Below, piece after piece: positions 1-43,866 of a DNA stretch of 43,866 nt. The stretch covers positions 24,187-68,052 of the forward strand of contig MU270044.1 of NCBI GenBank assembly GCA_021432635.1, written 5' to 3'. How positions within the stretch are numbered: the first letter of the stretch is position 1; the number at the start of each line of letters is the position of its first letter. A program made the position numbers and the translations under genes. Below the pieces are notes generated by a model. The model was not told the origin of the DNA. It did no database searches and saw only the letters and a list, made by a program, of their open reading frames with translations. This stretch comes from Thozetella sp. PMI_491 (Eukaryota > Ascomycota > Sordariomycetes > Chaetosphaeriales > Chaetosphaeriaceae).

Positions 1-95
1 GACTAGTTTAGTCTTTAAAATTACTGACTAAAACTAACTAACTAAGGACTAACTAAGACTAAGACTAAAGATTAAGGACTAAAATCACAACCCTG
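1..95. repeat. degenerate GACTAA/TTAGTC array
   Basis: The first ~95 bases are a loose array of GACTAA, ACTAACTAA, AAGACTAA and AAGGACTAA words, with the complementary TTAGTC near the left end. It resembles an expanded, mutated microsatellite or the edge of a repeat cut by the window boundary. It is not the TTAGGG telomere repeat. Confidence 0.6.
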
Positions 96-3000
96 CCCTT
101 TGCTGCAAGCGCACACGCCGCTACTGCTCTTTCCCCCTCCTTCCCTTGCCTGCCATTCTAGTGGCTCGCCCCCGCTGTGCCCGCTGTGCCCGCTGTGCCC
201 CGGGCGCCCGATGGAGCCTCCACCCTGCGCGCTCGGACCCGCGCCCGTGGGTTATACGGGCACGGGCGACGAACAATACGGACTGTGCGCCGGCGGCAAA
301 GAGCGCTACCAACTGGCAAACAAAGGCCCAACCCGTGGCGGCGATCCGGCAAGCACCCAGCAGCAATTGACTCTTGGTCCCGCCTGCTCCCTCGGGCCTA
401 GCCAACTTGCCAATGTGCTGTACTACGCAGGGTAGCAGTTTTCCCCTCCTCACGGTCGTCATCGCCGCGCGGGGGAGCATTTCAGTCGCTCATTGTCCCC
501 CGCTCAATGGCTTGCTCTATGGCCGCTCAATGGCGCCGGACGCGGTGGACATTTGGCGGAGTGATACATGTCTCAGTCCACCCCAAGAGCCAAGATAGAT
601 TCCCAGGCACAAAGGGAGGGCTCGTGGCAATTTGGCGGAGGCGGCTTGCAGCAACATCCCAGCATTCCACTTCCATCGAGGCCGGATCCCTCCAGGCCCT
701 ATCTCCCGTCCCGGACACTCTAGCGATACCCGCCGGTTTAGGAGCCGAACCCCCATCGCCCCCCCGTCCATCCGACTCCGAGAACGTGTTGAGAGCCTGG
801 TGTAGCATCTACTCGACTCCAATATAGTGCCTCCAACCTGGGAAGTCCCCGTTCAAGTCGGCCACATTAGACCGATGTGAAGAGCACTTGGTACTGGCTC
901 AGGGTCCCGTTTTTGCCACAGTTGTCTGTGCTCCCAAGAAGTCTATCGAACGGGTCTACGGTAATATATGGAGTCCAACCCGTTGTGCCGTTTGTAGTGT
1001 CCACATCTCGACGCCATCTTGTAGCTAGAACCGGGAGAAGGGTGGAAGGACAGGCGTGCTAGAAACACGTTTCCGTCCCTACTATCCCGCCACCATCGTC
1101 CGAAGGAGCCTTTTGATACGCACATGCGGCCGCGATAGAGATGCAGCATGCACCGAAAATTGCTGTCGATCCGTACATGACGCGCAAGTGCTCCGCGAAA
1201 CAAGGCAGGACGGAAACACTCCACCAAGCAGCGCAACGCTCCACGACCGAGTTTGCTGTGGTTCCTCATCTGATCTTGCTGCGGGAAGGGCCTCCCGGCG
1301 CAGGGGCACAAGAGGGCTTGCACTGACGTGCTTTGTTTCACTCCACGCTTCTGGGCGTACCGTCGCAGAAGCCCTCGGGGCCAAATCATGCTGGAGGCGA
1401 GGACATGAGATGGGTATCAGATGGGCATTGTCACCCGTCATTTCCCTCAAAGGAGTCTATAACGGATTGCTACCTTGAAGATGGGACGGGTGCTATAACA
1501 GTTCACGTACACACTGGGAGCCCCGCGGGGCCACCTACCGGCTCGAGTAAAGGGGCCGGGCTATCGCCGGCGGTAATCGACTCCCGGGCTTGGTATATCC
1601 TTGACGGCCATCAAATAGATAGACAAGGGCTTCGCCTCCTGGCCGAGCACATCATGGCAACGGCGTGCGTGGCTGGCAACTGGGAACAAGGTTCGATGTT
1701 CTCATACACTTAAGACCCCTCCTATAAGAGCTGGGACAGGGTGTGCTCGTTTGTCCCAGGTTGCGGGGCACCCAATATGTATCTACCCAAGACGGGGAAG
1801 GAGGCAGGTTGCGACAAACGCCGTTCCGTATCCTCCCGGTGCGCGGGAGGCCTGACGATGATGCCAGAGCGAAATCTCTGAAGAGTCAAGTTCTACACGG
1901 CAGCGCTGCACTCCCTACGACTCCGAATGCGTCGTACGGATACTGAGTACTCTGGAGTTCGAGGGATTCGTATAGGGTACGTAGATGCCAATCAAGACTT
2001 GCTTGTGGTGGGGTCGAGTAAGCCAGTCCAGGTATGGCAAGGCGGGCAAGGGATTCTCAGCTAGCCTTGGCCTATAGTAGCGTTGACCGCTTTGCGACGA
2101 GTCAGAATACTCTGGAACAGCCCGAGGCCGGGCCTGCATCAGCTAGCGATTCCAAGTTTGCGTAGGCGAGAGGTGGCCGACAGCTGCTGTTCGTCCCTTA
2201 TGGACCAGCGACCCTCTTGTTTTTGCGCCACCAGCGGCGCCTCCGGTGCTCATCAAGGGTCTGGACGCGCAGAGCCTACGTAGTGCAACTCGTTCCAGGC
2301 TTGGGTGCTCTGTTTCCCGTACCGAGACCCGAAGCCTACCTTCGGTGCGCGACTATTGCCTCGTGCCGTGGCGAGCCTGGATAGTCCCAATTATGGGCCG
2401 GACCAGCCTGACAGTGGCCTTCTCGATCACCGAATCCTGCGTGACCGAGTTCAATAATCCGCCGCCCCCCACCCCCGGTGGTGTCTCCTGCGACTGTATG
2501 AGGGAAAGCGGCCAATGCCAATCTCGAGCAGGCCCGGGGCGGAAGCCAGTTCTGGGTTATGGGGAGGCATTATTAGTGAGCATTCGGGGGAAACGTGGGA
2601 TAGAGGGGTCGTGTGCCAGCCAAAGAGAGCGGTGGAAATTCCCCGAAGCCGGGCCACCATGTCACCGTTGCCCCTGACTAGGCCGCATTCGACGTTGCTT
2701 TGATTGCGGGTCGCAAAGCTATCACTTCGGATACGCGGCGAAGAAAACGGGCATGAGAATCAAGGGAGCCTTTCATGGGGAATGGGGATCAAAGAGCCTC
2801 GGTGTCTGCTCCGCGAACAATCGGCCTACCGGGCCCTTTTGTAGACACCTTACGGAGGCACTCGACTCCAGTTTGACTTGGAGGGGGACGGAAACCTTTG
2901 AATGCCTTTCGACGGATTCGCGACGAGGTCAAAGCGGACTGCTAGCGTCGGGCCTTCTCTGATTGGCACTTTTCCTCTTGCCCCTCCCAAGCCAAGCCGA

Positions 3001-3303
3001 GCGGGAAGGCCCGAGCTCTTTGCTGAAAGCTGGTGAGTGGATGGGTGGGGGCAATTCGGATCGGATTATCTCCCACCCTATCGAGCTCGAAAAAAGTTGC
3101 GATAAGCCTTTACCTTGATATCGCAGAGCCGACGCAAGCCTTGAGAAGAGACGAGGGCAAAAGTAATGATTACAAGGTGCGCCAGCTCGACCCAGCTCAT
3201 CGACCCAGCGGCTGTCTTTCCAGTTTGCTCTAAAATCGAAATCTACATGTTAATTACCCCGTCCCTTGCTCGGTGAGAACACCGAGCCGCCCTTCGAGCC
3301 GCT
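96..3303. other. intergenic, no gene recognised
   Basis: Short open frames occur in all six frames, none longer than about 150 codons. None shows a domain, conserved motif or credible exon chain. Composition is similar to the rest of the window, with no AT-rich RIP-like block. The last few hundred bases must contain the promoter of the BCD1-like gene starting at 3304. Nothing else can be supported. Confidence 0.5.
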
Positions 3304-4767
3304 ATGGCCGATCCTCTCCTCTCGACTCTTTGCGCCATCTGCCACACCGAGCCCAAGAAATACAAATGCCCCGGCTGCGGGATCCGGACATGTTCTCTAC
3401 CATGCATTCAGAAGCACAAGGCGCGCGCAGATTGCTCCGGGCAGCGGAACCCACGGGCCTTTGTCCCCGCCGCCCAGTTGCGAACCCAGGCCGGAGTTGA
3501 CCACGACTACAACTACCTCTCGAGCATCGAGCGCGCCAAGCGGCGTCTCGAGAAGGAGATCGTGGACGAACGCCGCCTTCTCACTGCCGAGAATTTACGC
3601 CCCGTCGACGAAGACCGCCAGTACAACAAGGTTTGGCAGGGCGAGGAGCTGCACTTCATGCGACGGGAGGATGCGAGGCGGTATAAATTCAGTCGGTTCG
3701 GCGGCAACGAGCGAGCTGTGCGCCGGCGGCTTAAAATCATGGACATCGAGCTACTCGAAATGCCCAAGGGTCTGCAGAGGTACAACGAGAACAAGACGGC
3801 ACTAAATCGGCGCACCTTGAGCATCAACTGGCAGATTGAGTGGCTCGTCTGTGGCCGCGACGGCCAGGTGATGCGGATCCTTCGAAAGATGCTAGATGAG
3901 ACACTCATGTCCGATGCTGTGACGGAAGCGCTCCGGTGGCACCAAGCCCAGGTGGAGAGAGAGCTGCGAGAGAGAGATGGGGATACAGAACCGTCGGCCA
4001 AGAGGCGGAAGCTAGCTGGCAAGAAGCACCAGGGGGAGAGATTGCGGGAAACCGGCCAGGACGCTGTGTTAGCTACGTGGCCTTGCTCCGACTATACCTT
4101 TCAATCATGTGTCACGGCCGTCTGGGACCATACCGCCGATTCCGCCACTGTACCCCAGACGACCCAGGAGCAGGCAGCCGAGATGGCGCTCTGGCAATTC
4201 TTCCTCCTCAAGGCGGGCCAGGGAGTCAAGGAAAAGGCCCTTATCCCCATCTCGTCAGCAAACGTCCCGCTTCATTCTGTTCTCTCCGGCCGCACAGTAG
4301 TCGAATTTCCCACAGTTTATGTCCTCCCACCCCGCGCCGAGATTCCGGAAGGTTTTACGCTTGGCTCCACCGAGCGGCGGGTTCGCAAAGGCATTGAAGA
4401 GGACCTATTCAATGATGAGGATGATGCACGGCTAGTAAGCCGGAATCGCGCCGGGGCCGACCACGAGAGCCGGCGACCGAAGAAGCAGGCCCGGGGTGCG
4501 CAGAAGAAGGGCGGCCCTACCCAAGGTGGCGCAGCAGAGAACGAAGAGGACGGCGAGATATTTAGTGATGGTGAGAATGTCAAAATGAGAGACGACGTAA
4601 GCGTCACCAGCTCGAGCACGATCAGTACCATCAGCAGCGACACCAGTTCTTCCGAGGACCAGGGTGATATGACCACAGATCAGCCTCTCTCGAAGGAGAT
4701 TCCGGGAAACATCCCCAAACAACACAGTGGGCTCGTGGATTATGGCTCGTCGGATGAGTCGGACTAG
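3304..4767 (+). CDS. BCD1: zinc-HIT box C/D snoRNA assembly protein (BCD1-like)
   Basis: Single-exon 487-aa protein. Residues 10-44 form a zf-HIT treble-clef finger with ligands C10, C13, C22, C25, C30, C34, H38 and C44. The family signature YKCPGC is followed by RTCSLPC and a KHK segment. Behind the finger lies the BCD1-type conserved region (HDYNYLSSIER, then a KRRLKIMDIELLEMPKGLQRY block and NWQIEWL). The C-terminal ~120 residues are charged, Ser/Glu/Asp-rich and probably disordered. BCD1 proteins act in the nucleus to stabilise or assemble box C/D snoRNPs for rRNA methylation. The start at 3304 places the finger right at the N-terminus, as is usual for the family. It is transcribed towards the remains of pirin and appears intact. 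Confidence 0.9.
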   Translation: MADPLLSTLCAICHTEPKKYKCPGCGIRTCSLPCIQKHKARADCSGQRNPRAFVPAAQLRTQAGVDHDYNYLSSIERAKRRLEKEIVDERRLLTAENLRPVDEDRQYNKVWQGEELHFMRREDARRYKFSRFGGNERAVRRRLKIMDIELLEMPKGLQRYNENKTALNRRTLSINWQIEWLVCGRDGQVMRILRKMLDETLMSDAVTEALRWHQAQVERELRERDGDTEPSAKRRKLAGKKHQGERLRETGQDAVLATWPCSDYTFQSCVTAVWDHTADSATVPQTTQEQAAEMALWQFFLLKAGQGVKEKALIPISSANVPLHSVLSGRTVVEFPTVYVLPPRAEIPEGFTLGSTERRVRKGIEEDLFNDEDDARLVSRNRAGADHESRRPKKQARGAQKKGGPTQGGAAENEEDGEIFSDGENVKMRDDVSVTSSSTISTISSDTSSSEDQGDMTTDQPLSKEIPGNIPKQHSGLVDYGSSDESD

Positions 4768-5526
4768 ATGCGCATTTGCTAAGCAGGAGTATACAGCGTC
4801 AGGGTTTGGTTCAGTCAAAAGGGGGGCATATAGTGTGCTTGCAATGGTTAGCATTTGATACCCTGATTCTCCAGCAGAGCACAGCGAAAATACAACTTAA
4901 TACATACTTCCCAGTTCAAGAGCAGCATCAATGTGAAATTAAGCATACCCGCGACTACCGTTTAGGTGGATAAGCGTCACCAAGCATCGCAATTTATTAA
5001 AAGTCTTTTCCACAAGGTGGCGGTGTTACACACCACTTGATATATTGACCCTACCTTGGGGCACATGTGGTAGATTGTGCACTGAGTTTACACCCAGCTG
5101 TTTTCCGGCAACTTTGCCTATCAGAGTACTCGCTGGCAGTGGTTCCAGCTTTGGCCCAGTTAGTCTGCAACCGGCTCTGATAGTCCGCAGTGAGCCAGTT
5201 GGCCCATAGCGAGCCAGTTGGGCCAACATGCCGGCTATACAGGATTGTAAGCTACATAAAGGAAAGGAAGTGATCCGGGCCATTCATCAGTCCGGTTCCT
5301 CGTTGCTGTTTGGTAGCCACTGAGTTGGCCTAAAAGAGCCAGTTGGCTAGCAAGTAGAAACCACAAATGGGAGCAAGATGTGAGTAAGTAAAGGATATAT
5401 GCTTTTCCTAAGTATGGATATTCTAACTCCTGAACTAGGTGAACAATGCGCTAGTAGGCCCATATATACAAGGACCGATTTCCAAATCTATGTACATATC
5501 ATAAATCTAGACCCTGTTCCAATGGC
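4768..5526. other. intergenic between BCD1 and pirin 3' end; short GAGCCAGTTGG repeats
   Basis: Convergent 3' regions of BCD1 and the pirin 3' fragment. The word GAGCCAGTTGG occurs at 5192-5202, 5211-5221 and 5336-5346, with a related GGCCCAGTTAG near 5155. No open frame shows coding character. Confidence 0.5.
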
Positions 5527-6450
5527 CTAGTTGATCATGGACTTGCCAATCTCGCTCTTCCAGTCCTTCGCCCTCTCAAAGCCATTCGAGTGCGTCTGGT
5601 AGTCCATGAATGCCTGGTAGACCTCCTCCTGGCTACTGAGCACAAACGGCCCATACTGCACCACCTTCTGGTCTAAGGGGGTGCCGGCAATAATCACGAA
5701 TCGCCCGTTCTTCTCGGCGCCGGCGTCCACGGCGGCGTGCACCACCTCGCCGTCGGCCTCGAAGACGACATTGTGGAACTGCTCAACTGGCTGCTGCTGG
5801 CCTTCGGGCCCGAATAAGGTCTGGCCCTCGAGCGTGTAGGCGAAGGCGTTCCAACCCTTGGGGAGCGGCTGTGCGATCTTGCCGCCGGGCTTGATCTCGA
5901 CGTCCAGGATCCATACTGGCGTGTATGCGAGGTCCCGGACGCTGTCGACGCCGTGGCTCTGCCCCGAGATCACCTTAACCGTCACCTTGCCGTCGTCGGC
6001 GGTGGCGATGGGGATCTCGCCGGCGCGCAGGTCGCGGTAACGAGGCTCCGTCATCTTCAGCTCCTTGGGCAGGTCAACCCACAGTTGCAGGCCGACATTA
6101 GCGCTGCCATCTGCGTTCTGGCGCGGCATCTCGGCATGCATCACGCCGCGACCTGCCGTCATGAACTGAAGATCACCAGAGTTGATGGTGCCCTTATTCC
6201 CAGCGAAGTCTTCATGATCGAAAGCGCCATTAAGCATATAAGTTATCGTCTCTTGGCCTCTATGGGGATGATAAAAAAAATTTGGGCCGTTGTCTTCAAA
6301 GGTCAATTCAGCAGATCCATTGATGCTAGCTAGGACTTTAGGCTCATTACCTATCTCCATTGTACCCTGAAGCATCCTCCTCTTTGTGCTTAGTCCGAAG
6401 CACCGGTAGATATCCTCAATACGGCCTCTCATCTTCCTCCACCCCTTCAT
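5527..6450 (-). pseudogene. pirin, 3' (C-terminal) fragment with foreign 5' sequence
   Basis: From 6270 downwards this encodes about 247 residues of a pirin-family cupin, beginning exactly at the HPHRGQETITYM motif. It continues through the GDLQFMTAGRG and HAEMP blocks to the full C-terminal cupin. The metal-ligand motifs HxH (HPH) and HxE (HAE) are both in this part. Pirins are iron-binding nuclear or cytosolic cupins, some with quercetinase activity. The ~90 residues that should precede HPHRG are missing here and lie 14.4 kb away at 20658-21071. Codons 1-60 of the open frame (6450-6271) are not pirin and come from the inserted island, yet they happen to be in frame. The ATG at 6450-6448 overlaps the TGA of the neighbouring island gene as ATGA. 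A truncated chimeric protein could be made, but normal pirin cannot. Confidence 0.88.
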
Positions 6451-8096
6451 ATAACAACACCTGGAGCCTCCTCCTCGGCCGAGAGCTTCTCCGCTTCTAT
6501 CGTCTCTATCATCTGGTGACAGGCTTGGCGCTCTTTCTCGAGCTGATCAACAATGCTAAGCATAGGGTGTCGTGCCTCAGTGATTAGACGCCTGCTGACA
6601 GCGAAAATATAGTCGCGGAGCTCATCAATATCCATTGAATCTCCTGGACCTCGGGTTCCTGCATCGAAATCTGTCGTTGGGATCCGCTGCAGCTGTTCCT
6701 CCTGGGCCTGAATCACGCCGCGAACAGCATCTGCCAATACTGTAAAACGATGTTCCGAATATTTGAGGGTTCGGATGGCTGCTGATTGAGCCATGGAAGC
6801 ATCATTCACCTGGTTACTGGCCTCTGAGACGGTGCTTAGCCGCACAACCGTCGTCGTGTAACGATGTGCTTCTCGAGCTCCGAACGCAGCATCTTTATTA
6901 TTCAGGACATGACCATCCTTGGTCCGGAATTCGGCCCACAGGAGGAAATGGGCGATAAAGATCGGCAGAGAGGCGATTTCAAGAGGTCTTTCGATACCGC
7001 ACTTCGTTTGCCTGAGCTCCGTAGCGAGAAGTCGGAGATGGTCCTCGCTGATGTCAATATCAAGGGCATGAATATCCTGTAAGACACGTTAGCTATCACA
7101 TTGTATTTGCGATATAGGCAAAAAGAGATCGCTATCAAAGCTCACCCTAAGTTCCTTCGCGGCTTGTTTCACGAGCTTGTCTCTGACGTTGGAGGTTCCA
7201 TTGATAAGATGGTCCAACGACTCCACGTCTTCTTCGTCTACTGCCATCAGTGTAGGAGTGATCGGCCTATTCTGGGGAAGGATGAAGCGCAGCTGAGCAT
7301 TATTCCCGGCCATCAACTCCAGGTCGGCTCCAAGAGTAATAAATGGTGCAAACTTATTCTCCGTGTCGTCTGGCAAGGTGGCCCGCTGGTTGACGCTACC
7401 GTCGGAAATCTTGGCAACCGCCTCAGGACGTTGCTCTTGGATCGTCATGGCATGATCCCTGATTGCCTCTCCCCATAATGTTGTCCGTTTCTTCGCAGAG
7501 GTGGCAATTTCGGAGGTCCATTCCTGGTAGTAAAACAGACGATTATCTTTCTCTGAAGGGAGGGCGGCGAGGCGACACAAGCCGTCTTGTTTGTCGATTA
7601 AAACATAGAAGTTGCTTTTTTTTTCAATGAGTCGCTTAACCACCAACAGGGTCCCTGGGATAGTATTGATATGTGAATATTTATCGACTGGGTGGGAAGT
7701 ACTGATCACTCCCTTGTCGGCTGGCTTCTGATTCCGTTTCTTCGTCTCCTCGTTAGCCGGCAGGAACTCACCGATCACCAGGACTAAATCGGTGGCTGGA
7801 GCATCATCTGTGGCAAGCTCCTCTGCACTCCAGCTTTTACCAGCACCGGCTTGATCTTCCCAGGACAGGGCGTCGACTTGGGTACCTCCCTTCCGATTAC
7901 TCCCTTGGCCGATCACATTCCGGACACGTATAATTTGCGACTGCTGGCGGTCTGCTTTCCCGACCCTGTATGTAGCCAACATCGGGTTGAATGCGAGGTC
8001 ATAATCGGCATTGGCAGCCATCTTGTCTCGAAAGCAGTCGTGGGTGATGCTTTGGTCTTCGATGGTGAGCTGGAGGTGATTGATCTTGGGCGGCAC
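6447..8096 (-). CDS. island gene 1: unknown protein, two exons
   Basis: Exon 1 runs 8096-7146 and exon 2 runs 7076-6447. The intron 7145-7077 has a GTGAGC donor, a GCTAAC branch point and a TTACAG acceptor, and frame is kept across it; about 526 codons result. The upstream edge is uncertain. Codon 8096 is GTG, preceded by a plausible 3' splice site (TCTCATCTCAG), so a 5' exon may be missing; the first internal ATG is at 8021. No domain is recognised. The middle (TIPGTLLVVKRL, FYVLIDKQDGL) looks globular. The C-terminal ~110 residues are helical and coiled-coil-like (EEQLQRIP, LRDYIFAVSRRL, IVDQLEKERQACHQMIETIEAE). It is divergently paired with the SNF2 gene. A broken homologue of its C-terminus lies at 36281-36625, so it belongs to a repeated family. 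Confidence 0.7.
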
Positions 8097-8851
8097 GACC
8101 TGAGATGAGATAGAAAGTCAGAATCATTTAGATTTCATGAATGGGGTGTGTGGTTAAAGGAGTTGCCTCTCATGATGTGGTGGTTTTTACTTAGAGACGA
8201 TGGAAAGGCTCGGCTGCAGGAAGGGCCTTAAGGATTAGGGTCCCGGGGGGAGGGACGGACTGGGTTGCTGAGAACAGGAAAGGTTGGTTGCGGAAGAGAA
8301 GGAAAGACTGCGTTGTTGGAAATGAGATGAAGCAAGTAAAAGATCAAATCAAAATTTTAGGCAGCCGGATGTAGTTCACTTCAACTTTAGTCCACTAGCT
8401 TTTCACATTCTACTCACCTGCACCAAGTGGGAACCGGCCTTGACGGCGTTGGCGAGCTTTGCGGTGCGTCTCCTTCAACTTCCCTCCAGCATTCGAGTAT
8501 CACATCAAAGCATCACCACCCTCCACCGCCTCGCTCACTAGAGGGGTTGCATCTTAATCCACGGAGTCTTCCATTCTTTTCCTCGCACAAAGCGTTAAGC
8601 CTCACCTCGACGCGCCTCGCAAAGCTTCCTGCTACCAAGCCTTCGACTCTCGCCCCCGAGTATCCTGATCCTTCACCGTCTCCTCGCCGAATGATTGCGC
8701 CTCAAATCAGTAAGTCTTCCACCGCTTTTTTCGCACAATGTGTTGAGTACCACCTTGGCGTAGCTTGATCTACTTCCCTCATTCGACCGTCACCTTGGCG
8801 CATCTCTCACCACCCTCTCTCCTAGCTGCCTCGCACCTCACCTCCGGCAAA
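8097..8851. promoter_or_regulatory. shared divergent promoter, island gene 1 / SNF2
   Basis: About 750 bp between the two divergent starts. It is pyrimidine-rich on the plus strand in the last 400 bases, as expected for a fungal 5' leader. A GTAAGT at about 8710 could be the donor of a 5'UTR intron of the SNF2 gene. The region may also hold an unassigned first exon of island gene 1 (see that entry). Confidence 0.4.
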
Positions 8852-11215
8852 ATGGCCGAGACCTTCCTGCCGCGCCTAGAAGAGCAGCTTAGAGCTTTAG
8901 AGAACACAGCTTGCTCAAGCATCACCCCTGACGCTGAAGAGCTCTCGTGTGCTCTTGAAGACATATTTAACAATTTACGGGCTGGCAAATTCGTCACTTC
9001 ATATTCCCTGCTTTGCAAGCGAAAATGGTCCAACAGTGGAGAGAAAAAACGGGCTCTCAGTGACACTGCTGAAATCCCAGCGAATAAGAGGCACAGTACC
9101 GATGGCAATATGAGCCAAGCCACCGAGCTTGAAGCCGCTGTCGCGACTGGCGAAGACACGCCCGAGCAGCTTCCTTCAGCTGACCTTGGGGATTCTTTTG
9201 TGATCTCGGGCAGACTGCAAGATATTGATAAGTTCTTTGCATCAAACGAGTTCCAACAGCACATGGTAAGCCCACTACTTGCTACAGGGTGAGTAATATC
9301 ACACAGCTAACTAAGGATGATCAAGGCCGCCCTCGACGATGAGACAGTTGCCCCCATACCGGATGATGCTATTAAGACGACTCTAAAGCCGTGGCAGGGA
9401 ACCGGCGCTACAAAACTCGTCCGACTTGGCAACTCCTTTCTAGGAGGTGGGATCCTTGGGGATAGGGTTGGAATGGGAAAGACCTTGACGAGCTTGCTAG
9501 CCGCCCTTGAGCTCCGACGACAGCTACCGAATCCTGGCTTCATCCTTATTGTCTGTCGACCAACGCTTGTCTTGCAGTGGTACGACGAGATTCACCGTCA
9601 TTTTCATGATGAAAGACGCCCCTTAACCATCATCCTCGACACTGCAAGATGTCTGGCGAGCACGTTACATTCGTATGACATTGTTATCTGCAGTAATTCC
9701 TTCCTGCGCTTAAGATACATAGAGCGCAGAGACTGGATCGATTATCACACAGCTTTGTTCTACGGCGGAACACAATTTGCCGAGCAGACTTACAATAAGA
9801 AGAAGAGCGAGATGAAGTTTCTCGCTTCTCCCCTATTCAGCCAGGCACAGTGCATGGCGCAGAAGGGAATCAGTGTGTTGCTGCTGGACGAAGCCCATGA
9901 TGCTCGAGGCTCCCATACCATCCTGAGCGAGGCTCTTCGCGCTCTCAATTACAAGTACGCCTTGCTTGTAACAGGCACTCCTATTATCAACACCTTCAAA
10001 GACTTCTATGGTTTGCTTGCCCTGCTTCCGGGGTGTCCATTCGTGAGTTTGGCACACTACATGAAGGTTATTGATCCCCAGGACGATGATGACGATGATG
10101 CTACAACCCATGAAAGTCGAAAGGCTAGGGCTAAGCAGATTTTCCACCAAATCAACAGAACCAGCACCCTTGCACGAAGTGGGAAGCTACTACAGCTTTC
10201 CCACCCGGTCATCCAGACAGTGGACGTCGATTTCAGGGATGAAGAGGCTCTCATAATGTCAATAGCACGACTTGTCCGCCTCGCCATGTTCATCCTTAAG
10301 AAAGCTAATGAGGGCGAGGCCAATAGGATAACCGGATTCATGCTGCTGGCGACCGCACAGAAAAAGGCTGCTAGCCCTCTTCTTCCGTCGCGAAGCCCAC
10401 AAGGAATAAGATTTGCTGACAATGACATGGACGACGAACAAATGGAAACCGCCCTAGAAAATGGCATCTTGGACGTTCAAGCTTGGCAGGAGTCTCAGAT
10501 GAATGATGAGTATGTGCCAACTGATTCCGAAACCGGCTCCGAGTCGGAGCCCGAGTCGGGCTCTGCCACAGGTGATAATAAGCCCGAAGGCAATGATGCT
10601 CGAGACTTCCCTCAGCCACGGGAGGCCAATGTCGAGATTGCCAAGAAATCGAATCGCAGCAATCCAAAGTATGCCCGAGAATGGCTTGAAAAACTGGCCA
10701 ATGCTACCGATGCGGCCGTTCTTTCTCCCCGCGTCGTCGCAATCATATCCACAGCCAGAAAGATCACCGCAGAGCACCCAGAGGACAAGATCGTCATTGT
10801 CTCGCAGTCGCACATGTTTCTGGACGTGATACTCGAGGGGCTACGTCGACAACTAAAACCTATGCCACGAGTTGCAGAGTATAATGGCACAGTACCCAAG
10901 GATAAGCGGCCCCAGATACAGCGCGACTTTAACTACAACGCATCCGGCTCGAAAATTCTCCTCCTTACGGAGGCCACAGGAGGCGCAGGCCTGAACCTTC
11001 ACGGGGGAAATCACATCATCCTTGCGGAGCCATTTCCGACACCGGGACAGCTGGCGCAAGTCATAGGTCGTGTGGATCGCCTAGGGCAGATGAAGACTGT
11101 CTACATCTACAAGGTGCAGTCACCTTTGTCGGCCGTCGACAAATATTATATCTCAAAAATGGAAGAAAAGTTGGAGTTCTCAAATGAGAATCGTCAAGTG
11201 GTGCTTCGCCACTAA
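8852..11215 (+). CDS. island gene 2: SNF2-family helicase-like ATPase
   Basis: Exons 8852-9265 and 9326-11215. The intron (GTAAGC donor, CTAAC branch point, CAAG acceptor) joins the frame in phase 0 and gives 767 aa. The ATPase lobes are readable: motif I GDRVGMGKT (residues 183-191), motif II DEAH (326-329), motif III LVTGTP (about 353-358) and the C-terminal lobe ending in QVIGRVDRLGQ (716-726), the arginine-finger motif VI. Motif I has DRVGMGKT instead of the usual DEMGLGKT. An acidic, Ser/Glu-rich insert of about 60 residues (around NDEYVPTDSETGSESEPE) separates the lobes. SNF2 proteins use ATP to translocate on DNA and remodel chromatin or displace bound proteins. No RING, chromo or bromo domain is visible. 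The reading frame looks intact. A degenerate copy of its middle lies at 22150-22450. Confidence 0.88.
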
Positions 11216-11372
11216 TTTAGGGATCATCGGCCGCTAACGATCATGCCTGGGCTTCTGAGAGGACAGCGATAGCTAGCAAGTTGCTTGAGAATCTTAGATC
11301 TACTCATTAGAATGGACGAGGTAGCAATCCCAATTTTGAGAAGTTATGATAAACTTGTTCGTATTGTCCCAT

Positions 11373-11388
11373 CCCCCCCCCCCCCCCC
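11373..11388. repeat. C16 homopolymer
   Basis: An uninterrupted run of 16 C in the short convergent gap (11216-11474) between the SNF2 and GIY-YIG genes. Length is likely unstable or prone to sequencing error. Confidence 0.8.
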
Positions 11389-11474
11389 ACCATTCCCCGT
11401 GTACCATCGAACTGAAGTTAGTATATTAATGAATCATGCGAAGCTCCAATGAGCAGATAATCGTCAAAGCTGAC

Positions 11475-13161
11475 CTACTTGGCGTTCGCCCTCTTCGCCC
11501 TCTTTATCTCACGATACTTCCTCACCCGCTCTCTCGACTTCCTTTTCTCCCACTCGACCATAATGTTTCTCAGATGCTCAGGGAGGGCGTCAACCTCTGC
11601 CTTTCGTTTGGCTTTGGTTTCCTTCTGTTTCTCGAATCTCTGGGCCTTCTTGTCTGGAGGGAGGGCATGGTATCGATCCTTTGCCTTGTCGCGTACATGA
11701 TCTTTACCTTCCTTTGGCATAGCAGCATACTTGGCTACCTCATGTTCGCGTTTCTGCTTCCGTCTATTCTCCTTCTTGTGTTTAGGCATCTCTGCGTACT
11801 TCTGTCGATCGGATGTCCGTTTCTTCTCCTTTTCAGCCTCAGGAAGAAGAGCCCACTTCTCGCGGAGAGCAGCATTGAATGCGTCTTTCTCTTCGTTGGT
11901 CATTGCAGCAGCCTGCTCACGTCTAGCCGCCCGAGCATCCTCCTTCTCGGTCTCCGTCAGGCGAGCCCACTTCGAACGCTTCTTTGCTCTAGCAACTTCC
12001 TTTTGTGCTTCGGTCCTCGATTGCCGTCTCACACGTCGCATTGAAATGATCTCTTTCTTCTTCTCGGGTGAAAACCCACTCCATTCGGTCCCCCTGTACT
12101 TCCTTGGCACACAGATGAACTCGTTGATTGCGTGATGAGAGCAGCATCCCCACCAGTATGTTTGTTGTTCCTTCATGTAGTGCGAACCAAGGATTTCGGC
12201 GAATAAGGTCTCTGCGAGAAGGCAGAGCAGCCGCAGATGGACAAGGAAGGATGAATCTGCGACATCGAGCAGCGGTACCAGCATGAAGACACTCCACTGC
12301 TGGCCCCGTTTGCACTTCTTGCTGTGCATGAGATTGTGGAAGAGATTAGGTCTTAGCACAGCGTGTTAGGTATGCCAACGATGATTCTTGACGTAGGAAA
12401 GACAAGACTTACTCTGTTTTGACGACGGTGGGCTTCTGATGCTGCTTCTTTCTGCCGGAAAGGCCAGCGACCATGTTGGTTGCACTCCCGACGTAGGAAT
12501 GGTTGTGAGCTTTGGCGTCCGGCAAGACATGAGCCGTAGGGTCGGAAAACAAGGGCCTGAGTAAACAGCCGTAGACACCCCATTCTATGGTGTCAACCCA
12601 TGGAACACTTGACCAGTTAGGTGGGGTATCGGGTCGAATGTTGAGTAGGAACTGCTTAGCCTGCTCCGGCACATATTGCTCAATGACCATGGCCCAATCG
12701 ATGGACTTATAGGCCGAAAGGATTGCTCTCGGGCATTGACCTATCTGACCATCATCTTCACTGAGAAGCTCGTCGAGTTTCCGAGCAAGGAGCTTGGCAA
12801 ATTCCGACGGAGGACCAGTAGACACCAGGGGCCGCGGCTTCAGCAGATCTGCCACTGCTAAGAACTTCTCCGCCAAGGATCGATCCTTGATGGGCTCCAG
12901 GAGTACTTCAAGTCCAGAGATGTACCTCTGAACAAGACTCTCGAGTCGCGTGGCTTCTTTGGGGCTGCGCCGGTTGACGATACCTAGCACGGCGTAGAGA
13001 TCGTCGTCGGTGGCGTCGAGGCCAATGACTTGTTCACCTTCCGATATTTCGTCTTCAGAGGTGAAACCATCATTCTCGGCACTTGAAATGGGTGAACTTT
13101 CGTCTTCGGAGCTGGAGCTAGGAGAAAATTCTTCATCGTTGGCGAAGCGAGGACGCTTCAT
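11475..13161 (-). CDS. island gene 3: GIY-YIG-type nuclease with Lys-rich repeat tail
   Basis: Exon 1 is 13161-12413 and exon 2 is 12351-11475. The intron (GTAAGT donor, CCTAAC branch, TAAG acceptor) keeps frame through a split Glu codon and gives 541 aa. The N-terminal ~60 residues are Ser/Glu/Asp-rich. A GIY-YIG core is readable: GVY at 195-197, YVGSATN at 223-229, Arg237 within GLSGRKKQH and candidate catalytic Glu297 in LLAETLF. Spacing and motifs fit the GIY-YIG endonuclease fold, in which these Tyr, Arg and Glu residues act in metal-dependent DNA cleavage. From about residue 340 on, the protein is a run of basic, helical repeats of the type (K)WALLPEAEKE / YAAMPKEGKD / YHALPPDKKA, probably a DNA- or RNA-binding tail. 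It is divergent to the PHD gene. It is a candidate DNA-cutting enzyme of the island. Confidence 0.75.
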
Positions 13162-14042
13162 GATAGGTGATGATGAGGATCAACGGGACACTTGGGAACA
13201 AATAGATTGGATCTGGGCAGTGAGGGTAATGATTGAGAAGACTGATTTGAGTGCTCTCGATGCCACAAGGTAGGATTTGCTGGATGTGAACGAAGGAGAC
13301 AAAGTGCCTATTGAATGGGAAGGAATTTGGAGCGCACAGAAAGGTATTCGACGGGCGACATGTTGAGGAGGAAGGTGCGAGTATGCTCCTTCCCCTGCCG
13401 AGTAGCCTGGGAAGTCCGCACTCCATACCGGCACCACCGCCCGCGAGGGCGCGCGTGCACTCGATGGAGGTGCTGGCAACTTTGCGATTGTCAAGGCCAA
13501 GTAGTGAGAGAGCACGCGTTTGGTGAAGATGAAAGAAAAAAGCAACCTTGGTACCTGTCAACTTTCTATCCGGCCATAAATTTCTTGTGAATCGAGTTGG
13601 CCTTTTTTTTTTGACGCCTGGCAGGTTGACTCAAATTCAACCCGCCGTGCTGCGATTCAACTCACCTCACCACATGCCACTCACCTTGCCGCAACCCACT
13701 CACCTTGCCGCAACCCACTCACCTTGCCGCAAACCACTCACATTCATGCATTATATTCGTCCCAAGGGCTCTTTCTCTCTCTCCTGTGGTCCGCGTAAGA
13801 TTATGCTCCCCCTGCCGCACCTCGGAGTGTGATTACCTTGCCTACCCAGTCAAGCCGGACGCAACTACCTTACCCTTCTCTTCTCAGCATCATTCGTTGG
13901 AACTGCGCGCCCGGCCGCTGCATGCCATCTGCCCAGTCTCAGAAACTACGAAGGGTTTTCTTATCAACCCTGCAGCTTCATCCTTCCTGCCGACTACAGA
14001 TTCCAAAGCCGACAAACGTCTCGATCACTCACCTTTCCCATC
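13162..14042. promoter_or_regulatory. shared divergent promoter, GIY-YIG / PHD genes
   Basis: About 880 bp between divergent starts. It contains a T9 tract near 13603-13611 and a three-copy 19-bp tandem repeat (listed separately). Short frames here have no coding character. The last 200 bases upstream of 14043 are CT-rich, like a 5' leader. Confidence 0.45.
13679..13735 (+). repeat. 19-bp tandem repeat, three copies
   Basis: The unit ACTCACCTTGCCGCAACCC is repeated head to tail three times (the last with AAACC for AACCC), preceded by a degenerate copy (CTCACCTCACCACATGCC). It lies about 310 bp upstream of the PHD gene start and could be promoter-proximal binding sites or a simple minisatellite. 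Confidence 0.85.
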
Positions 14043-15754
14043 ATGGACGGTCAGATTCAAGGCAAAGCTCACAATATCGCCTGGAAGCGTCGAGGCTTGA
14101 ACGAACACCTGGTCGACGAAATGATTGAAGCCAATTTAGCCCAGTGCAACGATGAATACAAGCCCCGCCAGAACCTCGCGCCGAGAAAGAAACACCTTCC
14201 GAGAACCCCAGTAAATGACGAGGCGTCTCAGAAGGGTGAGGACGATGCTCCAGAGCCGTGTAAAAAGAGAGCCAAATCAGTGCATGAAAACTCCGCGAGC
14301 CTCCCGCCAGCCAAGAAAAGATCTGTAAGTACTAGACATAGAGGCTAAACCGATTAATTAAATACTGACAACTCTGCTGTACAGAAAACGCTCGAGCGTG
14401 AGGCTCGCTTCACTGGAACATATCCTAACTTCGAGGAGTTTGGCGTGGACAACGATGCTGGCAGTGGTTCAGGGGGAGCATATGAGCCTGACGATGGCAA
14501 TCTCTCCGAGGCGCAAGACTCGGACGGAGACTACGACGATGCAATCTCGATGGACTCTCTCGTTACCCCTAGCGAGACGGAGGCTTTGGGCTGCTTGATT
14601 GATACAGATACACAGGAAGAAGGAAAACTACCGATGAATGACAACCAATATGAGCCATCGGACGAGTCTCTTAGCATGATGCTTAACAGCAGCGATAGAG
14701 AGGAAAGCAGCGCTGCAGGTAGCGACAGTGAGGATGATACTGACCCTCGGACTCTCATAAATGCGATGTTTCTTCAGCTCGACAGCGCGGACGAGCATGC
14801 CACCGGAGAGATTGACCCGAACCTGGAGGCTTTGCCATCTACGAACAGCACCAAAAGAGGCAATCAAGAGGGCGATCTTCCAATCGACGAGAAGCAAACC
14901 TTCAACTGCATTTGTGGAGAGGACATCGTTGAGATGTCCGATCTCGTGCGCTGTAACTCATGCGGGGTATGGCAGCACCCTCAATGCGTGGGATTCGATC
15001 GCGACAATTCGGAGTGTAAATTCTTCTGCGAGAATTGTCGTAACCGAGAAGTCACAGATAATTCTCCACGCGACAATGAACGCAGAAATGTCTTCATATT
15101 CAACTGTCCTTGCAACGAACGCTGTGTTCATCCGGAAGACCTTGTGCGCTGTCAGTCGTGCGGAATATGGCAACATGCGGCCTGCCATGACATGGACAAC
15201 GAAGATTCTAAAAAGTCGGGATCCATTTTCTTCTGCGAAAAATGCCAACATAAGCGCAACCAAGAGCAACAGGATAATGCTTCGGCCAGTTATGGAAGCG
15301 ACGATGTCATTGCCTGCCCTTGTGGAGACGATGACAAGGATGCCCATATGATACAATGCGATAATTGCAGAGAGTGGCAGCATACCGAGTGCGCAGGCTT
15401 GGAAGTTGAGACAGCTGAACACCCAGACTTCCGGTTCTTCTGCCTGTGTTGCATAAAACGAGGGGCCGCGCCTCCAGAGTTCCGCATACCCAGCTACCCC
15501 AAGGTGAGGCTATATTATCTCACTCGATTCGGGCGGAAACGGACTTTTACTAACTTCTACAGGTGAACAAGATGCCTACAAGCCAGGAGGATGATGGGCC
15601 ACAGACTTGGACAAGGGAAGAGATTTTCTTCCTGGTGAACAGCAAGTACGAAGATCCAGAGACCTTTTCCCGGAAATTTGGCTTGATTGGAGCGGATATG
15701 AAGGAGAAAAAAGCTACGCTGAAGGCCGTGATGGAGGCGACGAAGAAGGTCTGA
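14043..15754 (+). CDS. island gene 4: protein with three PHD-like zinc fingers
   Basis: Exons 14043-14324, 14385-15503 and 15563-15754. Both introns have consensus GT donors (GTAAGT, GTGAGG), near-consensus branch points and ACAG acceptors, and join in phase 0 to give 530 aa. The N-terminal ~260 residues are basic, then acidic and Ser-rich, with no recognised fold. Three consecutive C4HC3-type fingers follow: CICGEDIVEMSDLVRCNSCG with WQHPQC; CPCNERCVHPEDLVRCQSCG with WQHAAC; and CPCGDDDKDAHMIQCDNC with WQHTEC. Each has the hallmark Trp two residues before the His-x-x-Cys pair. PHD fingers of this class read the N-terminal tail of histone H3, often methylated Lys4. Three in tandem with such similar sequence suggest internal duplication. 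The last exon adds a charged C-terminal helix. It converges with the H3-variant gene. Confidence 0.85.
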
Positions 15755-16164
15755 TTTCAATTGTCCCTTAAATAGCTGTCTCTGCCTTTAAATGGCTAGG
15801 GCGATGCCATCTCAGCAAATTGCTACGTAGTATTTATTTGCTGCATCTTGGCGGGAATAGCCACCTGAAGAATCTTCCTTACAGGAACCCGTCCCATAGG
15901 TCCCGCAGGACATTGCGGGATGCCCCCCATTTCCTGCGGGAAACGGGGGAATTCCCGCGTGGGTTCCCGCGGGACTGCGTGAAAAAGTTGGTCGATGACA
16001 ATATATGAGGTATTTCATGTTTAAAAGCAGTAGATAGGGCGGAATAGGCTTTGGGATTTGGCATCTAAGGCTGTTTGACGTGCGAGGTTAAAGCTACTCA
16101 AGTTATAACCTAATCGTTTCCATGCCCTTGTCCCAAGAAAATACGCTTATGTTACCAGGGTATC
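15755..16164. other. convergent 3' region between PHD and H3-variant genes
   Basis: No gene. It contains the GCGGGA/TCCCGC cluster (15901-15974) listed separately. It may mark the seam between the left and right parts of the island, because the 23-bp motif starts just to its right and is absent to its left. Confidence 0.45.
15901..15974. repeat. GCGGGA/TCCCGC repeat cluster, hAT-like subterminal region
   Basis: Six copies of GCGGGA in either orientation occur within 74 bases: 15901-15906, 15915-15920, 15936-15941, 15953-15958, 15965-15970 and 15969-15974. The last two form the palindrome TCCCGCGGGA. Dense short GC-rich repeats of this kind are typical of subterminal transposase-binding regions of hAT elements. 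With the BED finger at 20.3 kb this hints at a hAT-type component. No complete terminal repeat was identified. Confidence 0.5.
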
Positions 16165-17077
16165 TCATGTAAATTCCATATCAGAGCTGGCTCGCTATAA
16201 ACTGGTTATTACAATGTTTATTACATAGCTAGAACAGTGATGACTTACTACTACTCTGTCTGGGCTTGCCGGGACTCCTTGGGTTACAGGGGCTGCCGAG
16301 GCTGTCGGGGCTACTGGGACTGTTACGGGATTCTTTTTGAAGTAGTCGGTTACCCGGCCGTTGACCATATACTTATCGTAGTTTGGTAGAAGATGCGGGT
16401 TGATGCTGGCTCCTTGAATCAAGATACGGCTAACAAGGTGGAAATCTTTCACCATCATGGTGATTCGCCCGCCATGAATGGTGGCGAGGTACGACACTAG
16501 ATTTGGTTATTACAATGTTTATTACACGGTAGGATAACTCTACTTACTCTCGAAGAAGCGTGTCAGGTACTGCTCTGCTGCCTCCTGGAGCGCGCCTAAA
16601 GCTGAAGCCTGCATACGGAAGGGCTGGCATGCCTTGTCATGTACGATCTCACGAACCAGACGGCTAAATGCCGCTTTAGGGATGAGCAGCTTGGTCGATT
16701 TCTGGTAACACCGGATCTCTTTAAGAGCTTTGGCTGAGATATTTTAATATTAGGGATAAATGTAGAGCATATGGCAAATATGACTTACTGCCTGGCTTAT
16801 AGCGGCGTTTCTTGCCGATCTTGCGGTTACCACCAACCGTGATAGCCGTCTTGGTAGTACTCTTTGCACTTCGAGGTCCTGTCGATACAGGTTTCTTTCT
16901 AGCAGGACCTTTACCAGTAGTCGGCCCCTTGCTAGCAGGCTTCTTACCAGCAGGCTTCTTACCAGCAGGCTTCTTACTAGTAGGCTTCTTACCAGCAGGC
17001 CCCTTGCTAGCATGCCCCTTGCTGGCAGGCCCCTTCCCACCAACGCTCTTGCGAGCAACATGCTTTGCAGTGGCCAT
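16165..17077 (-). CDS. island gene 5: divergent histone H3 variant
   Basis: Four exons (17077-16789, 16733-16548, 16496-16249, 16194-16165) encode 250 aa. All junctions have GTAAGT donors and AG acceptors and preserve frame. The N-terminus matches the H3 tail: [17 protein letters not shown] keeps the equivalents of K4, R8, K9, S10 and K14. The tail is then expanded to ~96 residues by repeats such as PAGKK and ASKGP. The histone fold follows: RRYKPGT (91-97), then [16 protein letters not shown], then FSRLVREI, then [13 protein letters not shown] and finally [19 protein letters not shown] (165-183). The loop after REI is one residue longer than in canonical H3, and [12 protein letters not shown] recalls CENP-A more than H3. 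Beyond the fold is a unique ~65-residue extension. No stop or frame break is seen. It is divergent to the orphan gene, with a 5'UTR intron at 17136-17078. Confidence 0.88.
16203..16225 (-). repeat. 23-bp double motif, copy 1 (H3v intron 3)
   Basis: On the minus strand it reads TGTAATAAACA, T, TGTAATAACCA. It lies near the 3' end of the 54-nt intron 16248-16195, in sense orientation to the histone gene. Confidence 0.95.
16504..16526 (-). repeat. 23-bp double motif, copy 2 (H3v intron 2)
   Basis: Identical to copy 1, located in the 51-nt intron 16547-16497 in sense orientation. Confidence 0.95.
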
Positions 17078-17083
17078 CTGACT

Positions 17084-17106
17084 TGGTTATTACATTGTTT
17101 ATCACC
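17084..17106 (-). repeat. 23-bp double motif, copy 3 (H3v 5'UTR intron)
   Basis: Reads GTGATAAACA, A, TGTAATAACCA in sense with the histone gene. It ends six bases before the acceptor CAG that directly abuts the ATG. The deduced intron is 17136-17078. Confidence 0.9.
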
Positions 17107-17137
17107 GCTGGGGCATGTTTTTCAAATTTGACTTACC

Positions 17138-17573
17138 GTGTCAGACTGAGGAGGACCTGGACTAGCCTCTAGGGAAGAAGGTGCGACCAGCAAGGGCTAT
17201 GATACCGTCTAGGTAGGTAAACTAGCTTCGCGAGGTCGAAAATATGCGTAAAGTGGAAGCGCGACGAGAATAGGCGATGCGATCGTTGGTTGTATCGCTA
17301 AGGAAGGAGTGATCAATTGAGCGCAGGTGAAAAATCGCTGATTTTTCCGGCGCGAAGCTGCATGAAGGGCTGTTTAGCTCGTTTTTCTCAATTTTTTCAA
17401 CTTCCACTTTACAACGAACGCATTTACGAGTGCCAGCGCCGCTTGTAATCCTTAGTTTTGAGGGTCGGATTTTCACATTTTGCCAAATCGGATTGGATTT
17501 TTACGCTGACGACGTCACCAGATTTTTTCGCCAGACTTTTTCTCGCCAGATTTTCACCCGTCCTCCACACAAA
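17138..17573. promoter_or_regulatory. bidirectional promoter of H3 variant and orphan gene
   Basis: About 435 bp between the two divergent 5' exons. It carries several T-rich runs, a palindromic AAATCGCTGATTTTTCC area and CGCCAGA-T(n) repeats near 17515-17550. Each flank leads into a 5'UTR intron whose acceptor adjoins the ATG and which contains the 23-bp motif. The mirror-like arrangement suggests coordinated expression of the pair. Confidence 0.55.
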
Positions 17574-17605
17574 GTAAGCCTAAACTATACTCTTGTGATA
17601 ATATC

Positions 17606-17628
17606 TGTAATAACTAATGTAACAAACA
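17606..17628 (+). repeat. 23-bp double motif, copy 4 (orphan 5'UTR intron)
   Basis: Variant copy: TGTAATAACTA, A, TGTAACAAACA. It ends three bases before the acceptor AG that abuts the ATG at 17632. The deduced intron is 17574-17631 with a GTAAGC donor. Confidence 0.85.
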
Positions 17629-17631
17629 TAG

Positions 17632-19630
17632 ATGGCGGGTAAGAGAAAGTCTCCTGAGGAGCTTAGCCAAAACCCGAGCACCAAACGAGTACGGGCCCGC
17701 CAAGCACGTATGAACGACAACGAGCGTACCGTCCAGCGTGCTACCTCCGCGCTGAATACAGCCATTTCACGAGCGCGGAAGATATGTAGAGATACGGATG
17801 AGTGGAAGCTAGCAAATGACGATGCTCGTAAGCAGCTTGAAGAGGCTGCGAAGCAAGCTACGATCAGCCAGAGGTAAGTCCGCCTCTGTCATGCCTTATG
17901 TAATAAACAATGTAATAACCATCTGCAGTTACGTGCTCAAGAAGCACCCCGATCAAGTCCGCGCGTTCCTGGGCATGATTGATAGCCCCACCGATCCTGG
18001 CGCCCTAGGTGAGGACCAGTTCCTCAGCCCAGAGGAATGGGAGCGTACCAATCCCGACGAGTACGAAAGATATAGCCTGCTTGCAGAAAAACAAGATCGG
18101 ATCCGGGTTTTTGGTTTTGAGGGCGGCATTCCGTATATCCTACAAACACTGGTTGATTCACCCGCCCTACGAGGGAGCGATTCGGATACGAAGTGGTTTC
18201 TCGCTTTAGCCCGGGTATGTAACTACACTTTTTCTAGTGTAAATTCCATACTAACACAGTATTTAGGCGATCCAGGACCATGCTAGAGATTGTGATCGCA
18301 ACATCGAGGATCTGGGCCTCAGTGCCGCGCCGAACACCGCCCCTCTAGCTAGAGTCACTAGACAGATCATTTCGAAGCTTCGTGAGCTTCTAGCTTTGCG
18401 CCCAAGTGTGGCAGCGATGCAGGCAGATATGAAAAGCCAGCAGCAAGAGGTAACTTACTTCACTGGTTATTACACTGTTTATTACATGGTAGTTCACTAA
18501 TAATACAATAGAAGATGCAACTTCAGCTCCATACTGCCTGGCGCGACGTCTGGATCAACGCAATCCGTACGATGGGTGTTAAGTTACGACTCCTAGAGAC
18601 TCATCCCAGCCGCGTTAAAGTGGGATGGGAAGTATTATGCTTCCTAGAGTCACACACGCTATTCGTGAGCGCCTTTTACCCGCCTTGCCCCCGGCTTGTC
18701 AACCTTGAGTAAGTTTGTTATATTCTTATGCTTATGATAGACTAATTATCTATTAGGAAACGAGTCGGAAAGCCATTCCGGTTTAAAGAGGTCGTATCGA
18801 TGCGCCAGGTCTTCGATCACACGACTGGGTGGTGGTCCCGCCTGCCTGGTAATCCACCTGCGCCAAATGGTATATTCGGGAAAATCTTTTCTGCCGATCT
18901 ATGCTACCCTCCACTCCCTTCGGCATATTGCCTTTTTTCCGACAACGAATGGGCTGTATACCGCTGCCTTGCAAGCCTGCCAGGAGACGTGGCTTGTTAT
19001 CTTACCGCAGGTGGTAAGCAATACCGCCAGAATTGCCTCAAGTATGTAAACGATGATCGTTGTAATAAGCAGTGTAATAACCAGTCTAGGAATCGCGTCA
19101 TGGCTCTCAAACACAGACCTGCCTTGCGCTGGGTGCGAGTCAAGCGCAGGGTTGTATCGTGGGGACTCCGGCGTTACAATCTCTTTTCTACTATGCGCCT
19201 GATTCGAGGAATGTCGGATGGAGACTGGATCGATCTCCCTGGCCCAGCAGCTATGTGGGAAGGTGTCGACGAGCGTATCTTCCACGAAAACACTCCGATC
19301 GCTCGTATCGATGCCGATAAGCCTAGTGTTGAGCAATACGAGCAGGCAATCCGACTGCTGCTTCGCCCAGCTGCTACAGGTGCGTATGATCCGATGGCTA
19401 GCTACGTCGTCCTGCCCTGGGATCATCCGGCCAGCTCTTTCGCCTATATAACCAACGACGAACGCCTGGCATCATCAGATTTAGCTACCGTCAAAGACCG
19501 CGGTATGCTAGGCCAGTGGGTAAGCCGGAACTACGACCCGGTTTCTTTTGCTATGGACGCCTCAGCTAGCAAGGGCAGCGACAAGCATAAAGCTCAATGC
19601 AAGGGCAAGGGAAAGGGCAAGGTTTTGTAG
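17632..19630 (+). CDS. island gene 6: orphan protein paired with H3 variant
   Basis: Six exons: 17632-17873, 17929-18214, 18267-18449, 18512-18708, 18757-19041 and 19090-19630. All five introns are 48-62 nt with clean GT/AG and preserved frame, giving 577 aa. No known domain is recognised. The N-terminus is basic with a likely nuclear signal (KRVRARQAR). Residues ~35-150 are helical and charged. The C-terminal half is rich in Trp, Tyr and Pro (WWSRLPGNPPAPNG, WDHPASSFAYI), suggesting a compact domain. The last 20 residues are a Lys/Gly tail (KGKGKGKVL). There is no frame damage. Three of its five coding introns plus its 5'UTR intron (introns 1, 3 and 5, and the leader) were checked against the 23-bp motif and contain it. 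Its head-to-head pairing with the H3 variant suggests a joint function, possibly as chaperone, loader or replication factor; that is inference only. Confidence 0.8.
17899..17921 (+). repeat. 23-bp double motif, copy 5 (orphan intron 1)
   Basis: TGTAATAAACA, A, TGTAATAACCA in the 55-nt intron 17874-17928, ending seven bases before the next exon. Confidence 0.95.
18464..18486 (-). repeat. 23-bp double motif, copy 6 (orphan intron 3, reversed)
   Basis: The only clearly antisense copy relative to its host gene: the minus strand reads TGTAATAAACA, G, TGTAATAACCA. It lies in the 62-nt intron 18450-18511. Confidence 0.95.
19061..19083 (+). repeat. 23-bp double motif, copy 7 (orphan intron 5)
   Basis: TGTAATAAGCA, G, TGTAATAACCA in the 48-nt intron 19042-19089. 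It occupies almost half of the intron and ends six bases before the exon. Confidence 0.95.
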
Positions 19631-19947
19631 CTTAGTAACTATGGATCAACGAGCTGGTACATAATGGTTATGAGCTAAATTCTATTCATTTCATGAAGTA
19701 TCCTTTCTATGAGCTTCATATCCTGCACTAAAAGCGTCTTCCGTTTCGCATGTAAAGCATATAAAAGGCTCGCTAGATATGATTAATATGGGAGACACAA
19801 TACATACCACTAAAGAGACGTGTCAGACGAGCCTCGGCCATCTATATTATCTCCGCAACTGCCTCGCTCTGTACTCAGAATCTAGGCTTGATCTGGTGGA
19901 TAAGCTCTACCAATAGCCTTCAGAAAGCAGCTTTTGGTAGGATTGGC
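19631..19947. other. 3' region of orphan gene, AT-rich
   Basis: No gene or conserved element recognised. It is AT-richer than the flanking host DNA. Confidence 0.4.
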
Positions 19948-20217
19948 TTAGTAGATTCTAAGAGCTTCCTCTCTATATTCCAACGTGACCCTAGATTCGA
20001 TTAGTGAATATAAGTGATGTAATAAATATTGTAATAAACACTTATTTATTGTCTTCTGAGCTTTTGCCTTGGAAACAGTACTCATAGGAATCTTCCTAGG
20101 AGTGGAAGCCTGAGCTGAGTGATAGGAGATCGAGGAGTTTACAATAATAATCTTCTTTTTTATTGTTTGCTTATTATTGTGGGGGGTTGAGGGTGTTGGT
20201 TTACAGCAACCTTCCAT
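19948..20217 (-). CDS. small AT-rich frame, possible relic or small gene
   Basis: An 89-codon frame from an ATG at 20217, with a basic stretch (STVSKAKAQKT) in its middle. A 51-nt in-frame interval within it starts GTGTTT, contains the 23-bp motif in antisense, has CTAAT near its end and finishes in CTAG, so it may be an intron. Splicing would leave 72 residues. There is no homology call. It could equally be non-coding island DNA. Confidence 0.22.
   Translation of the reverse strand: MEGCCKPTPSTPHNNKQTIKKKIIIVNSSISYHSAQASTPRKIPMSTVSKAKAQKTINKCLLQYLLHHLYSLIESRVTLEYREEALRIY
20018..20040 (+). repeat. 23-bp double motif, copy 8
   Basis: TGTAATAAATA, T, TGTAATAAACA. It is inside a possible 51-nt intron of a small minus-strand frame, antisense to it. 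Confidence 0.85.
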
Positions 20218-20255
20218 CTACAGAAAAGAAGGAAACTGCCTCTAGGGCATGGACC

Positions 20256-20657
20256 TAGTCCTATTGGAAGACTGATCTGTGGGAGACTTGGTACCCTTGT
20301 GCGGACCGGGTATCTGGAAAACAAATGGTACTTTGCAAACGCTGTAACTTCGCACTACAAAATCCGTCATTCTCATATAACGGTACTTCCGGCATGACCA
20401 AGCACCTTGCTTCGGTACGTTGCACGCAGACCGTCTATAGTGGCCAGCATGTAACGGCGCAGGTCCGGGCCGGCACTGGTCGGCAGGCTGTAAATAATAC
20501 CGTTATATTTATGTAATAAACATTGTAACAACCACTTTCGAGATGATGGAGCTGAGAGATTCCTACCCTGACATGGGACAAGGTAACTCGGGAGCGGGAG
20601 CTTATCCGTATGTTAGCCAGTATCAGAAGAGGCTTTTATATCATTCAAAACGATACT
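20256..20657 (+). pseudogene. truncated BED-type zinc-finger gene (hAT-like N-terminus)
   Basis: The frame around 20256-20500 encodes a Trp followed by CKRC, then YNGTSGMTKHLASVRC. This matches the BED finger pattern CxxC...H(x5)C and the NGTSxMxKHL segment typical of hAT transposase N-termini. A weak intron candidate (GTAAATAAT to CTTTCGAG or a later AG) containing motif copy 9 follows. Further open coding-like sequence (WDKVTRERELIRM...) then runs until pirin sequence begins at 20658. No catalytic transposase domain is present, so this is either a stand-alone BED protein cut by the boundary or the remnant of a hAT element. Confidence 0.55.
20512..20534 (+). repeat. 23-bp double motif, copy 9
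   Basis: TGTAATAAACA, T, TGTAACAACCA. It follows the BED-finger frame and lies in a possible intron of it. Confidence 0.9.
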
Positions 20658-21071
20658 GCCAGCGCCCGGCTTGACACTGAAGTGGTCGAGCATTAAGAAG
20701 GGGGAGAAGTTGCGGAGCTGCGGGGTGCCGATGGAGCGGCGTACGCGCGCACCCATGCCCTCAGACTGCTCTACAGCGAGGAAAACCTTGCGGATGGCAC
20801 GAGGAACCGACATATTGGTGACGATGAGGTGTGTATCCGGGGGGATGTCGAGTTTGTGTGAAGTTAGGAAGGGGTCGGCGTCAGACGTGGAAGCCTCCTG
20901 GGGTGAGACTGAGGACGCGGTGCCGGTAGTAGCGGTAAAGGTGTTTATTATACTGGCCTTCTCAAGGAGAAGCGATGCTGTATAAGTAGCGAGGTCGAGA
21001 ATGTGCTGTTTGAACAGAACCGTAGAGCCGATGCCGATGATGATGGCGAGTAGAATCGAGAAACGCTTCAT
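20658..21071 (-). pseudogene. pirin, 5' (N-terminal) fragment
   Basis: From the ATG at 21071 the frame encodes a short hydrophobic, signal-anchor-like segment (MKRFSILLAIIIGIG) and a Ser/Thr-rich linker. The diagnostic pirin N-terminus follows: RKVFLAVEQSEGMGARVRRS, then GTPQLRNFSPFLMLDHF and SVKPGAG, where homology stops at 20658. In intact pirins the next residues are FPDHPHRG; HPHRG is found 14.4 kb downstream at 6270. The open frame continues into island sequence for 15 codons to a stop at 20613. The usual soluble pirin may start at the internal ATG of MSVPRAIRKVF (about 20811). No damage is seen within this part, so the split looks recent. Confidence 0.88.
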
Positions 21072-22149
21072 TGAGCAGATGCGGTCAGAAGCGACACTAC
21101 TTATACAGGACCAGGAATGACTGGAGAACGAGGGAAAGATGCCCATCGAATGCCGGCTTGGTCGTTAGAAATATCTTGGAGCTTCTCCCCGCCTCCACCT
21201 GCGAGTCGTGCCGGGTGTTATGCACTCTTATGCGATGCTTACGAATACCGCTTAGCCTACGAGCTTTTCCACGGGTACACTTGCGGCTCTTCTTTTTGTA
21301 ATCCGGGTGGATACAAAATTTGAAGGCCAATAAATCTGAAAAGTCTCGGCATAAAGGTGGGTCGATTGATCAGGTAAGCCCTTTATCTACAGTTAAACAT
21401 ACTAGCTGAGTACCTGTAGTGGTCTTATAGTAAGCGTTGACATAGCCGATCCCGGACCAATCAGAAGCTAGTCATTTGGGTTTGGTGCGATATTTTGTGG
21501 TTTGTCAACGCTTGGCGATGCTTTGACAGCCCCTTCGAGCCACTTTGCCCTTGATATCCTCAGCCTTTGCATCTGTTACGTCATACTACCAGAGCCTCGC
21601 AAGACTGAAAGTTTCGGAAACTTCAGCGACGCTCAAGCAGCACCCATTTGTAATTCCGTCAAAACTGGCATCCTCAGTGTCATTGCAGCGAGAGACTGAG
21701 GCGGGAGTCTACCTTGCTGGTGCGAATATGTGCATAGGGAATTGCAAGTGTCATCTCAATACAGGCCCTTTCATAATGGGCCAAATAGGCCAACGAGCCA
21801 AATGGTCCGTTTACTAGCTTTTAGGCCTTCAAATCTGGCCGGCCTCTCTCGTTCCAGGCCAATAGATATATAGTGGATAGGCTGCAAGGATGCGGATATG
21901 GATCTGGATGGGTACGGGTCTCGAAAGGCATTTCCCGGTCTGGACGGATGTGCCTAATGATTGGCCACAACTCGGCTAGAGGTTACACCTCGCTGGGCTG
22001 TGGATCGTGCACTAAGACTGAGGTTACGCAAGGTAATTCCGACTTTAAGTCATCCCAATCCATCTCCGGGCTATCTAAGGGCGACTGCCGTTTCCTCTGC
22101 AGAAACGACCAAGAGTAAGGACTCGCCAGGTCAGATGTCAGATTTTCGA
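21072..22149. other. pirin upstream region
   Basis: Presumed promoter of the disrupted pirin gene. A GGCC-containing inverted-repeat patch lies near 21780-21860 (AATAGGCC, AACGAGCC, CTGGCCGGCC). No gene is recognised. Confidence 0.4.
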
Positions 22150-22450
22150 ATGAAGAAGTGCAGGATGATCGAAGCACCCATAGCATTTTAAGTGAGGCTC
22201 TTCGCGCTCTTCCTTACATATATACCTTACTCGTTACTGACGCCTCTATTCCAAACACCTTTTCTGAGTTCTACGGGGTTCTTGCCCTGCTTCTTGGGTG
22301 CCCCTTTCAGAGCTGTGAACCCGTCATGGAAGCTTTTGGCACTCGGGGCCAGGGATGGCGATGCGGCGCAAAGGATACTTAGGAGGAAAAGGTGAAACAT
22401 ATCTTCCAACAAATAAACAGAGCAAGCACTCCTGCCCGGAGAGGTGTTGG
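22150..22450 (+). pseudogene. degenerate fragment of the island SNF2 gene
   Basis: Translation gives HSILSEALRALPYIYTLLVT, then NTFSEFYGVLALLLGCPF. After a TAG stop at 22380-22382 comes KHIFQQINRASTPARRG. These align one-to-one with island gene 2: HTILSEALRALNYKYALLVT, NTFKDFYGLLALLPGCPF and KQIFHQINRTSTLARSG. The DEAH Walker B is lost (the equivalent segment reads EVQDDRSTHS), the TGTP motif is changed to TDAS, and the flanks no longer match. It is a relic of a second, older copy just outside the island. Confidence 0.85.
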
Positions 22451-23575
22451 GGATAAAGGGAGGGGGTAAGGTGGCAAAGGTAAATATGGGAGCATCATAG
22501 GATGACTAGTAATGAAAGAATGAGAGTTTCGTTCTCCCTTCAAAGTGATGATGTAGATGAATACGGCAGTGCCTAGTAATAGGGAACAAAAAAAGGGCAT
22601 TGTGAGGTTGATGATATTGCGGGGCTAGCAGGATGAACAAGAAGGCCAAGATGACAACCTCGCCTCGATTCGTAGCGAGACTGCTAGGGAAGGCTCACTA
22701 ACCAGCTTCGATTCCGCGATGCCGAGCAATGAGCCAACAGAACCGCCCAACCAAGGAGCCCTTGGACCTGTGGGGTCTCCTAAGGGACTGCACACCTGTT
22801 CTGTCTTCCCACGGTTGAAATCAGACGTTTTGAATGTGCCGAGCTTGTCCGAGGCTGCGGGAGGCTGGGTAGGTGCCGTACATCAACCTAGGCTTACCCG
22901 GAGCTCTGTTAGGCCCGCGAGCCCGGAGTCGGCAGAAAAAGGGGAAAGGTGAGTGCCTAGGTAGGTAAGCAGAGCAGCTTTTGATATAGCGAGAGCTGTG
23001 GGACGATTAGAAAACACGTTTGTTAGCGAAGGGGACATCGATCGCCGCTTTGCCCAGTCCCTCTTGCCTCCTTCCTACCCCCGGGGCCGTTGGGGTAAAG
23101 TGGGGGCCGCGGCCGCTACTGGATCGGGGTGCACCCTGGCGTCGTGCCTCGGCATTATCCACGGCGCCCACCCCCGCCTTCTGTCGGCTGGGGGATGTGG
23201 GGAGTTCCCGTCCTCCGAACGAGCTCACATGAAGCCACGGCTATCGGCGTCTTGACCATTTCTGAAGCGCTGCCAGCGACGTATTCGGCTCTAGCGGATT
23301 GTCAATCGTATATACACCGAGGAGTCCTCTGTTCTCCTATCTCTCCTTTTTTACGCACTCCAATAACCACTCCATTTGTTCTGCCCCTCACGCTTCGGCC
23401 GCCTGGAGCCCACCTGTAATCCAAGACGTTGGACCTAGCCCCCGCCTCACACTTCGCCTCACTAGACCCGAGCGGTAGTGGCGACATTGCCTCGACGACA
23501 GTCAACGCCGAGCTCGTCCAAACCTGAAGGCTTTTTGGTCCAGTTTTGCACGAAACACATACACACATACACACG
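22451..23575. other. intergenic upstream of thiolase
   Basis: No gene. It includes the thiolase promoter and leader, two CTAGGTAGGTA words near 22958 and a GC-rich patch near 23080-23210. An ACAC(AT) stretch precedes the thiolase start. Residual SNF2-like sequence may extend past 22450 but could not be recognised. Confidence 0.45.
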
Positions 23576-25016
23576 ATGGCGCCGGCCAAGCAAAAACAGC
23601 CCGTCTACGTCCTGGGCGTGGGCATGACCAAGTTCATCAAGCCCAGGGGCAAGGTCGACTACACCGAGCTCGGCTTCGAGGCCGGCATCAAGGCCATGCT
23701 AGACGCCCAGATCAACTACGATGACGTCGAGCAGGGCATCGCTTGCTACTGCTATGGGGACTCCACCTGCGGCCAGCGTGTCTTCTACCAGTTCGGCATG
23801 ACCCAGATTCCCATCTTCAATGTCAACAACAACTGCTCGACCGGCTCGACCGGCCTAGCTATCGGCCGAAACGCAATCGCCTATGGCGCCGCCGACTGTG
23901 TACTTGTCGTCGGCTTCGAGAAGATGATGCCCGGCAGCCTGCAGACCTTCTTCAACGACCGAGAGAACCCCACCGGAACGTCCGGCCTCATGATGGCCGC
24001 CACGAGGGGCGTGACCAACGCCCCCGGCGCCGCGCAGATGTTCGGCAACGCCGGCCGCGAGTACATGGAGAAGTAAGAGTCCTCAGAAGAGACCTGTATC
24101 AAATACGCTCCCGGTGCTGACCGTCTCCTTTAGGTACGGCGCCAAGATCGAGGACTTTGCCGAGATTGCGCGCATCAACCACCTGCACTCTGGCAAGAAC
24201 CCTTACTCGCAGTTCCAGGACGTCTACACGCTCGAGCAGGTGCTCAAGGCGCCCATGATCCACGAGCCCCTGACTAAGCTCCAGTGCTGCCCCACGTCAG
24301 ACGGTGGCGCCGCCGCGGTGCTCGTCTCGCAGGCCTTCCTCGACGCTCGCCCTCACCTCAAGGACCAGGCTATCCTGATCGCCGGCCAGTGCCTGGCGAC
24401 TGACGCGCCGTCGCTTTTCAGCCGGAGCTCTATCGACCTCATGGGCTTCGACATGACCAAATTCGCGGCCAAGACCGCCATGGCCGAGGCCGGCGTGACG
24501 CCCGACGACTTTTCCGTCTGCGAGCTGCACGACTGCTTCAGTGCCAACGAGATGATCACCATTGACGCGCTGGGCCTGTCGGCGCCGGGCAAGGCGCACG
24601 AGCTGGTGCGCAGCGGCGGCATCACATACGGCGGCAAAATTGTCATCAACCCGAGCGGCGGGCTCATCTCCAAGGGCCACCCGCTCGGTGCCACCGGCAT
24701 CGCGCAGTGTGCCGAGCTAGTCTGGCACCTCCGCGGCTGGGCCAACAACCGCTCCGTGCCTAACACCAAGTACGCGCTGCAGCACAACCTGGGCTTGGGC
24801 GGTGCCGTCGTGGTAACGGTCTATGCTCGCGCCGATGGCAAGGCCGCCCCGCAGGTCGACAGCGCCACCGTAGGCAAGATTAACAAGCTGGGCTACAACC
24901 CGGCGGTCGAGGCCAAGGGCTTCACCCACGAGCAGGCCAAGGCGACTCGCAGCAAGACCCAGGCCAGCGAGTGGGCGCTGCAGGACACGGAGAAGAAGGT
25001 CGAGGCGAGGTTTTAG
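23576..25016 (+). CDS. SCP-x type thiolase (3-ketoacyl-CoA thiolase, lipid-transfer family)
   Basis: Exons 23576-24072 and 24134-25016. The intron (GTAAGA donor, TTTAG acceptor) splits the Lys codon of EKYGA and gives 459 aa. It is a full-length SCP2-type thiolase: active-site Cys87 in NNNCSTGSTG, the HDCFS motif in CELHDCFSANE and GHPLGATG near the C-terminus. The first ATG directly precedes the conserved VYVLGVGMTKF strand. These enzymes cleave 3-ketoacyl-CoA, in animals branched or sterol-side-chain substrates, usually in peroxisomes. The terminal ARF fits a loose PTS1-like tripeptide, but SKL-type certainty is lacking. No SCP2 lipid-binding domain is attached. Codon use is strongly GC-biased, unlike the island genes, as expected for a host housekeeping gene. 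Confidence 0.93.
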
Positions 25017-27151
25017 AAAAGAGAAAACAAAAACACCCCAGCGGCCCGGAGAGGCCGGCAGAGAGGGCCGGCGGGCGGGTAGATGGGAGGCTGTTCCGTT
25101 TTGTTCTGCGGCAGGTGTACGCATTACGATGTCCATGTTTGAAGCATGTAAGTCTCCCGGGTCTGCTATATACTAGGGAAAGCAATATTGTGTACGAATG
25201 CAAAACCGGTTTCCTGGCACTGCCACGTCTGCTCCCAAGCGATGGGCAGCATCGGGATGATGAGGTATGAAGATAGGCGAGCGCCACATTCCCAGGCAAG
25301 CGAGCAATCACAAACAAAGACCCTGCATGCTGTGCTGCTGTTGGTGGTGCGCGAGTCGGTGTACACACCGCTCGCAAAGCCACCGGGAAGCTGGTGAGCA
25401 TCCTCCATGTATGAGGCTGTATTTTAGCCTGAGTGAGTGGTGATCAGGGCCCTCAGGTCATTCTTCTGTTGGTTGCAGCACCCCTGGCTCGTGCGTCCGT
25501 CTGTGTGTGAGTTACTCACCATCGTAGCCCTCGTGACACTACGTACCACCACCACTCATAGTCAATATTGTATAAAAAAAGAAAAGAGAGACGACCCGCA
25601 CTCATGCATCCGGAACCAAAGAAACAAAAGTCTGAATAGGCGTCCACAGCTCCGTCTTGGCAGTAATTGCTGGGGAATGGGAAGGGGCGATTGCGTTGTC
25701 GCGGGGCCCGTGCATTCGTTACACATACTTCTACGCGCAGGCAGAGAAGCTTCGAATTCGCGTCGATCATACGCTGTCTCCAATTCATCGGCGCCGGAGC
25801 TCATGCGCGCGAGACACTTTCCTTTCCGAGAAGGAAACGACCGGGGAGCGACGGTCCTTTTGTCGACGGCCCTCTCGTTTTTCCAAGTGTCACGGGCCTA
25901 CGCCCCAGAGCTTGCACGTCGAGCGAGGAGGCCCCTGCTTTCCCTCCTCCATCGCGCCTCCCATCCTCGTCTCTTCTTACCCTATTTTCTGCGGCCATAC
26001 TCCGTATATGGGAAACAGAAACAGGTCCAAACACAGCCGCAACCCTAGGTCATTTCCCAACTACTCGCCTAGGCAAAAAAAGCGTACTTGCTGGCAGGAG
26101 GGGCCGAGCGGTGTCCGTAAGTCTATTGTCTACGTCTGCTTCACAGCCAGCAGCAGCCCGTCAGCCCGACGATCATTGCTCGTCGGCACCGTTTCATAGT
26201 GGCCAGTCTTTCCAATCGAACCTTGGCGCTACCCACCACATGTCCCCGAGAAGCCCGCCATAATGTTTCGCCCAGGCTGGCGGCGCTCGCATGAAGTTGG
26301 GTCGTGGTACGCCCGCATTTACACGGCTTTGCCGATGTGGTGCTCTGACCTCGGATCATCGCCCACCCAGATCTCATGGAGATGGCCGGAGGGTCGGCAG
26401 AGAGGATGATCAGTCCACCCAGGTCCCTCTGTGCTCTGCAGAGCATGAGGCGCCTTAGCGAGCGCTTGGTCACCCTCTTTATCCTTGCCTCACGGACCAT
26501 CAACGCAGGGTGCAGAAGTCTGGGTCTCGCTTGATGTACGTTGTGAGGGCGCCACAACCACTGGTTCTGGAAGCGTGGGTGATGTGTTTCCCCCGTCTTT
26601 CGAAGGCGCCCGGCATCTCCATCCCCGCCCCAAATGCCCCAGACTACCTCTCATCGTGTGGATATCCCTCTCTCCAGCGCGTAACGCATGACATCTCCCC
26701 CCACGCTGCCTCTTGGTCTATCCTCTCGTTGTCTGTTCTCTATCAGGTTGTCCTCCGGCACACGTCCGGCCGTGCCTTAGACCCAGACTTACTTACCGCC
26801 TGGTAAGAACTCCTCCGCTGGTTTCGGGCGCCTCTTGATCTTCCTCGTGGGAGCCCAGATTTCCTCTCGCATGGGTCCATCCCGCCGGCTCAACCGCAGC
26901 GTGCCCCGACTTGTCACGCCGTTTTATATACCACTGATAGTCCACCCCAGCCCATCTGATCGCTCTTGACCCCCCCTCCTTTCCAGTCTGCGCAGAATCC
27001 GGGGACATGGTGTGATGGTGTCGAACGTGTAGAGATCAGCCTGTCTGTCTGCTTTACTTAATCTCTCGGGCACAGCGCGAGTCGCTGTCGCCATCTCTTA
27101 CTTTACTGTTCCTTCTAATAATACCTAATATCTCGGCCTGTCCTCTCAGCC
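25017..27151. other. long intergenic between thiolase and rhodopsin-domain gene
   Basis: More than 2 kb without a recognisable gene. Frames up to ~200 codons occur on the plus strand (25437-26048, 25667-26263) but overlap one another in different frames and contain no motif or exon structure. The last few hundred bases are CT-rich, as expected for the leader of the gene starting at 27152. Confidence 0.5.
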
Positions 27152-28650
27152 ATGGACGCCACCACTCCAGATCTCTCTCGAGGGCCGGTCCTTCTATCAA
27201 TATCGGTGGGCACGGCGAGCTTTGCTTTCTCGACCACCATCGTCCGCTTCTGCGTGCGGACACGAATCAGCAATGACTTCGGGGCGGACGACTATGCCAT
27301 CGGGGCCGCAACGGTAAGCCTATGATGATGGAAGATACACTGGGGACCTGGCCCAGGCGAGATGCGGTTCGAGAGTGCTAATCCTGGGGTCGCCTAGGTT
27401 GTGGCTTTCATCGGCACCATCTTCAGCATCATCGAGTCCTCTGCCACCGACTCTGCTCGGGCGCTCGAGTTCGACGTTCTCGGCCAGCCGTGGTTCCTGA
27501 TGGGCGCGACACTGGGCAAAATCTCCATCTGCTTGTTCTTCATCCGGCTCCTGGGAAGTGCTAAGTCGTGGCGTATCCCATTGAGCGTCTTCATCTTCTT
27601 CATGGCCGTCGTCAACTTTACCTTCTCCCTCACGGTCAACCTCCAGTGCCGCCCTCTTGAGAAGCTTTGGAACCCAACCGTCGATGGAGAGTGTTGGGAT
27701 CCCAGTGTTCAGATTAACTTTGGCTACTTTCAGGGTGCCTTTTCGGTCTTCTCGTGGTTCTTCCTGGCTCTGTTTCCGGTCATGATCGTGCGTGACCTAG
27801 AGATGCCTGGCAAGCTGCGGTGGCCATTCTACATTTTATCGGCCTTAAGCTTCATGTAAGCCCTTCAAACCTGTTGCCTTTGCTATCTATCGACCTAACA
27901 TGATTTAGTGCCGGCGTCTTTTCGATTGCAAGAACGTCTGAGTTGGCCCAAACCGGGGGTGTGAGTGAATACATGCCCAGCTACTTGACAGCACAAGTCC
28001 TCGCTGTGTACGTCCTCCTTCTCTTCCGTACCTTGACCGCTATTACTTACATATATCCTAGGCTCGAGCAGAACGTGGGCATCGTAGCAGCGAATGCCCT
28101 GCCCATGGGACCGCTCCTCTCGCGCCGCGCCCGACAGTTCACCCGTGCCAAGACGCCCGGCGCCGACAGCACACGAACCATGGCTCGGCTGGGCTCTCGC
28201 CCGTCCACCCGCCAGGGAACCAACTACGGCTCGCGGCCCGGTACCTCTCGCTCAACGAACTCGAAGCGGTCGTCCTTTATCGACCTCAAGCGGTCCACCA
28301 CGCTTATCATTGAAGGTCCACGGCGTATGAGCCTTGATGTGACCGATATGCGCGATGATGGGTACGATGACATGGGCTCGGACGGTCGCAGCGTCCGCTC
28401 CGAAGACGGGTTCGACCTCGAGGCGTGGCCCAACGGCATCATCAAGACGGTCAGCGTCGAGGTTATCGAGGAGGTGAACCCCGATCATGTCCCGGGTGGC
28501 CACAGTCACACTCCTAGCAGCACTAGCATCGGAGCGGGGAGCAACCGCGACGGGAGCAGGGCCGGCATCCGAGGCCACTCCGCCAAAGGGAGCGAAGTGA
28601 GTATTGAGCAGGACTGGGAGGCGATGCTCCGTCAGGGCCCTCCCGCCTAG
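27152..28650 (+). CDS. fungal rhodopsin-domain (PTH11-type) seven-helix membrane protein
   Basis: Exons 27152-27313, 27398-27855, 27909-28007 and 28062-28650 give 435 aa. The last intron (GTACGT donor, TCCTAG acceptor) is optional because the frame also stays open through it. Seven hydrophobic segments are visible in the first ~300 residues. Family hallmarks are GADDYAIG in the first loop, LGKISICLFFIRLL, the Cys pair in LQCRPLEKLW...GECWDP, and EQNVGIVAANALPMGPLL at helix 7. No CFEM domain precedes it. The ~190-residue cytosolic tail is Ser/Arg-rich. These are plasma-membrane GPCR-like proteins of Pezizomycotina; PTH11 itself senses surface cues during appressorium formation. The ligand and role of this member are unknown. 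Confidence 0.87.
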
Positions 28651-29854
28651 CCCAAGAGCAGCGCTTCATTTGGGGCCTAGTAGTCTCACACGGCGTTCGT
28701 GCGGGTTGGTGTTTACTCACGTGCGTTTCTCTTGTCTGGCTTACGTGCGAAGCGTGCATTATAGACACTGGCGATTTCTCGGTTTGGCGTTGGGAACGAG
28801 AACAGGGCGCGAGGGGGACGAACAAACATCTTCATCCGGTGGGATCGGTCCATTCATTCATCACAGACAGGCGTTCTGATGTCGTTCGTTTGCGCATCAT
28901 GTTAGCGGGTTCGGCAGTTCGGATTTACGTAGAGGCGATACCCGTGTACGATTAGAAAGCTTTGCACATCCTTCAGAGAGGGCACGCGGGGGACGTGGGA
29001 TGGGATCGGGAAATACGAGAGGCATTGGGCAACCGGGCCGGCGTGTTGGGTAATCTCTAATATGGACCCTCGTTCGCATCCATAGAGATAGATGGCGTCA
29101 CTCATTATTTCTTCTTGGCAAGATTGCGCCAATAAAAAGACAGCGGCATCCTCATGGTGTTGATCACGAATCAATAGGTTTCACCAGGCGTTCCTTGAAG
29201 TGATTCAGGGCCAATTGAGAGTGCTTAAAATGTTGGGAATAGTTAATTGTAAGTGAGTAGCTGAGGGAGTGCTAGCAAGCAGCCCTTATAAGGGATTGTA
29301 CAGTGGTCTCACAGCGCGTGCTTTCCAGGGCCGGTTTCATCCCATTTGACAACTATAGTCTGTGGCCAGGACTAGTGACGCGCAAGATATCTCGAGCGAG
29401 GAGATTGAATCAAACACGGCGTGAGGGATGTGGAATGAGTTCTTCGAAGGGCAGGGCAACTAGGGGAGCCAGAGCCATGAGGGGCCGGGAGCATGGGAAG
29501 GCGTTGGAAGCTACATGTTTGGCGTGACGGAGACAGGGGACTATTGGTATCCAGAGAAGCATCCACCGGCGTAGGGCTTTGGGAGGTGTGCTTGGAAAAT
29601 GGGCTGGCATTCTGAACATCATCACTTGTGGGTTAAGCGAATCATCATAATACCACTACCAGAATTTACTCTAAACTTGACACTAGAGGTTCCTGCTCAT
29701 GAAGTTTTCGGAGATAGCTTAATCCAAACGTTTAAACCTTAAGCACCCAACTTCCACCGAAATTTTTCAGAATTTTTTTCCACCGAACACACATCCTCCC
29801 AAGATCTTTCTTTCCTACCAACTGCCACTTATCACTACAACAACGAAGTTTGCG
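28651..29854. other. intergenic
   Basis: No gene recognised. The last ~200 bases before 29855 are A/T- and CT-rich and contain T-tracts, as expected for the promoter and leader of the HNH gene. Confidence 0.45.
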
Positions 29855-31207
29855 ATGGTCTCATCACCTTCCAAGATTCCTGGTGTGGCACCAGACGTTC
29901 CAAAGCGAACCTCGAGCAAGAAAGCACAGAAGCAGCCCGAGTCTAAGAACAGCCTCGAGCATCTGCAGGCTCTTCAGACACAGTACCGAGCCGCGCGAAA
30001 GAGAATCAAGCCGTCTCACAGCCTTGATGTCAACTACTGGTTGTCGGCAGCGGCCGCCACCGATCTGTCGGCTAAAATATACGAGATAGAAGCCAAGCGT
30101 GCCATCCTGCAGTGGAAAGAGGAAGAAAACGATGAAGATGGGATAACGATTGGGTGGTGGTCCACGCTAGAAGCACACCACCTCGTTGAGAAGCTGAAGG
30201 CTGCCACGTACGAAAAGAATCTGTATGCGAAGCAGGCAGAGAGGATCCAACGTGGAGGCCCCATAAGGCGTGCTTTCCAAGCTTTGTTCAACACCAGCCA
30301 GGTTGGACTTAAGATCCAGAAGGCCGGAGTCGGCAAGCGTACCAAGAGCCAGCAGTCAAGGTTCAAGAACAGTTTGATCGCAGCGTACGGTGCTGCTATT
30401 CCCAATCCGAAAAAGCCCAAGGTTACCACACACATTTACGACAGTGCTACTGGTAAAGAGCTTCTCGCAGAACACGTCACAGCCGCCCACGTCGTTCCTC
30501 ACTCGCTAGGACCAGATCTACTGGTCGCCCTATTCGGAATCAACGTCCAAGGAGAACTTGACACGCCATATAACGGACTTCTGCTTCAGTCAACCGTTGA
30601 AACGGCTATGGATGATGGGGCTATTGCGATTGTCCCAGATATTCCCGATGATCCATCCACTGAAGAGGTAGACACTTGGGAGAGCACAGAGCCCAAGGAG
30701 TACAAATGGAGAGTTATCGACAATGACGCAGACATCCTGAGCCGGGGGGTCGTGTACAATGAGAGCACGACCATTGGAGACCTTAATGGCAAGCGACTTT
30801 TCTTCAAGACTGCTATGCGGCCAAGAGCACGTTATCTCTACTTCTTGTTCGTTGTGGCGCAGCTTAAGCTAGCTTGGAGGCACAACTATCGCAATGACCC
30901 AAGCAAGATCCTGAAGAAGCAGTTAGGGAAGGGGTTCTGGGCCACCAAAGGCCGCTATCTGAAACGTGCTTTTCTTCTGGCACTGGCAGATGAGATTGGG
31001 CACGACACCGAGCTACTCTCCAACAACATTCCAATGGAGCCAGGAGAGGACAATGAGCCCGACGAGACAGGCGTCATTGGGATTGCGAAACTGCTGCAAT
31101 TTCGGAAAAGACGCTATGAAGAAGAGTATGACGACGAGGAGGATGAGGAGGACGAGGAGGACGAGGAGGACGAGGAAGAGGATGAAGAGGGTGAGGAAGG
31201 TGATTAG
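29855..31207 (+). CDS. fungal HNH-endonuclease-domain-like protein
   Basis: Intronless 450-aa protein. The N-terminal ~150 residues are basic and helical. Residues ~200-260 carry the fungal HNH-type core: EHVTAAHVVPHSLG, then LDTPYNGLLL, then VETAMDDGAIAIVP. The His of AAH and the Asn of YNG are present. The third position, often His or Glu before the Asp-x-Gly turn, reads VETAMDDG, so catalytic competence is unclear. A conserved RPRARYLYFLFVVAQLKLAW block follows. The C-terminus is an almost pure Glu/Asp run encoded by GAGGA-type repeats (31125-31205). The family is abundant and lineage-variable in filamentous ascomycetes, and its biological role is mostly unknown. The gene stands alone in a gene-poor stretch. 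Confidence 0.75.
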   Translation: MVSSPSKIPGVAPDVPKRTSSKKAQKQPESKNSLEHLQALQTQYRAARKRIKPSHSLDVNYWLSAAAATDLSAKIYEIEAKRAILQWKEEENDEDGITIGWWSTLEAHHLVEKLKAATYEKNLYAKQAERIQRGGPIRRAFQALFNTSQVGLKIQKAGVGKRTKSQQSRFKNSLIAAYGAAIPNPKKPKVTTHIYDSATGKELLAEHVTAAHVVPHSLGPDLLVALFGINVQGELDTPYNGLLLQSTVETAMDDGAIAIVPDIPDDPSTEEVDTWESTEPKEYKWRVIDNDADILSRGVVYNESTTIGDLNGKRLFFKTAMRPRARYLYFLFVVAQLKLAWRHNYRNDPSKILKKQLGKGFWATKGRYLKRAFLLALADEIGHDTELLSNNIPMEPGEDNEPDETGVIGIAKLLQFRKRRYEEEYDDEEDEEDEEDEEDEEEDEEGEEGD

Positions 31208-32522
31208 ACATGCCCTGGGGTGCTGAGCTTGTTAAAGGCCCGAGCCTTCCTTTATTTCTGGGCGCGAGCCTCTTTCCCAGCCCCCCTTCTTGTATGGGCG
31301 TAAGCCCTCTAGCTAGCAAGCTTGCTAGAAACCTGTTCTCGTCTTCTTTCTTCACACTTATCATAGCCCTATGCGTAAAATACCATTCATCGAACCAGCA
31401 AAGTCGCACAGCAAGATGCAGCCAAAGAAGATGCTTTTCTTGTATCACCACAGAGGCAGAATTTAAAAATACCACTACAGCCGTCCCGAGCAATATCGGA
31501 ATGGAATGGTAGGAGCGTGGGGGTCACCTGTAACGGCCGGTATTCAGGGTGATCACATAACGTGCTAGAGTCACTGTCTCAGACAAGGTAAATCAAGTTG
31601 AACGGCTCAACGGTTTATTAGATAGGGCGGCGAGTACTCATTATACGAAATAAGCTAAATACGAGGCGACGCGGGGGGTTACGCGATTGTCCAAGCCTTG
31701 CGCGAGCTCGAGGTCGCGTAGCTCTTGGGATGGACGTTCAAGACAGGGCGAGACGAGCGGATGTCTTCGGAGTTCCGGGCATACACAACGTCCCGTCCCC
31801 TCGGGGACCGACGTTACTGGAACATCAGTTTCCACTCATGTGGGGAAGTTGAGGGCGAGCTCGGTGATTCGGAATCGGCGGCACCTGTAGTTAGAGTGGC
31901 CCGGCAGTTGTGAGCAAGAGCAAGGGAATACTCTGTCCTATAGGTATCACTACTCAATCTCTTGCCATGTTGGGGTAGTCCAGCATTCGTACTCATTGAG
32001 AGGCACCTCGAGTACATTTCACCACTGCTGAGAGGCAATGAGCGACCAGGAAGGAATTCGACACCATATTTCTCTAGAACGGATAACATATCGCAAGTAA
32101 GGGCAGTAAACTATGAATCTGCGCGAGGAGAGTAATAAGACCGTTTTATCCCAAGGTATACCGTAAGCCCATCATCCCCTAGCAATAATACGGCCGGTGC
32201 GTCCATCGGCCCACGAAACCACACCTAGAAAATCAACTACAATAAAGTCGTCTCTTCTTCACCAGACACGCGACCTCTCCAAACTGGGCGGCGTTGGCTT
32301 CAGATTCGTTCGAGTCTCGGCTGAGGTTAAATGCCGCGTTTCGCTTCTCGCACAGGACCTCTTCGGGTGCCTGGTTCGTGGGGGTAGCCCCCCTTCGAAT
32401 CTCGCCACGGGCGCAATCCATCCCGGCGGAACGACCGACCTGCCCTCCGCCGGTCCCTACGGCATCGGGCTGGCCAGAACAGGCTCCGGGTGTGCGTCCT
32501 CCGGGTATGGGGCCAGGCCCTC
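31208..32522. other. intergenic
   Basis: No confident gene. Two overlapping minus-strand frames (32089-31814 and 31835-31641) in different registers could be remnants of one small decayed gene. They have no recognisable domain. The right end is the 3' region of the CAP20-like gene. Confidence 0.4.
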
Positions 32523-33197
32523 CTAGATGCCGTTGGCCTTCTCGTCGACGACGGTCTTGGCCTCCTCCTTCTTGGCCGACAGGTAGGTGCTGACGGTCTG
32601 GATGGTCTCGGTGGTCAGGATCAGAGCTGTGGTGACGGCAGCCTTGCCGTAGGTGATGAGGGTCTCATCGCCGATCTTCTTGCGCTCGGCGCTGAAGGTG
32701 CTCAGCACATGGTCGCGGCCGGCCTGGCCAACGTGCAGCGGGTACAGCACCAGGCCCTTGGCATCGGCGTACAGCTCGCCCGTTGGCTTCTTGACGACCG
32801 GGAAGCGGGCGTCGAAGTTGGCAAGCGTCTTGTCGCCTAGGTCGTCGGCCTTCTTGACGTAGGGCGAGAGGTAGGTGTAGGGCTTGCTGAAGTAGGGCAA
32901 CACCGGCTTGGCGAAGGTCTGGTAGGCCGAGTCACCTAGCTGCAGCGACTTCTGGCCGTAGGGGTTCGACTTGAAGGTAGAGACGCCATCATTGATCAGG
33001 GGGTAGCCGAGGAGGTGCTGCACCAGGGCAAAAGGGTTAGATAGATGAGCGAGCAATGTCAAGGGGGCGGATAACGGGGTTTTCGAGGTCGGGCTCTCGG
33101 ATACGAGCCGGCCCGGAGACCAGGGGGGAGGGGGGTTCGCGCTTACATCAAGGAAAGCTGAGTGGGCTACGTCGCCGTTGACCTGTTGTGCGGCCAT
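32523..33197 (-). CDS. CAP20: CAP20-like perilipin, lipid-droplet protein
   Basis: Exon 1 is 33197-33147 (17 codons) and exon 2 is 33017-32523. The intron 33146-33018 (GTAAGC donor, CTAAC branch, GCAG acceptor) keeps frame and gives 181 aa, close to the ~183 aa of Colletotrichum CAP20. The family signature is strong: VNGDVAHSAFLDHLLGYPL, then TFKSNPYGQKSLQL, then SAYQTFAKPVLPY, PYVKKADDLGDKTL and KKPTGELY...LVLYPL, with a C-terminal SAKKEEAK helix. CAP20/perilipins coat fungal lipid droplets and control lipid breakdown. In appressorium-forming pathogens they affect turgor and virulence, but the gene is also found in saprobes. The long intron near the N-terminus is typical. It appears intact. 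Confidence 0.93.
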   Translation of the reverse strand: MAAQQVNGDVAHSAFLDVSANPPPPWSPGRLVSESPTSKTPLSAPLTLLAHLSNPFALVQHLLGYPLINDGVSTFKSNPYGQKSLQLGDSAYQTFAKPVLPYFSKPYTYLSPYVKKADDLGDKTLANFDARFPVVKKPTGELYADAKGLVLYPLHVGQAGRDHVLSTFSAERKKIGDETLITYGKAAVTTALILTTETIQTVSTYLSAKKEEAKTVVDEKANGI

Positions 33198-33511
33198 TGT
33201 GTATCCTAGGATGCCGTGTCAGGTGAGCTGTCATTTCGGCGAGGCGAGCGACCGAGGGGCTGCGGTGGGGGAAGCTTACCTGCTCAGGGCCGGGGAAAAG
33301 CTGAAACCGAAGAGGTCGAGGGGCTGACCGAGTAGCTGCAAGAATGGCAGCGCCGATAAGACCAAGAGCGGGGGAGCTAGGAGCGTGTGCGGTCGTCGAT
33401 GGGGAGGATAAGCACACAGCGTCGTAGAGAGGATAGCGTAGATGCGAGGTGATGGAGCCGTGATCGCTCTGGGGCAAAAGATGGTGGTGAGAAAGCACAC
33501 CGAGGGGGACG

Positions 33512-33577
33512 GGGAGTGCGAGTGGGAGCGGGAGCGGGAGTGCGAGTGGAATAAGTGCGAGTGGAAGTGTGAGTGCG
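33512..33577. repeat. GAGTGC/GAGCGG hexamer microsatellite
   Basis: Imperfect hexamer array of GAGTGC, GAGTGG and GAGCGG in the CAP20 leader/promoter region. On the CAP20 strand it is a CT-rich tract, common in fungal 5' leaders. Confidence 0.8.
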
Positions 33578-34544
33578 TAGGGGAGACAAGAAGATATGGG
33601 AAGGAGTCGAGAAGGTGTGGGCAGTCCAGTCGGGTAAAAGCTAAAAAAGGTTGCGAGGAAAGGGGGAAAAAGGGCAGCGCCACGCCTCGCTTGCTCGTGC
33701 TCGTGCTCGAAGGGCCGCCGAGGACAAACGCGTGAGAGGGTAGCAGAGCGGGTATAGCTATAACTAAAGCGGGCACCTAGAGAGGGAGAGAGGGAGAAGG
33801 CAGACGAGACCAGACCAGACCAGACCGGGGGGGGGTTCGCTGGGGTGTGAGAAAGCCAAATGGGGGGCGCGGGTTAGAATGCCGGAGGGGCGCCTGCTAA
33901 CGCTCTTTTGGCCATGGTCTCACGATTTTCATGTGCTCGCCGTCGCCTCTAATTGGCCTCGAGGCTACCATGAGCCAACAATCGGACCCAGAAGGCCTGA
34001 GATAAACGGGGGTCCGGAATGTGCAGGGCGATGCTGTCAATGGCGGGGCCCATTGGGTGCTGCGGCGTTGTTCGCACCCTGATCTTCGCACATGCCACTC
34101 GCATGCCACCTTGCAAGGCCCCTGCTTGGATACGCCATTGATAAGGCCACTCACTGCTGGCTGCGGGCTGGCTGCGGCCTACCTGTGGAGGGCAGGGAAG
34201 TTAAGTGGAGGGTAAGCACCTGGAGAGCCCAGCCAAGCCAGAGGCGGCGGGACCCCTGCTCCTATGCGCTAGCTTTTAGCATGTGAAAGTCGATCTTGGG
34301 CACAGGACGCCGCCGCGAGTGGTCCAAGCTCCTTGGCTTTTTGGCTTTTACATTCTCCTGACTCCTGCTGCCGATGCATGACAACCTGGCATGATGGTTG
34401 TGTGCAAAAGAAAAAGACAAAAACCTCCGCTCTTCGGGGAAGGAAATGAAAAGAAAAAAAATAACACTAGCAACTAAGGGCTATGTCGTGAACCAGACTG
34501 TACCGCACCATTTTTTATATTTATTTTTGCTGCAGCAAGGGAAG

Positions 34545-34573
34545 CCCATCCCATCCCATCCCATCCCATCCCC
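34545..34573. repeat. (CCCAT)n microsatellite
   Basis: Five-base CCCAT repeated five to six times, continuing into CCCCTCCCCCC. Confidence 0.85.
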
Positions 34574-36280
34574 TCCCCCCTTCCTTCCCTCTCCGTCCAG
34601 ACCCTGGGCGGCTGTGCTGTCTGTGCTGTCTGTGACCTGCGCCGCGCTAGCACCCCCAGCTCTCCTGGCTAGTGACATCACTGCTGGAGAATGCCTGGTA
34701 GTTCTGGCGAGCATCTCTCCTGTTTCAGCGGCTATTTTCCCGTAGTACATAGTAATTCCGTTCGGGACCGCACTCTGACCTGCCTTGCCTGCCATCAGCC
34801 CAGGGGCACGCACTCGGCACCCGCCACCACGATTCCAGGGAATACGAATCATGGGCAAGCCTGTCGTTCCGCCAATTTGGATCGCGCAGACCGAGCGGTG
34901 GCCGATCGGCCCTCGGTAGCGTGGCAGGGAAACGACATCTCAGAAAAAAAAAACCCCACAGGAAGAAGGGGTCCAATTTTGCTTCTCTCCCGTCGACTTC
35001 TCCCCTTTGTCACCGTATTGGCCTTGGGCCCCCAATGAGTTCATGATTCGCCGAGCGTGCCCCTGCCCTTCGGTCTTAATATTGTCAGTCGCCGTCCAAG
35101 GAAGGATCCGATCCGAAGGCGGCCGAGTCGACTGACGAAAATAACCCGCATGGCGTGAGGTGAGAAGCACATGCTGCTCCATTGCTACAGATCGATGACG
35201 ATCAAGAGCCTGTCCTGCCCTGTCCGGCACTGCGTCCCGGTGCTGGCGCTTGTGCAAAGTCTCCACTATGCTTCCGAATGTCACCTAAAGGATATGTGAC
35301 AAGGATGGGCTAGTGCGCTGGAGGGGGGGAGAGCTCGCCAATTGCCCCTCTATTTTTTCTTTTTGGGCTCCCCCCTCTAATCAGACTCCACCAGAGCTTT
35401 CACATGTCAATCGTGAAGGTGGCCATGGAGGGGGGCGAGGGGGGCAAGAGGAAAAAATAAAATAAAAAAAAGGTGAACGGCTATTCAGTCACGGCGTTCC
35501 ATCCTCTCGGGAGCCGCGCGCCCTCGAGGCGTACCCTGCCGTTTGAACGACGTTGAAGGCGGAGCCGACTTCTATCTCTTCGAATGATGGCAGCTCATTG
35601 CACAAGCCAAACGGCCGTGCAGATTGCATGGGAAAAGAGGGCGCTGAGAAATGGAGCCTATTCGTCTTAATCTCACCCTTCCCCGCAACCTTCGAGTGAC
35701 ACTGCATGGGACATGCTGCTTGTGTTGTCCACCCGCTCTGGTCTAGATACCCGCGGAAAGTAGCTGTTCATCTCCGCGATTGTGTTGAGGGCCGGAATGC
35801 GGCTTTGGGGAACGGGACACAAGAGCCGGAATGATGTCCACGAACAGACACGCATCTTGTTATGCCCGAAGCTGTGCGACCAGACCCCCTCGAGTCATTG
35901 TTCACGAAGCTCTTCGGCTCTCGTTCCGCCACGTGCTTACTCCCGCTTTCTATCTCGAGCGAGCCGAGCCCTTAGCTGCTGCCGCCCATCTGCTTTACCT
36001 CTCTCCGCTGCAATGCGACCAAGCCCCCATTTTGGGCCTCCACTTTCCCAGCACCTTCTGGCGACTGGTCTCGCCAGAAAACCATTGATGCCGGCAAGTA
36101 GGGGTCAGGCAATTGCTGATAGCTAGATCTGCAAGCTCACTTGGGCACATGCTTGATGCTTTATCTGTCCTTGCAAGCTAATATCCTAGCCGGAGCATGC
36201 CCTTCCAGGATGAAGGGCCTCGATCGCTCCAGTGTTCTCAGATCCGTAGCTCATTGTGGCATAATCCCCATCCGTGCTTC

Positions 36281-36625
36281 TTACCCCGAAGCTTCAGTGG
36301 ACATGCTCATCATGTTTAATCCTAATTTTAGCCTACTCTTGCAGAGACAGGCCTCGGAAAGACCGTCCTGGCCCAGCAGCTCGCCCGCGTCTACTGTCTC
36401 GATCAGCTCATGGCACATCTTGCGCCCTTCCTTAAGCTGTTCGACAATGCTGGCCATTGGCATTCATGTTTTAGGGATGAGACGCCGGCTGATTGCCAGC
36501 ATAAAGTCGCGTAATGTATCTCTATCAGTGAATCACAATGGTTCGCTGGAAGCCGTTCGAGCTGCCTCCCTTGGACCTGGGAGATGCTTTTAGCATCTTC
36601 ACTCAGTGCTGTGAGACGACGTTCT
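36281..36625 (-). pseudogene. degenerate fragment of island gene 1
   Basis: The first frame gives ERRLTALSEDAKSIS, then QVQGRQLERLPANHCDS. After a frameshift the sequence reads DRDTLRDFMLAISRRLIPKT, a stop, then MPMASIVEQLKEGRKMCHEL and IETVDAGEL. These match island gene 1 HRFTVLADAVRGVIQAQ, EEQLQRIPTTDFDA, DIDELRDYIFAVSRRLITEA and PMLSIVDQLEKERQACHQM block by block. There is at least one frameshift and one in-frame stop. It is a relic of an older copy 16 kb outside the island, and no other island gene is recognisable around it. Confidence 0.82.
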
Positions 36626-37818
36626 CCGCACTATGTATCCACAATGGCTGCTACTCGTCTTATCCATATATACAGTACAGGGAATATACGAGACTCACCC
36701 TGAGCTGCTCTGCCCCTTCACTACCCCCGTCTTGGACAGCACAAGCACTGTGGATGAAATGACCGTCTATTCTATGATAGCTAACTTTGCTACTTTCGAT
36801 ATAATAGGAAGCGACTTTCACTTGGGAAAAGGGAAAGCAGAAAGGAGTAACACGGCTAGCTATCGCCTCAATCAAAGATGATACTAGGGCGATGAAAGAC
36901 TTCAACTTGGTATCTGGGTCCTCTGGGAGGGGGATAATATGTCGATTGGCATTTGGTCACATATCTTTACCACCTGGGCCACTTCTTATCCCATTAGCAC
37001 TAGACATAGCTGAAGGACAGGCATACGCGTGATTCATCATCTGCTATTTGAGGCGCGTCGAGGCGTGTACAGTCTTCCGAGGAAGCCTACCATCTCCCCG
37101 AAGCAAAAGCGCCATGCTGACGCTAAGGGGAGTCAGGACCCTATCGGGTTGAGACTGATGGATAGTCTCTAGCTTGGTCACAGGCGTGTCGCTAGGGGAG
37201 ATTCTTAGACGAGAAGCGGTCACCTGAGTTCCAAGGCCCTTCCTCTCTGTTTGCTGGTGCGCAACCTCCCATTATCTCCGTGACCGACCCGAACCGGGGA
37301 TAAGAGGTGCAGACTCGACTTCGTAAGCAGGCGTACTTTGGTGGTCTCTAAGACTATGTCCTGCGCATGTGATTGGCTCGTTGTGATGTCTAATCAACAT
37401 TGCCTACTACCGGCCGAGAGCTTTGTCATTCGGCCGAGAGAGCGGGGCACCCGCCGGCTCCGAAGGTCCCACCAAAGCCCCCGGCCTGCCGGCCGTGTTG
37501 ACACCGAGAAGCTTGTAAGTGTCGAACGCCGTATATAACAAACCGCGCAGGACGGGAGTTGGTTAGTGTTTTGTATCGCAGAACCAAAAGAGATGAGAAG
37601 CAGCTCAAAGCTTGATAGCATTGCTTGCTTATACACGCGCCGCACTTGTCATTATTCCCCCTGCCGAGACTGAGCCTACCGCCCACTTCACTCTACGCGG
37701 ACTTACACGGAGACCCCCGGATCCTCATTCCGACCTGAACAGCCCCGCGCCGGTCTCGCAAACACCAAAGCATACCAAGACTAGAACCACGTCTCCAGCA
37801 CACGTTTCCTCTCCCAAT
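36626..37818. other. intergenic upstream of reductase-like gene
   Basis: No gene recognised. Short frames near 36660-36905 have no alignment to island gene 1 or to any family I know. The right end is the leader of the gene at 37819. Confidence 0.4.
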
Positions 37819-38508
37819 ATGAGAATCTTCATCATCGGTGGTAGCGGCCGCGCCGGCTCCCTTATTGTTGACGACGCCATTGCTCGCGGCCACACGGTGG
37901 TTGCCCTCGTCCGGAAGGCCACTTCGCTGGCGGAGCGGCCGGGCCTGAGCACCGTGGTGGGCGAGCCGCTCTCCAAGGCCGACGTTGACGCTGCCTTGGC
38001 CTCGGCAACCGCCTCCGGCCCCGTCGACGCCGTCGTGTTCGCGCTCAACGCCCGGCGCGTGGCGGACTCGCCCTTCGCCGCCGTCTCGCCCGACTCCCCG
38101 CCTGGGATGCTGACCGATGCCGGGAACAACGCGCTAGCAGCCATGAAAAAGCACGGCGTCCGCAAGCTGGTGGTGCTATCTACCGTGGGCACCGGCAACT
38201 CGTGGAAGAGCATGAACTTCCTGTTCCGCGGCCTCTTCAGCCACAGTAACATGCGTTTCCAGGTAGACGACCACAACAACTTGGACGCAGCTGTGAGAAA
38301 GGCGGCCGCGGACGGCTCCATAAACTTCGTGATGGCTCGATCGTGCATGATGACGGATGGAGAGGAGGCCGAGGTGAAGGTGCATCCAGATGACGGCGCC
38401 GGCCTCGGCTTCTTGCCCAAGATCAGCCGAAAGAGCGTCGCCAGGTTCCTCGTCCGAGCTGTCGAGTCCGAGGAGTGGAATGGGACCACCCCGATCATCT
38501 GTAACTAA
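37819..38508 (+). CDS. NAD(P)-binding Rossmann protein, reductase/epimerase-like
   Basis: Single-exon, 229 aa. It begins MRIFIIGGSGRAGSLI with the GxxGxxG dinucleotide-binding loop at residues 7-13. VVALVRK, DAVVFAL and GVRKLVVLSTVGTGNS follow, the standard strand order of atypical SDR/NmrA-like proteins. A Lys or Tyr catalytic pair of classical SDRs is not evident. This matches the family of small NAD(P)-binding proteins related to flavin reductases and to averufin-oxidase-like enzymes; the substrate cannot be told. The frame is open further upstream (from 37612), but the ATG at 37819 places the Rossmann strand at the N-terminus and is preferred. No cluster partners are nearby. Confidence 0.85.
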   Translation: MRIFIIGGSGRAGSLIVDDAIARGHTVVALVRKATSLAERPGLSTVVGEPLSKADVDAALASATASGPVDAVVFALNARRVADSPFAAVSPDSPPGMLTDAGNNALAAMKKHGVRKLVVLSTVGTGNSWKSMNFLFRGLFSHSNMRFQVDDHNNLDAAVRKAAADGSINFVMARSCMMTDGEEAEVKVHPDDGAGLGFLPKISRKSVARFLVRAVESEEWNGTTPIICN

Positions 38509-39050
38509 GCCTGGTGCAGCCTCTAGTCGTGCATATTTCTACATAACTCTGTGCATATTAGAATACTGGCGTTTCAGGAGATGAGTCGGATAGATTGGAC
38601 TGCTCCGGAGGTCTTGCCTGCTCGCCGCCCGGTCATGGGAAACGGGGAGCTCTTGGTTGATGCGCAGGGAAAGTTTCACTGACGGCGCTGTAGGCCCCGG
38701 TTATCACAATTACTCAGTACCGGATTTTCTTGGAATGGTCATTCACTTTCGTGTTCGTCGTTACACCCTGTTTCGTGTGCCTCGTGGCGCCGAGGAGGGC
38801 TTGTCTAACGCCACTTCCTAGGCCGCAATATATCTATAGAAAATATCGCGAGATGATCCTCGCCAAGGGGTATCAGGCCGTTTTTATGACAGAAAGAAGA
38901 AGAGAAAAGCCTCCAAGATCCGTAGCCCAATTCACCACTGCTACCCAACCGCGGGGAGTCCAGAGAGCCCAGTAGTAGCAAGGAAATAGTGCCCGTCGCG
39001 AGGTTGACGGGCCCCGCACCAAAACGCCGTTGTCACTCTCCCCATGCCCT
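38509..39050. other. convergent intergenic
   Basis: 3' regions of the reductase-like gene and the transcription factor. No gene or repeat recognised. Confidence 0.5.
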
Positions 39051-41983
39051 CTATACCGCATCCATGGACATGTCAGCTGGATTCCAGTAGTCCAGAAAAT
39101 TGTCCCAAACCGGGAAATCATCAGGCATCTAGTCGAATCTTAATATTAGCTGACCGGCACGCTCGACGCAGTCATGGCGCCACTACTTACATTTGCTTGG
39201 AAGAAGTCTTCCGTAATGTAGTTCATTGGTGCCGTTGTGGCGAACACATCAGCCGAGGACACCTGCACTAGTTGCTGAGCCGTCAAATGGACGGGAACGA
39301 CAGGCGTGCTCTGCCAATGTGTGAGCTTCGGTGATGCAGAACAGCCAGGGGAGACTTGAGGCGAGCATACCGGTGTTTGGGCTGCGCGCCCGTCTGATGC
39401 AATCTTCGCGTTGAGCGTCTGGATTAGACCGTCTAGTATCCTCCTCGACCCGTTCTTGATCTTTTCCTTCTTCTGCTCCATGTTGCTGCCCTGGACCGAG
39501 TTCAAGACAATGGTGAGCACGATGATCTCCCGCACATCGCCGGTGGTGTCCTGAGCCATCGAGATCAGCAGATCTAGCGCATGATCAACGGTCTTGACGA
39601 GCACCGGCGTCGACCAAGTCAGACGAGGCTCGGCCGAGAGGGGCGTGGATGACTCGCTCAGCCCGGGGGACATGGCAGGCGGCCATTGTCCGTTCTGCCG
39701 GCCCCGGGCAGCGACAGAGTCGGCTGCACTCTTGATGAAGTAGCACAGGCTGAAGGCGGCTTGCAGGATGTCCTGCCTAAGCAGCAACAAAAACCTATGC
39801 GAGATGTCGGCGTAGAAGGGCACCTGCGGGTCTAGCTCGTCTAGGTACTTGAGGACGGCCATTGAACTCTTGAGATAGGCCGTCGAAATTTGCGGCGGGC
39901 AGTTCGCCGTGCTCAGCGCGAAGGGGCGGTATAAGGCTAGGAGTGCTCGGCGGACGTGGAAGTCGAGGGTGAAGCGCAACCGCCAATCCCGATAGCGTTG
40001 CTGCGGGTCCGGGGAGTACTGCCGCGGAAACAAGCAGTTGATGTCGTCGAGCATACGCTCGAGTCTCCCGCCAACCTCGAGGACTTCTCCGTAGTCGCGC
40101 ACCGAATCGAGACGGCTGATGAGGGCCACGGCGTTCATGCGGAAGGGAAGGGTACTGGCGAGAAACGCCTGCATCTGGTAGGTTGTGCTCTGGTCCATAG
40201 GCTCCGCATCCGGCAACTCCTTCATCGCCGGAGTGAGCTGGCTGTCATCCAGGTTCCTCGGTGGCGCACAAGAGTACTCGTCATCCCGCGCCGCGCACGG
40301 GAGATTGCAGAGAAGCGCTACTTGCAGGTCCATGTCCATGATTGCGAACCACAGCCTCCGCCGGATCTCACCGCTGAAGACGCTGAGCTGCGGGAACTCG
40401 GATGGGTCGCGGTGGAGGCCCATCGTCATGGCCATGCGCACGACAGAACCAAGTTGCGTCCATGCATCCTGGTCTCGGGGCATGATTGTCCATTGGGTGT
40501 GGAGCAGCAGGAGTTCGGTCTGTAGTGTGTTTAGGTCCACGCGTTGCTTTCCTCGCAGACCGTCTAGCCAGCCGCGGACGATGGTCCAGACGGTGGGGGC
40601 ATGGACACCGTCCGGAAGCTCCGCAGTAGGTATGCGGGAGCCGATCTCGTATTTTGAGGCTATTGCGAGCATGCAGAGCAACCGTGGTAGGAAGGTGTCG
40701 TTGCACATCCCATCGGCCCAGTACTGCTCATACTCGTTTCGGAACGTGGGCACGTGAACGATGCGGGAGAAGCCCTCGCCGAAGGTTAGATACGAGTCTA
40801 GCAGCCTGTCGCACGAGTGTTTGCCTGGGAGCATGTCGGCCATGCGCTTTTGTAGAGGCGTTGTGGAGTCGATCAAGACCCTAGTCGGTTCCATATCTCT
40901 GCGGTGCTCTACCTGGAGGGCGCTATGCACATTTTGTAAGCCAACAAAGAGCTCCGCGAATCCTTCAGTGTGGCGGAGAGTCCTCATAAACTCCTTGGCT
41001 TCGTCAAACTGGATCGTCATGTAAGCCAACCTCCCAGGCCGGGGCGTCTCGAGTAGGTCCACCTTACCAAGTTTAGCAACACTTTGGAGCTGTTTTGCCC
41101 AAAGAGGCGCGTTCTCAAGTCTCCCTTGACTGACAGACTGCGGATAGTAGCGGGCGTGGTGGGTGCACGAGGCTGATGTACGGAGTTGCGTGTTGACGCT
41201 GGAGAGCCGTGGTCGGTCGACGAACGCTTCTCCGTTAGCAGCTTCTCTAGCCGGTCCAGTCGCGCGGTCATGTCGTCCATGCCTGGCGAGCCGGCCATCA
41301 TTCCCGCAGCCCCGGTATATGCCCCATTGAACGGGCCCGGGGGCCGCATCGCAGTTTCGTGCAGCGCACCATTCCCCTGAAGGCGCTTAGACGCCCTATC
41401 CGTCTCGCCGTCCGATTCTCCATCCGAGCCTGCTCCGCCCTGCCCATCCGGGGCATACTTGCAGACGCGGTGCGACTTTTGGCACTGCAGGCAGGGCAAC
41501 ACGCGATCGCACCGAAGTTTCCTCTTGCTACGTCGGCGTCAGCACATGGGGAGGAGAAGAGGGGGAGGGTTCATCTGATGGGACATACCGGCATTCCAGG
41601 CACGACTTAACCGGCCGTGGCCGCTTCACACTGCGCGGGGTCGGGGCGCCGGGGTCCAGATACAGGCCGGCCATGGCAGCCGGGTCGGACACCGGCATGT
41701 CGTCGTCGAAGCCGTCCATGACGGGCATGCCGGGGCCCTGGCGTGGGAGATATGACCTCGGGGTTTGGGCAGGCTCCGAACCGTTGCTGGTGCTGTGAGG
41801 ACGAGAGCGCGGTGGCGACAATGGTAGAGCGTGCTGCGGCGGCACAGACTCCAGGCCCCAGAGAGGGTGGCCCAGCGGCGGTTGGTTCGCGAGCAACTCC
41901 GCCGGGTCGAGGGGCCCGTAGAAGGCGCCGGCGCCGGCGGGCAGGACTACTCGGGACATGCTCATGTCAGTGGTGCTCCTCAC
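39051..41983 (-). CDS. Zn2Cys6 fungal-specific transcription factor
   Basis: Four exons (41983-41589, 41527-41068, 41008-39191, 39128-39051) give 916 aa. Each intron is 59-62 nt with a GT donor and AG acceptor and preserves frame. The binuclear cluster is split by intron 1: C128, C131, C138, C144, C147 and C154 (CLECRKRKLRC...CLQCQKSHRVC). A short coiled coil (MDDMTARLDRLEKLL) follows, as in dimerising Gal4-type factors. The middle region (LLDSYLTFGEGFSRIVHVPTF to RRRLWFAIMDMDLQ and beyond) is the Fungal_trans domain. The last intron (39190-39129) bypasses a nearby stop and adds a 25-residue acidic/aromatic tail (MPDDFPVWDNFLDYWNPADM), typical for this subfamily. Target genes are unknown; neither neighbour suggests a cluster. 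Confidence 0.9.
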
Positions 41984-43866
41984 TTCATGGACTTCATGGT
42001 CTGGCGTCTAGAGGCCTGGGCGAGCCGGCACGGGGTGGCGGCGGTGGTAGTGGGGGGTTGTTCTGGCTTTCGAGACTGGCCGGAAAGAGAAGAGATCTCA
42101 AGAGGAAAAGAAGGTCCTGGGGACCCCAAGGTGGCGGCCCCGGGTGGCATATGAACCATCCCATGCATCCCGCCGAGACCGAAAAGACTAAGGTACCTAC
42201 AATTGGCCTGGGGAAGGAACTCGCGGTCCTCGTCCGTGCTGACACACACACTGGCTGCTTCGCACGCGGTTGCGGGCCGCCGCACATCGAGATGACGGGC
42301 CTTGGGGAGGCAGTCGCGAAGTGGAAACCGCGCTTTCGGCCTGGTGCAACCGCGGCGGATGGGGTGTCGTCTGCGCCTGGGGTGGCTCTAGCGCCGATCC
42401 TTCAGCCCAGCACTGGGGCCTGGTAGGCCGGGAAGCCCCCGGGGGGGCACGGGGGGGGGCGCACCTGTCCACCTGTCATGTACAGTACTTGGACTATAGC
42501 TCTGCGACAAAAGACGGCGGCGTCAGGGACTAGGCACTACTGTACAAGTACGAAGTCCCTTACCGCACGGTCCGCACCTACTCCCGACCCCCGCGACCAG
42601 TAGCCCTTTAGGGCTGCACCGCAGGGCAGACTCAGCAGAGCGGTCACCGAATTAAATTGTTAGTGCGCCGCCGCCATTCCGCCGGCGAGCAAAGTACAGC
42701 GCAGTAGCAAAGTTGCAAGTCGCAGCAGCCCCCGTGTGCCCCCTCCCCCGTTCCTGCCGTGACCACTTAGTCGTCGAGAATCCAGCTCCGGCCGCGGTGG
42801 GTGGACTCAAAGGGTCGCAAATCGTCTTTCCGAGCCTCCCGTATTCCGATGCCGCGGCCAGCGAACCCTCGCTACGTGCCCCCCCCCCCCCCCCGGAGAC
42901 CGAAGCGCGCCAAGCTTCAAGACGGCCAAGGTCCCAAGCAGCCGCAGCTTCCGGGAGGTGTATGTCGGACTGTCGAATGCTGAGCAGAGAGTCGAAACGG
43001 GCTGCGGCAACCAACAGCCACACAATCTCTTGCTTTTCCTGGTGTGGCAGCGTGGCCCTCTTCCCTCGATCGGACCCCAGGCTGCTTGATCGCAAAAGTC
43101 ATCGCTTGTTCTACCTTGACCATCCAGCCCATGCCGGTTATGGGGGTTTTTTCTTTTTCTTTTGTTTCGCTGTCCCTGCCCACAGGCATCCTGTGTAACC
43201 TGTCCTGCAGACCATACGTCGTAAACCGTGCTCCGTCACCCGCCCCCAGACAGAGGGAGCCCAATCCGGAAAGCTAACCTAGCTTGCCCGCAGCCCACCT
43301 CGTCACTAAGGTGCCTACCGTACAAGTACTATGGTACCATCTTGCCAAACTGGCCTGACCGGTGCTTGCTCTCTGGCCCTTTCCCCTCCATCTTCCCATC
43401 TTACCTTACCCTGTCCCACCAACTGGGACCGGCGCGGTACCAGCGCTCGGCATCCCCCGAAAAGCGAGGCTACCTAATTTTAGGAATGGCAGACAGGGCA
43501 CGAACCACCCGCCCGGGAAACCTAGACAAAGGGGGATCGGTCAGGATGCGGATGCCCACAGGAAAAGCCCCCAGGGGATGCCCACAGACCACCTATTGTT
43601 TGGCATCTTCAAAATTGCTGCAGTATGGACCTGGGCGCGCGGCGGCCAGGCGATATGCGCTGTATGTACACGTAGCAAATATGCAATGACGCCGGCTTCT
43701 GACTGGATCGCACACACTCCTCTACCCCGGATGACTTCGCACATTTGCTTCCTTCACCGCTCGCATGTGCGCACCGGGCTGATCCCAGATCACGATCAGC
43801 CCCAGGATCTACGGGGACCGGCTACCCGCCGCTAACTTCCGGCCTTCCCGGCTGCCGGCTCGCGGC
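41984..43866. other. upstream region of the transcription factor; no gene
   Basis: Nearly 1.9 kb with no recognisable gene. There is a C16 tract at 42879-42894 and a G-rich stretch near 42438-42461. It presumably contains a long promoter and leader for the minus-strand regulator, common for Zn2Cys6 genes. The right end is cut by the window. Confidence 0.5.

What the first reader, a model, noticed from the sequence alone, without database searches (positions are those of the whole stretch)
16165..17077. Divergent histone H3 variant carried by the inserted island
The four-exon product has a complete H3 fold framework ([34 protein letters not shown]...KDF) and an H3-like tail start. It also has a long repetitive tail, a loop one residue longer than canonical H3, some CENP-A-like choices ([22 protein letters not shown]) and a C-terminal extension absent from known H3 classes. 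Histone genes as mobile-element cargo are very unusual. A selfish element that brings its own nucleosome component could mark its own chromatin, evade silencing or influence centromere identity.
Basis: partly seen in the sequence, partly recalled or inferred. Interest (0 to 1): 0.93.

Follow-up and report, generated by a model that had tools for sequence, protein, structure and literature searches.

The report
Transposon-linked divergent fungal histone H3
A fungus carries, inside a block of DNA that split one of its own genes, an intact but strongly altered copy of the DNA-packaging protein histone H3, in a setting that resembles histone-carrying jumping genes reported from other fungi.

Summary
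The minus strand encodes a spliced H3 variant (H3v), identical to the deposited 250-aa protein P0001 of Thozetella sp. PMI_491. The H3 fold is complete, loop 1 is one residue longer, the tail has pentapeptide repeats, and there is a ~60-aa C-terminal extension. H3v keeps 33 of 36 near-invariant H3 positions. A standard CenH3 lies elsewhere (C112).

H3v lies in a ~14.4-kb block that splits the only close pirin gene found. The block looks like two units by dinucleotide composition. The 15.9-20.6 kb unit holds H3v, a divergent orphan gene (577 aa), a decayed second H3 copy, a sub-threshold BED-finger match, and 8 of 12 genomic copies of an intron motif.

Best reading: an eroded hAT-type transposon carrying an H3-like gene, as published for Pyrenophora tritici-repentis and Pseudocercospora fijiensis. 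So histone H3 as transposon cargo is not new. New here: an intact, apparently single-copy, intron-bearing, highly diverged version in a sordariomycete. TIRs, target-site duplication and transposase were not found, so hAT membership is unproven. Function is inference.

The parts
16165..17077 (-). H3 variant gene (H3v): coding exons 17077-16789, 16733-16548, 16496-16249 and last exon 16194-16165 (deposited model) or 16201-16181 (alternative acceptor)
17078..17136 (-). likely 5'UTR intron of H3v with the motif (2 mismatches), ending immediately before the ATG
16875..17072 (-). 15-bp tandem repeats coding for the lysine/proline pentapeptide tail
17632..19630 (+). divergently transcribed orphan gene, 6 coding exons, 577 aa, no relatives found
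17574..17631 (+). likely 5'UTR intron of the orphan gene with a degenerate motif (4 mismatches), ending directly before the ATG
19794..20085 (-). decayed second H3v-like copy with in-frame stops; motif copy at 20018-20040
15884..16096 (.). GCGGGA-rich repeat, possible transposon end; one other genomic relative (C43:309964-310175, 71%)
20319..20414 (+). BED-finger-like stretch, possible N-terminus of a lost hAT transposase; below Pfam's cut-off
16203..20534 (.). eight copies of TGTAATAAACANTGTAATAACCA (at most 3 mismatches)
6273..20657 (.). inserted block between the two halves of the pirin gene
20658..21071 (-). host pirin gene, N-terminal part
5527..6272 (-). host pirin gene, C-terminal part

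Best explanation
H3v is a protein-coding, strongly diverged H3 variant, more likely non-centromeric. It sits in the remnant of an H3-carrying DNA transposon, most likely of the hAT kind known from Pyrenophora and Pseudocercospora. Shown: an intact spliced H3 fold that keeps nearly all near-invariant positions; an H3-type tail start with K4/K9/K14-like sites; a tail expanded by pentapeptide repeats; a divergently transcribed partner gene; a decayed second H3 copy; an intron motif shared by these genes and almost nowhere else in the genome; a block that disrupts pirin. Inferred: an H3 transcript or retrocopy was captured by the transposon (the intron at RLV or RVV, seen in the host's three other H3-type genes, is missing), later gained the private introns, and diverged while still selected to pair with H4. 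Inferred and untested: the protein enters nucleosomes with host H4, and its altered tail marks or de-represses the element's chromatin.
For: Fold: PF00125 E=1.6e-29. AlphaFold shows helices at 97-108, 116-130, 139-166 and 174-188; pLDDT block means are 77-95 for residues 121-180. Constraint: 33 of 36 columns shared by at least 28 of 29 other chosen H3-type proteins are kept, 43 of 47 at the looser cut of 26 of 29. H113, R116, D123 and L126 equivalents are retained (their role in the H3-H3 contact is recalled). Host H3 and CenH3 lie at C21 and C112. Insertion: the pirin halves are the only close pirin pieces found (next best 42%); joined with three X they align to the solved pirin 1j1l without a gap at the junction, where FPD stands. 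Unit: 7 of 10 introns of the two genes carry the motif; 8 of 12 genomic copies lie here, control pattern 0. TpA/ApT is 0.86-1.33 in five stretches of 15.9-20.5 kb, 0.55-0.59 in four of 6.3-15.8 kb, 0.75-0.77 in the host stretches and pirin. Precedent: the Ptr element has a hAT transposase, an ORF of unknown function and H3L with tail insertions, matching neither H3 nor CenH3 (PMC3538342 section 20 part 1); Pfi elements carry 1-2 H3 copies captured without introns (PMC6710886).
Against: No shared or inverted exact 9-mer at the junctions except one unrelated one, and no partner in 20.18-20.68 kb for the possible end at 15.9 kb. No hAT dimerization domain in the window (24 genomic matches, none here). 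The BED match is below cut-off (16.7 bits against 20.6). The GCGGGA-rich end has one 71% relative not shown to be a hAT. Only one intact copy was seen. No sequence of the published H3L or its partner ORF was available to compare. Dinucleotide values just right of pirin (0.87) overlap those of the H3 unit. Codon differences between tail repeat units are more often nonsynonymous (61) than synonymous (14; all pairs of 8 units, not independent). No transcript data. H3v is a long branch of unresolved position: forced union with ascomycete H3 p=0.044, with fungal CenH3 0.08, with Bisporella plus ascomycete H3 0.30, with the C4 gene 0.18.
Confidence: 0.5

Rival explanations
1. A lineage-specific host H3 variant with no transposon history: an old H3 duplicate in a fast-evolving chromosome-end region that later collected transposon debris.
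For: Another diverged H3-type gene exists at C4:1581316-1581735 and keeps the host intron at RLV; its union with H3v is not rejected (p=0.18). The transposon features beside H3v are weak. The window starts 24 kb from a contig end.
Against: The block interrupts pirin. H3v lacks the RLV/RVV intron seen in the three other H3-type genes. The intron motif is almost confined to the unit.
Confidence: 0.25
2. A decaying captured H3 copy: drifted, no longer made or used, intact by chance or recency.
For: A second copy beside it is decayed. Long branch. The captured H3 copies in P. fijiensis are dead (PMC6710886).
Against: All exons are open with usable splice sites. 33 of 36 near-invariant positions are kept while 52 of 97 core columns match host H3, which plain drift would hardly give. 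The divergent partner gene is open over 577 codons.
Confidence: 0.15
3. A centromeric H3: the host's CenH3 or a second one.
For: Longer loop 1. The first tree puts H3v in a group of 12 rows with the CENP-A and CenH3 proteins (86/87, open fork). Best PDB match is an H3/CENP-A chimera, by a narrow margin over H3. Union with fungal CenH3 is not rejected (p=0.08).
Against: A standard fungal CenH3 is at C112 and groups with Penicillium CenH3 (98/96). The second tree, without two very long rows, does not group H3v with CenH3. H3v has an H3-type tail start and lacks the RWQ of the fungal CenH3 rows.
Confidence: 0.05
4. Viral histone H3 brought in by an integrated virus.
For: Some giant viruses encode histones (recalled).
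Against: No relative in viral contigs for the H3v/Bisporella profile, the SNF2 protein or the orphan (pattern-based scans). No viral hallmark among the Pfam hits to the 14 window-derived proteins or parts scanned.
Confidence: 0.03

Closest known systems
H3L-carrying hAT element of Pyrenophora tritici-repentis (Manning et al. 2013, PMC3538342; passages and section 20 part 1 of 2 read)
   Same: H3-like gene with N-terminal tail insertions matching neither H3 nor CenH3; partner ORF of unknown function; mostly intact coding copies
   Different: There about 5.6 kb with TIRs and a full hAT transposase (plus a 2.3-kb form), 26 near-identical copies; here one intact copy, no TIR or transposase found, introns with a private motif, C-terminal extension. 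Sequences were not compared
H3-capturing hAT of Pseudocercospora fijiensis and relatives (Dhillon et al. 2019, PMC6710886; outline with abstract, passages and results part 1 of 2 read)
   Same: One or two H3-like copies per element; the ancestral H3 introns are absent from the captured copy
   Different: There 784 copies, inactivated by RIP, full elements ~9.5 kb; here the main copy is open and has new introns
Histone-fold protein P0088 of Bisporella sp. PMI_857 (Leotiomycetes, Helotiales)
   Same: 54% identity; alone among the 30 tree rows shares HLV with H3v, and shares LLIPKA with it and one thrips row
   Different: 143 aa, short tail; pairing with H3v unsupported (27/2) and absent from the second tree; its genomic setting could not be seen
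Introner-like elements of fungi (PMC4457414: start of abstract in listing and two passages; PMC9860276: passages)
   Same: Near-identical sequence shared by several introns
   Different: Confined to one locus and a few other places, not genome-wide

Membership tests
Histone H3 family | Core histone fold with H3 signature positions | tested here: met
   PF00125 E=1.6e-29; 33 of 36 near-invariant columns; helices in the model
CenH3/CENP-A | Groups with fungal CenH3 in a tree | tested here: inconclusive
   Outside the fungal CenH3 clade in both trees, but in a loose group with CENP-A rows in the first (86/87, open); forced union p=0.08
CenH3/CENP-A | Is the genome's only CenH3 candidate | tested here: not met
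   A standard CenH3 lies at C112
CenH3/CENP-A | Centromere location of the protein | not testable with these tools
   Needs ChIP
[quoted passage not shown]
   Only one unrelated exact 9-mer shared by the junction regions; no partner end near 20.2-20.7 kb. Repeats under 9 bp, inexact ones or a lost right end are not excluded
hAT transposon carrying H3 | hAT transposase (dimerization domain) | tested here: not met
   PF05699: 24 matches in the genome, none in the window
hAT transposon carrying H3 | BED finger at the transposase N-terminus | tested here: inconclusive
   zf-BED E=0.0074, 16.7 bits against a cut-off of 20.6
hAT transposon carrying H3 | H3-like gene plus an ORF of unknown function and/or a second H3 copy in one unit | tested here: met
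   compared
hAT transposon carrying H3 | Multiple copies in the genome | tested here: not met
   Only the intact copy and the decayed neighbour seen
Starship giant transposon | Tyrosine-recombinase captain gene | tested here: inconclusive
   No such Pfam match in the 14 window-derived proteins or parts scanned; not every frame of the block was scanned
Introner-like elements | Near-identical introns in several genes | tested here: met
   Shared motif in 7 of 10 introns of two genes; the rest of each intron is not alike
Introner-like elements | Spread through many genes of the genome | tested here: not met
   12 motif copies genome-wide at up to 3 mismatches, 8 of them here

The most novel reading that the evidence does not exclude
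An old lineage of DNA transposons in Pezizomycotina carries its own H3 variant together with a divergently transcribed partner gene as core machinery rather than as accidental cargo. The element-coded H3, with its expanded tail, builds distinctive nucleosomes on the element that resist silencing, and the partner protein acts with it. The intact, constrained H3v and open orphan gene would be a sordariomycete branch of this lineage, marked by its private introns. (The authors of PMC3538342 already asked whether H3L could alter chromatin; the lineage idea and the selected, remodelled H3 are what would be new.)
Probability: 0.2. Interest if true: 0.85.

Novelty: new variant of a known kind. Interest (0 to 1): 0.52.

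Why it matters
Published transposon-borne H3 genes in fungi were described as captured copies, dead in P. fijiensis and of uncertain use in P. tritici-repentis. An intact, strongly remodelled H3 that keeps its structural core in another fungal class would suggest recurrent or ancient use of H3 by DNA transposons. It gives a testable case of a selfish element supplying its own nucleosome part. It also offers a natural experiment in how far an H3 tail and loop 1 can change.

Tried and rejected
Ordinary host CenH3: disfavoured, since a standard CenH3 lies on C112. Viral origin: no relatives in viral contigs. Whole block as one transposon: no repeats at the junctions, different dinucleotide values of the two parts. 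RIP: composite index weakly positive for the H3 gene (0.11) and the BED stretch (0.36), negative for the decayed copy (-0.31); not used as an argument. One hAT-bearing stretch at C20 was read for the end motifs of the 15.9-kb stretch; none of five short patterns was there. The last protein search, with a two-sequence profile (only the 8000 candidates sharing most words were scored, the best 120 listed), was dominated by long H3-containing proteins, some with two H3 domains, and showed no closer kin than P0088. The orphan search (7999 candidates scored, no hit at E<=0.001) did not even return a deposited model of the gene. The SNF2-PHD part of the block (6.3-15.8 kb) was not resolved; fragments of its genes lie at 22.15 and 36.4 kb and on C50. 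Comparison of the model with PDB folds could not be run.

Rows chosen: the tree used 30 rows: 26 of the 202 proteins listed (H3v as P0001 among them), half of P0195, and three proteins of the host genome. The second tree left out the two longest rows. Of 36 or 47 conserved columns the yardstick was 29 chosen proteins. Papers: a third paper that holds all terms (PMC4994206) was not read; one search showed 15 of 29.

Full report
What is there. The window is contig C30:24187-68052 of a 72.3-Mb genome in 157 contigs. A deposited protein identical to the spliced H3 gene product names the organism as Thozetella sp. PMI_491, and its contig length, 865,238, equals that of C30. Thozetella is a sordariomycete of the order Chaetosphaeriales. 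On the minus strand, exons 17077-16789, 16733-16548, 16496-16249 and 16194-16165 give this 250-aa protein; another acceptor gives 247 aa. Pfam Histone matches at E=1.6e-29. An AlphaFold model built on 30 chosen H3-type proteins shows the histone-fold helices. Confidence is good only in the core (pLDDT block means 77-95 for residues 121-180, 62-70 for the first helix, 59.3 over the whole chain); the tail and C-terminal extension are low.

What kind of H3. Against the host's canonical H3, 52 of 97 core columns are identical, with one extra residue in loop 1. Of 36 columns shared by at least 28 of 29 other H3-type proteins, 33 are kept. The tail begins [14 protein letters not shown], an H3-type start with K4, K9 and K14 equivalents. 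A run of pentapeptides follows from 15-bp repeats, then ARKKPVSTG, which resembles the K27 region (residue naming by eye). The genome also encodes canonical H3 (C21), a standard CenH3 (C112) and another diverged H3-type gene (C4). Read by eye from the frames, each of these three has an intron at RLV or RVV; H3v has none there. Trees of 30 and 28 rows place H3v on a long branch outside both the ascomycete H3 pair and the fungal CenH3 clade. In the first tree it falls in a loose group of 12 rows that includes CENP-A and CenH3 proteins (86/87, open fork); in the second it stands beside a Toxocara protein (90/49) away from them. Forced unions: ascomycete H3 p=0.044; fungal CenH3 p=0.08; Bisporella plus ascomycete H3 p=0.30; the C4 gene p=0.18. 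The pair with Bisporella P0088 has support 27/2. Its origin within H3 is therefore open.

The surroundings. The pirin gene of this fungus is in two co-oriented pieces at 21071-20658 and 6272-5527. They are the only close pirin matches (the next is 42% identical). Joined with three X they align to the solved pirin 1j1l without a gap at the junction, where FPD stands. The intervening ~14.4 kb is therefore best read as an insertion, but among exact 9-mers the two junction regions share only one unrelated one. The block is not uniform. In four stretches from 6.3 to 15.8 kb (an SNF2 helicase gene, a three-PHD-finger gene and unassigned frames) TpA/ApT is 0.55-0.59. In five stretches from 15.9 to 20.5 kb it is 0.86-1.33. 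In pirin and the outer host stretches it is 0.75-0.77, but 0.87 just right of pirin.

The H3 unit. Between 15.9 and 20.6 kb lie: a GCGGGA-rich stretch with one 71% relative in the genome; H3v; a divergently transcribed six-exon orphan gene of 577 aa without relatives among the 7999 candidates scored from 5.8 billion proteins, in viral contigs, or elsewhere in the genome; a decayed H3 copy that scores 92 against H3v, 60 against host H3 and 52 against CenH3 (best of 500 shuffles against H3v: 45); and a BED-finger-like stretch below Pfam's cut-off. Seven of the ten introns of the two genes carry the motif TGTAATAAACANTGTAATAACCA with at most four mismatches (2000 random 55-mers: never fewer than six). 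Six of the seven are forward, ending 1-7 bases before the intron's end, and one is reversed; three introns and the PHD-gene intron lack it. With up to three mismatches the genome has 12 copies, eight here and four elsewhere, and none for the reversed control pattern. In the two of those four that I read (C23, C19) the motif lies next to a copia-like sequence near contig ends (copia by eye).

Comparison with what is known. Two papers describe H3-like genes inside fungal hAT transposons. In P. tritici-repentis a ~5.6-kb element carries a hAT transposase, an ORF of unknown function and H3L, whose tail has insertions and which matches neither H3 nor CenH3; ESTs of H3L were seen (PMC3538342, passages and section 20 part 1). 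In P. fijiensis, ~9.5-kb elements carry one or two captured, intronless H3 copies, all inactivated by RIP except the original gene (PMC6710886, abstract, passages and results part 1). The unit here has similar ingredients (an H3-like gene, an ORF of unknown function, a second H3 copy), so I read it as an eroded relative or a parallel case. The defining hAT features were not met or not conclusive here, and no sequences were compared. In the listings of six searches of the paper library I saw no other report of a transposon-borne H3 in fungi, with Sordariomycetes as a term, returned none. PMC4994206, listed, was not read.

Mechanism. Shown: coding capacity, fold, constraint on core positions, setting. 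Inferred: capture through a transcript, private intron gain, pairing with host H4 (the H113, R116 and D123 equivalents are kept; their role is recalled), and a local chromatin effect through the enlarged lysine-rich tail. The last is a hypothesis without test.

Noticed in passing
window 16203-20534; C23:1254, C19:1044428, C14:1248268, C121:12635: An intron motif is shared by introns of two genes and by four other places in the genome; in the two read (C23, C19) a 40-nt GT..AG stretch made of it looks like an intron by itself.
   Followed up: partly
C4:1581316-1581735 (L019, L052): Another strongly diverged H3-type gene of the host (133 aa as spliced by eye) with the host H3 intron position.
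   Followed up: partly
window 6273-15765: SNF2 helicase, three-PHD-finger protein and several unassigned frames form the other part of the inserted block, with a distinct dinucleotide signature.
   Followed up: partly
window 22149-22445 and 36365-36627: Decayed fragments related to the SNF2 gene and to the frame at 6447-7088 lie elsewhere in the window, so genes of the left part have other local relatives.
   Followed up: partly
window 29723-31204: Open frame with an HNH_2 endonuclease match in a second low-GC stretch.
   Followed up: no
L006 370-1080 and the end of L009: A contig-end stretch codes a lysine/glycine-rich KAKAKGKGK protein next to a copia-like sequence (by eye).
   Followed up: no
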